A stretch of DNA of 64,000 nucleotides from positions 3,951 to 67,950 of the forward strand of contig WSUB01000190.1 in NCBI GenBank assembly GCA_019633425.1, in the 5' to 3' direction. The stretch comes from Tulasnella sp. 424 (lineage: Eukaryota > Basidiomycota > Agaricomycetes > Cantharellales > Tulasnellaceae). Position 1 is the first letter of the stretch. The number at the start of each line of letters is the position of its first letter. The notes under the pieces were generated by a model. The model ran no database searches. It saw only the letters and a program-made list of their open reading frames with translations, and had not been told where the DNA came from. Position numbers and translations under genes: made by a program. This document shows, one piece after another, positions 1-64,000 of the stretch.

Positions 1-163
1 ACCCATTCTTCCGCTTCTACTCCATCGATGCCGTGGAAGATTGGGTGGTCTGTGCCGAAGGGGATGTATTTGAATCCTATTGCGGAGGGCGGGTGAGCTT
101 GTCGACGGTCCCGAAAGCCGATGGGGTAACGTGCATGCGGGGATCTGGAGGAGCATCTGCCAT
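1..163 (-). CDS. GXF gene, 5' end only (gag-like start), cut by the left window edge
   Basis: This is the beginning of a minus-strand gene whose body lies left of the window. The ATG is at 163. A 25-nt first exon (139-163) is followed by an intron whose acceptor leaves exon 2 starting at 76, and exon 2 encodes the start of the gag-like module, including PFGTDHPIFHGIDGVEAEEW. It is nearly identical to the start of the complete gene at 8977-10393. One difference matters: the intron donor reads GC here, where the other copy has GT. GC-AG introns are tolerated in fungi, so this does not prove inactivation. The start codon, intron and frame are seen directly; the rest of the protein is inferred from the paralogue. 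Confidence 0.7.
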
Positions 164-1041
164 AGTCAATTTCCCCTTCTATCTCCAGTGGTACGTTTTA
201 TGAATGACTGAGAGTGGGTTCTCGTTCACGTAGTGGAGGTACGTTTGGTGGTTGCCGAACGGTGGGAACGCACTTGTCCCTCACTGCCAACTCTGCCCAA
301 ATCCCTCAGCCCCTTTCTGACTACAATGATGCAGTCATAGGCCCCGAGATTCACAGATTGCTTAACTAATTTGATTGTCTGAACTGTCGTGTGCCGAATT
401 TCCCTTTCTCCTCATTGCATATGGTCCGACTTCATGCCTTCAGCAGAACAAACTTCGTTCACTTCGATCAACTTGAATTAATGGAAAGCGGATCCGGACA
501 CCACCGTAGTTCATGCAGAAGTCAATCCCTTCGGAGGAACGCTCACTCATAACGAGCCGCTCTGGCCGGGCGCGACTTCCCAAAGAAGCATTCTCGGACG
601 TCGAATCATGTGGTCCGCCGAACCTGACCGCACGCGGTCCCAACAGGTTCCCCCTCGACACCACTCGACCGCAGAAGGGTATTCAACTATCTTGGCAGCT
701 CTGATTTACACTGATCAGGTAAAAAAGCCAGTGCAACCATGAGTTTGGGAAGGCGGGCCTCGTGGTTGGCTTCGTGGTTCTCGGTCGCTGAAGCGGTCGC
801 AGCAGGCGCTTCTAGATCTTGCCCGAATAGAGACCTAGACGGCGTCATCAGCCGAAAAAATCAACTACCTTAAATGAGCGGATAACTATTCGGGATCAGC
901 TGATGAGCCGTTGGTTGTACAGAGTAGTGAACTAGACGGTGACTTAGCTGCTTTTTGGCATGCCTGACGGCTAGTGCTCTGCCATTGTCATGCTCTGACC
1001 CCCAATCAACGCACTGCGAAGACTGAAGACCGAGGTATTGG
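1..1041. repeat. Direct repeat, left copy (matches 10231-11283)
   Basis: About 1 kb that aligns collinearly with 10231-11283 with scattered substitutions and small indels. It carries the 5' end of a GXF gene and its upstream flank. Homology fades near 1041. The left copy may extend beyond the window. Confidence 0.9.
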
Positions 1042-2143
1042 TATTCACGCTCCTCAGTAGAATAGTCTGCCATGATCATCCATTGTATAGAACTTCCCCA
1101 GTTAATGTGGAATTAATTAGGAGTTTCTCCAACGTCCCCAAAAGAATTTATTACGCTTTTGCTGTAGTCAAGGCGGACGACCTTTAGCAGGGAACTGTTC
1201 GGAAGCCGGCCACTGTCACGGAGAGTCTTTGCCGATAGAGACTTCTTACATACGTTAGTATCCTATCTCATTTCAAAAGCAGACACGATGGAGTAGACGG
1301 CCTTGGTCATTAATGGGGCTTCCTCCCCATAGGGAATGCACATTTCAAACTGTGGTTGAGGAATCCGCGTTCGTTCTACAAGCGAAAAATAGCAGAGCCC
1401 CGTAGCTATAGAGGTTCTGCCTGAACGGTTTAGCAGGAGAGAGAGACGATCGTTGAAGCTCGGTCCACTTAATGGGGTTTTCTCACGATCTAGGATACAG
1501 TTTGGGATCAGACTTCGTCGTACAAGCTCCAAATAGCAGTACTCAGAAACCAAAGCGATTCTGGTAGAATGGTTTAGCAGGAGAGAGACGATCGTTGAAG
1601 CTCGGTAAACTTAATGGGGTTTCCCGCCAGAAAAGATATATGAGTTAGAATGCGCTTAAGGCCCCCGAGTTCGTTCTATAAACTCCAAATAGCAGTGCTC
1701 CGCAATGGAAGAGGTTCTGCCAGAACGGTTTAGCAGGAGAGGAGACAATCGTTGAAAGCTCGGTCAACTTAAATTAGAAAGGGCCATGACCGAGGTTAAG
1801 GAACCAGGTGCTCGGCCTCGACTTGTTTGTCTGTGTGTTTTCGCCGAAACTCCCATGACAGGCTGTTCGAACAACCCTCTTTCTCGGCGTCAAGAACCTT
1901 TTGCAAATCGCTGACACATTCCCTGTACATTCACTAGTCGGCCTCGAAGCCTAACCTTCCGAAGAAGGAATAACCACGGCGGTTGAATGTGAGACACCAG
2001 AACTCCGTGCTGTCCGGAAAAGCTGCGACGAGGCTTCGTACGCGGTTAACCTGTTCCCACTTGCCGGCCACGCCAGTCGCCGGCTGCTTCTAGTTCATGG
2101 GACTCCTTGGTACCCGACTGAGCCGACCGTCAACGGGAGACGA
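1042..2143. other. Intergenic region upstream of the xylanase gene
   Basis: No gene supported. It holds the three-copy tandem repeat at 1311-1770 and, at its right end, the promoter region of the GH10 gene. Confidence 0.6.
1311..1770. repeat. Three imperfect tandem repeats, period about 140-160 bp
   Basis: Units begin near 1311, 1470 and 1611, each starting with TAATGGGG. Each carries a shared middle block (TCCAAATAGCAG and relatives) and a shared end (GGTTTAGCAGGAGAG followed by CGTTGAAGCTCGG). Unit lengths are about 159, 141 and 160 bp. No coding frame is conserved among the units. Confidence 0.8.
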
Positions 2144-2150
2144 TATAAAA
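2144..2150 (+). promoter_or_regulatory. TATA box of the GH10 xylanase gene
   Basis: TATAAAA lies 85 bp upstream of the ATG and is followed by GGCTGA. The same 13-base string TATAAAAGGCTGA occurs upstream of the GH43 gene. Confidence 0.6.
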
Positions 2151-2234
2151 GGCTGAAGGACTGGGCGCGATTCAGCACCATCATCCACTTACATTCACAT
2201 CCACTCACGCGCATTATCGACCTTTCTTGACAAT

Positions 2235-4061
2235 ATGAAGTCGACTTCACTCTTCCTGGCTGGCCTCGGCTTTGCCGGTATCGGTATCCAAAATGCGTGG
2301 GCTGTTGCCATCTACAGTACGTCTCTTATGCAGCTGCCTTAGACACACACCGAGAGAAAACTAAATTCTCTGGCCTTTTAGACCAGTGCGGTGGAATTGG
2401 TTATACAGGTTGGTGGTGCTGAATAGGGAAGGGTGGCGCGATGCTGAGCCACCTTCCCTGATCCCCAGGTTCCACCGTGTGCGATTCTGGCCTCGTCTGC
2501 AAGTACCAAAACGATTAGTAAGCGCCCTTACAGTAACCGCTTTGCTCGTCTAAATCTCGTCCTACAGCTACTCGCAGTGCCTGCCTGGAACCGCTACCGC
2601 TACCAGCACCAGTAAGGCTATTACCACCACGACCACAACAAAGGCCACCACGACCACCGCATCTTCTTCGACCAGCACGTCCATCGACACCAAATTTAAG
2701 GCTCATGGCAAGCAGTATTTTGGTACCTGTGGAGACCAAAACACCCTGTCCGTCTCACAAATCAACACCATTGTCAAGGCCGACTTTGGTCAACTCACAC
2801 CCGAGAACTCAATGAAATGGGATGCTACGTACGTGAACCCCCACTCTCTCCGCTCGAGAGTGATGACTAACTATGTTTCTCCAGCGAGCCATCTCAGAAC
2901 TCATTCACCTTCACCGGTGCGGACTACCTCGTCAACTACGCGCAGACTAACGGCAAGCTCGTCCGAGGACACACCCTCGTTGTAAGTTTTGATCGGGCCT
3001 TCGGAAGACCTTTTAGCTGGACTAAACGTCTGTCTCCTTAGTGGCACAGTCAACTCCCATCCTGGGTTTCAGCCATCACTAGCGCCAGCACCCTCACAAG
3101 TGTCATTCAAAACCATGCCACTACCATCGTCACTCGTTACAAGGGAAAGGTTGCCAAGTACGACGTCGTCAACGAGATCTTCAATGAGGACGGTACCCTC
3201 CGCAGCTCGGTCTTCTCTAATGTCCTTGGCAACACCTTCGTTGATATTGCCTTCAACGCCGCTCACGCCGCTGACTCGTCTGCCAAACTTTACATCAACG
3301 GTCAGTCGTCATGTGATTTCGATGAGACTGCTATTTGCTAATCACTTTGTGATTGGCAGACTATAACCTCGACTCGGTCAACTCGAAGGTCAACGGCTTG
3401 GTCTCCTTGGTCACTTCCAAGCGTGCTGCTGGTATTCCCATCCACGGCATCGGCTCTCAGAGTACGCCCTGTTTTTCTCTTTTCCTACGATTATAGAACT
3501 CACACCCCACGTTCAACAGCTCACTTGAGTGCTGGCGGTGCCGGCAATGTTCAGGCAGCTTTGACGAAGCTCGCCACGGCTGCAGATGAGGTATGTCATA
3601 TTGAAGCCAGTGACTTCAATATATTGCTTAGCTTACCACCTCACCTAAACTAGGTTGCCATTACGGAGGTTAGTTTCCACTCAGAATAGGATCACCCGTA
3701 CCTTATGCTGACCCGACCTCCCCCAATCTCATCAAAAACTATAGCTCGATATTGCCGGTCAGTTGAAATTCTTTCATCACTCTTCGCCTAAACTCTGATC
3801 ATAGAACTCGTGGTTGAATAGGTGCTGCACCAAACGACTACCTCACTGTTGTCAACGCTTGTCTCAATGTTTCCAAGTGTGTCGGTATCACTGTAAGTAT
3901 ATTATGCTCGATGATCATCCAGCCCAAAGCTCAGCCTCTCGATACTACAGGTCTGGGGTGTTTCCGACAACTACACTTGGCGCACGGGCGAGAACCCTCT
4001 GCTCTTCGACTCCAACTACCAGGCCAAGGCCGCGTATACCGCAATTCTTAACGCTTTGTAA
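2235..4061 (+). CDS. Secreted GH10 endo-1,4-beta-xylanase with N-terminal CBM1
   Basis: It should hydrolyse internal beta-1,4 bonds of xylan outside the cell. The protein starts with a hydrophobic signal peptide. A CBM1 cellulose-binding module follows (QCGGIGYTG, then YYSQC or its equivalent split across an intron), then a Ser/Thr-rich linker, then a full GH10 barrel. Family landmarks present are [24 protein letters not shown], the acid/base Glu in [10 protein letters not shown], the nucleophile Glu in ITELDI, and GITVWGVSD near the C-terminus. The gene has many short introns. The nucleophile lies on a 15-nt exon (3654-3668) followed by a 13-nt exon (3745-3757). The start is the first ATG after a TATA box, and the stop is TAA at 4059. 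No disabling change was found. GH10 assignment is very secure; substrate detail is family knowledge. Confidence 0.95.
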
Positions 4062-4712
4062 TCTGCTTGCCCAATTCCCTCGACTACAATTAGTATGTAG
4101 GGTATGTTGAAATGGATTATCACTAGTTCGCTCTCCAATACCCGGCTTCCCTCGCGTAGCCACACAAAAGGCGACTGAACGAGCGCCAGTCCAGCGAACA
4201 TTATTTCGACGTGAGAACGCCGACCCCCAATTGACCAGTAAGGCTCACCTTTCCGGTCCAGCAAGCGTTCTTGGCCTTCCTCCGTTGCAGTGTGATTGAA
4301 ATGCTCGGCGAATAGATAATGGGGCTGCACTAAGTCTCAGCTCTGTATGCCTGGGATTCATTCTGACCAGACTACAAAGAGCAATTTAGACACTGTGTGG
4401 CGCGATAGCTGTCAGCTCTTCGTCTGTTAGTGGGAAGCAATGTTTAAAGCCTAATCAATCTCGGCTCAGCACCCCGTTGGTGCGATAGCTCCATGGGGGG
4501 CGCTCCCCAGGCAGCAACCTACTAAAGGGTTTGACGCCGATGGGGCCACACAGCATGTTCCAATTTCGCCCGAGGCTGTCGATAATCCCTATCATGTCTC
4601 AAACGGTTACATATTCTCACACTTCGTAACTATTGACTAAACCTCCAGTAGCTCATTGCCTAGAGATATTCGGGCTATTCTTCGACTTATCTCCGAAGTG
4701 GTATAGTTTCCT
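4062..4712. other. Intergenic region between convergent genes
   Basis: This 0.65-kb spacer lies between the 3' ends of the xylanase and a GXF gene. I see no credible coding, RNA or repeat feature in it. Confidence 0.6.
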
Positions 4713-5848
4713 CTATACTTCGATGGGCTCAAAGTAAAGCCTCTGTTTGGATTTCATTTGGGCTTGTTAGGTTACCCGACGCTGAATAGGGGTTTCAACT
4801 TACAGCATGATTGACGCTTCCAGGAGTCGACTTCAAGACGTCGAAAAGGGCGAGTGGATCAGGAACGAGATAAACTCTTGTCCCCTCCGTTTGATGGTCG
4901 AATATGACCGCTTGTAATTCGGGATAATCTCCTGCTGTGCCTGATCAATTCAAGTGCAGGGAAATATAACTTGATGCCCCAAAACATACCATTGTTATCC
5001 GAAACCCATCGTGCTTGGATCCGATTTTTTCCTTCCAGGGACCACAGTCCTGACTGAATTGGACCATTCCAAGATCTCTTGATCTGGGTATTATGAAAAA
5101 CAGGCTTTTGGAGCTTGAAAACTCCAAAGAAACTAAGGGAATGCGTGAAATGTTACTGTCTTGTTAGAGAGAAGGGGTTACATTACTTACTTTAACGGGT
5201 CGCTAAACAGATTTGACTCTTGTTTATAGCTCCCGAGCATCAAGAAATCCTCGGTTCCCTAGCATCCGTCGCCCCATGTAAGCAATTGTGAGCGCGGAGA
5301 TTTCTTCCCCATACTGACCAAGTATTTAATTGTTTTCTTGGTAGTATTGAATTGAAAGAGGGCCGCTCCATCAACCGTTGATGACACCGTGCTCCACGTG
5401 TCGTCATATAACTTTGAGGCCAGATACCAGTCCCTTCCCGCAGTGGTATACTTCACTCGAATGCGACCAGTTACGGTAGCTCTACGATCCCTGTCTTTCA
5501 GAGTGCTGCCGGCAGCACTCTCCCCAGGTGTGTCGGTCGGACCGGAGGGAGCAACGTATTCCAAGATAATGGCCGTTCTCAGGAGCTTCCAGTCTTGCTT
5601 GATTTTGTCGCTCAACCCCTCATACCATATAAGGGCCCCTTTAGCGAAGCATGAATAGGCAAGTTGGGCAGTCCACTTCGAGTCTTCTTGCTTCCCCGCG
5701 CGCCAACTTGCTCGGTTCACCGCTGTGATAAAATCTTCAGCATTGTCGGCGCTATCCCCGGCGAAAACAAGATCGTCTTCAGCTGCAAGTAAAGGTATTC
5801 AGAAGTCTGCACCCTCCAGGAGTTGAGCCGCTTACGATGTTTTGACAT
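4713..5848 (-). CDS. GXF protein: gag-like module plus domain X (274 aa)
   Basis: Six exons were placed by hand and sum to 825 nt (275 codons). A 13-nt first exon encodes MSKH and is followed by the gag-like module at about residues 15-85 (EDFITAVNRASW, then GALIWYEGLSDKIKQDW). Domain X runs from about residue 115 to the end: TGRIRVKYTTAGRDWYLA, then DFLMLGSY, then SWNGP/GLWSL, ending in RLYFEPIEV. The exon junctions inside domain X fall at the positions seen in the other family members, which supports the model strongly. Unlike most relatives, no intron separates the gag-like module from domain X. The module resembles Retrotrans_gag (the capsid region of Ty3/gypsy Gag); no zinc knuckle, protease or reverse transcriptase follows. 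Function is unknown. It is among the most divergent copies in the window and convergent with the xylanase gene. Confidence 0.82.
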
Positions 5849-6398
5849 AGGGAGGAGTACGAGTGAGGGAGGGTGGGGGAGGTTGATACAGAGCGCAATT
5901 CGACCTATCTCTCATATAGTCTAGTCAGATCGATTGTATACGTTATTTCTGAGCGAAGAAGTCTCCTAAGCCAGGAGAGAAGTCGATCACCGCCGAGAAG
6001 TTAGACGACAGAGCCTGTTGTTCTGTGACCGACCATGAATTTCTCCCAGGACACCGGGTCTGGCATTCTCAAAACGGGTCATGATAGAGTTATTAGCTCT
6101 ATTAGTAGTACTGAGAATGTCCTTTCGCGCTTATCGTAAACGTTGTTTAAGCGCCTACACTCGGCGGGGCCGGTGGTGAAGCGGTATGCCGCCGGACCCT
6201 TCATGTTCCCGCGGTTGCGTAACTAGCGGTCTACATCGTTCCCCGCCTGCTATTCGGACAAGCTCCTGCTACAGACCGATCCCGGCGTTTCCAGCGGTTG
6301 ATAGGAGGCATTTGTTTCGGAGGCCCCTCAAAAGCATATCTATTGTACGTATTTATTTGGGCAGATAATCAAAGTCAACCAATTCCAAAAACAAACGC
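5849..6398. other. Intergenic region between a GXF gene and the GH43 gene
   Basis: The upstream flank of the minus-strand GXF gene lies at the left end. I see no supported gene. A GC-rich segment around 6165-6240 was considered as a tRNA and rejected. Confidence 0.55.
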
Positions 6399-8204
6399 TT
6401 ATGGATACGCCGGGATAGAATCGGACAAAGCAGCTGGGACGGGGAAGATCGGGGTAGCATCCTCGGATGCCCGAGACATAGGCTGGATCATAGTATACCG
6501 ATTGCCAACGCAATCACCGTCAGAATCAGCAGTGGCGTGGTAGACGATGCAGGTAACACTGTCGTTGGGAACTTGTCATCAGCAAGCTTCATTCGTGGCC
6601 AACCTGTCAACTCACCCGCCGGGAGTGGTGAAGAAACCGTTGTGACCGGGGCCATAGTTGCCGTTAGCGGAGGTGAGGTAAGGTCCGTGATCCACGAGTC
6701 GATGCTGGTGGGATCACCGCCGTTGTACTTGAGCAAGCCGAGCGAGTAGTAAGGTGTAGAGCCTATTAAGCAGAGGTTTTCACAAGATCGTCAGTCTTCC
6801 GGTGTGGAAAAGATATCGGGAGATTCGAATATGGAGATACTCACACAGAGAGGCCGAGTACGTGAGGTAGATAGCACCGTTGTGGTGGAGAGGTTGAGGC
6901 ACTTCATTGACGTACCAGCCGTTCCTCTCCCAGCTTTCCAGAGGATGGCTAATGAGCGATCTAAAGGTGGGATACGTGAAAAGTACTCGTTCGTCAGCTG
7001 GCTTGCAGGTCTGAGACGTGTTGGAACACACCTATCATCGGCGGTCCACGCGTTGGTCAAGGGAGCAATCCAAAGAGCTTGACTGGCGGTAGTATCCTTG
7101 CCAAAGAAGACGAAGTAGCTGGTGCCACTAATTATGAGAATGGTACCATCGGTCGTCGGGAGCGTTGGTGGGCGCGAGTTGGGCTGCACGGACCATGCCA
7201 TCAGTACGCTGGGTGCAGCTAGTCTCAAAGATTACCTACCCTTATAAGTGTACGTGTCGTAGGGGGTCGAACCACCTTGAAGAACGTGGACATTCTGGTA
7301 GTCATAGGTTCCAGACGTGCCCTGTATAGGTTGTTAGAGACGGCATTATAGAGAAGATGTTATGCGCTGTCTTACAGCAGAGTAGTACAGGTACCAGCTA
7401 CCCAAATAGTTCAGACGCCTTAGTCTCGGTAATATGCGTGGCTCCAAATTCACTCACGTGTTACCAATCTTATGTACTTCAGGAGCCCAATAGTTGCAGC
7501 AGCGGGCCGCGACGGAGTCCTCGGTCCAGACGACCTTGGGTGTAGCGGTCTTCAAGCCAGCAATCGTCGTGGCGCGGGTGATCTGGAATAAGTCTTCATT
7601 AGCCGACCGATCCGTCCAGCTGTTTGAATTAAGCTACATACCTGGATGTTGCTCCAGGTGGTAGTCAAGAGGTAGTAGTAGCCACAATCGTAGACCATGA
7701 ATGGGTCAGAGCCATTGGAGTCCTTGATAGGGTTGGTGAAGGAGCCCGTAGCAGCAGGGGTGCTATCCGAAGACTTCTTGTCGATGGTCTTGGTTGTAGT
7801 TGTGGAAGTCTTAGTTGCAGTCGTGTTCGTCGTAGTACCGGTACCGGGCAAGCACTGCGGGAGATGGCGTTAATAGGACCATGGCATCGAATTGCGGCAA
7901 TCGGACAAACCTGCGAGTAATAGTCGTTCTGGTACGTGCAGACGAGACCAGCATCGCAGCTGGTATCACCTATTTGATCCTCGTCAGCCGAACGGTCGTC
8001 CAATGATGAAAGGCGGTTGCTACGAACCGGTATAGCCAATACCACCGCATTGGTCTAGAAGGTGGTTAATATGACTACAATTAGCTCGATGCCATGACAC
8101 CATCACAAGCAGGGGGGACGAGACAACTCACCGTGAAAGGCGACACCCAAGGCGGGCTTAATGGTAAGAGCGGCGACAATGAGACTGGAGAGAGCGACCT
8201 TCAT
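6399..8204 (-). CDS. Secreted CBM1-GH43 glycosidase, arabinofuranosidase-like, probably frameshifted
   Basis: The start at 8204 gives a signal peptide and a CBM1 ([20 protein letters not shown]), a Thr/Ser-rich linker, and a GH43 five-bladed propeller. GH43 landmarks are the early Asp in NGSDPFMVYDCG, then NYWAPEVHKIG, TDGTILIISGTSYFVFFG, WERNGWYVNEVPQPLHHNG (with the expected Glu) and SLGLLKYNGGDP. The expected end (NGNYGPGHNGFF, then YHAT, then a stop at 6399) is present but out of frame. A perfect 5-bp tandem duplication at 6670-6679 shifts the frame just after WITDL, and the shifted frame stops at 6488. Either the allele lacks its last propeller blade or the duplication is a sequencing error. 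The family acts on arabinan or arabinoxylan side chains; the exact substrate is inferred. Confidence 0.85.
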
Positions 8205-8976
8205 GTTGTATTGGACTAAAAAATCGAATGGGAGGAACTGCGAGTGGATGCGAGTCTTGCCTTGGCCCTGGCTGAGCTTGTCAGCCTTTTATACAGCTTT
8301 CCCCTCTCGGGTCGTTCATTAACAAACCCAAATTCCAAGTTTTGTTTCTGCCCGTCTACAATTTGGAAGATCACCCTCCCCGGACGTTGCCGCCAATGGG
8401 GGTATATGGCTTGTTATTCTCCGGTACCCGGAGGAAGTCGTCGGACTCTTCAGAATGCTCTTGTTTTGCCAAGAACCGTGGTTATCCCATTTGGGTTCGA
8501 TTCCGATTGGGTGGTTGCTAAATTTGTCACTGGAGCCTACATGAGTCTAATTAGAGATCACGAGGTTGCTAGGATGCATATGGGGAAAAGAGAAGCTGAA
8601 CGTCGGGATGTTTGAGAAACACAGAAGCAGGTTCGTTCGGAGGAGGCCCGAGGACCCTGACAGTGCACACTCGAACAAATAGCCCCTTCCCAACTTCTCA
8701 GCCTATCCCCATATACCTCAGCCGAGCTTTCACGTTTCGACGGCCAATCATTATTGGAGAGTTCACGGTAGACATGTTTAACGCATCAAGATCTCAAACT
8801 GCCCCATCGGGTATTTCGACCCAGGCTCAGGGCAAGGTTTGAAGGTCGACGCCACACTGGGAATCATCTTGCCTATGGTATCTCTATACAAACCCAGCTG
8901 GTAGACTTTGCTTCAGTCATATTCAATGAATTTGCGGTGATCATCAAGCAACTGTTTTTCTCTATCGTAGCACTGC
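8205..8976. promoter_or_regulatory. GH43 promoter region, with TATA box at 8287-8293 on the minus strand
   Basis: On the minus strand TATAAAA followed by GGCTGA lies 83-89 bp upstream of the GH43 ATG, the same string and spacing as in the xylanase promoter. The rest of this 0.77-kb gap, up to the end of the next GXF gene, shows no supported gene. Confidence 0.55.
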
Positions 8977-10393
8977 TTAGCTCCTTGGCGTGGCGACACA
9001 GACAGCCCTGGTCACACCCGGCATCGCAGGACGAACCCCATGGTGAACCACGTTATTCAGGGTAAGGAAGACCTCAGATCTCGTCCCACTCCAAGGTCTG
9101 CATTCCAGAAAAGAATAGTCAACAGTTGCCTTTCCCGACAAAACCGGTGACGGAGCCGTAATGCTTACTGCAGCGAGCCACCCGGCATTAGCATTTCTAA
9201 ACGAATGACTCTGGCCAACCAGATCAACTAATTTGTGGTCCGTGTTATAGACGGCAGCGAGGTCGGATGGGGGATCTAATGAAATTTTTGAGCACTCAAA
9301 ATGTAACTGAAGCAGCAAACTTCTCACTTACGACCTGGGCCCGACCAAACGGCTCGGAGGGTACGAGTTGTACCAGGATCCACATTCCAAATTGCGGATC
9401 GCAGGACGCCATGCTTCCCGCAGGATGAGTTATCGTCGTTCTCAGCTACGGCGGCCACATATCCAAATCTGGTACCCCGAGAAGCAGGGAGAAAGTTGGT
9501 AAGCAAAATTGACTCTCGCTAGTAAACTATTAGCCGCTCACTGAGTTGACCCTGGTCCCATATCAGGCTGTGGGAACGCCCACGATACTCCCAGCCATTT
9601 CAGATTGCCAGACGAGTTCTGAGCCCGAGTTCATGGACTTGGTAAGTGGTATGTGTGAACCGAACGTTCCAACACTCGCTCACCTCCATCTTCAAACGCG
9701 AAGGCCCTGCCCCTTCTGACTCCACTCGAACGACCAGTGCTTCGGCCAAGTCTTTCGTAGCAACATGACACCCGAATGCGTTGATGGTCCGGGAGATATA
9801 ACCACTGAAAACAGTAACTCCCGACAGGTTCTGGGTAGCGACGATTCGTATGCGGCCGATCCGAGCACCATCCGTGTTCACGGGAGGCGCCGCAGCAGGG
9901 GTCGGAATAATGGCACTGACAAGTGGGGTAAAGAATGGTAAGTATTAGAAGCCCCGAGTGGTGCAATGGAGCCTTTTCCCCTTCGGTACGCCGAATCTGA
10001 CTTACCTCTGGGTTTGAGGGTTAGGCGGCGCCGCTTGGTCTCTTTGGGAAGGTGCCGGCCATTGAGTGAGAAGCGCGAGTCTAAGCTTCCTCCAGTCCCT
10101 CTGAACGTCTTCGTCCAAGTCTTCGTACCACCGCAAGGCATCCCCGACGAAGCACGTCGACGCAAAGTCCGCGATCCAATCGTTGTCACGTTGCTTTTGG
10201 AGGGATAATGCTTTTTGGCGGATGGCGCACACCCATTCTTCCGCTTCTACTCCATCGATGCCGTGGAAGATTGGGTGGTCTGTGCCGAAGGGGATGTATT
10301 TGAATCCTATTGCGGAGGGCGGGTGAGCTTGTCGACGGTCCCGAAAGCCGATGGGGCAACTTGCATACGGGGATCTGGAGGAGCGTCTGCCAT
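8977..10393 (-). CDS. GXF protein: gag-like module plus domain X with C-terminal extension (342 aa)
   Basis: Seven exons sum to 1029 nt. A 25-nt first exon (10369-10393) precedes the gag-like module at about residues 9-95, with HGIDGVEAEEWVCAIRQKA and ALRWYEDLDEDVQRDWRKL. A Pro/Ala-rich linker follows. Domain X then runs from GRIRIVATQNLSGV through WLGVSWAFPQP, FGYVAAVAEN/SAIWNVDPGTTR and NANAGWLAA. Where most paralogues stop after a short F-E-P motif, this one continues for about 51 residues (153-nt last exon) ending VCVATPRS. The exon lengths 77 and about 134-137 nt in the middle of domain X recur across the family. The gene belongs to the segment duplicated at 1-1041. Function is unknown; a retroelement-derived capsid-like module is inferred from the gag resemblance. 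Confidence 0.82.
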
Positions 10394-11283
10394 AGCAATT
10401 CCCTCAAGCTTCTATCTCCGGTGGAACGTTTTATGAATGAGCGAGGTCGGGTTCTCGCTGTTGAAATAGAGGCACGGTGTTGTTTGGTGGTTGGGGTAAG
10501 CCACAGAATGCTTCGAACCGAACGGTGGGAATGCTCTTGTCCCTCGCTTCCGACTCCGCCCACCTGCCTCGGCTGCAGCCCTTTCTGACTACAATATGAT
10601 GGGTTTCACAGGTCACTTCTAATTTGACTCTATCCTGAACTGTCGTGTGCCGACTTTCCTTTCCATCATTGCATGTGGTCCAACTTCGTGCCTTTAGGAC
10701 AAACTTCCCCTTCACGTCATCAACTTGAATTAATGGAAAGCGGAGTAGGGCACCACCCTAGCTCATGCAAGTCAATTCCTCCACAGGAATACTCATTCAG
10801 ACCGAGTTCGCTGTGTCTGGTCGGGCGCAACTTCCCAAAGAAGCACCATTGAACGTTCAATCATGTGGTCCACCGAACCCGACTGCATGCGGTTCCAACA
10901 GGTTTCTCCTTGACACCACCCGACCGCCAAAGGGTATTCGACTGTCTTGGCAACGTTTATTTACACCGATAAGGTAAAGAACCCAGTACAACCATGAGTT
11001 TGGGAAGGCAGACCTCCTGATGGTTGCGTCGTTGGTTCTCGGTTCCTGAGCGCTCGCAGTAGGCGCTTCCTGCCCGAATGGAGACCTGGACGGCGTCATC
11101 AGCCGAGGGAATCAACTACCTCAACAGAGCAGACAGCTATTCGGGATAAGCTCCTGAGTCGTTTGGTAGGGCAGAGTAGTGAACTTGACGGTAACTTAGC
11201 TACTGTTTGGCATGCCTGGCGCTAGTGTTCTGCCTCTGAACCCCCCATCAATGCACTGCGGAGGATTCAGACTGAGGTATTGA
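10231..11283. repeat. Direct repeat, right copy (matches 1-1041)
   Basis: Collinear match to the first kilobase of the window. It covers the first two exons of the GXF gene at 8977-10393 and its upstream flank. The stretch 10394-11283 shows no other supported gene. Confidence 0.9.
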
Positions 11284-11431
11284 TCTCGAAGACACATTCA
11301 ACAGGTAGCACGCTGTAAAGAACGACTCGGCGTCGTTCTGTGGTATCAACCTTCCTGAGAAACGACGTTTGACTTCTCTAACACCGCACGCTACCACATC
11401 TCTTCATTGCTTCTACCGGGATACTCTCCTG

Positions 11432-11438
11432 TATAAAG
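11432..11438 (+). promoter_or_regulatory. TATA box of the first M43 protease gene
   Basis: TATAAAG lies 108 bp upstream of the ATG. Confidence 0.45.
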
Positions 11439-11539
11439 CCCCCAATGTCTCTGCGTAGCTCGTTCGCCATCCCAACTTGCTCAGGATCCCCAACGCTCTC
11501 TTCACACTCCACTCACTCGAGCTCACTCACTGTTACAAC

Positions 11540-12842
11540 ATGCTCACTTTCACCATCACTCTCCTTCTCGGTGCAATTTCGGCTTTCGCTGCTCCGGGAG
11601 TCGTACCTCGTGGCTGCGGTAATACTCCAACCGTCGGTCATGTCGCCAAGGCTGAGGCTCAGTACGTCAAGGAGCTTGCTACTCAAGGATTGACTCCTCA
11701 GTCCTTTGGAAATTTCACCGGTACGCTCATGTCTGGCCTCCAGGGGTTCAGTTGATGAAGTTAACAAACCCCTACCTCTATCGTAGCCGCTGCTTCAAGC
11801 ATTCCGGTTTACTTCCATATAATTCGGTCCGGCACTGTAAGCTTCACCTAATCTTTCCGAGTCGTTATGACCTTTCCTCATCATTCAATCTTGTAGTCCC
11901 TTTCGCAAGGCACCGTTCCAACCAGCCAAATTACCAACCAAATCAGTGTTATGAACTCAGCATACGCGTCCTGCGGAATCAGCTTCACCCTCGCCGGCAC
12001 GGACACCACTACCAACGCCAATTGGTTCAACAGCGCCGGCCCTGATAGCAGCTATCAGACTGCTATGAAGTCGGCCCTGCGCAAGGGTGGAGTTGGAGCT
12101 CTCAATATCTATACAGTCGGGTTCAAGTCTGGCAGCGGTGCCGGATTATTGGGATATGCGACCTTCCCGAGCGATTACTCAAGCGACGTGAGCAACAATA
12201 TAACCTGCTTCTCTCGAGTGTAGTGTATCTCACGTAAATTACTCCTTAAAAGCCCAGCGATGATGGTGTTGTCATTCTTTACTCCTCGCTGCCCGGAGGA
12301 TCCACTACGAACTATAACCTTGGCTACGTAAGCTTCACCTAATTAACTTATGGCTCATTCAGGACCCGGAACTGACACGTCAAAACACGACTTTATAGAC
12401 CGCCGTACACGAAGTCGGGCACTGGGTAAGCCAGTCTCGGAGGTCACAGTGTCGAGGGACGTGGAACTCATCTCACTTTTCGCAGTGCGGTCTCTACCAC
12501 ACTTTCCAAGGAGGCTGCTCTGGCTCTGGTGACTATGTCTCCGACACGTAAGCAGATGTTCTCGCCTTCGAATGATCATCTGATTTACTGAGACTCGGCT
12601 TAGTCCTGCCGAAGCAAGCGCCGCCTCTGGATGCCCTACCAACCGTGATACATGCAGCAGCGCCGGACTTGACCCGATTCACAACTACATGGACTACAGC
12701 GTACGTCTCGGGCACAATAAAAGGGACTTCTGATACTCCGACTAATGAACGTTTCTTGAAGTACGACTCTTGCATGAACCAATTCACTACTGGTCAATGC
12801 ACCCGCATGGCTGGTCAACTCTCGACCTATCGTGGGTACTAA
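11540..12842 (+). CDS. Secreted M43 (pappalysin-like) zinc metalloprotease
   Basis: The start at 11540 encodes a signal peptide ending near AFAAPGV, then a propeptide-like stretch ([19 protein letters not shown]). The catalytic domain includes [35 protein letters not shown] and [11 protein letters not shown]. The zinc motif is HEVGHWCGLYH, which fits HExxHxxGxxH and is split by an intron right after the Trp. Then come [19 protein letters not shown] and IHNYMDYS, the Met-turn region. The stop is TAA at 12840. M43B peptidases of fungi are extracellular and digest proteins in the surroundings. The arrangement, Cys pattern and Met-turn make the assignment secure. A paralogue lies on the opposite strand at 15030-16252. 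Confidence 0.92.
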
Positions 12843-13098
12843 GTAACGGCTTCAAAGCAGAACCGTCGGAGAAAAGAGTTAGAACAATAGATCCCCAGCA
12901 TATTTAACCAAACGATGTAGTCGTTGATTCGAAATGATATTTAAAGCGTGCCTCGACTCACGTGGGTCACCGTTGTCAGCAGTTATGGGAAAAGTAGAGT
13001 TCGACTCTCCGCGACACAGTCCAGAACGCAACCACGCTGCGACCGCCGTCTCTGTCATCCACCTCCTATATCCAACCACTCGTTCAACCCCGCCGAAG

Positions 13099-14790
13099 AT
13101 GTCTGACAAGGGGAACTCGAATATGCTCTTTGCAAACTTTAACCAGGACTTCACGTTAGTTTCTGACCGAGGTGGTGGCTAGGTCCGAGCTCATGTTTAC
13201 CGCTTCAGCTGCATCTCCGTCGGGACGAAGAAAGGATATAGCATCACGAACTGCGACCCATTCGGAAAGGTGTACTCGAAATGTGAGCGAGGGCACTATG
13301 GAACGTCGAGATGGGAATGTTAACGTTGTTCCTATTGCAGCCGACGGAGCGCATGGCATTGTCGAGATGCTCTTCTGCACATCCCTCATTGCACTTGTCG
13401 GTGCTGCAGACCAGCCATCTTCAAGTCCTAGAAAGCTTCAAATTGTTAATACAAAGGTAGCCTCCAGCAAAACGCCATTCGGTGTAGGCCCTGACGTTAT
13501 CTTGACCCGTTATTCTTCAGCGTCAATCCATGATTTGCGAACTGCTATTCCCTTCCTCTATCCTCGCCGTCAAGCTCAACAGGAAGACTCTTGTCGTGGT
13601 GCTGGAGCTGGAGATCTACATCTACGATATTAGCAATATGAAACTCCTACACGTTATTGAAACTACAAAGAACCCTGACGGTGAGCTTCAACGTCCGCGG
13701 CTCGGCTGGGAAGCATAGCTGACGCCAGGCTGGTAGCTATCGTCGCCCTGTCACCTTCCTCCGAACCTTCTTACCTCGCCTATCCATCACCAATACCTTC
13801 TCCGAACTCCCCACTGTCCACCGCTCAGCCTTCAAGTTCGGCAGCACCGGCCCAATCGTGCGACGCCATCATTTTCGACACCAAGTCCCTCAGCGTGGTG
13901 AATGTCGTGCAAGCACATAAAACCCCCATAGCCCTCCTCAGCATAAACAGCACCGGGACGATGCTTGCAACGTGCAGCACAAAGGGAACTGTGATCCGCG
14001 TCTTTAGTCTCCCGGGAGCTCAAAAGCTGTATCAATTCCGGAGAGGGATGCAAGGCGCAAGAATTCATTCAATCACATTCAACACCGTCAGCTCGCTACT
14101 CGCTGTTAGCTCCGCAACCGATACCGTACATATTTTCAAGCTCTCGGGAGGGAAGGGAGGCAGTAGCTCCAGCTCGTCGGGGCACAACGGCCAAGCCAGT
14201 CCGAGCGCGGCATCGATGGACAGTCAAATCGGTAGCGGGGCGATGGAGGGGGGTTATGAAGCGTTTATTGATGGAAAGAAGAAGACTGGTGGCGTAAGGT
14301 GAGTTGCGAGCTACGAGCCAAAGTTCAATAGCGCTAACATCTTTCCATCCGAAGCCAATCATTGAAACGACGGTCGATGAACATGGCTCGAAGTGTGGCT
14401 GGTGGTATGGGCGGCTTTTTGCCCAACCCGCTAGCTGAAGTTTGGGAACCATCACGGGACTTTGCACATCTCAAACTTCCAACGTCAGGTGTTCGTTGTG
14501 TAGTTGCGTTGAGTGGGTACGTAAAAGTTTTTATGACCATGCTCAGAGGGTATGCTGCTTACCCTCAGTGTAACTTAGGACAATGCCACATGTTATGGTC
14601 ATCTCGTCCGAAGGCTATTTCTACTCTTATAATATCGACCTCGAGAACGGCGGGGAATGCTCTTTGATGAAGCAGTATAGGTGAGCGAGCTATCGTTTTT
14701 GCTTTCAGCTGAGACCGGAAGATTCACAATCCCCGCCACATTTTGCACAGTCTTCTCGACTCAGTGGAGGACGGATCTGTGCTCGAGTAG
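13099..14790 (+). CDS. atg18: ATG18/WIPI-type PROPPIN (autophagy WD-repeat protein)
   Basis: PROPPINs fold as seven-bladed propellers and bind PtdIns3P/PtdIns(3,5)P2 on autophagic and vacuolar membranes. The N-terminus reads [18 protein letters not shown], then spliced [18 protein letters not shown], which is highly characteristic. Further landmarks are [31 protein letters not shown], the lipid-binding FRRG motif in [16 protein letters not shown], and [19 protein letters not shown] Ser/Gly-rich loop after that motif resembles the family's long variable loop. The last exon (from 14751) restores KQY-SLLD and stops with TAG at 14788. This is a conserved housekeeping gene between two protease paralogues. 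The start is the first ATG that gives the conserved N-terminus. Confidence 0.9.
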
Positions 14791-15029
14791 CCTCGATCAG
14801 GAACCCCAGCTTAGGCCGGAACGATTGCTTTGTCTCGGATTGAGCAACTTTTTACACTTTACCATCCATTTTTGCTTTCGCAATTGTATTGATTTGGAGC
14901 TATCTGGCTCTCACCAGCGACGAGGAACCTGGAATCTCTCACAAGGAGCAGCCAGAAGGAGTTCAATGCCATTTAGGGCTAATTTTATTCGCCATGAATC
15001 GATTGTCCTATTAATTTGAGACCGTCACG

Positions 15030-16252
15030 TTAAGAGAGACCGCGGTATGTCTTGACCTGAGCGAGAGCCCGGGTGAATTGCCCCTTGGTGAACTCTGTCA
15101 TGCAGGAGTCGTACTATGACAGTTTGGTTAGCATCGTGGCGAAGAATAATAAGGTAAATGGTATGCTTACGCTGTAGTCCATGTAGTTGTGAATTGGGTC
15201 CTGTCCAGGACTATTCTTACAAGTATCGCGGTTGGTGGGGCAGCCGGACGCGGGACTGGCTTCAGCGGGGCTGAAGAACGATGCTCCATTCAGACGATAT
15301 TCTTAGCTTTACGGAACTTTGCGTGCTTACGTGTCTGAGACTTGGTCCCCAGAGCCAGAGCAGCCGCCTTGGAACGTGTGGTAAAGACCAACCCAGTGGC
15401 CGACTTCGTGTGTCAGGGTCTAGTTGGAGGGAAGCAAGTCTTTAAAATCGTCATCCCTGGCATAGGGACGAGACTTACGTATCCAAGGTCGTAGTTAGTC
15501 GTGCTGCCTCCGGGGATAGACGAGTAAAGGAAAACAACACCATCATCTTTAGGCTGAAACCGGTCGCCGGGCACTCATCAGCGTCAAGCTTTAAGAACGC
15601 ACTGATACTGATGTCTTACGTTGCTAGAGTAATCACTTGGGAAAGTCGAGTATCCCAATAGTCCTTCACCGCTACCTTCGACAAAGCCAGTTGAATAAAC
15701 GTTCAGATCGCCCTTCCCTCCTTTGCGGAGAGCTTTCTTGACATCATCGTTATAATCGTCGGGTCCTAAACCGTTAAACCACTCTTCATTCGTCGTGTAG
15801 TCGCTGCCTGCGAGTTTGAAGCTGATGCCTCTAGCTGCGTAACCTTGATTCAGAACGTTGATTTGCTCGGACATCTGGTCGGCAGTGATATAACCGCCTT
15901 CCGCAGTCTAATCGAGCGTGGTCAGCGGGATTCATCAAGAGCAGATATGCGGCTCCTACTTCGTCCTTTTGTATGACATGCCAGTAGACGTTGATGGTCT
16001 TGCTGAGGTCTGGTGAAAGGGAATGATGATCAGCTCGTTATGAGAGACCTCCAACAGATTGCACTTACTGCCGGACGAGCCAAGCGCCTCGACGGTCGTG
16101 CCTTGAGCTTGAAGCTGCTGGGAAAACTGAGCCTCTGCCTTAGAGACTTTCCCGATGGAAGGAGTGCTGCCGCAGCCGCGACCTCTAATATCGCGGGGAG
16201 CAGCAAGGGCGGTTGTAGCACCGAGAACAACGACGAGGACTGAGAAAAGCAT
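15030..16252 (-). CDS. Secreted M43 (pappalysin-like) zinc metalloprotease, second copy
   Basis: Start at 16252 with signal peptide [19 protein letters not shown], then [21 protein letters not shown] and TINVYWHVI. The mature part has [29 protein letters not shown] and [11 protein letters not shown]. The zinc motif is [11 protein letters not shown], followed by [19 protein letters not shown] and IHNYMDYS. The stop TAA is at 15030. It is clearly paralogous to 11540-12842 but on the opposite strand. It lacks the intron that splits the zinc motif of the other copy and has Val where that copy has Cys. A TATAAAG element lies on the minus strand at 16341-16347. No disabling change was seen. Confidence 0.92.
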
Positions 16253-17611
16253 GGTACTTATTCGGATTAGGCGTCACCGAGACTGTGTAGTGAGTGATTG
16301 GAGCGGTGTTGGTGATGGATATGGTGAGGAAACCTACGATCTTTATAGTCCCGATAAAGGATGTCTGTAACGTCTGGCGTTGTGATACGATACAATAAGT
16401 CCATCTACTTTGGAAACCTAGTTGCAGCGGAAGGCGATGACCGTTCACGCAAAAGAACCACTGCTCAACGCGGATTTCACCTGAAATTGTTAAGGAGATC
16501 TATACAGTTGACATCCAGCTGCGAGTTTGACCGCAAGAAGGAAGCTCGGTGTTGCGATCTCCTTGTGCTTTCAGCGAGATTGCATGGAGCCCGCAGGCTA
16601 TCCAAGGAGCTAGCGCCCAGACCACGCGATCAATTGTATGAGCGAGAAATAGAGGAGCTCTGTCAAGGCCTGGAGCCTACCGCTTCCATTTTTGTGGCTC
16701 CATAGGAGGTGGAGCGAAATAGGGAATAGATGCCTTTGTGGAGTTGGATTTCTCGAATCACAGGGGAAAGCCTATGGGGACATCCGTGGGACACCAAATA
16801 CACAATGTGAGGTGTTTCTAAGAAGCCACTCGAGCTTGAAGGTCAGTCGCTTTCGGCGTTGAATGCCACGAACGTGGCTCTCACGGCTGCTTGAGAATCC
16901 CATATGCCGCCGTAAAGGGAACCGCATGGTGTCAACAGGACGTATGTCGAGGAACCGTGCTGTGAAATTAGATCTAATGGCACTCTAGCACACTCTTTTG
17001 AGAAATGGTCCATTAAGGTCGTAGCTGTGCGCGCTGCAGAAGGTTTGCCGATGTCGCAGAAAACCCGCGTCGATCGAAGGAAGGCCCCGTTTTCTAGGGA
17101 AACGCTTTCCTTGAAGTAACTTCGGAACTTATATCCATATTAAACGCTACGTTGATAACACAGTTCTCATGTCAAATCTGATGCAGGAACGGAGGACAGA
17201 AATCAGTGTTTCGTGGACAAGGTTTGTGGTCCAGCGGGTTGCGAAATCACTCCACCTGGCCTGTGACGTACCTCAAATCGGACCCATTTTGTTCTCTGCT
17301 ATGATATAAGACGTGCTGAATGTAGTTGGTATTGATATTCATGGGGAACGTTTCGACAAGGTCAAGTTGGGGGAAGGCCCGAGGAAGCGTTTCGGCCATC
17401 ATAAACTTCGCACGTGGCTTGCGGTGTCTTCCCTTTCCGTTCGCAACCCCAAGCTCCAACCACTTTCATACTTGCCCAAGTTCCCATTAAGTAGCCAATC
17501 TGCCGGCACATTAATTTTGAGTGATTAAAACTTCGTCCAACCGTGATTCTCATAAGGGGCTGATCCTCCGTCAGCCTTTGGAGTCTTTATTCGGAAAACC
17601 ACAAGAAAGAT
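16253..17611. other. Intergenic region between the M43 gene and the GXF array
   Basis: 1.36 kb. The left end holds the promoter of the second M43 gene (TATAAAG at 16341-16347, minus strand). The rest shows only short, low-quality frames; no gene or repeat is supported. Confidence 0.55.
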
Positions 17612-18834
17612 ATGGAGGATGTTGAGGGTAGGCTCGGATACCTCATTGCACATACATCTCCAACTAACTATAGCGTTGAAAGACATCGTGTTCTATGGCA
17701 AAAATGGACAGGAGTGCGAAGACTTTATTCGTGCTGTCCGAAAGGCAGGATTCCACGCGAAGAAAATCAGAGATGATGCTTGGATGGCGGATTTTGCTTC
17801 GACATGTCTCACTGGTCGGGCACTCAGATACTACGAAAGCCTCTCCCCCGATGTGCAAGGAGACTGGCGACTACTACGTCAAGCCCTATTGAAGGAATAC
17901 CCTCCAGCGGAACCAGACGCTAGCAGCGCCCAGGCTGGGGTTTCGAGGTAGAATTTCTAATATGGAGGACACAAAACTGTAATAATGTTTTGCATATCCT
18001 CCCAGCCACTCTCAGGCTCCAACACCCGCCTCAGCAGCACCACCGCCACCGTCGCAGAACCGGCGGGGTCGTATCAGAGTCAGAGGAACAGACGGCTCAG
18101 ATTTCGGATATCTGGGATACGGAGCCGCTGCAACAACAAGCAACCTTGGAGCGGGCTTTTCTCAGACTGAAGCACTATCTATTAGCTACGTTCCGGTTGG
18201 CCAGTCATTCGAGATCGAAATCGAGGTGAGAGTCGGACAGTCCGAGGTCAGCCACCCCTAGAGATTGAACATCCCATCATAGCAAGCTGCTGGAACACGT
18301 CAGGTACTGGGCCTTTGCTGGTATTCGCCACCCCAGTCCAACGTACGAGGGTCCGAAGAGTATGTAATTCATTTGTTCCTATACTACGGATAGGGCAGAC
18401 TCTTTCCACAACAGCTATGCGGCTGTCGCAGCCTTTGATTGTAATGGGACGAGTAGATCAAGTAGCATGACCTGGAGTGGTCCCAAACATACCTCTGTAT
18501 GGAGCGTCGGGCCAGGAAATGCACTGGTTGCGCAGTGGAAGGATGGAAGCCGTACGTTGATCATTCACAGTTCAAGTTTGCCCCCAGTTTGATTAACCCG
18601 CGTTCATCTTTCTTGCAGAACCCTCGATTTTGGAGTATATGATTTACACCAGCCCGGCTTACAAAGCCCGTGCTGTCGATACGGTCATCGATGCCGCCAG
18701 GTTTTGTAAGAATCACTCTAGTTCTTCTTGGTCGCCGGCAGTAAGATCATCGAAACGCTGCTCTGACGCCTAACTGCTGACTCTACACTATTGCATAGAC
18801 CATCTTCATTGAGCCATTGAGCTCAGTCGCTTAA
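17612..18834 (+). CDS. GXF protein, lead gene of the array (293 aa)
   Basis: Seven exons (16, 274, 220, 77, 137, 122, 36 nt) sum to 882 nt and form one open frame. A 16-nt first exon encodes MEDVE. The gag-like module spans about residues 7-85 (DIVFYGKNGQECEDFIRAVR, DDAWMADFASTC, ALRYYESLSPDVQGDW), and a short Ala/Pro-rich linker follows. Domain X begins at GRIRVRGTDGSDFGYLGYG, then SISYVPVGQSFEIEIE, VLGLCWYSPP, YAAVAAF, SVWSVGPGNALVAQW, and ends IFIEPLSSVA. There is no signal peptide, zinc knuckle or enzyme motif. This type is found once intact; its 3' half also survives inside the pseudogene at 22536-23252, which suggests the cassette once included it. Function is unknown. Confidence 0.85.
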
Positions 18835-19397
18835 TTAGGTCCTGTCAAAGTCAGGGACGTATTTGATTGACGAAGCGCCGCCCACAGCCGACCTTCTTGA
18901 GCTTCGAGTGCCGTATGTATCACTATGTAGTAGATAATGGAAGTTTCAGATCTGGGGCCCTGCTTATAAGTGAGAGCTCGCTCACCAAGGGTAAGGCCGC
19001 GCGCGACACTTTCAAGTTCCCTCAGGCGGGATGATGGATCCTTCGAGCCCCATTCCCAGCCACAAGTGAGACTTAAGATTTAATACAATCTCATTAATCT
19101 ATTGCGCTGAAGAACGAGGAAGGATTCTACGTGACAACCTCCTCGGTCGCCGGAGAAAACTGCAAGTCGATAGTGAGAAAGAACGTGGCGTGCGCATTAC
19201 TTCCACGGGCTTCTTAGGGTTTTCTCAGATTCCTGACTGAGCGTCCCCCAGCCGCACAAGCCCAACCTTTTCTAGGTAGTGGAAGGCTCTATCATCTCCA
19301 GAATATAGGGTTGTGAGCGCTTACTTATCCTGGCCGTATTACCTCCTGCGCTCGGTAAGCATCGACTTGGCACCCTTATATTGAGGCTTTGGATTGC
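18835..19397. other. Spacer between GXF genes
   Basis: About 0.56 kb. It resembles the other long inter-gene spacers in the array (20595-21134, 23253-23855, 25045-25600, 35662-36222), with recurring strings such as AACCTTTTCT and GAGCGCTTA. This points to duplication of whole gene-plus-flank units. No gene is supported. Confidence 0.6.
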
Positions 19398-20594
19398 ATG
19401 GCCAGCGACGGTCAGTTGGACTTTTGACCCCTTCCGGAGGTTCATTCACGAGAGTCGGCTTAGAGGATATTGTGTTCCTGGGACGAGATGGATACGAATG
19501 CGAAGAATTTATTCGAGCTATTCGCAAGGTGGCATATGCGGCGGGGAGGATTCGAGACGATGCATGGATGGCGGATTTGGCCTCAACTTGCCTTTCAGGG
19601 CGGGCACTCAGATACTATCAAAGTCTTCAACCAGAAGTACAATGTAATTGGAGACTGCTTTGCCATGCACTTTTGACAAAGTACTCTCGGCCGGATGATG
19701 ACGAGGGGCAACAATGTGGCGAATCGAGGTGGGAGACAAAATTCTATAGCTAAATATAACTTTGATCTAATTTCTCAATCTGCCATTCTTGGATGCTGCG
19801 GGTTTCGACGGAGAGACCTAGTACACCACCTCAGATTCGGACTGGCCGGATCAAAGTCATTGGCATTAACGCCTCAGATTTTGCCTATCTCGGAGATGAA
19901 AGTACAGTAAACCCTACCACACTCGGTGCTGGAGCTTCCGCAACCGAGGCACTCTCCTTTTACTATGCCCCAGCCAAAGGTCTCTTTGAGCTTGAGATTA
20001 AGGTGACCCAGCCCTTGTCCCTCTTTATCAGGCGGCGAAGATGACACCTAATCTCTAGCGTCCAGATGGGAAAAACCAGTTATTGGGTATGCACTGGGAA
20101 TCCCAGGCTCCTTCCGTGGCAATTGGCTCACCCAAGTATGGATAACTCATCCTTGATTTCAATGGGGCTAACTCTATTGGGCTGTAGCTATGCTGCTCTT
20201 ACAGCTTTTAATTATGAGGGTTCACTTCGATCAAGTACAGCCAACTGGAACGGTCCAGGTCACACTAGGATATGGAAAATAATGCCAGACAACACCGTCA
20301 TTGCCCACATGGAAGGCGATGTTTGTGAGTACGGATGGACTGAATCGGCAAATTGTTTGACACTTGTATCCCGGTTATTGTCAGCTTGTAAGCCGTTACA
20401 GTTCTTCGTTTATCGAACCTCAGAGAAAGCGCGCGATGCCATTGATGTTGCAGCCGATGCTGGGGTTTCCATAATAAATCATGGACCAGGCGGATGGAAA
20501 CCTGTGGTAAGCACTAGTCATCTACTATCGATACATAATCATCTGATCCGTGCCATTTTCACGACAGAAACTCTTGTTTGAGCCATTAAGCTAG
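19398..20594 (+). CDS. GXF protein, cassette 1 first gene (273 aa)
   Basis: Seven exons sum to 822 nt. A 13-nt exon encodes MASD and is spliced to EDIVFLGRDGYECEEFIRAI. The gag-like module continues with DDAWMADLASTC and ALRYYQSLQPEVQCNW. Domain X: TGRIKVIGINASDFAYLGDE, SFYYAPAKGLFELEIK, NQLLGMHWESQAP, YAALTAFNYEG, TRIWKIMPDNTV, LQFFVYRTSEKARDAIDVAA, GGWKPV and the terminal KLLFEPLS. The acceptor used before domain X (exon start 19822) differs from that of paralogues, because the usual AG has been lost, but it preserves the frame. It has the closest similarity to the first genes of cassettes 2 (23856) and 3 (34464), both of which are broken. Confidence 0.82.
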
Positions 20595-21134
20595 ATTGCT
20601 CTCGTGCGGCGGAAGAGCCTTGACAAGCAATTCAAAATGTGGACAGGAAGCTTGTCGTGAAGCTGAGGCAGCATACGAGTCTAGACCGTTCTTGATACGC
20701 ATGTCTAGCTTCACGTAGGGCATCTAAAGTAGTGGTAGCTCGCGCATCAACTATTGGGACTAAGGTCAGGCGCGACGGATCTAAGTTCGCTAAGGTGGGA
20801 TGCCTAGAAACTTCACTCCCTAACCACGAGCCAGAGCCCGTTATAATCAAATCCTCTGCATATTTACTCAATAATGAGGAAGGATTCCATGTTTCGTCCT
20901 CTTTGGTCGTCCCACCAAGGTGCTTCACAATGTGGCGTGTGCAGTGCTCCCACGGTTGCCTTAGGTTCCTGAAGATCCACCACCTCCAGGACAACTCGAA
21001 CCCTGTCAGTGTCGTGGTACGTTTTATTCTTACCAAAATAGACGATTATGAGCGCTTATCGTACCTTACCGTGACTTCTCCGCTCATTCGGTCAGGAACA
21101 ACCTGACCCCCTCTGTATCGAAGTTTCGGATTGC

Positions 21135-22322
21135 ATGACCAGCGACGGTTCCGTTGTACTGTTGACCACTCCCGAAGGCTCTCCCATGACCATCCCCTTG
21201 GACGATATTGTGTTTATGGGAAGGGATGGATACGAGTGCGAGGAATTCATTCGAGCTATTCACAAGGTGGCATATGCTGCGGGAAAGATTCGAGACGATG
21301 CGTGGATGGCGGATTTGGCCCTAGCTTGCTTTTCAGGAAAGGCACTCAGATTCTATCAGAGTCTTGGCCCAGAGGTACAATGCAACTGGCAATTACTTCG
21401 TCCCGCACTGTTGACAAAGTACGCTCGGCCGGACGATGACGACGATGAGGTCCCGTACGACGGACCGAGGTTGGGACACCTGTTTGTCTTATCGAAGGCG
21501 ATTGCTATTTATGTAACTACCACTCGATGTGCTGTTTTACAAGGCCGCAGATTGTGGGCCTAGGGCAGCCTCGCACAGGTCGGATCAAAGTCATTGGTGC
21601 AAACTCCGCAGACTTTGATTACGTCGGGGACGGAAATACCGTCTACATAACAAACGGACTCGGGGCCGCAGCGTCTGCGTCCGATGCATGCACTTTCCGT
21701 TACATCCCAGGGAGCAAACTATTTGAAATTCAAATCAAGGTACGGGTTATTTCCTCTTTACACGTATTAGAGACTAGAGTATGATTCGCCTCTCTAGCGC
21801 CCGGGTGACACATATCAAGTATTGGGTGTCCATTGGAACACGTCTCCGTCTACGGCAATCGGTTGCGTGGAGTATGCACTTCTCGTTTCTAGTTTGGACG
21901 AGTCTCCCATTGCTATTCCACAGCTATGCGGCTCTTACGGCTTTTAATTATGAAGGCACGTACCGTTCAAGTAAAATGAACTGGGGCGGACCCGGTTTCA
22001 CGCGTATATGGCAGGTAATGCCAGACAACACGCTCACTCCTCATTTGGAGGATGGCACCCGTGAGTGCCCATAGATTGAATTCACGGGATCCTATGTGAC
22101 ATAAGAATCCATCTTTAGGTCGTACTCCGCTGCAATTCTTTCTGTACCAAACTGGGGACCATCCGCGGCGTGCAATCGATGTTGCCGCTGACCCCGGCGC
22201 GTTTATGACGAAGCATGGGCCGGGCGGATGGGCACTTGTGGTAAGCAATATGTACCGACGGTGACCAATTTATTGATAGCGTTGTACCATGACAGAAACT
22301 CTTGTTTGAGCCGTTGAATTAG
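21135..22322 (+). CDS. GXF protein, cassette 1 second gene (296 aa)
   Basis: Six exons sum to 891 nt. Paralogues splice a 13-nt first exon to the gag-like exon; here the equivalent intron is read through in frame (MTSDGSVVLLTTPEGSPMT, then DDIVFMGRDGYECEEFIRAI), so the protein has a longer N-terminus. The gag-like module is at about residues 20-105 (DDAWMADLALACFSGKA, FYQSLGPEVQCNWQLL). Domain X runs from TGRIKVIGANSADFDYVGDG through YIPGSKLFEIQIK, YQVLGVHWNTSPSTAIG, YAALTAFNYEGTYRSSKMN, TRIWQVMPDNTLTPHLEDGT, LQFFLYQTGDHPRRAIDVAA and GGWALV to KLLFEPLN. Function is unknown. Confidence 0.83.
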
Positions 22323-22535
22323 ATTGCCTTGAAGGGGCTTGGTCAGTCATCAGGGTGCATGGTGTGAGAAGCCCGTCGGGGACCTAAGGAAAACATAGGA
22401 ATCTTGATCGCTCACAACACCTAGACTTGCCTTTACCTCATGATCTACTCCACATAATATCTATTCCAATACTCATTCCCCTTCTTCCTATGGCTTATTA
22501 GCTACTCTTTAGTGCGCACATTCCCGTGGAACAGA

Positions 22536-23252
22536 TGTCAGCCGTTGACGATATTATATTCGATGGAGGGCAAGGACAATGCGAGCGCTTCATTCGCCTG
22601 GTTCAAAAAGCCGCATTTTCTCAAGGGAAAACTTACGACTCGAGGGGGATAGCTATATAGCGATGTTTACGTGGACAGGCTTTGGGGGAAAAACTCTCCG
22701 ATGGTACTCAGCACTTGACCCTGTCATAAAAGCAGACTGGACCCTTGTGGAGCCGGCACTCTTGACCGAGTTTTGGGCCTAGCTGTGACCAGTCAAGTTG
22801 AAGAGAAAGTGTTATTGGTAGAGCAAGGCGGAGGAGCACCGGGGCCTCTCGGGGGTGACTAATAAACACATCAAAGTTGCCCTCGGGACAAATTTAGTTC
22901 ACGAGCAGGATTTAGAGTGAGGTGCCGTCCATCTGCTATGTTCCCCTGAGAGTTGGCCAGTCATTCGAGATCAACATCGAGTTGAGAGTCGGACGGTGTC
23001 AGGGCGGCCGCGCTCAGAGATTGACGGTGTCATCACAACAAATTGCTGAGAATCGTCGGGTCCTGGGCCAGTATTGGGCTCTTCACCCAGTTCCACAGTA
23101 CGCGGTGAGGCTTCGCGGGTGGTCCTCCCAGATCTTCTTATTCCATGTATCGTGGACACGATGGCAGGAAGATCATTGAAATGATGGCATGACCTCTAAT
23201 TCCTAGTTCTACACTCTTACTATATACAGAACCTCTTCACCGAGTTTTTGAG
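22536..23252 (+). pseudogene. Hybrid GXF pseudogene: type-3 gag-like start joined to a lead-gene-type tail
   Basis: It opens like the intact gene at 37645 (MSAVDDIIFDGG, QCERFIRLV). The frame breaks about 35 codons in, where the sequence runs into TATAG, and the rest of the gag-like exon continues only in another frame. From about 22935 the sequence switches to similarity with the lead gene 17612-18834 (VGQSFEINIE, then the exon for the W-containing segment), skips the next two exons, and ends with the counterpart of the last exon. It therefore has an internal deletion and a change of parent. No intact product is possible. Confidence 0.75.
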
Positions 23253-23855
23253 GGGAGTTGTATAACGAGATCCTGTCCAATGCAGGGACGCATTTGATCA
23301 ACGGGGAACCGCCCCGTGCGACGCACAAAGGCGAGAGCTTGGAATACGGTACGTGGCGTACAGCAATTGTAATGATAAAAGCCTCGACTCGACATGTCAG
23401 ATAAAGGAACTCGCTTATAAACGAGTGGGAGCTCGCTAATCAACGACCGAAACTCTGGCCAGGCGCGAGAATTCCGAGTTCTCTTACGAGATGCAGATCC
23501 CTCGGAGCTCCACTCCCCAGTCGCAAGTCAACCCTCCGTAGTATCTGAAGAATAAATAGGCGCTCCTTGATTTACTTCACGGAGGAATGAGGAAGGGTAC
23601 TACATGATAACCTCTTCGATCACCCAACCTGAGAAAACCGCGCAGCAGCGCTTGGAAACAATGTGGCGTGTGCACTACTTCCACGCGTTTCTCAGATTCC
23701 TGACTGAAACGTCCGCCCCACTTCCACAAGCCCGACCTTTTCTAGGCAGTGGTAGGTTCTATCATCACCAAAAGAGGGTATTATGAGCGCTTACGCGACA
23801 TGATTCCTTCTCGGTAAGAAACGACTTGGCCCTCTATATTGACGGTCGAAATTGC
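23253..23855. other. Spacer between cassettes 1 and 2
   Basis: Array-type spacer, similar to 18835-19397. No gene supported. Confidence 0.55.
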
Positions 23856-25044
23856 ATGGCCAGCCACGGTCAGTTGAACTTTTGACCCTTCCCGGAGACT
23901 CGTTCACGACCGTCTCCTTAGAAGATATTGTGTTTACGGGAAGGGACGGATACGAATGCGAGGAGTTCATTCGAGCCATTCATAAGGCGGCATATGCGGA
24001 AGGGAAAATTCGAGACGATGCGTGGATGGCGGATTTAGCCTCGGCTTGCTTTTCAGGGAGGGCACTTCGATACTATCAAATCCTTGAACCAGGAGTACAA
24101 TGTAACTGGAGACTACTTTCCCACGCACTGTTGGCGAAGTACCCTCGGCCGGGCGATGACGAGGATGAGCTACAATCTGGAGGATTGAGGTGGGGGATAA
24201 CGTTTCTTTAATATCAGTATAACTTCGATCTAGTTTACCACTCGATGTGCCATTTCAGAATACTGCAAGCTTCTACAGAGGGACTTAATCCACCACTTCA
24301 AACTCGAACTGGCCGAATCAAGGCAATTGGCGTGGATTCCTCGGACTATGGCTACCTCGCAGATGGAAACATGCTCGGTGCTGGTGGTTCCGCAACCGAG
24401 GCACTCTCCCTATCCTACGTCCCAACCAAAGGGCCCGTTGAGCTGGAGATTACGGTGACCTAACCTTCCCCTCCCCCCTTACGCGCAGCGAAGTCAACAA
24501 TTCATCTTTAGCGTCGGGATGGGAAAAACCAACTATTGGGTGTGCACTGGGACTCTAAGGCTCCGTCTCTGGCAATCGGCTCGCCCGAGTACGCGTAATT
24601 CAACCATCGTTTTACGGAGTCTAACTCTACCAGTTGCAGCTGTGCGAGGCTTGGAGCTTTTAATTATGAGGGCCCGCTTCGATCAAGTACAATCGGCTGG
24701 GGTGGTGTAGGTCAAACTCGTATCTGGAGAGTACTGCCAGACAACACCGTCTGTCCGCACCTGGAAGGCGATGGTTGTGAGTACCTATGCACCGAATCGA
24801 CAGATTGTTTGACGACGGTACTCTTGTGGTTATTAGCCTGTAAGCCGTTGGAATTCTTCGCGATGCGAGGTTCGGGGTCAGGTCGCCATGCCATCGATAT
24901 TGCAGCCGATGCCGGGGTGTTCACGTTCAAGCACGGGCCAGTTGGGTGGAAACTCGTGGTAAGCACCGGTGACATCCTACTGGAACACGACCTTTTGCTT
25001 ATGTGACTTCACTCCAGAAACTCTTGTTCGAGCCTTTAAGCTAG
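23856..25044 (+). pseudogene. GXF gene, cassette 2 first gene, inactivated by a 1-base deletion
   Basis: All seven family exons can be found: MASH spliced to EDIVFTGRDGYECEEFIRAI, the gag-like module (ALRYYQILEPGVQCNW), TGRIKAIGVDSSDYGYLADG, YVPTKGPVELEIT, NQLLGVHWDSKAPSLAIGSP, and the C-terminal KLLFEPLS at 25018-25044. The exon at 24641-24776 is 136 nt, whereas intact paralogues have 137. One T is missing from the TTTT run before AATTATGAG (around 24659-24661). The shifted frame meets TAG within about 20 codons. The first half of the protein is otherwise well preserved, so the lesion looks recent, or is an assembly error in a homopolymer. Confidence 0.72.
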
Positions 25045-25600
25045 ATTGTTCTCGTTCGGCGAAGACACTGGATCGGTCATTCAGGGTTCGGGCCCCGATG
25101 ACCTGAGGCGGCAAACGGGTCTGGACGGCCATAGCTGGCCGTTACATAGGGGAACTAATTTGTAAAGTAATGAGAGCTTGCCTATCAATCATCGGGAGCA
25201 AGGCCACGCGCGACGATTTTAAATCCCCTGAGGAGGCGATACTGCGGAAGGCACTGGAAGCTCACTCCCAAATCACAAGTCAGACTCTTTTCGTATCAAA
25301 ATGTCTGCTCTCCGGAATTTATTCTGCTGAGTAGTGAGAAGGGATTATATGAGACAACCTCTTTCTGACAGTACGACTCCAAGTGGTTCTGAACCTGATG
25401 CTTATCAAATGCTGCGGTGCGAAGCTCGCACGGTTTTCTCGTGATCCACCACCCGGCCAACTCGAACCTTTTCTTGTGTTGTGGTAGGCTCTACTCTCTC
25501 CAACCGTATGATTATGAGCGCTTACTCTATATAACCGTAACTTCGTCATTCATTCAGTGAGAAACGACTTGACCTTCTCTGTATTGAGGTTTCGATTTGA

Positions 25601-26790
25601 ATGACTAGCGGAGGTTAGTAGAACGCTAATCGCGTCCCAAAGACTCATTCATGATCATCTGTTCAGAATATATCGTGTTTCTTGGAAGGGATGGATACGA
25701 ATGCGAGGGATTCATTCGAGCTATTCACAATGTCGCATATGCGGCAGGGAAGATTCGGGACGATGCGTGGATTGCGGATTTAGCCTCGACTTGCTTTTTG
25801 GGGAGAGCACTCAGATACTATGACAGCCTTGATCCAGAGGTCCAATCTGACTGGAGACTACTTCGTCGCGCACTGTTGACAAAATACCCTCCGCCAAACG
25901 ATGACGACGATGAGCTCCTGTCCGAGGGATCAAGGTGAGGACAACCGTATATTGTTTCAAAGATGATCGCCTCTTATCTAATCTATTACGCGATGTGTCG
26001 TTTTAGAACACCGCAGATTGCGCACCTAGGGCTGACACTAGAGCCTCACACAGGACGGATCAAAGTCATCGGTGCAAACTCCTCAGACCTCGGCTACATC
26101 GGAGACGGAAACACTGTCTATATAACAAATGGACTCGGGGCCGGAGCGTCTGCGTCCGATGCATGCACTTTCTGTTACATCCCAGGCAGCAAACTGTTTG
26201 AAATTCAAATTAAGGTGCCGTCTGTTTGATCTTTACGCGGATTAAAGATTACGATTCGCTTGTATAGCGTCCGGGTGACAAGTATCAAGTAGTGGGTGTC
26301 CACTGGAACTCGCCGTCTCCGTCTACGGCGATCGGTTCTGTCAAGTATGCACGTCTCGTTTCTAGTTTTGACGAGTCTCACACTGCTGGTCCTCAGTTTT
26401 GCGGTTCTTACAACTTTTAATTATGAGGGCACGCATCGTTCAAGTACAATGAGCCTGGGCGGACCCGGCTCCACGCGTATATGGAAAGTAATGCCAGACA
26501 ACACGCTCTCCCCTCATTTGGAGGATGGCACCCGTGAGCGCTGATACATTGAATTAATGGAATACTGAACGTTTGACATAGAAATCTAGCTTTGGGTCCT
26601 CCGCTGCAATTCTTTCTGTACCAAACTGGGGACCATCCGCGGCGTGCAATCGATGTTGCCGCTGACCCCGGAGCGTTTATAACAAAGTATGGTGGATGGA
26701 CACTTGTGGTAAGCGTCATGTGCTGACGGTAGCAAATCTACTGATGGCGTTATAACACGACAGAAACTCTTGTTTGAGCCGTTGAATTAG
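25601..26790 (+). CDS. GXF protein, cassette 2 second gene (282 aa)
   Basis: Seven exons sum to 849 nt. A 13-nt exon encodes MTSG and is spliced to EYIVFLGRDGYECEGFIRAI. The gag-like module includes DDAWIADLASTCFLGRALRY and DPEVQSDWRLLRRALLTKYP. Domain X: TGRIKVIGANSSDLGYIGDG, CYIPGSKLFEIQIK, YQVVGVHWNSPSPSTAIGS, TRIWKVMPDNTLSPHLEDGT, LQFFLYQTGDHPRRAIDVAA, GGWTLV and the terminal KLLFEPLN. The usual acceptor of the sixth exon has changed from AG to GG, but an upstream CTAG (exon start 26590) combined with a local 3-base loss keeps the frame. The model is intact but the splice site has been remodelled. Nearest relatives are 21135 and 36223. Confidence 0.8.
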
Positions 26791-27008
26791 ATTGCGCTCG
26801 GTTGGCTGGAGGATCGGTCATAAGGGTACATGGTGTGGGGAACCCGTCGGGGACCTGAGCAAAACATCGGAATCTTGACCATCGACAATACCCATATACT
26901 TGCCTTTCCCTCATGATTTACTCCATGTAATACCTACTTCGATATTAGTTCCTCTTCTTTCTATCACTTGTTGGTCGCTCTATAGTGTGCACATTTTTGT
27001 AGAGCAGG

Positions 27009-27830
27009 ATGTCTGCAGTTGAGGAGATTGTGTATGACGAAGGGAAAGGACAGTGTGAGCTCTTGATTCGCCTAGTTCGAAAAGTTGCATGTTCTCAAGG
27101 AAAGACTGACGATTCGAAGTGGATAGCGATGTTTACGTCGACATGCTTTGAAGCAAAAGCTCTCCGATGGTACTTAACACTTTGACTCTGTCATAAAAGC
27201 ATACTGGACCCTTGCGAAGCCGGCACTCTTGACCGAGTTCCCTCGACACTTGACCCCGCCATGAAAGGAGACTGGAACTTATGGAGCCGGCCAACTTTCT
27301 GGCTTAGTCTTGACTACTCAAGTCCATCCAGGGGAAGTTCCATTTGTTGAACAGAAGTAAGTTGACATTGTCTCTCTATTCCCAGGCTGTGAGCCGTCTC
27401 AGCGCGCATGCTTTGACTCGTAGGTCAAGCATTCCTACTCCTGCTGTTGCGGCTCCGCCTCTGCCGTCAGTAGGGGAGTCTTTGCCGCCTTCTTCTCCGG
27501 CAATATACGACCATTATCTCCGTCTGCCACCCCACTGGCCTCTTCTCCCTTCGAGGGACCCCCCCTTTCTCCTGAATCTTTGTTCCAAGGCAAACCGGGA
27601 ACTCCCCCCACCCTACACCACGTAGCAGTAACTCTTCTTTACCTTTCAAACTGGAAGCAGACTCCGTCCTCCTCCTCGTCATCCATCAACTAGAGCATCA
27701 TCGTCTTTCAAGCCCAGCGGCCCCGGTCCCTCTTAAGGGCTCATACTGTATATCCCACAAACGATGTCGCCAGGCCCCTCCACTCCCGTCGAAATATCTC
27801 GTTGACTCTCAGCAATAATAATGAAGAAAG
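27009..27830 (+). pseudogene. GXF type-3 pseudogene (gag-like module and Pro-rich linker only)
   Basis: It starts MSAVEEIVYDEGKGQCELL and follows the gag-like module of 37645 to ALRWYLTL, where TGA interrupts. Part of the following sequence is a repeated, rearranged copy of the same exon (two versions of the segment encoding the conserved end of the module around 27180-27290). A remnant of the Pro-rich linker follows at about 27420-27800 with frameshifts. Domain X is absent. From 27831 to the retrotransposon at 28275 only array-spacer sequence is seen. Confidence 0.75.
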
Positions 27831-28269
27831 TAATGTCCCGAGACCCACTGGGATGAGGAAATCTGTCGTCCTCTCTTACTGCATCTCACGATGTAGTAAG
27901 CCGGGCCAGAGATGCTTTGCGAGGGGAATGATTTGGCAAGTTACGATTCTAGCAAATTCCCAGCAATCAAAACTTCGAAATGGGCATAATCGAAAACCCA
28001 ATTTACAAGGCAGTGATCCCCGCCAACTCCTTAATTAGTAAAGTAACGCCGCTGACGTGCAAAGACTCTAAGTTCGATTGAGGCTGCTTCGGAATATCAC
28101 TTCACAATCAAAAGTCTGAATCCATTGAAACAAAAGAATCCATTTGTCCTCATTTACCCGTTTGCTGAGTAGTGAGGAAGGATTCAGCTGGACAACCTCT
28201 TCTGTAGTGAGGTTGCACCCCAGGACAAATAACTATGGCGTGAGACATCATCTTACGGTTACTTAGGCT

Positions 28270-28274
28270 CCTGG
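28270..28274. repeat. Target-site duplication, left (CCTGG)
   Basis: CCTGG directly before the 5' LTR matches CCTGG at 34311-34315 directly after the 3' LTR. A 5-bp duplication is usual for Ty3/gypsy elements. Confidence 0.85.
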
Positions 28275-28626
28275 TGTGATGACCCCGTCCTCACATCTTA
28301 TCTCACTACCACCTTCATTTCATTATCTTATCGGAATATTCTACGAGATTCCATAACGTTCCATCCACTTGCTTACGTGTCGCCTCCACCAAGCATGTCA
28401 TTCTGTCGTTCGTTGCCTCATGTTGATACACATTCGTTAGTCATCACCTCCACTCTGTACAGTATATTAGTTCGATGGAATGAGGAGAGTTGTTCCTCAT
28501 TCCGCCTCTTGTCTACTCCTTAGTATCAGCATCTCTTCCACCTCTTGACTCTTGATTATTGCCATTGACACCATCGACCTCGAAAGCGCCTCGCCTGACT
28601 CCTTGTCTATTGCCTCGACTCTGAAA
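28275..28626 (+). repeat. 5' LTR (352 bp)
   Basis: Begins TGTGATGACC. The last bases are AA where the 3' LTR has CA, so the canonical end is mutated. The sequence directly after it (TTAGGCAGAATCC) does not let me name a primer tRNA. Confidence 0.92.
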
Positions 28627-28663
28627 TTAGGCAGAATCCCTTAACAGGCGACTCGCTTTTTGT

Positions 28664-29281
28664 ATGCCCAAGTACCAAGCAGAACTCATCGATTACGAAG
28701 AAGCATTCCCAGAAATCCAAGAAGTCCACGCACCTCGACAACACCAGAAAGCCAAGCGAACAGGAACCCTCGCAAGAATCAATAACCTCATAGCAATCGC
28801 ACAAGAATTCAACGTCCAATTCACCCTTGATATCTCAACCCCATTCGAATTCGAAACCAAGAAACTCGTCGTCATCTTCCCAAAAGCCTACATCAATCAA
28901 GAAGAAAGACTCCTCGTAATACCTTATCAACCCACCGAAATTCAATTACGACTAGCCTATCAGATCCTCCCCATTGACCTATTCATCTTTGCACGACCAT
29001 GTCCCAGCACCAAGGAGAAGGAAACCAGCCGACGCAACCTATCCAGGAACCACTTCCACTGCAGCCCCCTACCAATCCCGAAAACTTCGCACCGGAACCT
29101 TCAGTCGTCTTCCAACAACCCGTACCCAGATTCCCATTCACTACCAACTTCGGACAAATACAGAATTCGAGAGCACCATCAGTCGACTCGGTCGCTGAGG
29201 AGATCCAAGGCATTACTCTCCAAACTCCAAAGACGCCACCAAGACAACTGCCAACACGACAAGCACCATCACCAGATCTAA
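28664..29281 (+). CDS. Possible extra open reading frame upstream of and overlapping gag
   Basis: A 205-codon frame begins 38 bp after the 5' LTR and runs 283 bp into gag in a different frame. Its first roughly 105 residues, before the overlap, have ordinary protein composition (MPKYQAELIDYEEAFPEIQE at the start). The overlapping remainder looks like a shadow of gag. It could be a leader protein of the element, an extended Gag N-terminus separated by a frameshift, or chance. No recognisable domain. Confidence 0.35.
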   Translation: MPKYQAELIDYEEAFPEIQEVHAPRQHQKAKRTGTLARINNLIAIAQEFNVQFTLDISTPFEFETKKLVVIFPKAYINQEERLLVIPYQPTEIQLRLAYQILPIDLFIFARPCPSTKEKETSRRNLSRNHFHCSPLPIPKTSHRNLQSSSNNPYPDSHSLPTSDKYRIREHHQSTRSLRRSKALLSKLQRRHQDNCQHDKHHHQI

Positions 29282-30321
29282 ACGACCCCGACGTGCAAAC
29301 GGCAGTAAAAGCATTCGAAGCAATGGGAGTAACCAATCGAAAGCCAAAGATCAAGGTCAGGGAACCAGAAACGTATGATGGCAAGAAACGAGGACTACCA
29401 GCGGATCAATTCATCGAAAGCTGCAAATTATACTTCCTGGTCAAGAACGAGGAATTTGCCGAAGAAAGAATGAAGATAGTATTCGCCATTTCATATCTCA
29501 CGGACACCGCCAAGACATGGGCTAGCCCCATCCTATGAGACATTTTGGGCAGGCAGAAGAAGAGAGAGTCGAGGAAGTGGGAGTCATTCGAAGAAGAATT
29601 CGTCAAAGCTTTCGGGGACCCAGATAAAGAAGCCGCTGCCATTCGGGAACTAGAAGCCCTCATCGCCAAAGGACAAAAAGGACCGGCCACGCATTATGCC
29701 TCGGACTTCAGGAGAATCACAATGGAAATCGACTGGGACGAAAGCACGTTCATTCACTACTACCGACGGGGGCTCAAAGACGAAGTCAAGGACGCATTGG
29801 TATATCATCCGATTCCAACCAGCCTCGAAGTCCTCATCAACCTCAGCATCAGACTGGATGAGCAAATCTGGGAGAGAAAGCAAGAAAAATCCAATGACCA
29901 TCAAGGCCGCCCTCCTCCACAACCTCAACCAAGGCAGTCAAATAACCCATTCATCCCTCCTCCTCAGCAATATCAACCAATGCCACAGCAATTCCAACCT
30001 GCACCGCAACAAATCATCAGGGCAAATCCGAACCAGCAAGCCCCCAACGCCTTCAATCATACCCAACCAGTCCCTATTCACATCGATGCAAACAAGAGAG
30101 GACCGGTTTCCGCAGATGAAAAGGCAAAACGGAAGTTAGAGGGAAGATGCTACTATTGTGGGCAAGCCGGGCATAGGGCAAGCGACCATAACCTTCCCCC
30201 TAGACCTCGCCAAGGAGTTGTGGATACCACTATTGCCGCCACGGAACAACCTCTCTTCATTCCCCAGTCCAATAATCCCTTCGGGTCCCGCACAACGCAG
30301 GGTTTTCCACCCAGCGCGTGA
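28999..30321 (+). pseudogene. gag: Gag of the Ty3/gypsy element (one in-frame stop)
   Basis: Gag forms the virus-like particle of the element. The frame has a Pro/Gln-rich N-terminus (MSQHQGEGNQPTQPI), a capsid-type region (WESFEEEFVKAFGDPDKE, then HYASDFRRI and YRRGLKDEVKDAL), and a zinc knuckle, CYYCGQAGHRASDH. The last metal ligand is His instead of the usual Cys. A TGA at 29536 splits the frame within the capsid region (after WASPIL). The Gag stop TGA at 30319-30321 overlaps the first ATG of the pol frame as TGATG. The start at 28999 is the first ATG in frame; a longer N-terminus cannot be excluded. Confidence 0.85.
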
Positions 30322-33300
30322 TGACTGTGCCATCCCGCGCTCCCGTCCTTCGTCGTCTTCTAGGTACCAACCATGTTATTAATGCGAATTATGAAAATCG
30401 TATGAATATGCACCCTACGTCGCACTTAATTGTACCTGCAAAGATAGAAGTCGGACCAGTCACAGCATTTCCCACCGCAATGATCGATTCGGGAGCAACC
30501 TCAGAATTTATCAATAAACAATTCGTCGAAGAAAACCAAATACCGACGAAACCCAAAGAATTCCCATTACGACCAGTTGCTATCGACGGGCATTCATTAG
30601 GAGTTATCGATCAGGAGGTACAAGGAAAGATTCAAGTAGGACCACATTCCGAAGAAATCACCCTGGACGTCGCAAACATTGGGAAGCACCCAGTAATTTT
30701 AGGAGCCCCTTGGTTGTATCGCCACAATCCACAAGTAGACTGGAGGACCTGATGAGTAACATTCGACGACGTGTATTGCTCAGAGAATTGCCTAGAGACG
30801 CCAGCAGACGTATTCGGGAAACGAAACGGGCAGCCAGATCAAAGACCAATACCCCCTGTCATCGACGAATCGATAATCGCAGGCACTAGCATCTCAGCAA
30901 AGATTGCAGCGGAACATGCACCAAAAGAACTCCCGATCGAAGAAGCAGTACCAATAGAACTCCACGAATTCCTGGACGTATTCAAGGAAGTAAAAGACGA
31001 TCATGCCGTTCCCCCGCATCGACCCTATGATTGCAAGATCGAATTCAAATCAGGGACGGAATTACCCAAACCGGCAGGACTATACCAAGGATCTGCGGAG
31101 GACAATGAGGACTTAAAAAAATGGGTTACGGAAATGTTGCAAAAGGGATTTATTCGGACTTCAAACTCCCCAGTGGCATCAGCATGCTTCTTTGTCGGGA
31201 AAAAGGACGGAAAGAAGCGATTGGTCATCGACTATCGCAAAATCAACGATATCACCGTTCCTGACCGATATCCCATTCCATTGGCAACAGAATTGATCGA
31301 ACGATTGACAGGGAAAGAATGGTTCACGAACCTCGACCTCCGATCCGGTTACCATTTGATCTGAATAGCAGAAGGTGATGAATGGAAAACGGCATTCCGA
31401 ACCAGATTTGGACTATTCGAATGGACTGTGATGCCTTTCGGTCTTTGCAACGCCCCAGCAGTTTTCCAACGATTCATTAACCATGTCCTTCATGATCTCC
31501 TCGACATCTCCGTACTGAACTACCTGGACGATACAATGCCAGCGACGAAGACAAGAGAAGAAAATGTCAAAGTAACGAAGGAAGTGCTACGACGATTCAG
31601 AAAACATCACCTACGCTGCAATGCAAAGAAATGCAAGTTCTTCGTCACCGAAACGGAATATCTCGGACTATGGGTGAACAAGGAGGGTATATCGATGGAC
31701 AAATATAAGGTCGACGCAATCAAGGAGTGGCCCATTCCAACTAACATCAAGGATATCCAAACATTCCTGGGTTTCGCGAACTTTTACCAACGGTTCATCC
31801 AAGACTTTTCCAAAATCGCCAGCCCTATCACAAATCTCCCGTGAAAAGACGTCAAATGGAATTGGTCGCACGACTGTCAGAAGGCTTTCGATCTCTTAAA
31901 GAAAAGGTTCACAACAGCCCCAGTACTTCGCCATCATGATCCGGATAAACCATCAATACTCGAAACGGACGCGTCGGGCTATGCTTACGGAGCCGTGCTA
32001 TCACAAAAGGCCGAAGACGGAAAGCTCCATCCAAACGCGTTCATGTCAAAATCGATGACGGAGACAGAAAGAAGATACGATATTTACGACAAGGAAATGT
32101 TGGCTATCGTCCGAGCCCTACAGTACTGGCAACACTATCTTAAAGGAGCCAAGTACCGAACTCGAATCAAAACCGATCACAAGAATCTTCAATGGTTCAT
32201 GAAGACGCAAACATTGAACGCAAGACAACATCGCTGGCTTCAAGAATTGGCGGATTATGATTTTGAGATCGAATACCGTCCAGGAGACAAAAGTGGAAAA
32301 CCAGACGCCCTTTCACGTCATCCAGATCACCGTCCTGAAGGGGGGGCAGAAGAACCGTCCCTGACGTTTCTACCTCCGTCAAGAATAGTAGAAGTTGATG
32401 CCAACAATGACGAAGAAGAAATATTACTTGCGTCAGATGAAGAAATCGTGCAATGGATTGAGAAGGAGTTGGGAAAAGATGCGACAATTAAAGCAGTACT
32501 GGCATACCTGAACGGCGATCCAGACTCCGCACCAGCAAGTGTACGAAGAGAAATGGCAGACTGGGCAATAGAAGACGGACTATTACGGCACAAAGGAAGA
32601 ATATACGTCCCCGGCAATGACGACATCAAGCGATCGTTACTACAGCTATATCACGATGCAATTATCGCTGGGCACCCAGGGCAAGCGAAGACATTGGAAC
32701 TTTTGACGAGAGGATACTACTGGCCATCGATGAAACAGTTCGTCAATCGCTACGTCGAAGCCTGCGACACCTGCCAATGCAATAAACCCCATAACGTCAA
32801 ACCAGCAGGGCTCCTAAAACCTCTAGCAGTTCCAGAAGGACCATGGCAAGATGTATCGTACAACTTCATAACCAAACTCCCCGTCACCAAATCTGGCAAT
32901 GACACGATTCTCGCTGTGGTGGACCGTCTATCGAAAGAAGCTCACTTCGTAGCCACACAGGAACTAGGATTGGATGCGCAGAAGACGTCGGAACTATTCA
33001 TTGCAAACGTGTGGAAGTACGACGGCCTACCAACTCGTACAGTGTCAGATCGAGGTCCCCAGTTCAACGCACCATTCCTTAGAGCACTATATAACGGACT
33101 CGGTGTCAAACCCATGTTTTCTACAGCCTATCACCCACAAACAGACGGGCAAATGGAAAGAGTCAATCAAAACATCGAAGGGTTCCTGAGGATCTATTGC
33201 AACCATCGGCAGGACGATTGGGACGAACTGTTGCCATTCGTGGAGTTTTCGTACAACAATTCGGTGCATTTGACAATGGGAGAAACGCCATTCATGGCAG

Positions 33301-33947
33301 CACAAGGATATAACCCGACTTTCACGAACTTGCCGTCTCGAGCCCAAGCAAACCCGGCTGCCAAGGAAAGATTGGACAGGATCCATGACGTACAGGAAGA
33401 AATCAAAGCATCCATGGCACTGGCACAGGAAAAGCAAAAGGAGTTCTACGATAGGCATCGGCAAAAAGAACCAGAATATGCCATAGGAGAAAAAGTTTGG
33501 TTGGAGGCCAAGAATATCAATATCAACAGACCGTCGACCAAGCTAGCAGCGAAAAGGCTTGGACTGTTCCCCAACGAGGCCAAAATATCAACACATGCGT
33601 ACCGACTCACTCTGCCATCTACCATGAAGATCCATCCTGTCTTCCACGTCACACTCCTCACTCCCCACGTTATTGACACCATTCCAGGACGCACGCAACC
33701 TCCACCACCCCCAGTCGTAGTGGACGATCAAGAAGAATGGGAAGTAGAGAAAATCCTTAACTCTCGTACTTACTACCGACGACTGCAGTACCTTGTCAAA
33801 TGGAAAGGATTTGGGGATGAAGGAAATACTTGGGAAAATGCGGAGAACCTTGAACATTCTCCGGAGCTGGTACAGAAATTTCATCAACAATTCCTGAATG
33901 CTCCAAGTGCTACACCTCAACGCCAATCGTCTCGGCTCCACCCTTAA
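30321..33947 (+). pseudogene. pol: Pol of the Ty3/gypsy element: PR-RT-RNaseH-IN-chromodomain, four in-frame TGA codons
   Basis: Aspartic protease active site DSGA at about 30487. Reverse transcriptase with KDGKKRLVIDYRKIND, MPFGLCNAPAVFQRF and YLDD. RNase H with LETDASGYAYGAVLS. Integrase with an HHCC-type segment (GHPGQAKT ... CDTCQ) and the DDE residues in VVDRLSKE, VSDRGPQF and QMERVNQ. A C-terminal chromodomain (VEKILNSR, YLVKWKGF, NTWEN) marks it as a chromovirus. Stops at 30750, 30753, 31362 and 31842 are all TGA; at 31362 the family expects Arg (R in the motif preceding IAEGDEWKTAF). Otherwise the frame is continuous to TAA at 33945. Chromodomains of this group target integration to particular chromatin. 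Confidence 0.92.
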
Positions 33948-33958
33948 GGAGGGGCAAC

Positions 33959-34310
33959 TGTGATGACCCCGTCCTCACATCTTATCTCACTACCACCTTC
34001 ATTTCATTATCTTATCGGAATATTCTACGAGATTCCATAACGTTCCATCCACTCGCTTACGTGTTGCCTCCACCAAGCACGTCATTCTGTCGTTCGTTGC
34101 CTCATGTTGATACACATTCGTTAGTCATCACCTCCACTCTGTACAGTATATTAGTTCGACGGAATGAGGAGAGTTGTTCCTCATTCCGCCTCTTGTCTAC
34201 TCCTTAGTATCAGCATCTCTTCCACCTCTTGACTCTTGATCATTGCCATTGACACCATCGACCTTGAAAGCGCCTCGCCTGACTCCTCGTCTATTGCCTC
34301 GACTCTGACA
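33959..34310 (+). repeat. 3' LTR (352 bp)
   Basis: Starts TGTGATGACC and ends CTGACA, followed by the CCTGG target duplication at 34311-34315. Confidence 0.93.
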
Positions 34311-34463
34311 CCTGGGACGTCAATCCCCTAGCCCAAGCCAAACCTTTTCTCGGTAGTGGTAGGCTCTATCCTGTTCAAGATGCATGGATATGGGTGCTTA
34401 TACTACCTGACTATAAACCCTTGATTTGGTAGGGAGTGCTTGTCTTTCTGTGTTCCAGATTGA

Positions 34464-35661
34464 ATGTCCAGTGAAGGCGAGTTGAACCGATGGTATATCC
34501 GGCAGCTTGTTCATGACTGCCCCTATGAAAGATCTTGCGTTCACGAGAAGGGATGGATACAAATGCGAGGAGTTCATTCAAGCTATCCGCAAGGTGGCAT
34601 ATGCGGCAGGAAAGATTCGGGACGATGCGTGGACGGCAGATTTTGCCTCCACTTGCTTCTCAGGGAGAGCACTCAGATACTATGAGAGTCTTGAGCTAGA
34701 GGTTCAATGTGATTGGAGATTACTTCATCACGCACTGCTGACAAAGTACCCTCGACCGGACGATGACAAGGATGAGCTACAGTTTGGGGGATCGAGGTAT
34801 GAAACAACATTTGTTTAACCTCATCCCATCCAGTTCATCACTAGCTGGGCCATCCATTTTAGTATACCGCAGCCTTCTGTTTTGGCGGCAAGGATCATGC
34901 CGCCTCGGGCCTGCACAGGTCGGATTAAAGTCATCGGCGCAAACTCCGCAAACTTTGGCTACATTGGATATGAAAATACCATCATCGCAACCAGACTTGG
35001 TGCTGGGGCTTCTGCAACCGAGGCACTCTTCATATGTTACACCCCAGCCAAAGGACCCTTTGAGCTTCAGATTACGGTAGCCTAGGCTTTCCCCCCTTAA
35101 GTGGGACAAAAATAACAGTTCCCATCTAGCGTCAGGATGAAAAGCATCAAGTATTGGGTATGCACTGGGATTCCTCAGCTCCAACTCTCGCAGTCGGCTT
35201 GCCCAAGTATGCATAGCTCATCCCTGGTTTGCGAAGTCTAACTCTATTGGCTGCAGCTACGTGGCACTTGCGGCTTTTAACTATGAGGGCTCGTTCTGAT
35301 CAAGTACAATCCGTCGTAATGGTCTGGGTCACACTCATATCTGGAAAATAATGGCAGACAACACTGTCTGTCTGCACATGAAAACGATGTTGGTGAGTAC
35401 TTCTAGACCGAATTAACAAGTTGCTTGATGGCGGTATTCTGACAGTCAGTAGCTTATAAGCTGTTACAGCTCTTTGTGCTTCCAAGCTCGGAGAAGTCGT
35501 GTTATCTCATTGATGTTGCAGCTGATGCTGGGGCGTTCATGATGAAGTATAATCCAAGTGGATGGAAACTTGTGGTAAGGGTCAGTCATCTACTCATCGT
35601 ACATAATTTTCTGATCGGGCTACTTTTACAACAGAGACTCTTGTTCGAGCCGTCAAGCTAG
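34464..35661 (+). pseudogene. GXF gene, cassette 3 first gene (nonsense and frameshift)
   Basis: The family exons are present. MSSE precedes an intron with a GC donor; then come DLAFTRRDGYKCEEFIQAIR, the gag-like module (ALRYYESLELEVQCDW), TGRIKVIGANSANFGYIGYE, CYTPAKGPFELQIT, HQVLGMHWDSSAPTLAVG, and a last exon RLLFEPSS ending at 35661. In the exon near 35270-35400 the Arg codon CGA of paralogues reads TGA (at about 35299). A further 1-nt loss lies in the segment corresponding to HMEGD. Both lesions remove the C-terminal half of domain X. The start lies about 150 bp beyond the retrotransposon, so the insertion may have removed its promoter. Confidence 0.8.
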
Positions 35662-36222
35662 ACTGTCCTCATTTGTCGAAGGCATTGGATCGGTCATTTA
35701 GGCTACGGGCGTTGACGACCTGAGGTAGCCAACGGGTCTGGACGGCTCAACACACCCATAGCTGCCGTTACATAGCAGAACCCATTTGTAAAGTAGTGAG
35801 AGGTTGCTTATCAATCATCTGGACCAAGGCCACACACGACCATTCCAAAATTCTCGGAGGAGATACTGGGGACGCCCACTCCCAAACCACAAGTCAGATG
35901 CTTTTCGTAATCAAAATTTCTGTTCTTCTCGATACATTCTGTTGAATAGTGCGGAGGAATCATATGAGGCAACCTCTTTTGGATAGTTCGACTCCAAGTA
36001 GTTCTGAGCTTATCAAATGCTGCGGCGTGCGCAATGCTCCCACGGTTCTCTCACGTTCCTGAAGTTCCACCACCCCCGCCAACTCGAACCTTTTCTGTGT
36101 TGCGGTGAGCTCTATGCTCTCCAAAATATATGATTCTGAGCGCTTACTTTATCCAGCCTTTATTTTTCCATCCATTTAGTAAGGAACGACTTGACCTTCT
36201 TTGTATTGCAGTGTCGGTTTGA

Positions 36223-37420
36223 ATGACTAACGGAGGTCAGTTGAACGTTAACCGCTTCCCGGAGACTCGTTCATGATCATCTGTTCAGAATATATCGTGT
36301 TCATGGGAAGGGATGGATATGAATGCGAGGAATTCATTCGGGCTATTCACAATATGGCACATGCGGCGGGGAAGACCCGGGACGATGCGTGGATGGCGGA
36401 TTTAGCCTCGACTTGCTTTTCAGGGGAAGCACTCAGATACTACGACAGCCTTGAACCAGACGTACGATATGACTGGACGCTGCTTCGCCGCGCACTGTTG
36501 ACAAAGTACCCTCGGCGGGACAATGACGAGGGTGAGCTTCTGTCAGAGGCATCGAGGTGGGTTAATCGAAACGTAACTGCCTCTTATCTGATTCTACACT
36601 CAACGTGCCATTTTAGAACGTCGCAGGTCTATGTTCCTGCTGCGGTTCTGGGACCGACACTTCAGCCTCGCGTAGGTCGGATCAAAGTCATCGGTGCAAA
36701 CTCAACAGACTTTGAGTACATTGGGGACGAAAATAACTCAATTTCGAGTGGACTTGGAGCCGGAGCGCCCGCAACCGAAGCATCCACTTTCTCTTACGTC
36801 CCAGGCAGCAAACTGTTTGAAATCCAAATCAAGGTGCTAGAGGTTTCCCTTTACTCATATCGGATATTAAAGTGTGACTGTCTTTCAATAGCGCCCTGGT
36901 GAGAAGGATCAAGTATTGGGTGTCCACTGGTACTCACCGGCGCCGTCTACGGCAATCGGTTCTCTCAAGTATGGACATCTCGTCTTCTAATTTTGACGAA
37001 TCTCACACTTCTGCTCGCAGCTTTGCGGCCCTTACAGCCTTCAGGTATGAAGGCTCACATCGTTCAAGTAAGATGACCTGGGGCGGGCCCGGTTGCACGC
37101 GTATCTGGAACATATTGCCAGACAACACACTCTCCCCTCATTTGGAGGAGGGCGCCCGTGAGTGCTGATATACTGGATTAATGGGATTATGAGTGTGTGA
37201 CATAATAATTCGTCTTTAGGTCGGACTCCGCTGCAATTTTTTATGCACCAAAAAGCAGAGCATCCGCGGCATTCAATTGATGTTGCCGCCGACCCGGGCG
37301 CGTTTATGACGAAGTATGGGGACGGATGGAAACTTGTAGTAAGCATTATGTACTGGCGGTAACAAGTCTACTGATAGCGTTGGACCGTAACAGAAACTCG
37401 TGTTCGAGCCGTTGAATTAG
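36223..37420 (+). CDS. GXF protein, cassette 3 second gene (285 aa)
   Basis: Seven exons (13, 268, 217, 77, 137, 119, 27 nt) sum to 858 nt. MTNG is spliced to EYIVFMGRDGYECEEFIRAI. The gag-like module continues with DDAWMADLASTCFSGEALRY and EPDVRYDWTLLRRALL. A linker of about 20 residues leads to domain X: GRIKVIGANSTDFEYIGDEN, YVPGSKLFEIQIK, DQVLGVHWYSPAPSTAIGS, FAALTAFRYEG, TRIWNILPDNTLSPHLEEGA, LQFFMHQKAEHPRHSIDVAA, DGWKLV and the terminal KLVFEPLN. No signal peptide, membrane segment or enzymatic motif. I regard it as a good reference model for the family because every junction has canonical GT/AG ends. Confidence 0.85.
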
Positions 37421-37644
37421 GTTGACTTCGGTCGGCAGAAGGGGCTTGGTCGGTCATCAGTGCGCTGTTGTGTGAGAAGCCCGTCGGGGACCTGAGGAAC
37501 ACATAGCAATCTTGACCGCTCACAACACCCATACTTGCCTTTACCCTCATGACCTACTCCATATAATACCTATTCCAATATTCGTTCCTCTTCTTTCTAT
37601 CACTTATTAGCTACTCTTAAGGGTGCACATTTCCGTGGAACAAG

Positions 37645-40022
37645 ATGTCCGCCATTGATGATATCGTGTTCGATGGAGGGGAAGGACAATGCGAGCGCTT
37701 CATTCGCCTAGTTCGAAAGGCTGCATTTGCGCAAGGGAAACTGGACGACTCGAAGTGGGTAGCGATGTTTGCATCGACATGCTTTGAAGGAAAAGCTCTC
37801 CGATGGTACTCGGCACTCGACCCTGCCACGAAGACAGACTGGAACCTTATGGAGCCAGCGCTCTTGACCGAATTCTCTGACCCAGTGGTGACTAGTCAAG
37901 TAGAAGAGAAAGTGCCGTTTGTTGAGCAGGAGTGAGTCCATGTTGCCTCTCTGTTCTAAGGTTGTGGACCTCCTAAACCCCGAACGCTCTGACTCGTAGA
38001 GGAAGCATTCCTACCCCTGCCGCGGCTCCTCCGCCCCTGCCATCCACAGAAGAAGGGGAATCTTCGAGGCCCCCCTCTCCGACATCATATGAACCATCAT
38101 CTGCACCAGCTGCAGCCCCGCCACCGTCATTTGCACCGGCTGCAGCCCCGCCACCGCCTTCGCCCTTCGAGGAACGACCCCCACCCCCTTCTCGTGAATC
38201 TTCGTTCCAAAGGAGGCCAGAACCACCTCCCCCGCCTCCACCACGTAACAGCGCCTTTGCATCATCATATCAAACCGGAAGTGGTTTCCGTCCTCCCCCT
38301 CGTCATCCATCGGCTAGCGCGTCATCGTCTTCTCAGTCCAGCGGCCCAGGTCCTTCTCTTTACGGCTCATATATCCCCTCAAACAATCCCGTCGCACCCC
38401 CTCCACCTCCACCGCGCAATAGCTCTTTTAACTCTCAGCAATCACAGGGACAACAATGGGAACAAGATGTCCCAAAACCTACTGAGCCGAGGAGGTACGT
38501 CGGATTTACCTTCATCTAATCCTCGTGACAATTTGTTAAAGCGATTCGAACATAGGGAGAACTCAGAACATAGCCGCAGGAATTCGACGGAACACCTTGA
38601 TGGTGAGTCGACCGGCAATCTGTTCAACCGCGAGCGTCGTCCGTACTCGACCAACTCGGGTCCGACGCCGTCGAGTTCCAAACCCACGACGAGAAACCTA
38701 CCTGATAACCCGAATGTCAACTTCTTCGTCGCGCCAGATGGTACCACCTATCAAAATTGGGGCGCAGGTGTATACCAGTCGTCCTGGAACCCAGGCAACG
38801 CTCCAAATAACGCCCCGCCACCACCACCGCCGAATTATTCCGGACGTCCTGAACCTCAGTCGGACCGTCCGCCACCGCCACCACCGCCGAATTACTCCGG
38901 GCGTTCTGAGCCGCAGTCAGATCGTCCGTCGCCGCTTTATTCCGGGCGCCCTGAACCTCAGTCGGACCTTCCGCCGCCGCCACCACCACCACCACGTCGT
39001 GATCCTCAATTTCCACCCCCACCCCCAAGACGCAACCCCACTACCGCTCAGCAGCAGGGACCTCAGTTCCCGAATGCGGGCCCTGTACCGGGCGGTATGC
39101 CGCCTCTCTATACTGGTGGAGGCGGCCCTGGAATTCCCCCTCAGTTTACTGGCGGTAGCGGCTTTCGTGTCCCTCCTCAAAATACTGGAGGCACTTGGCC
39201 CGGGTCACAGCAACAATATGGAACAGGTTACCAAGACCCTCCATCGCCATCGTACTTTGGTGGGACTAATGTGTCTCGGCGTGGGCGGATCCGCGTAATG
39301 GATTCGGCTGGTGGGATGTACTGGGTCCGGCAGTCTTTGAATTGGTTTGGAGGATACAAGCGCACGTCGAAGATTGGGGAAGCTGTCGTTGTTCTCTGGG
39401 ATCCAGTGAACGAGCCTGGAAGGCTGAAATTACTGGTACGTCGAGCAAGGTTTTTTTCCGGAGTGATCTGAAGAGGTAATATCTTCCCAGAGCCCAATTG
39501 GCCAGCAGTCATATATCGGCTTAACATGGGCAACAGTGTCAAGAGGGGCGCTTCCGGCTGTCGGGAAAGGATCAAAGGAGTATGTGACGTTGAAACACGT
39601 CGTGTTACTGAATGCTGAAGTTCTTCTACAACACCTTCAGCCAAGCTGATTTGGCAGCTATCGGCGAACTACCCGGTGGTACTGTTAGCTCAGCCTCCCA
39701 TCGTGAAGGCCCCTCGCAAGCGGCGGTATGGTTCATGAACTCGGATATGAAGTTGGAGGCGCGACTTCCGGGGCCTTACGGCGGTGAGTATATCAAAACC
39801 TTACCTCTCTGGACAAGTCTGATTGATAAATCATTGCAGTGCAATACACCCTGGATGTCGCTGTTGGTTCCGGCACGAAATGGATTTGGGTAGTGAGCGA
39901 TTTCGAGACGTTTGCCCTCTCGAACGTCGGTCAGATCAAGTCGGTACGTTGAATCATATCCAGGGCACAATTTTGTACTTACTGCTTAACCGCTGTAGTG
40001 GTTCGTTTTCGAGCCCATATGA
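37645..40022 (+). CDS. Long GXF protein with Pro-rich linker (673 aa), cassette 3 third gene
   Basis: Seven exons (287, 495, 880, 89, 143, 104, 24 nt) sum to 2022 nt. The gag-like module is at about residues 5-85 (DDIVFDGGEGQCERFIRLVR, SKWVAMFASTC, ALRWYSALDPATKTDW). Then comes a linker of about 400 residues rich in Pro, Ser, Gln and Arg, with runs of 5-8 prolines and repeated PNYSGRPEPQSDRPPP-type units at about 38820-38990. Domain X is at about residues 495-673: GRIRVMDSAGGMYWVRQSL, GLTWATVSRGALPAVGKGS, AAVWFMNSDMKLEARL, WIWVVSDFETFALSNVG, ending WFVFEPI. Intron positions in domain X match those of short members. Polyproline linkers can bind SH3, WW or profilin partners; that role is not shown here. 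The corresponding genes in cassettes 1 and 2 are dead. Confidence 0.85.
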
Positions 40023-40566
40023 TCCTTAAGCCCCGGCATCCCGTTCCAACGGAGTACGTGCATGGAAATCGTTAGAGTCGGTTGTATTTTACTCGTCTGC
40101 CTTGACCATTTCCAATAAATATTTGCTATTAGTTTCTCTGCGAGTCCGGCGGCGACCAACTCTTCCGCGCCCCATTGCGAGAGCGTCTTGGGAGGTGATA
40201 GCGAACAGTCCGTGGGGCGACGGCCACTCGTGATCCCCCAAACCCTTTTAACAGCTTATTTGTGTTCCTTCAGGTAGTTCTTCCCGGAAATTAGCTCGAT
40301 TATTGGGCTTTCCTCAGATGTCAACGATTTGCGATCGTAGGGTCATGATTGCTTACTATCGTCCTGGATTGAACGGCCGGAGGGAACTGTAAGGTTCAAT
40401 ATCTGACCTGTTGAACGGAAAAATTTAAAGCTACAAACTATCGAAATATCTGATACTTCTGAGTGTTGATACTCTTACTACCTTATAAGGTGGATACGTG
40501 TTCTGATCAGGATTGCTCGCAACAATCTCTCTCATAATCCAAGGGTTCTAATATATTTCAGACTCC
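40023..40566. other. Intergenic region between convergent genes
   Basis: 0.54 kb between the long GXF gene and the first domain-X-only gene. No supported feature. Confidence 0.55.
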
Positions 40567-41564
40567 CTATACATCTGGAAAGGGCTTGAATCGAAGAGTC
40601 TACGGTTGAGCGAGATTGTAAGGGTGATAGCTCTAACAGTCATTGGGACGCGGCACACCCACAATCTCTTCGCATCCAGCTGGGACCTCCCCACTAATCT
40701 CAGGCTCCATACGAAGCCCGACGAGGCTGCCTTGACATAATATTAGTTGCAGATCATGGTCTGGTACGCGGAATGAAATTTCTCAGGATCGAAATGAGTC
40801 AGACGGGGGGTTCCGGAACGGGCTCGCTGACCATCATCGGGGGTAGGCCAGACTGGCGAAAGGATATCATCTTCATCTGAATCAACCATCCACATCTTGT
40901 GGGGAGTTGAGCCCTCCCCATTTTTCGACAAATCAATATCGTCATAGTTGCGGTCTTCGACAATGGCGAAGCTCAGAGAGGCAAAGCTGTAGAACGCGGT
41001 TAGTGAGCATGAATCACTGTTTCGCGCTGTGTAGAGTATGCACTTATCGTCGCCCGGCTTCGCGTCTTTTCCTACTGGATAGAGCCATGAGGCAGATAGA
41101 TATGCTTGCTTAATCCTAGGACGCGGACCTATTGAATACAAAGTACACAGTTGTGTATTCTGCGGCAAGTTTGGATAGTTAGTCAAGCGGTGAAATGGTG
41201 ATGATTGGCGTACCAGAGCTTGAATAAGACCACCTGTTCTGTCCGAAGGGCTGTACCGAACCACGAGCGCCTTGGATATTTCAACAGTAATAGGGAGATA
41301 GCCAAATCTGTCGGCCTCTTTTGGAACGAAGCCGAGGGCAGTGCCATCCAAATTCTCAACTATTATCCAGCCTGTCCGGGATGATCCACCAATTCCATCG
41401 CTACTGCTGAGAGTGGACGTATAACCTAATCGATAACATCAGGTGGTGTGTTACTATGAAAAAAAAATATGAGTGGTTGTACGAAGACGAAATGCTAGAG
41501 CTCACGTACGTGTGTGTGGGTACTCTCACAGGAAAGCCGATCCTCGCTTACTTGACATCCTCAT
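40567..41564 (-). CDS. Domain X protein without gag-like module, first copy
   Basis: The model uses an ATG at 41564 (or 41558), a first intron of about 130 nt, and then TSTLSSSDGIGGSSRTGWII. Domain X follows: LDGTALGFVPKEADRFGYLP, ISKALVVRYSPSDRTGGLIQALV, YLSASWLYP, FASLSFAIVEDRN, KMWMVDSDEDDIL, DHDLQLILCQGSLVGLRMEP, and a last exon TLRFKPFPDV ending at 40567. Exon order and boundaries match the two relatives at 42281 and 45779 and also domain X of the GXF genes. The exact first exon is the weakest part. About 200 residues; no signal peptide. This copy is diverged from the other two and lies outside their tandem duplication. Function unknown. Confidence 0.72.
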
Positions 41565-42280
41565 TGGACCTTGAACTGATTGAAGGCGGGAAAGGCGCAG
41601 AGAAGTGATCTGTGAATGACGAGGTATAATATCCTGTGTATTTATGAGAACGGGTGGACATCGATGGTGGTTCGATCGCCTCGCACAAGCCGACCATGCT
41701 CACGTTGGCCAGATCTCAAGAAGTTGATAGAGTAGGGTTTCCTTTGTAGTTACATTCCACCAGTGCACGCACTCCATCTTGGCCATAGGGCTGGTGCCGC
41801 CCAAACGAATGCTCCCTGAAACTGCCACACCGCTAGAGGTACCATGGACCAATACCCGAACGAGGGCTTATCGCACGCATGCACATGACCGGCTGAACCT
41901 CGCTGTTTCTGAGGACTATTCCATTCTGGAATATTCTATGTTCGGCGGCAATCGAGGATAACCGAGAGTCAGCGCTCTGCGACCTAGATAGCCGGATAAG
42001 AACGGATCTAGTTGCCGCGTTCACCTTGGGCTAGAAGTCGAGCAGGATGTAAAATTAAATCAAGGATATTCTATGACACTTGATTGCCTCGGAGGGAGGA
42101 GTTCGTGCTCCAGCCTGCGCGGATCTTTAGCTGGACGGTACCCCGCGTTGGAGATGCGACCCATCTTCAGTCCATTACAACATCGCCTGAGTGACGGGTT
42201 CACATACGAGAGGAGGATTTTTCAGTCACAACTACCGAGACTCGCATTCAAGGCGAAGAGTGTACAGGTATATAGCCGGG
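41565..42280. other. Intergenic region; left end of tandem duplication unit 1
   Basis: From about 41757 the sequence matches 45511 onward (shared CCAAACGAATGCT and neighbours). No gene is supported. Confidence 0.55.
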
Positions 42281-43288
42281 TTACATAGGTTTGAATCGCA
42301 GGGTCTGGAACCATAATTATCAAGAAGAGCATTCCGGTCAGTCGGGAAACGTGCCAGCAACGGGAAAAGTAGGCAAGCTTACAACAACTTCCCATCCTGC
42401 GCGAGGCTTATCGACGTTCGCCGGGGTGAGGCAAAGTCGGATGAATGAGTTTTCACGTAAAACGAAGTCCAAACCAGGGTTCGCTACGGAAGCAGTTAGC
42501 TCAAAGAGTTCGGTGTGGGCACGTGTGTATAATCGGTTTACCGTCGTCTTCCGTGTGCCAATATGGTAGGATGGAATTATCGTCATAAACCCTCCACATA
42601 ACGTGCTGGGTTGGGCCATTGCAATTCGCCCAAGATCCAACGACCTCATTTGCGGGACTCCTCGTTCCAAAGCTCAAGGAGGCGAAACTAAGTGTGTTGT
42701 GTACAAACGGAATCAGTATTCGCAATAGAGTGTGGCAAGCGAAGGAGAACCCACTTGGGGAATAAGGGCTTCTCGTTCTCTTTGACGGGAGAGAACCAAG
42801 ATGCGGAGAGGTAAGTTGCCTTATTGGTAGGGAATGGATACTTCGAGTACGGGTATCCAAGCCTCGCATTCTGCAACGGCGTTGACGGGTCAGCAAATGA
42901 AATATTTGCGGTCAGCTTCTCTCACCAAAGCCTCGATGGCACCGCAGGTAGTGCCAGGTGGAACATATCGAACAACCAGTGCTTCTGATATTTCGATCGT
43001 AATGGGAAGATTGCCTAGCTTGTCCGCTTCTTTAGGGACGAACCCTAGAACAGTGCCATTTCCGTCTACAGCGACGATCCATCCTGTACGCGGCGGCCCT
43101 TGGAGATCGTCGTCATCAGTAAGATCCATTGTTCTGCCCATGGCGGCTAGAGAGGGTGAAAGGAGGAATCACCAAACCCATAAATTGTACTGGACCATCA
43201 GCAGATGTTCAGAATGTCCCAGGGCATAGCACTTACGAACGGACCGATTGGACGCGTTACTGAGTGGGGATGTAAGAATGTAAGACAT
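42281..43288 (-). CDS. Domain X protein without gag-like module, second copy (219 aa)
   Basis: Six exons sum to 660 nt by comparison with the 45779 copy. The N-terminus is MSYILTSPLSNASNRSV and then an acidic stretch (MDLTDDDDLQGPP). Domain X: TGWIVAVDGNGTVLGFVPKE, LPITIEISEALVVRYVPPGT, YLSASWFSPVKENEKPLFP, FASLSFGTRSPANEVVGSW, NGPTQHVMWRVYDDNSIL, ANPGLDFVLRENSFIRLC, RAGWEVV and the last exon TLRFKPM. Compare GXF proteins: LGVHW, TRIWKVMPDNT, GWKLV, LVFEPLN at the same exon positions. No signal peptide or catalytic motif is visible. It sits in unit 1 of the tandem duplication. Confidence 0.8.
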
Positions 43289-45497
43289 GTTAATTACTAC
43301 GAGGGGGAGGATCTCGGGGAGGAGCTGGAATCTTCGAGGTATGAGGAAGTTAGGACAACACCAAAGCTGGCTTTTAAATACGCGTCTGGGCAAAAGGGAA
43401 TGCCGCCAGGAAGTGGTTGAAAGGATGCAGCACGTCTACCAGCAGGGAGTGGGAATGGATCCATGAGGGAGGACAGCTACATGAACACCGGAAACTGACG
43501 AACTCTGCTCGTTCTCCCGAGTCCGGGTTCTAGCGCGCAGTATGACAGTTCAACAAGAAGCCTCCTACCCTACTACTCATGGTACGTTTAGATAGATAGA
43601 ACGTTCGAAAGATCAGATCGATTTTTATCTGGGTTCGCGTACAGTAAATGAAGGCGAGACTAGAGCCAGTCGAAAGCCCTGCGCTGCGCTCCCCGCGCTA
43701 AGGCTAGCAGTGTTCGTAGAACCAGGCACCCAGTCAAACGGAGCTAATCCATTCAAAGAAATAGCTTATCGCGCATCGCAATGAGGCCAGTAAAGTGCGA
43801 ATCACCAGATGCCCCCGGAGGGAGGAGTTCGTGCTCCAGCCTGCGAGGGCGTGTCCGGTGAAAATGACAGCCGTGTATCACCGGAAGCAAAGACGAAGAT
43901 CGTATGGTTGGAACCCACAATGCTGTGAGTTTATAATCGGAGAGGGCCTCTAAAACGGACAGCCAAACCCGATCCCGGTGACGAATGACTCCCAAGGTGG
44001 CGTTATCCGATTCGAATAGATCAAAGTAATACACAGCTGTCGAGCGAATCAATAAAATGGCATAAAAGAAGATGAGCTGAGACGGGTGTTGGTTTCTTCC
44101 TCCGCCCAGGAAGGGGAAGAGAAAGGTCGATTGGCTGGTAATCTTAGCGTAACGCGAAACAAGTCGCTTGGAGACACGAGCGGCTATCATCCTTGCGACG
44201 GAAATAGCTTAAGATCGAACGCAATCGTTGAAAAGAAGGTCTTCCGCGATCCATAGCGTAGAACAAGCTAATCAAATTGCGCAACAAAGATGTCAGCTAG
44301 GAGGGTCAGAAACGCACCAGTCGCGTAAGATATTTTCATCAACTTGCATCGATGCACGGGGTCCCCATGTATGGCAAAGCGAATGCGGCACACGGTCAGT
44401 TCTAGTAACCAGATAAAGGGGTAAGCAGTTACTCGAGTCCGTATGGGGATGGACCACATACCTCTCGTCGCGGGTCTCGTCGCCGACACTCTCCAGGATG
44501 AGTTGATCCATAAGCGGAGACTGAGGCCATCATCCAATAGAATAGGAGGCTCCTGTATATGATTACTGATTAATAGCTCCTAATATCACCATGAGGCTGC
44601 TTTCTGCGACGTCTTGGAATCACTGACGAAGTGTGGTGGTGGTGAAGGGCAGACCTCAGTCCAGCCGGAAATTCCGGCGATCAAAGGTCCGGCTTTCAAC
44701 AAGCCGTGGGAAGATCAGAACTTGGGGCGGCGATCCTCAGAAAGCCGTCCACGCGTCTCAACTCAATGTCCTTCACTCACATGCCGATGTCTTGTACGTA
44801 CAAGGAACTCTAGAGAGGAGCCCGCAAGGCTTCTTACTCTAGTGCCACACTGTAGGTAGGCTGTGCCCAAGGCGTGACCGGGATCCACCCGCGAACCCGA
44901 GGAAGGTCTGACTTAGCTGGAACCGTTTTTCCTTCTATTCGTGGGACTCCATTCGGGTAGAGAATACTTATAACAGGACAGGAAAATTGGAGCTATAGCG
45001 CCTGCCAACCTGGAGGGCCCAGGCTTGTGCAATCGTTCGCGTTCTCAGACCTGAGAGTTTGCAGCGCTCTCCAGTCTTAACCACGACGCAAGGGCGCCAC
45101 GCCCAGGTCATGACCTCTTTGACTCGTGCTTTGAGGAGCTTCGAGATAGACCTCCCGCTCACAAAGAAACTAACGACATGGCGTTCCAGCAAGCCGGATC
45201 TGACCTTGAATCGTTTCGTGTCAAAGTCGGAACCAACCCTCCCAGCTAGGACTGAATTGCAACACCCATAACTCCAAAAAGAAAGTGTTTTGAGAAGTCT
45301 TAGGCTGGTGCTAACAGTGAGGCCGTCAACCCTCGCGGAGATCCGCAGCAATATGAAGCAGGAAGTTGGACGGAGCGCCTTCCTGTGCAGAACCTGCGCT
45401 GGGAAAGGAAAGAGTCCCAAGACCTGGGCCCGGAGCTCAACGACGAGGTGACCGCGAGGCCCTGGGACAAGCGCAATCTGGCTTCAAGCACAGGCTT
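43289..45497. other. Non-coding part of duplication unit 1
   Basis: 2.2 kb shared with 46790-49310. Only short frames that are not conserved between the two units occur, so I call no gene. A GGAGGAGTTCGTGCTCC-type hairpin lies at about 43820-43860. Confidence 0.5.
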
Positions 45498-45510
45498 TGC
45501 CATCTTGTTT

Positions 45511-48500
45511 GGTGAATTCCATCAAAGCTGCATACACTCCACCTCTGCCATAGGGGCTGGTGTCGTCCAAACGAATGCTGCCTGAAATTGCCCCAGCTCT
45601 ATCAGGTTCATGTGTTGATATCTGACCGAGGGTTTGCAGGTGTCTTAGCTGGGCGATGCCCGGCGGAGCAGTTCCAACAATCATGGCCCATGACAAGTGC
45701 AGAACGAGAAGAGGATTATTGAGCCATGACTACTGAAATTCATATTCTGATTGAAGAGTGTACAGGTATATAGCTGGATTATATGGGTCTGAATTGCAAG
45801 GTCTGGGTCGCGAACATTGAGGAGCGTCGTCCGATCAGTCGGGAGCGGCCAACAACGAAAGAAGTAGGCAAGCTTACAATAACTTCCCATCCTGCGCGAG
45901 GCTTATCCACGTCTGTCGGAGTAAGGCAAAGTCGGATGAACGAGTTCTCACGCAAAACAAAATTCAAACCGGGGTTCGCTATAGAAGCAGTTAGCTCGAA
46001 GAGCTGGGCGTGGGCATGTGTGCAGAATCGGTTTACCGTCGTCCTCAGTGTGCCAGTAAGATCGGATGGTATTATCCTCATAAACTCTCCACATCACGTG
46101 CTGGGTTGGGCCATTGCAACTCGTCCAAGATCCAACAATCTCATTCGTGGAACTGCTCGTGCCCAAATTCAGGGAGGCGAAACTACAGTGTGATTTGTAC
46201 AACAGAATCAGTATTCGCAATAGAGACTGGCTAGCGGAAGAGGACTCACTTGGGAAACAAGGGCTTCTCGTTCTCTTTGACCGGAGAGAACCAAGATGCG
46301 GAGAGGTAAGATAACCTATTGGTAGGGAAGGGATACTTCGAGTGCGGGTATCCAGGCCTAGCATTCTGCAACGGCGTTGACAGGTTAGCAAATAAAAGAA
46401 TGAAAGGTCTGTAGTCAGCTTTTCTCACTAAAGCCTCAATAGCACCGCAGGTGGTGCCAGGTGGAACATATCGAACAACCAGTGCTTCTGCTATCTCGAT
46501 TGTGATGGGAAGATTGCCTAGCTTGTCCGCTTCCTTAGGGACGAACCCTAGAACGGTGCCATTTCCGTCTACAGCGACGATCCACCCGATACGCGCCGGT
46601 CCTCGGAGATCGTCATCATCAGTAAGATCCAGTGATCTGCCCTCAGCGGCTATAGAGGGTGTATGGAGGGACCGCCCAAATCCATAAATTGTACTCGATC
46701 ATGAGCAGACGCCCAGAATGTCTCATGGCATAGCACTTACGAACAAGCCGATTGGAAGCATTACTGACTGGAGATGTAAAGCCCGACATGGTAATTTGCT
46801 ACGAGCTGGGAAGATATCGGTGAGGAGTTGAAATCTTTGAGGTATGGGGAAGTTAAGACGACACAAACGCTGGCTTTTAAAGGCGCATCTGGGTCAAGAG
46901 CACGCCAATGGGAAGCGGCTGGAAGGATGCAGCATGTCCACCAGCAGGGAGTGGTAATAGAACCATCCGGGAGGACAGCCGCATGAACACCGGAAAGTGC
47001 CGAGCTCTGCCCTTTCTTCTGACTCAAGGTTGTAGCTCACAGCACGAAAGTTCGACAAGCAGCACTCTACCCTACTCGGGGCACGTTTAGATGGATATAA
47101 CGATCGACGGACCAGAGAGATTCTTTTGGGGGATTGCATACAGCAAATAAAAGTGAGGCCAAGACCAGCCCTGCGACGCGCTCCCCGCACTGGGGCTGAC
47201 AGTTGTTCGTAGAAGCAGGAACCCAATAGAATGGATCTTATCCATTCAAAGAAAGAGCTTATCGGGCATAGCCATGGGGCCAGTCAGGTGCGAATCACCA
47301 GATGCCCTCGAGGGAGGAGTTCGTGCTCCAGCCTTCGAGGACTTGTCTAATGAGAATGACAGCCATATACCAACGGAAGCAAAAGCAACGATGGTATGGT
47401 CCGAACCCATAATGCTGTGCGTCTAAATCGCAGAAGGTCCCTAAACTGACAGCCAAACCCGATTCCAGCGACGAATGCCTCCCAAGGTAGCCTTATCCAA
47501 CAAAGTGATACCCAGGTGTCGAGAGAACCGACAGCATTACATAAACGAAGATGAGCTGAGACCGATGTTGGTTTTTCGTCTTTCCCCCGGGAAGGGATTT
47601 ACTGGTAATCTTGGCCTAACGCGAAACAGTTCAGGTGGCTTGGAGACACGAGGGTCTATCATCCTCGTGAAGGAAAATTTTGAAGGTTGAACGCATCGAT
47701 GAAAAAAGATCTTCTGTGATCCGTTGCGTAGAACAAACGAATTAAATTGCGCAACAAAGATGTGGAGGATCGAACACGCACCGGTCGCTTAAGACCCTCT
47801 CATCACGTTGCATCGATGCACGGGATCCTGATGTATGTGGCCATCATTCGATTGAGCGAGATGTTGAACGGTTTCCTAAATGGAAAACTACCCCGTGGAC
47901 GACAAAGCGGACGTAGCACACGCCCAGTATGAGGAGATAACTAAAGTATCAAGCAATTATTATGGTGATTCGTGTCCAGATGGGGATGTACAACGTACCT
48001 CTCGTCGTTGATCTCGTCCTCGCCACGCTCCAACATGAGCAGGTCTATGGGCGGAGACTGATAGAACGATAGTCTCCTGTATAGAATAATTAGTTACGAG
48101 CTCATCGGTAAGCTTTGGGGCTGCTCTCAGGGATATCTGGGAATTATCGACGAAGGGTGGTGGTGGTGAAGGGCAGACCTCAGTCCAGCCGGAAATCCTG
48201 GCGATCAAGTTGCGGCATCCAACAACACGTGGGAAGGCTACCGGGCGCCGCAACTCATGAACGGTGACGACCGCAGAAAGCCGATGCAACTCGGGTTCTT
48301 CCGATGTATCACTTACATGCCGAGGCAATGAACACACAAGGAACTCTAACGAGGATGTTGCAAGGATTAGTACTCGAGTACCGCTGTCTAATTCTAGGTG
48401 GGCTGGCTCGAGCTAAACCAAACAAGGGACCCGAGTCACCGTTCATTATACAATAGAAGCACGAAACGGGTTCCTGCTTAATTACTCGGTCGTAGTTTTA

Positions 48501-49310
48501 GGGAAACGTTACGAACACACCGTACCAGCGTCTAGACGAGGAGAACCTGCGATCGATCTTTCTTTTTCGCCTCACGGAGATCTTCAGTGATTGAACTTGA
48601 CAACCTCACTGGAGCACTTCATCAAGGCGACAGCCACTCGGTGTTCTAAAACTATCTCGGAGGGTTTAACGCTGCCGATGAGTGACCCAAATACACCGCA
48701 AACCGGCGGAAATTCTAATTTGGTCAACCCTCTTCGCTTATATTCGTTGACTCTATATGGGCGGAGAAGATCGGATAGCAGGACGGGAAGATGGGAGACC
48801 TAGAACCTGCCAACTTGGAGAACTAGCGCTCGTAGACCTGAAATTCTCGTCGCACCAGTCTCAACCACGACGCATGGGCGCCACGCCCAGGTCAGGCCCT
48901 CTTTTACTCATGCTTCGAGGAGCTTCGAGATAGACCTCCCGCGCCCAAAGGAAGTACAGATACAACGTCCCACCAAGCTGGGTTCGGCTCACCTAACCTT
49001 TTGAATCGTTTGTGTCAAAGTCGGAAGCAGCCCTCCCAGGTGGGTGTCCAATTGCGACATAGATGAACTCCCAAAACGAAAGGTTGATCGAGACGTCTTG
49101 GGTTGATGCTAACGGTGAGGCCCGTTAACCTTCGCGGAGAGGCACAGCAGCTGAAACAGGAAGTTGGGCAGAGCGCCTTTTCTCGACAGAAAAGAAGGTC
49201 CAGGGAGTTGAGACCGAAGCTCGACAGGTCAAAAACGTGATATCAAGGTTGAAAGCTGTAGCCAGGTGGCGGCGAGACCTCGGGACGAGTGTAATCCAGT
49301 TTGAAGCATC
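45511..49310. repeat. Tandem duplication, unit 2 (about 3.8 kb)
   Basis: Second copy of 41757-45497. Similarity ends shortly before the BolA-like gene. Confidence 0.8.
45779..46789 (-). CDS. Domain X protein without gag-like module, third copy (218 aa)
   Basis: Six exons (49, 221, 116, 146, 101, 24 nt) sum to 657 nt. The N-terminus is MSGFTSPVSNASNRLV plus an acidic stretch (LDLTDDDDLRGPAR). Domain X: GWIVAVDGNGTVLGFVPKEA, IAEALVVRYVPPGTTCGAI, YLSASWFSPVKENEKPLFP, FASLNLGTSSSTNEIVGSW, NGPTQHVMWRVYEDNTI, ANPGLNFVLRENSFIRLC, RAGWEVI and TLQFRPI. It is close to the 42281 copy, with intact splice sites. Its intron positions coincide with those inside domain X of the gag-like fusion genes. Cytosolic or nuclear location is likely, since no targeting signal is seen. 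Function unknown. Confidence 0.82.
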
Positions 49311-49522
49311 GGCCCGTTAAACAATGAATATTGGTAAGAAAAGCTCTAAATCCGTATCACAATAGCGTGGTGTAAATTGAGCGCAACTACGGAAGAAGTT
49401 TTGCTCGCAATTCGCTCTATCCCTTTTTCGTAGTTGATCAGCTCGTCCCGATGGCTGGACTTGGTCGAGTTAGGTGGATCTTCAGGGAGCTGACCACCGG
49501 GTATGTGAGGGCCCAGAAGGAT
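46790..49522. other. Non-coding part of duplication unit 2, and flank of the BolA-like gene
   Basis: 2.7 kb without a supported gene. The hairpin-like string CTCGAGGGAGGAG ... CTCCAGCCTTCGAG lies at about 47308-47341. Confidence 0.5.
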
Positions 49523-50109
49523 CTATGAATCAACCGCCGTCTTGAGCTGTGATAGCGGACACGATAATTTGTGTTTAGTCAGAACTGAACTGGGAGGGAA
49601 CGGTGAGGGGAACTAAAAAAAACCTACTTGCAAACCGTGAATCCCTTCAATTTCCTTCTTCAATTCCTGTTGTACCAACTGATGCTGCTTCACCATCGAA
49701 AGTCCCTTGAAAGCAGAGGAAGCTATTGAAATAGCATAGAAGGTCCCGCAACCACCTGAAATGAAAAGATTCCCAAGACGTGGCCAGACATTAATAAGCG
49801 TTCGGCATTTGGTGCCCCACCCAGAGTGTAGAACGACACAGGTTAGTTAGGCTTACCCGAGACATCTTGAACGTCCAATCTACTAGGATTAAACTTATCC
49901 TGCAGCTTTTGCCGAATCAACGCTTCTCCTCTCGCTCCATCTGCCGCGCTTTGTAATGGATCGGCATCCTGCTCTGCTGCGACGACCGCGGACGCGGCGA
50001 ACGTCCGTCGAGGCTGTGATGCCGAGTTCCATAAATGCGACCTTAATGCGGACGTTTGCGTTGGTGCCCGTGAAGCTGTTCGTCGGATGAGGGATTGAAG
50101 TGCGGACAT
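49523..50109 (-). CDS. BolA-like protein, probably mitochondrial
   Basis: BolA proteins partner monothiol glutaredoxins in iron-sulfur cluster transfer. Start at 50109. The N-terminus (MSALQSLIRRTASRAPTQTS, further Arg and no acidic residues for about 35 positions) looks like a mitochondrial presequence. The BolA domain follows: GEALIRQKLQDKFNPSRLDV, then across an intron DVSG-GCGTFYAISIASSAF, KGLSMVKQHQLVQQELK, IEGIHGLQ and a last exon LKTAVDS ending at 49523. The conserved Cys in GGCGTFY and the His in KQHQLV suit a cluster-ligand role. The mitochondrial BOLA3/Bol3 branch is likely but not certain. Confidence 0.88.
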
Positions 50110-50406
50110 TTCGGGGTTCTTTTTGAAAAGTTGGTGTGTGCGTGGAGAGAAGAGATAATGGCCGAGTTGTGATGTCAGTCGTTTCCGAAATTTCTGACAC
50201 CCTTCCCTCGGTGCGTGGGAGGAACGCCACATGAGGTAAACACCGGGTTCTATGTTTTCGACAGCGAATGGCGGCGAAGGTATTTGCAAGAGGGGGAAGG
50301 TCAAACAGTATACAAAAACAGACGTTAGATGGGTATTTACGTGGTACACAAAGAGATCAGCAATAAGAATACAATGACCCCCAACTCATCAAACATCACA
50401 ACAACC

Positions 50407-51342
50407 TCACCCCTCCACCCTCTTCGCACCAACCAAATCACCCGCCTCGCCAAACGTCCTCAACTCCTCCTCCGCATCGACCATCGTAGCTTCTTTCGCT
50501 TTTCCTTTACCGGACCCTTTACCAGCAGCTTCCTCTCGTTCGACGTTGGTCTTGACCGCCCAGTCCATGTAACCCGCATGAGTCGTCCAGACCGGTTGAG
50601 TTGGATCCGGAGCGTCGATAGTTGGTGGAGGTGCCGAGGGGAGAGAGGTTACGCGGTTGAGCAGGGTTTGGATCTCTTCGGGGACTGAATGGTGGGTTTG
50701 GTGTGAGCTGTCGAGATACCCGAACGGAAAACAAAAAGGTAATACGCACGTGACACGGTATCCTTCACGGTGGATAGGAAGCGTAGTTTCTCTAGTCGGG
50801 CTTCGGAAGTAGCTGTTCGAGCGTTCGATAATCGCACAGCGAGTAACATCCGCGCTTTTAGTCGTTTTTGCTACGAACAGTCGCGTGTCGTCAGCTTGGA
50901 AATCGGTCCCCGCCGAACATAATGGTGCACTCACCGCATCAACTTTAGCTCTCAACTCCTCGATCTCCTTATTCAAGGCATTCTCCTCTTGTTCCGTAGC
51001 CGTAAGGTCCAACCCAGTCTGATGTGGTAGGACAATCGGGACCTCTTCCGGGTTAGGCAACGCAAACACGTTCTTCAAACTCCACAACTCGAACGCATCA
51101 AAGGCCTTGTCCAAGTGACTTTGCAATAGCGTCTGGAACGCGACTAAGCCAGCGTAAGCTTCGTTCTGGTCTTCGATCGGTCTGCCGGGCAACCAGTTCG
51201 TGTCGAGGTAGGTTTCGAGTGCGCCGGTGGCTTTGGCGATCGCGTCATATCCGATATCGAGCAAGTCGTCTACGAGAAGCTGAGGTGCGAATCCTAAGAT
51301 GTCGGGGAGGATCGTTTGTTGAATCGGAGATAGACCCGGCAT
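50407..51342 (-). CDS. mis12: MIS12/MTW1-like kinetochore protein
   Basis: MIS12 forms the four-subunit complex that links inner centromere proteins to the NDC80 complex. The ATG at 51342 gives MPGLSPIQQTILPDILGFAP, then QLLVDDLLDIGYDAIAKATG and ALETYLDTNWLP, which fit the N-terminal region of the MIS12 family. A central acidic/coiled-coil-like part follows (EQEENALNKEIEELRAKVDA), then a less conserved C-terminus. The whole span is nearly one open frame, but GTGAGT after VDA and the junction before VPEEIQTLLNRV look like introns, so the exact protein is uncertain there. The stop TGA is at 50407. It is co-directional with the BolA-like gene, about 300 bp upstream of that gene's start. Confidence 0.75.
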   Translation of the reverse strand: MPGLSPIQQTILPDILGFAPQLLVDDLLDIGYDAIAKATGALETYLDTNWLPGRPIEDQNEAYAGLVAFQTLLQSHLDKAFDAFELWSLKNVFALPNPEEVPIVLPHQTGLDLTATEQEENALNKEIEELRAKVDAVSAPLCSAGTDFQADDTRLFVAKTTKSADVTRCAIIERSNSYFRSPTRETTLPIHREGYRVTCVLPFCFPFGYLDSSHQTHHSVPEEIQTLLNRVTSLPSAPPPTIDAPDPTQPVWTTHAGYMDWAVKTNVEREEAAGKGSGKGKAKEATMVDAEEELRTFGEAGDLVGAKRVEG

Positions 51343-52119
51343 GGCTACTTTCAACTCCCTCTAGATGAGCACGTGCGGTGGTGGTTGCAGGTCGAAAGGT
51401 TGACCAATGTTTGGCTTGTTTGGTTTGGAAAACGAACATGACGCGATTTAATGGTCTTGAGAAAAAGCGGCGACTGCGAAGAGACCGACACGCCAGGGGT
51501 TGTGCTGTGTAAGATTTGAAACCTGACTGGACCCCGAGGCCGCCGCCGGCTAATTAATCCCCCTCACCTTCGCCCTCCACCTAAGCATCGCCCGTATTGC
51601 TGGTTTTTATCTTCGGGATCGACATTCAGAAACCCGTTGATACTGCGCACGCAGCGTTCTTGTGTTATCTGGGGCAGATTTTTTAGGTGTGAGGTGTTAT
51701 TGCGTTGGGTGAACGAGTGGCCCCACCAAAAGTACACGGATACGTGAGTCCCGGTATGGAGTCTAAATGAATTGCTCCTGTTTACACTCACGATATAAAT
51801 ATCAGTCTTCTCTATTCGTGATCGCCATCCCTCAACACTCTCAGGACGATCTCCCCAGGCGTTCTATATACAGTCGAGGGACGACGTCACTATTCTTGGA
51901 ATCCATCGCAACGCTGCTATAAACGACACACACGGACCGCAAACGCCCTCTCAACCACGACCTTCTACTTCCAATACTCACTTCCAGTCAATTCTCTAAT
52001 CGTCTTCAACAATCCTTGACACGCTGTACAAACGCCTCGGTCTCCCATCATAGGGCGAGGCTATCACACACTACATCATCATTCCCCACTCTACCTCCAT
52101 CACCCAACCCAGCACAAAA
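51343..52119. promoter_or_regulatory. Divergent intergenic region between MIS12-like and DOMON genes
   Basis: 0.78 kb separating divergent starts, so it must contain both promoters. No sharp TATA element is assignable with confidence and no other gene is seen. Confidence 0.5.
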
Positions 52120-54297
52120 ATGCTCCTGCCAACACTCGCATTCCTCTCAACACTTCTCGCCAGTTCGCAAGCCGCGACGGGTGGCCAAGTTTGTGCATCC
52201 GTGAGTTTTCCAAACGGGTCCGCTTCCCTGAATGGACCCTCGGTGGTTCTAACTTCTCCCGACACCCAACGTTGACCACTGGCCATCCCAACCCTCCCCA
52301 ACAGAATCTCTGCGTCAACGCTATTGTCGAAGGGCAAACAGTAACCTGTGAGTATCCCTTTCCCTTCGAATATGCCGGGTATACGTTTCAGGCACTTCCG
52401 GGCCATTGAGGGGAGAATTCGCGGACGTGGGATTGGCTGATGCCGCCCATGGCACATACGTGTGCCGTGATCTCATTCTTTGCCAAGTGCCAAGAAGCGG
52501 CACCTCCGTTTCGATCGTATGGCGGACCTTCCATCCGCAGCAACCATCGAAGAAACCCCTCCACCGTTTATCTTCGTTGTCGCATTTTCTGTTTATCCCC
52601 TCTTTTTTGGGTTATGGCGGAAATCACGTGCGCTGACCTCTTCGATGTCGTCATGCTGTGCAACACGCACACACACAACAGATCAACTCGTCTCGCAAAT
52701 TGGATTCGAGCAGTTAGGATGGATGGCTATCGGATTTGGATCGCAGATGCCCGACACCCCCATTGTCGTTACTTGGCCCAACGATGATGGCTCCATTACG
52801 CTCTCCCAACGGCAAGCTCCTGCGCATATCATGCCCACCGTCGTCGCGAATCCGACACAAAAGGCTACTCTAGCTTGGGACAACTCTATCGTACGCTCCA
52901 TTTTTAGTGCTGATTATCTCCCGGGCATCGCCGAACCCTGACCCTGCCTGACTATTTCCAGCTCGCCACGAATTCGACTGCCATCGCATTTAAGCAATCG
53001 GTTCCGACTTCATCTCTCAACGCCGTACCTCTCATTTGGGCATACTCAAGTCAACGGCCTCCTTCAAGTGCCGTCGATGCTCCTCTCGTGCAACATGACA
53101 ACATGGGCACGTTCTCCATCGACCTGACACAACCCGTCAACGCCCTCCCCACCGGAACACCCGCCATCACCACCGTCATCGGAACGAGCACCCGTGTCAT
53201 CTCTCCAACTCCTACCGGATCCTCATCGAATAGCGGTAATGCAAGTCCCGACGTCGTACTCACTGCATCGCAAAAGAAGATCCGGACGCACGGAATTTTG
53301 ATGAGCGTTGGGTTCTTGGTGCTGCTCCCACTAGGTAGGAGGGAGAGTACAAGGGGTCTCTACGTTTGCTGATCGTTTCTCCTTTTATTTCAAGGGGTTT
53401 TCATTGCCCGGTTCTCGAGAACGATCCCTTTCCTCAAAAACAAGTGGTTCACGGCTCACTGGTTCATCCAGTTCGTCGTATCCAGCCCCATTATCTTTGC
53501 CGGATGGGCCCTCGGATATCAGTTCGCTGGGGATGTACATTTCCGAGATAATCACACTGTGAGCACTTTCGAGATTCCCTCGCCCAGGTACTACAATTCT
53601 GACCCAACCCTCTTTCCATCCTCCAGCGCGCTGGATTAGCCCTCCTCATCCTCTACCTCGTCCAACTGGCCTGGGGTACAATCATTCACTTCTTCAAGCC
53701 GGCTCGCAAACCCCTCCCACCTCTCGCCACCACCACCGCTTCCACGCCCGATGCCGATCCCGAAAAGTCCGCACCTGGCTCGCACCCCCGTCTGCCCACC
53801 GACCAATCCGTCGTCTCGCACCTCCAATCTTCGGCGTCAAGCGACGCTCACGCGACTACCACCGTCGCTCACTCTACCATGGGACTCACGAATAGAGGAA
53901 GGACCCCTATGACCGAACCTTCGGCGGGAGGAACAATGATACCCGCTATCACGGGTCGCCCACCTCAGAATTACGGACACGCGATTCTGGGTTTGGCTAT
54001 TATTGGACTGGCGTTTTATAACGTTCATGAGGGGTATAGTCACGAGTGGCCAAAAGTGTTTGGAACGCCAGTTGGCAGGGTGGCGTTTTTGAGGAGTTTA
54101 CGGGCTTGGTGGATTTCGTGGGTTATCGTAAGTTTCCCTTTCCGTTATCCGAACTTGAGAGAGCGAAGACCTAATCGTGGTCTGCTCTTTTATGATAGAT
54201 CATCCCGTGCGTCTACCTCATTGGTCTGACGTTGTTGCCGAGGCAGTGGAAGCAGGAAACGGACGCTCGGAGGACTTTACCGCAGGGCTCGCAATAG
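52120..54297 (+). CDS. DOMON plus cytochrome b561 membrane protein
   Basis: CyDOM proteins pass electrons across a membrane using a cytochrome b561 core and an extracellular DOMON domain. Start at 52120 with signal peptide MLLPTLAFLSTLLASSQAA. The DOMON part includes GWMAIGFGSQMPDTPIVVTW, SITLSQRQAPAHIMP and AIAFKQSVPTSS. A Ser/Thr/Pro stretch follows, then the b561 core: RTHGILMSVGFLVLLPLG, AHWFIQF, FRDNHT and NYGHAILGLAIIGLA, whose His residues fit the four haem ligands. A long hydrophilic loop rich in Ser/Pro lies between the third and fourth helices of the core. The protein ends in two more hydrophobic segments (ISWVI..., VYLIGLTLL). Stop TAG at 54295. A decayed relative lies at 63249-64000. 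Confidence 0.85.
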
Positions 54298-55201
54298 CCT
54301 TAAAACGCTCTCGGCCGAGGTCGGAAGATCATGTTTCGCTGCTACTTGCCTAATCCTTCTCGGACTACGCTTATCCCTTGAGGACAGTTTTAATGCCGTA
54401 TTATGGACGTATTTGCTTCTTTCTCCTTTCATGTACTCTCCTTGCTAGATGTTTTAAGAGAATTTAATGTAAATCTGATACGCTAGGCTTCGCCACGAAT
54501 CGTGCGTACAATCAGAGGGTGCGGGTTTGTCAAACGAGCGACGTACCTTCGTGCCTACAATCGGAACACCCGAAGTGGGGAGCTTACACATTGGGAAAGG
54601 CTATGAATCGGCTTGGGCGATGCTCAAGCTCCATTTCAAGGTACCGTGTGCTTGTTGAGGTAACCCTCGAAGCGCCAAAGACGTACGCAGAAGGCGTGGC
54701 CCTATTGAACCTTGAATAAATAGATGTCCTATATTCTGCGTGGTGCTGGGTTCAGATTCGATCAAGCTAGACTGCTAGTTGATTATTTTTGACCGTTTGA
54801 GCCCTGCACTTGGCACTGAGTCTTGGAGCAGCCGTCAGTTGGAGCCCCGCTTTTGACCGACTTCTGTAACCAATTCTGGAATTATAATACCAGAATACCG
54901 TACCCCCTACTATTCGTGGGTGTAGTAATACCGTCTGAGAGTACTTCGACCTTCAAATTACTCGCTATCCCGGTCGATCCCCTTGAAGTGATACTTCGAT
55001 TTCTTCATTGAGTCGGCTCCGGCATCGGATCCATAAGACAGCCCGATGAAGATTACAGGAATGAAAAAAGGAACAGAAGGGTATATAAGACCACAAAAGA
55101 GATTGCGTGAAGGGAATGGTTTGTAAACCGAATTATGGATTGCTTACTCTACCGGACTATAGCTAGTCTCCCGAGGGCAGACTAAACACGACTTATGTGG
55201 G
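54298..55201. other. Intergenic region with a flank shared by the kinase genes
   Basis: 54771-55030 matches 60470-60710 (for example GTGATACT and neighbours), showing that the duplication of the kinase gene includes its 3' flank. No gene is supported. Confidence 0.6.
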
Positions 55202-57072
55202 CTAGGGTATGGCGTCGAGATTAATGCCAAGTGCGGTTAGTGCTTGCTTGCTTGCTGTCTCACGAGCTCCCTGCTTGGTGCTTGCGACTGCGGTGTGTAT
55301 GCCGATGCCGCGGCCATTGGAAGAGTTCGTCACTGATGTATTTATCGCGGCCTCAATTAGAATACCTTTGTCTCGGTGATTCGGGAAGAACGGTGGGAGA
55401 GCGTACCAGTGAGCGACGATGTCCAAGTTTCATTATGACGAGGACCTTGTGGAAAAGTGGCTTCTAGGAGGGACACCATTCCTTGCTGCATCATATTGTG
55501 AAGGTGAATGAAATAGCGAGTGTTGGGGGCTTTGGGGGTGATGGGCGAGGTTGGTTCGTTTTGGCTCTCCGGTGCTGGGAGGGATGGAACAGAATTAGGC
55601 GATTGGAAGGAGTGTTCCTCTGGCAGCTCACGGATTCCCTCACCTCCTGGTACAATACTCTTTTGTTTTTTTAACTAAATTCAAGGGTAGAAACAAAGTC
55701 AGCTCGGTGGGTCCTCGAAATATGGTTGTTGCAGCCGGAAGCACTCACTCCGAATTCGACATCACGGATTGTGGGACGCATCCGAGGTTCACGAGCCCAG
55801 CATCGACGCATCAGAGCCCAAGTTGGGTCATTCTGAGGTAACGCTGGATGCTCCGCGAGCGTGGGGTGTTCTTCCCGAACAATCCGAAGAATGATTCTTA
55901 CGGGTGCGTTGATTTGAAAAAAGGGAGGGCTCCCACTCATTACCTTATAAGTTACCGAACCGTAAGTCTGCTGCGCACGCCATATTGTAAAGACATACCG
56001 CTAGCATTAGTCCACCAAAGGCGTACACATCGCTTTCTAAACTCGGCTTGGCATTCGGTTCCAATAATAGCTCAGGTGCCATATATCTGTGACTGCCTTT
56101 AGCTTCGTAGCCAGTAGTCAAGCCAGTCGAAGCATCAGATTCCTGAATGACCCGACTTAAACCAAAATCGGATAATGCTGCCTCGCAAAAACCGTTCATG
56201 AGGACATTCTCCGGTTTGATGTCGCCATGGCAGATGGGAGGCGATTGAGAATGGAGAAAAGCAAGCCCACGCGCAACCTGTACTAACTAGAAGACTTGGA
56301 GTGAGCACGAAGGGAAAAAAAGGTTGGTGGGAAACCCTACCGGTTCCAGTTTTTCGGGCCGAGAGAGGTCGGGATTGTTGTTAAGATATTTCACTAAATC
56401 TCCGTTCTCACACCATTCGCTGACGAGACAAGGTTTGGGCTGGGTCCTGAACCCCAAAAAAGGTTGGACATTTGGGTGACGGAGGCGAGCCCAAACATCC
56501 GCCTCACGTTTCAGGCTCTGCATTCCCGATATAGTGATGATGGTTATTGCGAGTTTGAAGCAGATTTTGTAAGGATTACTCACCTTTTCCCTTCTCTGCT
56601 GTAAGGCGATAGCGTTAGGCAAGAATGACATTGATGTTGGCCGGATCGGCTTCAGTGTTTTGACGGCAACTTCCGTAAGAGTGCCATCGGGACTTCTCCA
56701 TATGCCCCGAAAAATGTCTGCATAGCCACCGGAGAGGAGAGGAGTACCTGGCGCTACCAGGTTTCCTTGAAGTTCTCCGTCGTCCTCCTCGAATGAAGCG
56801 CCGGGTTGGATTGGCGGTTCATCGACCATCCCCAATGAACTGGGATTGCCCGCAACATCGTCTGATTCCACTCTCGTTCCTTTCTGTATCGGATTAGAAA
56901 AAGAGAGTCGTGAGTAATCATGGGGCGGTTAAAATGGTAACCGTACCTCAAGATCTTCCCCAAGTGAATATGAATCACCCTGGCCGAAGTCAAGCTCTTC
57001 CTGAATAACACTCTTTCTCGTGAAAGGATTTATGCTTGGAAAATATTCCGCCATCTCGATAACCTCAGACAT
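55202..57072 (-). CDS. TKL-like protein kinase with C-terminal dsRNA-binding domain (505 aa), copy 1
   Basis: Seven exons (126, 300, 177, 288, 195, 268, 164 nt) sum to 1518 nt in one frame. The kinase domain is at about residues 90-360: glycine loop LSGGYADIFRG, VAVK (Lys117), Glu147 in LKREADVW, catalytic loop HGDIKPENVLM (Asp223, Asn228), DFG (Asp241), APE (271-273). The loop has HGD rather than HRD, so it is a non-RD kinase with all catalytic residues. A Ser/Pro-rich link leads to a dsRBD at about 414-500: YFIHLHNMMQQG, the signature GPRHNETW, then STKQGARETASKQALTAL, matching the family pattern GP-H and K-x-A-x-x-x-A-x-x-x-AL. In metazoa PKR joins the same modules in reverse order. Activation by dsRNA is inference. 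Confidence 0.87.
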
Positions 57073-57549
57073 TGCGGCAGAGATACACGAGGGGGAGGGG
57101 CGGGGTGCAAGGGTCCGCATCTCATTTGCACCTCGGTCACGAGTCTCGCGTCTCATTTGCACCTCGGTCTAGTCTCACGGTTCACGCCAAGACCTACCAC
57201 CAACACAGCCCGACCTGCATTTCATATTATTCTCCTTCTCCCCAAAGTGGGCGCTGAGAATGAATCAAACCCGAACAGCACGGAAATCCAGCTTTATTAC
57301 CGTAGTGAAGCATTGCCTGATATTCATCACTAAAGAGTTGACACGCTTGCTGATTACCTAATCTCACTGGGCTATGAAATACACATGCAACGAGTGTGAT
57401 GCACGTTTCCCGGATGTTCCCAAATACCCCCTGATTTACTTTTACACCAAATTGCATAAAACTCACACTTATATTGAATGGAACAAGTACACTGATGTGA
57501 AATTACGTTCAAATATGAGTTACTTTGTCGGTGATTTTCACCTTCTCGT
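57073..57549. other. Spacer between kinase copies
   Basis: Upstream flank of kinase copy 1; parts recur upstream of copy 3 (57240-57300 versus 63080-63140). No other feature is supported. Confidence 0.5.
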
Positions 57550-59270
57550 CCTCGCACGGTCCCGGGCTCTGCCAGAATATAGTTAAGTACGATTAGTGCT
57601 TGTTTACTTGCTTCCTCACGAGCTACCAGCATGGTGTTTCCTTTTCCAGCGTACGTGCCAATGCGGGCGCCATCGGTCACTGAGGTACATATCGCGGCCT
57701 CAGTTAGACTATCTTTACTTCGGTGATTCGGAAAGAACGGTGTGAGAGCTTACAATATATAATCGTTCTCCAAGTTTCGTGATTATGAGGACCTTCTGGA
57801 TAAGTTTCATGAGTGTAGGACACCGTTCCTTGCATCCTTAAAGTGTGAAGGAGCTTGGAGTAGCGAGGGTCGGTGGCATTGGGGGCGATGGGTGGGGTTG
57901 ATTCATTTGGGAATCTCGGATGCTGGGAGGGATGGAACGGATTAGGCGGTTGGAAGGAGTGTTCCGCTGGCAACCCTCACCTCCTGAGGTGATATTTAGT
58001 ATTCCCTTTTGTTTTTTCAGCTAAATTCAAGAGTGTCAGCTCGGTAGGTCCTCGAAATATGGTTGTTGCAGCCGGAAGCACTAACTCCGAATTCGACATC
58101 ACGGATTGTGGGACGCATCCGAGGTTCACGAGCCCAGCATCGACGCATCAGAACCCAAGTTGGGTCATTCTGGCGTAACGTTGGATGCTCCGCGGGCGTG
58201 GGGTGCTCATCCCGAACAATCCGAAGAATGATTCTTACGGGTGCGTTGATTTGAGAAAAGGGTGGGCTCTCATTACCTTATACGTAACCAAGCCCTAAGT
58301 CCGCCGCCCACGCCATATTTTAAAGACATACCGCTAGCGTTAGTCCACCAAAGACGTACACATCGGTCTCTAACCCCAGCTTGGCATTTTGTTCCAGCTA
58401 TAGCTCAGGGGCCATATATCTCTGACTGCCTTTAGCTCCCCGCTAGTAGTCCAGCCAGTTGAAGCATCGGATTCCTGAATGACCCGACTTAAGCCAAAAT
58501 CGGATAATGTTGCCTCGCACAAACCGTTCATGAGGATATTCTCCGGTTTGATGTCGCCATGGCAGATGGGAGGTGACTGAGCGGGAAGCAATGCAAGCCC
58601 GCGCGCGGCCTGTACTAACTAGAGGACCTAGAGTAAGCACGAAAAAAAGAGATTGGTGGAAAAACCAACCGGTTCCAGTTTTTCGGACCGAGAGAGGTTG
58701 GGATTGTTGTCAAGATAGCTCACCAAATCTCCGTTCTCACACCACTGGCTGACGAGGCAATGTTTGGGCTGGGTCCTGAACCCCAAGAAAGGTTGTATAT
58801 TTGGGTGACGGAGGCGAGCCCAAACAGCGACTTCACGTTTCAGGCTCTGCATTCTAGATATCGTAGTAATGGTTATTGCGAGTGTGAGGCAGATTTTGAA
58901 AGGATTACCCACCTTTTCCCTTCTCTGCTGTGAGGCGATAGCGTCAGGCAGGAATGACATTGATGTTGGCCGGATCGGCTTCAGTGTTTTGACGGCAACT
59001 TCCGTTAGAGTACCAGCGGGACTTCTCCATATGCCCCAAACAATGTTTGCATAGCCACCGGAGAGAAGAGGAGTGCCTGGTGCTACCAGGTTTCCTTGAA
59101 GTTCTCCGTCGTCCTCCAGGAAAGAAGCGCCGGGTTGGATTGACGGTTCATTGACCATCCCGAACGAACTGGGATTCCCTGCAACAATCAACTCTCCTTT
59201 TTTCTTCGGATTAGAAGAAGAGAGTCTGAGTACTAACCGTGTGCCAGTCACCAGCTGGTCTCCGGGGAAC
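57550..59270 (-). pseudogene. Kinase-dsRBD gene, copy 2, decayed
   Basis: The kinase N-lobe is well preserved (LSGGYANIVWG, VAVKTLKPIRP, HGDIKPENILM, DFGLSRV). However, exon 1 is missing (homology ends near 59270) and the acceptor before exon 2 is lost. A 1-nt loss near 58435-58440 shifts the frame in the activation segment, and a TAG replaces a Leu codon shortly after. The dsRBD part can still be read (YSKLLHTLRMQG, EGPHNHETW, AREEASKQALIVL) but is not joined to an intact kinase. Several independent lesions make a functional product unlikely. Confidence 0.82.
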
Positions 59271-60921
59271 CATGACGGCGTTTCGGATGTCCCTCAGGAC
59301 CCAGAGCTTAACCCCGAATGAGGGCTGCCAAGGCGTCATTTCCGGGGGGTTGCGGCCGGTGGAGGGGTTGCTGTATAGAATTATCCAGTCCCTTCCTTGA
59401 CTCTATTTCGAAAATTCGACTGTTTACTCAGCGTTAAAGCATTACCGCCGCCGGCGGGCCGCTGCGCCGCATCAACAGGAAGCCGACTGTGTGCCGAGTC
59501 TAGGTATTCTCCGGCCTGCTAGCATGGGAGACGCACCAGCTTCGTTTTAAGCTATCGTGTCGAGGTACCCTCCGAGCTCAAATATACATCCCCAGAGGGC
59601 ATGATATTATCCAACCTCGTGCATATAAACAAAAGGTAATAGAGAGGTTGCGAATTAGAGCATGCTCCAAATTCGACGTGCGAACTTCACCCTTTCACGG
59701 CCGTGCTCCAAACCTTCGCCCGTTGAGACATTACGTGTTCGCCCAATTACCTCGATGTAATGGATGGCAATGAATCAGTTTCGCTTGTATACGACCTGCA
59801 TGACATTTAGGATGTGAATACAGAGGGCAGATTCGAAGCAACGCCTGGATTATAAATACGGTATGCTGGTATTCGCACGTCGAATTTGGAGCATGCTCTA
59901 ATTCGCAACCTCCCTAATATATGTACTTGCAACGTAGCTGGAGGAGCTACAAGGGGGTTGCTCGTCGCGATGCCTCGACGATGGATCGTAAGTGATTATG
60001 TCTTTGTTGCCCCGATCATCCCATCCCCACAAAGGGCAACCTCCACACGAAGGCATCGCCGGTCGCCGAGACCCTCCTCCTTCGCTGTCGAAGTCAGTAG
60101 ACCGTGTGTGAAGCCTATAACCCCTTGGCAAGAAAGGTGACCTACTGTGCAGCTCAGTTGGACTCGTGATCGGGTTTCGATTCAAAGCAAGGTTTATAAA
60201 TCAAACACACATTATTGGCGAGGAGAGCTTGTCACCACGAACGCTAGATCATCGTGGCATATACTCGGATGCATGTGTGCTAGTTTTTCTATCTATTGGA
60301 TGCTCATCAGAATGATTTAGGGAGTGTAACTAGTGGTAGGGAGGTCCGGCTCTGTAAAATCACACCAACCGTGGGACGTAGATGAACGGGGTTTTGATTT
60401 TACGAGGCGAGTGGATAGGGCTTGACGAGCAACCCAATTTTGTACGTGTGCCTACAGAACACCGGCTATTAGTAGGTTATTTTTGATTGTCTGATTCCCG
60501 CACCGAGTCCTGAGAGACCGCGACAATGTTAGAGCACCGATTTTAACCTGATTACTGCAACCACTTCCCGGATTATGGTACCAAGATCCCGTACCTTCTA
60601 CTCTCCAGGAATGCAGTAATACTGTCAGAGAGTATTTAGACCTTCTAATTTCTCGCCAACTCCGCGAATCCCCGAAGTGATACTCAGGTTTTTTCATTGA
60701 GAAGGCATCCAAGTTACAACACGGTCAACATTACAAGGAAAAAAAGGGAACATAATTGTATTCAAGACCGTAAGAGCTATTGAGTAAAGAGAAATGTTTG
60801 CCGCAACAGCACACCGGATCCAGGATTGCTTATTCCGGCGGAGAAATGACACCTTTAGCTATCAAGACGAGCATGGCGGCTTCGTTCTTAGCGTATATCT
60901 TTCTGCGGTGTAGTCCCATAC
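59271..60921. other. Intergenic region between kinase copies 2 and 3
   Basis: 1.65 kb. It holds the inverted-repeat element at 59644-59912 and the duplicated kinase 3' flank at 60470-60710. No gene is supported. Confidence 0.55.
59644..59912. mobile_element. MITE-like element with perfect 41-bp terminal inverted repeats
   Basis: 59644-59684 (GAGGTTGCGAATTAGAGCAT...) is the exact reverse complement of 59872-59912; similarity extends a few bases further out with mismatches. The arms enclose 187 bp with no coding frame, total 269 bp. Each arm contains the palindrome GCATGC. This fits a non-autonomous DNA transposon, but a target duplication is not clear (possibly TA). A large hairpin of other origin is the alternative. 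Confidence 0.65.
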
Positions 60922-62932
60922 TCATATATACATCCCCAGTCCCTTGATCTGAAGAATGCGAGCGGTCAGTTCATTATATGAGTTAAACTTCGCAATTAAA
61001 ATACCCTGAATTTTCGTCATCCAGCCGGGCATCGTGTCACAACCCGTATTCCAAGTTTCGCACAGTGGGTCGGATTGGTAGGTAGTCCGACAAAACTGGT
61101 GCCACATGTTCCAGTATACTGAGCTAGGTGCTGTTGGAGGATCCATGCCAAACGCCCCAAGTTCGGCAAGTGCGAGTTTGCTTGCTGCGTTACGAGCGTT
61201 AACTTTGCTGGATCCTGCTCCTAAGTACGTTCCCTGGACCGTCCTATCGCGACCACCAAGCACTGGGGTAAGTATTATCAGCTCCATTAGAATACGGTGA
61301 CTCTGGTGAGTCCGAAACACTTTGGAGGGTCTTACAGGTGATTGACGCTCTCCAAATTTTCCCATCAGAATGATAGTCGATGCGTTCTAGCTGCCCTCGC
61401 CCCTGTGGATGTTTCAGGAGCTGCGTCCAAAAATCTCGTATGTCGGTCAGTTTCGGCAAGATGGGCGTTTCGCTAGCAACTCACTGGGTGTCTGAACGCC
61501 CAGGAAAGGGCCAAGTCGTTCCTTTTGTTTCTCCAGCTAAATTAAAACCAGGGTCATCGCACTGCGTCCTAAAAAGATCGGCATCCCTAAAGCCCCTGAC
61601 CTCGACCGTTACATCGCTCATTATAGGGCGCACCAGGGGTTTGCGGGCCCAGCAGTGAAGCATCAGAGACCAAAGTGGGTCATCTTGATCTAAGGTTGGA
61701 TGCTCCGCAGGCCTGGGGTGTTCTTCCTTGACTATGCGATATATGATTCTTGCGGATGCGTCGATTTTGGAAAAGGGAGGGCCCCCACTCATCACCTTAT
61801 ACGTAACCAAACCCTAAATCTGCTGCCCAACGCCACAGTTAAAGACATACCGCTAGCGTTAGTCCTCCAAAGGCGTACACATCAGTTTCTAACCCCAGTT
61901 TGGCATTTGTCTCTAACAATAGCTCAGGGGCCATATATCTCTGAGTGCCTTGAGCTCCGTCGCTAGTAGTCAAGCCAGTCGAAGCATCAGATTCCCGAAT
62001 GACCCGACTTAAACCAAAATCGGATAATGCTGCCTTGCAAACACCGTTCATGAGGACATTCTCCGGTTTGATGTCACCATGACAGATAGGAGGTGACTGA
62101 GAGTGAAGAAAGGCAAGCCCACACGCAGCTTGGACTAACTAGAAGACTTGGAGTGAGCACGAAAAAAAAGGGTTGGTGGAAAAACCCACCGGTTCCAGTT
62201 TTTCGGGCCGAGAGAGGTTGGGATTGTTGGTAAGATAGTTCGCCAAATTTCCGTTCTCACACCATTGGCTGATGAGACAAGGGTCGGGCTGGGTCCTGAA
62301 CCCCAAGAGAGGTTGGATATTTGGGTGACGGAGGCGGGACCAAACAGCGACTTCACGTTTCAGCCTCTGCATCCCAGATATAGTAGCGAGGGTTATGGTG
62401 AGTTTGAGACAAATTATGTAAGGATTATTCACCTTTTCCCTTCTCTGCTGAGCGGCGATAGCGTTAGGCAGGGATGAAATTGATGTTGGCCGGATCGGCT
62501 TCAGTGTTTTGACGGCAACTTCCGTTAGAGTGCCATCTGGACTTCTCCATATGCCTCGAAAAATGTTTGCGTATCCACCGGAGAGGAGAGGAGTACCTGG
62601 TGCTACCAGGTTTCCTTGAAGTTCTCCGTCGTCCTCCTCGAATGAAGCGCCGGATTGGATTGAGGGTTCATCGACCATCCCCAACGGACTGGGATTCCCT
62701 GTAACATCGTCTGATCCAACTCTCTTTTGTTCCTGTATCGGATTAGAAAAAGAGAGTCGTGAGTATTAATCGTGTGCCAGTCACCTGGAAGCAAGTCTCC
62801 GGCGGTTAAAGATGGTGACCGGACCTCAAAATCTTCCGCAAGGGAATATAAATCATCCTGGCCGAAATCGAGCCCTCCCTGAATAGCGGCGTTTCTGTTG
62901 AAAGGATTCATGCTTGGAGATGATTCCACCAT
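60922..62932 (-). CDS. TKL-like protein kinase with C-terminal dsRNA-binding domain (519 aa), copy 3
   Basis: Eight exons (108, 300, 177, 288, 195, 52, 99, 341 nt) sum to 1560 nt. The five kinase exons have the same lengths as copy 1 except the first: the ATG of copy 1 is GTG here, so the start moves to the next ATG (62932). Kinase landmarks: LSGGYANIFRG, VAVKTLKPIRP, HGDIKPENVLM, DFGLSRVIRES, RYMAPELLL. The dsRBD is at about residues 374-460: FWTQLLKHPQGRGQLERIDY, KIWRASI, GAGSSKVNARNAASKLALAE. This keeps the basic C-terminal helix pattern but lacks GP-H. It is strongly diverged from the dsRBD of copy 1 although the kin­ase domains are close. An extra tail of about 60 residues follows, without a recognised domain. 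Confidence 0.85.
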
Positions 62933-63248
62933 CTCGATAACCTCAGACACAGCGGGATACACGACGGGGAGGGGCAAGGTGCAAGAGTCCGCATCTCGTT
63001 TGCACCTGGGCTGGTCTCACGGTTCACGCCAAGACTCATGCCACGAACATAGCCAGACCTGCGTTTCATGTCATTCTCCTTTTCCCCAATGCGGCTACTG
63101 AAAATGAAGCAAGCTTGAGCAGCACGGAAATTTCTAGGCCAATGCTTTCTGGCTTCAAAGCTTCGCCCATATGCCGTGGTAAGTATCACGTGGGTTGTGG
63201 AGGGACGCAAACTTGCGGGGTCTAAAATCGGAGCTCACCTCCAGTGAT
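62933..63248. other. Upstream flank of kinase copy 3
   Basis: Contains sequence related to the upstream flank of copy 1. No other feature is supported. Confidence 0.45.
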
Positions 63249-64000
63249 CTGTGAGTATTCTCTCATTTCGAATCCCGTTCATAAATCTCGGGAATTTCTA
63301 AGCAACTGGGAGAAGACTTGGCGGACGTGGGATTGTAATTGTCCGGCATTACTAGGCGGGTGCCCATAGCGAGGCCTGGCACACTCGTGCGCCCTGATCT
63401 CAATCTTTGCCAAGTGCCAAGAAGCAGCACCGTCATTCGACTGTGTGGCCGTTCCCATCCATTCTTAGCGAGAGAACCTCCATAGTTATCGCACGTTCTG
63501 TTTATTCCTCTTTTTGCGCGCCGCCACAAGTCACGTGTGCTGACCTGTTCAATGTCGTCATACTATGCAACAACAACAACACCACCACCAAATCAACTGC
63601 TCTCGCAACTTGGATTGGAAGCAATTGGGATGAACGGCTATCGGATTTCGATCGCAGATGCCCGACACTCCCATAATCGTCACCTGGCCCAACGACGATG
63701 GTTCCATTACGCTCTCCCAATGGCAGGCCCCTGCGCATATAATGCCGACCGTCGTCGCAAACCCGGCACAAAAGGCTACTCCAGCTTGGGACAACTCTAT
63801 CGTACGCTTCATTTTTAGTGCTAATTATCTCTCGGGCATCGCCGAACCCTGACCCTGCCTGACTATTTCCAGCTTGCCACGAATTCGACTGCCATGGCAT
63901 TTAAGCAGTCGGTTCCGACTTCATCTCTCAACGCCGTACCTCTGATCTGGGCATACTCGAGTCAACCACCCCCCAAGCGCCGTTGATGCTCCTCTCGTGC
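63249..64000 (+). pseudogene. Decayed copy of the DOMON-cytochrome b561 gene, cut by the right edge
   Basis: Similar to 52360-53090. Recognisable parts are MPDTPIIVTWPNDDGSITLS and QAPAHIMPTVVANP. The first two exons (signal peptide) are absent. One extra nucleotide just upstream of the exon for MPDTP (around 63625-63640) puts it out of frame, and the last 40 bases have further indels relative to the intact gene. Whether a b561 part follows lies outside the window. Confidence 0.75.

What the first reader, a model, noticed from the sequence alone, without database searches (positions are those of the whole stretch)
55202..57072. Protein kinase fused to a C-terminal double-stranded-RNA-binding domain in a fungus
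A complete TKL-like kinase domain is followed in the same seven-exon frame by a convincing dsRBD (GPRHNETW and STKQGARETASKQAL). Vertebrate PKR joins dsRBDs to a kinase in the opposite order and acts as a viral dsRNA sensor. A dsRNA-responsive kinase would be a notable addition to fungal antiviral biology, because such fungi carry many dsRNA mycoviruses. Domain identity is read from the sequence; the sensing role is inference.
Basis: partly seen in the sequence, partly recalled or inferred. Interest (0 to 1): 0.9.

Follow-up and report, generated by a model that had tools for sequence, protein, structure and literature searches.

The report
Fungal kinase fused to dsRNA-binding domain
A Tulasnella fungus carries a gene, repeated in tandem, that joins a RIP-like protein kinase to a domain of the kind that grips double-stranded RNA, an arrangement that could let the cell react to RNA viruses much as our own PKR does, though RNA binding and virus sensing have not been tested.

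Summary
The fusion is real, with one splice site corrected. On the minus strand, seven exons (57072-55202) encode 494 residues: a TKL-type kinase with its catalytic motifs, a linker and a C-terminal dsRBD. This aligns the domain gaplessly with two 63-64% identical public proteins and makes dsrm its only Pfam hit (weak, below cut-off). A profile of eight such domains finds PKR, TRBP and ADAR2 dsRBDs in the PDB (best 5e-8; 0.0012 with six). The kinase's last helix and the first half of the dsRBD share one exon, so this is not two neighbouring genes.

The window holds two more copies: B (frameshifted) and C (intact kinase, one good and one doubtful dsRBD out of frame). Two other kinases carry such a tail: FRC04_007761 of Tulasnella sp. 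424, and an uninterrupted 506-residue ORF on a 1793-nt contig of unnamed source. The four dsRBD-bearing rows of my tree fall in one six-member clade (moderate support).

The kinase is nearest to RIPK3/CTR1/B-raf among solved structures, not to eIF2-alpha kinases, and the domain order is opposite to PKR: a PKR-like arrangement, not a PKR. dsRNA sensing is plausible but untested; the structure models are low-confidence.

The parts
55202..57072 (-). Copy A: complete kinase-dsRBD gene, 494 aa, exons 57072-56947, 56883-56584, 56517-56341, 56286-55999, 55943-55749, 55674-55407, 55332-55202
   Evidence: all introns GT-AG, one open frame; junction 1 agrees with the public model, junctions 2-5 with aligned relatives, junction 6 with P0121/P0122
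55749..56883 (-). Kinase domain of copy A (exons 2-5): glycine loop LSGGYADIF, VAVK lysine, HGD catalytic loop (no arginine before the Asp), DFG, APE
   Evidence: motifs read from the sequence
55407..55674 (-). Exon 6: end of the kinase's last helix (LKKQKS, aligned with ELKTHK / ELKSRN / ELKKEL of relatives), linker, and first half of the dsRBD, in one open exon
   Evidence: alignment
55202..55332 (-). Exon 7: second half of the dsRBD (with the last helix STKQGARETASKQAL) and stop codon
55333..55406 (-). Corrected intron 6 (74 nt, phase 1) inside the dsRBD; an intron is predicted at the same place in copy B and in the first dsRBD of copy C
   Evidence: CTAAT branch-like motif
57560..59200 (-). 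Copy B: degenerate. Exon 1 not recognisable, frameshift in exon 4, and the dsRBD (57976-57754 and 57679-57560) open but not in the frame of the start of exon 6
61601..62950 (-). Copy C kinase: exons 1-5 open throughout; the first codon, ATG in copy A, is GTG here, with an in-frame ATG six codons on
60830..61447 (-). Copy C tail: one dsRBD (C1) and a second, doubtful dsRBD-like stretch (C2) in tandem, in a frame other than that of the C kinase
   Evidence: C1 dsrm E=0.019, C2 no dsrm match; left out of the profile C1 scores 31.1 bits, C2 only 8.9 against 6.4 for shuffles

Best explanation
Copy A encodes one polypeptide: a TKL/RIPK-like kinase with its catalytic motifs, a linker of about 45 residues and one C-terminal dsRBD (shown from sequence and homology). 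Inferred mechanism: the dsRBD binds the A-form helix of long dsRNA, as from replicating mycoviruses or convergent host transcripts. Several molecules on one duplex bring kinase domains together, which trans-autophosphorylate and signal onward. It thus works like PKR, or like RIPK3 gathered by a nucleic-acid sensor (recalled), with the sensor on the opposite side of the kinase from PKR. The same kinase family in this genome is also joined to a NACHT domain (P0017), so the kinase looks like a shared signalling part plugged into different sensor modules.
For: Kinase Pfam E=5e-35; catalytic motifs present. dsRBD: dsrm is the only Pfam family for copies A and B and the best for C1, E=0.0012 for relative P0121; the eight-sequence profile hits PKR dsRBD1 at 5.3e-8, then TRBP, Loquacious and ADAR2, 39 of 41 hits being dsRBD proteins by my reading. 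One exon carries the kinase end and the dsRBD start. Kinase followed by dsRBD in three of three window copies, in P0013 (annotated, same genome) and in P0008, an uninterrupted 506-aa ORF on a 1793-nt contig, probably cDNA. The four dsRBD-bearing rows of a 21-row tree fall in one six-row clade (91/94). Kinase dN/dS 0.40 for A/C, 320 codons. In A/B the dsRBD's nonsynonymous sites (34%) differ more than its own intron (16%), p=0.004, as expected of a recognition domain under changing pressure. Kinase-NACHT relative P0017. Tulasnella strains carry dsRNA partitiviruses (PMC9098641, passages).
Against: No RNA-binding, kinase or expression data. Copy A's dsrm score is below Pfam's cut-off (17.2 against 23). 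Without P0008 and P0013 the PDB profile hit falls to 0.0012, and 10 of its 14 hits are an FMN-binding protein at 0.09-0.9. One of the three basic residues of the last-helix motif is replaced (KQGAR) and the usual first-helix glutamate is absent (consensus recalled). P0121/P0122 are called as 86- and 78-aa ORFs, longest contigs 1924 and 2010 nt, so this dsRBD may also exist apart from a kinase. P0005, a clade member, has no dsRBD in its called ORF. The dsRBD label is not significantly clustered on the tree (3 changes; 111 of 500 shuffles as low). Structure models are weak, with helix 1 predicted as strand. A search with the P0008 dsRBD found no further fusion (1 of 261 candidates, itself). dsRBD dN against dS alone is not significant (p=0.51).
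Confidence: 0.5

Rival explanations
1. The dsRBD has become a protein-protein module, as in the third domain of TRBP/Loquacious, that docks the kinase on Dicer-like or other dsRBD proteins or dimerises it; RNA binding is weak or lost.
For: Incomplete RNA-contact motifs in several members: B lacks the first two basic residues, C1, C2 and P0008 lack the GPxH loop, P0013 ends its motif with Thr. Among the best PDB profile hits are the third dsRBDs of TRBP and Loquacious, known as protein binders (role recalled).
Against: The lineage of copy A (A, P0121, P0122) keeps GPRH and K-x-x-A-R; the top hit is PKR dsRBD1, an RNA binder (role recalled).
Confidence: 0.23
2. The dsRBD binds cellular structured RNA and tethers the kinase to ribonucleoprotein substrates; there is no virus sensing.
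For: dsRBDs do not read sequence (general knowledge). Other kinases of this family carry unrelated tails, such as a P21-Rho-binding domain in P0025, which suggests targeting as a general use of the tail.
Against: Tandem copies, loss of frame in two of three copies and fast dsRBD change look more like conflict genes than housekeeping.
Confidence: 0.17
3. The array is a decaying tandem family with no present function; copy A is intact by chance or recency.
For: Copies B and C are broken; the public model of copy A is truncated.
Against: Copy A is open over 494 codons with six good introns; A/C kinase dN/dS is 0.40; relatives outside the array have the fused tail in frame (P0013, P0008).
Confidence: 0.08
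4. Two adjacent genes, a kinase gene and a small dsRBD gene, wrongly joined.
For: P0121/P0122 are short called ORFs with a very similar dsRBD.
Against: Exon 6 holds both the end of the kinase's last helix and the start of the dsRBD in one frame; P0008 joins both in one uninterrupted ORF and P0013 in one annotated protein.
Confidence: 0.02

Closest known systems
PKR (EIF2AK2), vertebrate dsRNA-activated eIF2-alpha kinase
   Same: dsRBD plus protein kinase in one chain; its dsRBD1 is the best solved match of the family profile (5.3e-8)
   Different: Two N-terminal dsRBDs before an eIF2-alpha kinase in PKR; here one C-terminal dsRBD after a TKL-type kinase; different kingdom; activation untested
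RIPK3/RIPK2/RIPK1 (TKL group, animals)
   Same: Nearest solved kinase domains (RIPK3 2.9e-29); a kinase joined to an interaction or sensing tail
   Different: Tails are RHIM, CARD or death domains (recalled), not dsRBD; the HGD catalytic loop here has no Arg before the Asp
Related fungal TKL kinases: kinase-NACHT (P0017, FRC04_006968, Tulasnella sp. 424) and double-kinase proteins (P0003 of Tulasnella sp. 427; P0002 of unnamed source)
   Same: Same kinase family at about 45-48% identity
   Different: C-terminal partners are NACHT/NPHP3_N or a second kinase; P0025 has a PBD
FslK fungal kinases related to tyrosine kinases (PMC3937382, passages)
   Same: Expanded kinases of the TK/TKL kind in Agaricomycetes
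   Different: Membership not tested; the terms dsRNA and double-stranded do not occur in that paper's main text

Membership tests
Double-stranded-RNA-binding domain (dsrm, PF00035) | Sequence match to the family | tested here: met
   dsrm is the only Pfam family for A and B and the best for C1, all sub-threshold; C2 has no dsrm match; profile of eight finds PDB dsRBDs at 5.3e-8, profile of six at 0.0012
Double-stranded-RNA-binding domain (dsrm, PF00035) | alpha-beta-beta-beta-alpha fold | tested here: inconclusive
Double-stranded-RNA-binding domain (dsrm, PF00035) | Binds dsRNA | not testable with these tools
   GPRH and K-x-x-A-R kept in copy A; needs a binding assay
TKL-group protein kinase | Kinase fold with Lys, HxD, DFG and APE motifs, nearest to TKL kinases | tested here: met
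   PF07714 5e-35; the best 60 of 1273 PDB hits are RIPK3, RIPK2, RIPK1, CTR1 and B-raf; motifs
PKR / eIF2-alpha kinase | Kinase domain of the eIF2-alpha kinase family | tested here: not met
   None of the best 60 PDB hits shown (of 1273) is an eIF2-alpha kinase; best-hit test only, no tree with PKR built
PKR / eIF2-alpha kinase | N-terminal dsRBDs before the kinase | tested here: not met
   dsRBD is C-terminal
PKR / eIF2-alpha kinase | Activated by dsRNA, phosphorylates eIF2-alpha | not testable with these tools
   Needs a kinase assay

The most novel reading that the evidence does not exclude
Tulasnella fungi have independently evolved a dsRNA-activated protein kinase: a RIPK-like kinase with a C-terminal dsRBD, encoded in a tandem, fast-changing array. 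It senses mycoviral dsRNA and belongs to a modular immune-kinase repertoire in which the same kinase is also wired to NACHT. It would be a fungal, convergent counterpart of PKR, beside RNA silencing.
Probability: 0.4. Interest if true: 0.9.

Novelty: new variant of a known kind. Interest (0 to 1): 0.66.

Why it matters
A recent review calls PKR vertebrate-specific and says fungi rely only on GCN2 among eIF2-alpha kinases (PMC12394161, passages). My ten paper searches listed no paper whose title or shown abstract opening describes a fungal kinase with a dsRBD; the library holds open-licence papers only, and some lists were capped. If dsRNA switches this kinase on, mushroom-forming fungi would have a protein-signalling branch of antiviral defence, with a direct test in Tulasnella strains that naturally carry dsRNA partitiviruses. 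It would also show that nature joined a dsRBD to a kinase more than once, in both orders.

Tried and rejected
My own first model used that junction too, and a wrong exon 4 start; the protein searches were run with it. The idea of two adjacent genes was rejected on exon 6 and P0008/P0013. Structure prediction gave low-confidence models: P0121 pLDDT 68, the other four models 42-46; P0008 dsRBD region mostly under 50. Foldseek found nothing significant, its top row being a phage coat protein at E=0.82. VIA-align absences are not read as evidence. The P0008-dsRBD search returned only itself among 261 candidates. dN/dS of the dsRBD (A/B 1.33, 76 codons) is not significantly above 1 (p=0.51); the A/B linker is 0.43 and the A/B kinase 0.40. 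Only the contrasts of dsRBD nonsynonymous change with introns and with the kinase are significant, with counts rounded, sites treated as independent, B a broken copy, and five tests chosen by me. tRNA scan of the window: none.

The domain scan with my dsRBD profile covered the 122 proteins then held. It found the domain in 4: P0008, P0013, P0121 and P0122, all of which were in the profile. Of the 3090 proteins that passed only the best 120 were listed and could be scanned. In the window, all eight dsRBD pieces found and all kinase matches lie in the three copies (copies A, B and C were in the profile or the query). The tree holds 21 rows, several cut to the kinase. Dropped beforehand from P0001-P0029: P0001 (same gene as copy A), P0002-P0004, P0006 and P0023-P0027 (several kinases in one chain, or fragments); also copy B (broken), and P0030-P0120 were not used. 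Of the clade's six rows, P0005 and P0011 bear no dsRBD in their called proteins; P0011's public model runs out of frame after the DVYAFGG motif (my reading), so its true C-terminus is unknown. The clade's support (91/94) is below the tool's starred level, and the shuffle control does not show the label to be clustered (111 of 500 as low).

Full report
What is there. The finding lies on the minus strand of a window that matches Tulasnella sp. 424: the best public protein, FRC04_004055 (P0001), is 99% identical over the 59% of my first model that it covers. That public model is 314 aa and ends by reading into intron 4. The gene in fact continues. Seven exons at 57072-56947, 56883-56584, 56517-56341, 56286-55999, 55943-55749, 55674-55407 and 55332-55202, with GT-AG introns of 54-74 nt, encode 494 aa. 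With the acceptor at 55333 the domain loses the extra residues and aligns without gaps to two public proteins, P0121 and P0122, at 63-64% identity.

Is it one gene? Junction 1 agrees with the public model, junctions 2-5 with aligned relatives and junction 6 with P0121/P0122. The most telling is exon 6: its first residues (LKKQKS) complete the last helix of the kinase, aligned with ELKTHK, ELKSRN and ELKKEL in P0005, P0013 and P0008, and the same open exon runs through the linker into the first half of the dsRBD. Two other proteins carry the same order. P0013 (FRC04_007761, same genome, a different and longer contig) is annotated as kinase plus tail. P0008 is an uninterrupted 506-aa ORF on a 1793-nt contig of unnamed source; since copy A has six introns, this is probably cDNA (inference).

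RNA contacts. In copy A the loop before the second strand is GPRH and the last helix begins K-x-x-A-R, against the recalled consensus GPxH and KKxAK. Two of three basic positions are kept, which allows but does not show RNA binding. B, P0008, P0013, C1 and C2 each depart in one or the other motif.

The kinase. It has the glycine loop, VAVK lysine, DFG and APE, with HGD in place of HRD. Among solved structures RIPK3 is best (2.9e-29), then CTR1, B-raf, RIPK2 and RIPK1; no eIF2-alpha kinase is among the 60 shown of 1273.

The array. Copy B (59200-57560) has no recognisable exon 1 and a frameshift in exon 4, and its dsRBD is open in a different frame. Copy C (62950-60830) has an open kinase whose first codon is GTG, followed by one clear and one doubtful dsRBD out of frame with the kinase. 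Kinase exons 2-4 are 87-91% identical among the three copies, with A/C dN/dS of 0.40 over 320 codons and A/B also 0.40. The tails behave differently. A and C are only about 50% identical in exons 6 and 7. Between A and B, exons 6 and 7 (76% and 70%) are less alike than the intron between them (84%). In the dsRBD about 59 of 172 nonsynonymous sites differ, against 12 of 74 intron sites (p=0.004) and 48 of 703 nonsynonymous kinase sites (p about 1e-18); nonsynonymous against synonymous is not significant (p=0.51), and the A/B linker is conserved (0.43). Copy B is broken and the sites are not independent, so I read this as a hint of diversifying change in the dsRBD, no more.

Family. In a tree of 21 kinase rows the four dsRBD-bearing rows (A, C, P0013, P0008) sit in one clade of six (91/94, not at the tool's starred level), with P0005 and P0011. 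P0011's public model runs out of frame before its tail, so only P0005 argues for a member without the dsRBD. One gain at the base with one loss fits. The tree's own control does not establish it: three label changes, 111 of 500 shuffles as low. Relatives outside the clade carry other partners: P0017 of the same genome has NPHP3_N/NACHT behind the kinase, P0025 a PBD, P0002 and P0003 a second kinase. Dyrka and colleagues list PKinase in their table of fungal NLR domains (PMC4986451, one passage). This makes a sensor or targeting role for the dsRBD more likely than a chance attachment.

How it most likely works (inference). dsRNA gathers several molecules, kinases phosphorylate each other, and the signal goes on to unknown substrates. 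Tulasnella strains carry dsRNA partitiviruses (PMC9098641, passages), so a ligand is at hand. Against this stand weak or incomplete RNA-contact motifs, no experimental data, and the chance that the domain binds proteins or host RNA.

Known or new. A review holds that PKR is vertebrate-specific and fungi use only GCN2 (PMC12394161, passages). Ten searches of an open-licence library listed no paper whose title or shown abstract opening describes a fungal dsRBD kinase; most subscription papers and preprints were not covered and some lists were capped. It is not a PKR by kinase family (best-hit test) or by order, but it has the same two working parts. I rate it a new variant of a known kind.

Noticed in passing
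28275-34258: Ty3/Gypsy-type retrotransposon: end repeats 98% alike over the 300 nt compared (28275-28574 and 33959-34258), with gag, RNase H, integrase and a chromodomain spread over several ORFs; not every ORF was scanned.
   Followed up: partly
19304-37817: A repeated family of genes or elements in up to six copies, 62-86% alike to the reference copies, with the retrotransposon lying inside its span; three of its ORFs gave no Pfam match.
   Followed up: partly
52450-53369 and 63377-63919: A DOMON/CDH-cytochrome gene lies just downstream of the kinase array, and a 91%-alike stretch of it recurs on the far side of the array, so the duplicated block may be larger than the kinase genes.
   Followed up: no
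59637-59684 and 59872-59919: Inverted repeat, arms 48 nt, 96% complementary, 187 nt apart, between copies B and C; looks like a small transposable element.
   Followed up: no
42353-46679: Duplicated gene block about 3.5 kb apart, 86-89% alike, without Pfam matches in the four ORFs scanned.
   Followed up: partly
P0017 (FRC04_006968, not in the window): The same kinase family is fused to an NPHP3_N/NACHT domain in the same genome: an NLR-like protein (public model partial) with a TKL kinase in front.
   Followed up: partly
P0008 residues 350-369 (not in the window): Between kinase and dsRBD, P0008 has a glycine-rich hydrophobic stretch (GQVVGAILGTLVAYSLA), predicted as helix at low confidence, that could be a membrane segment; copy A's linker lacks it.
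   Followed up: no
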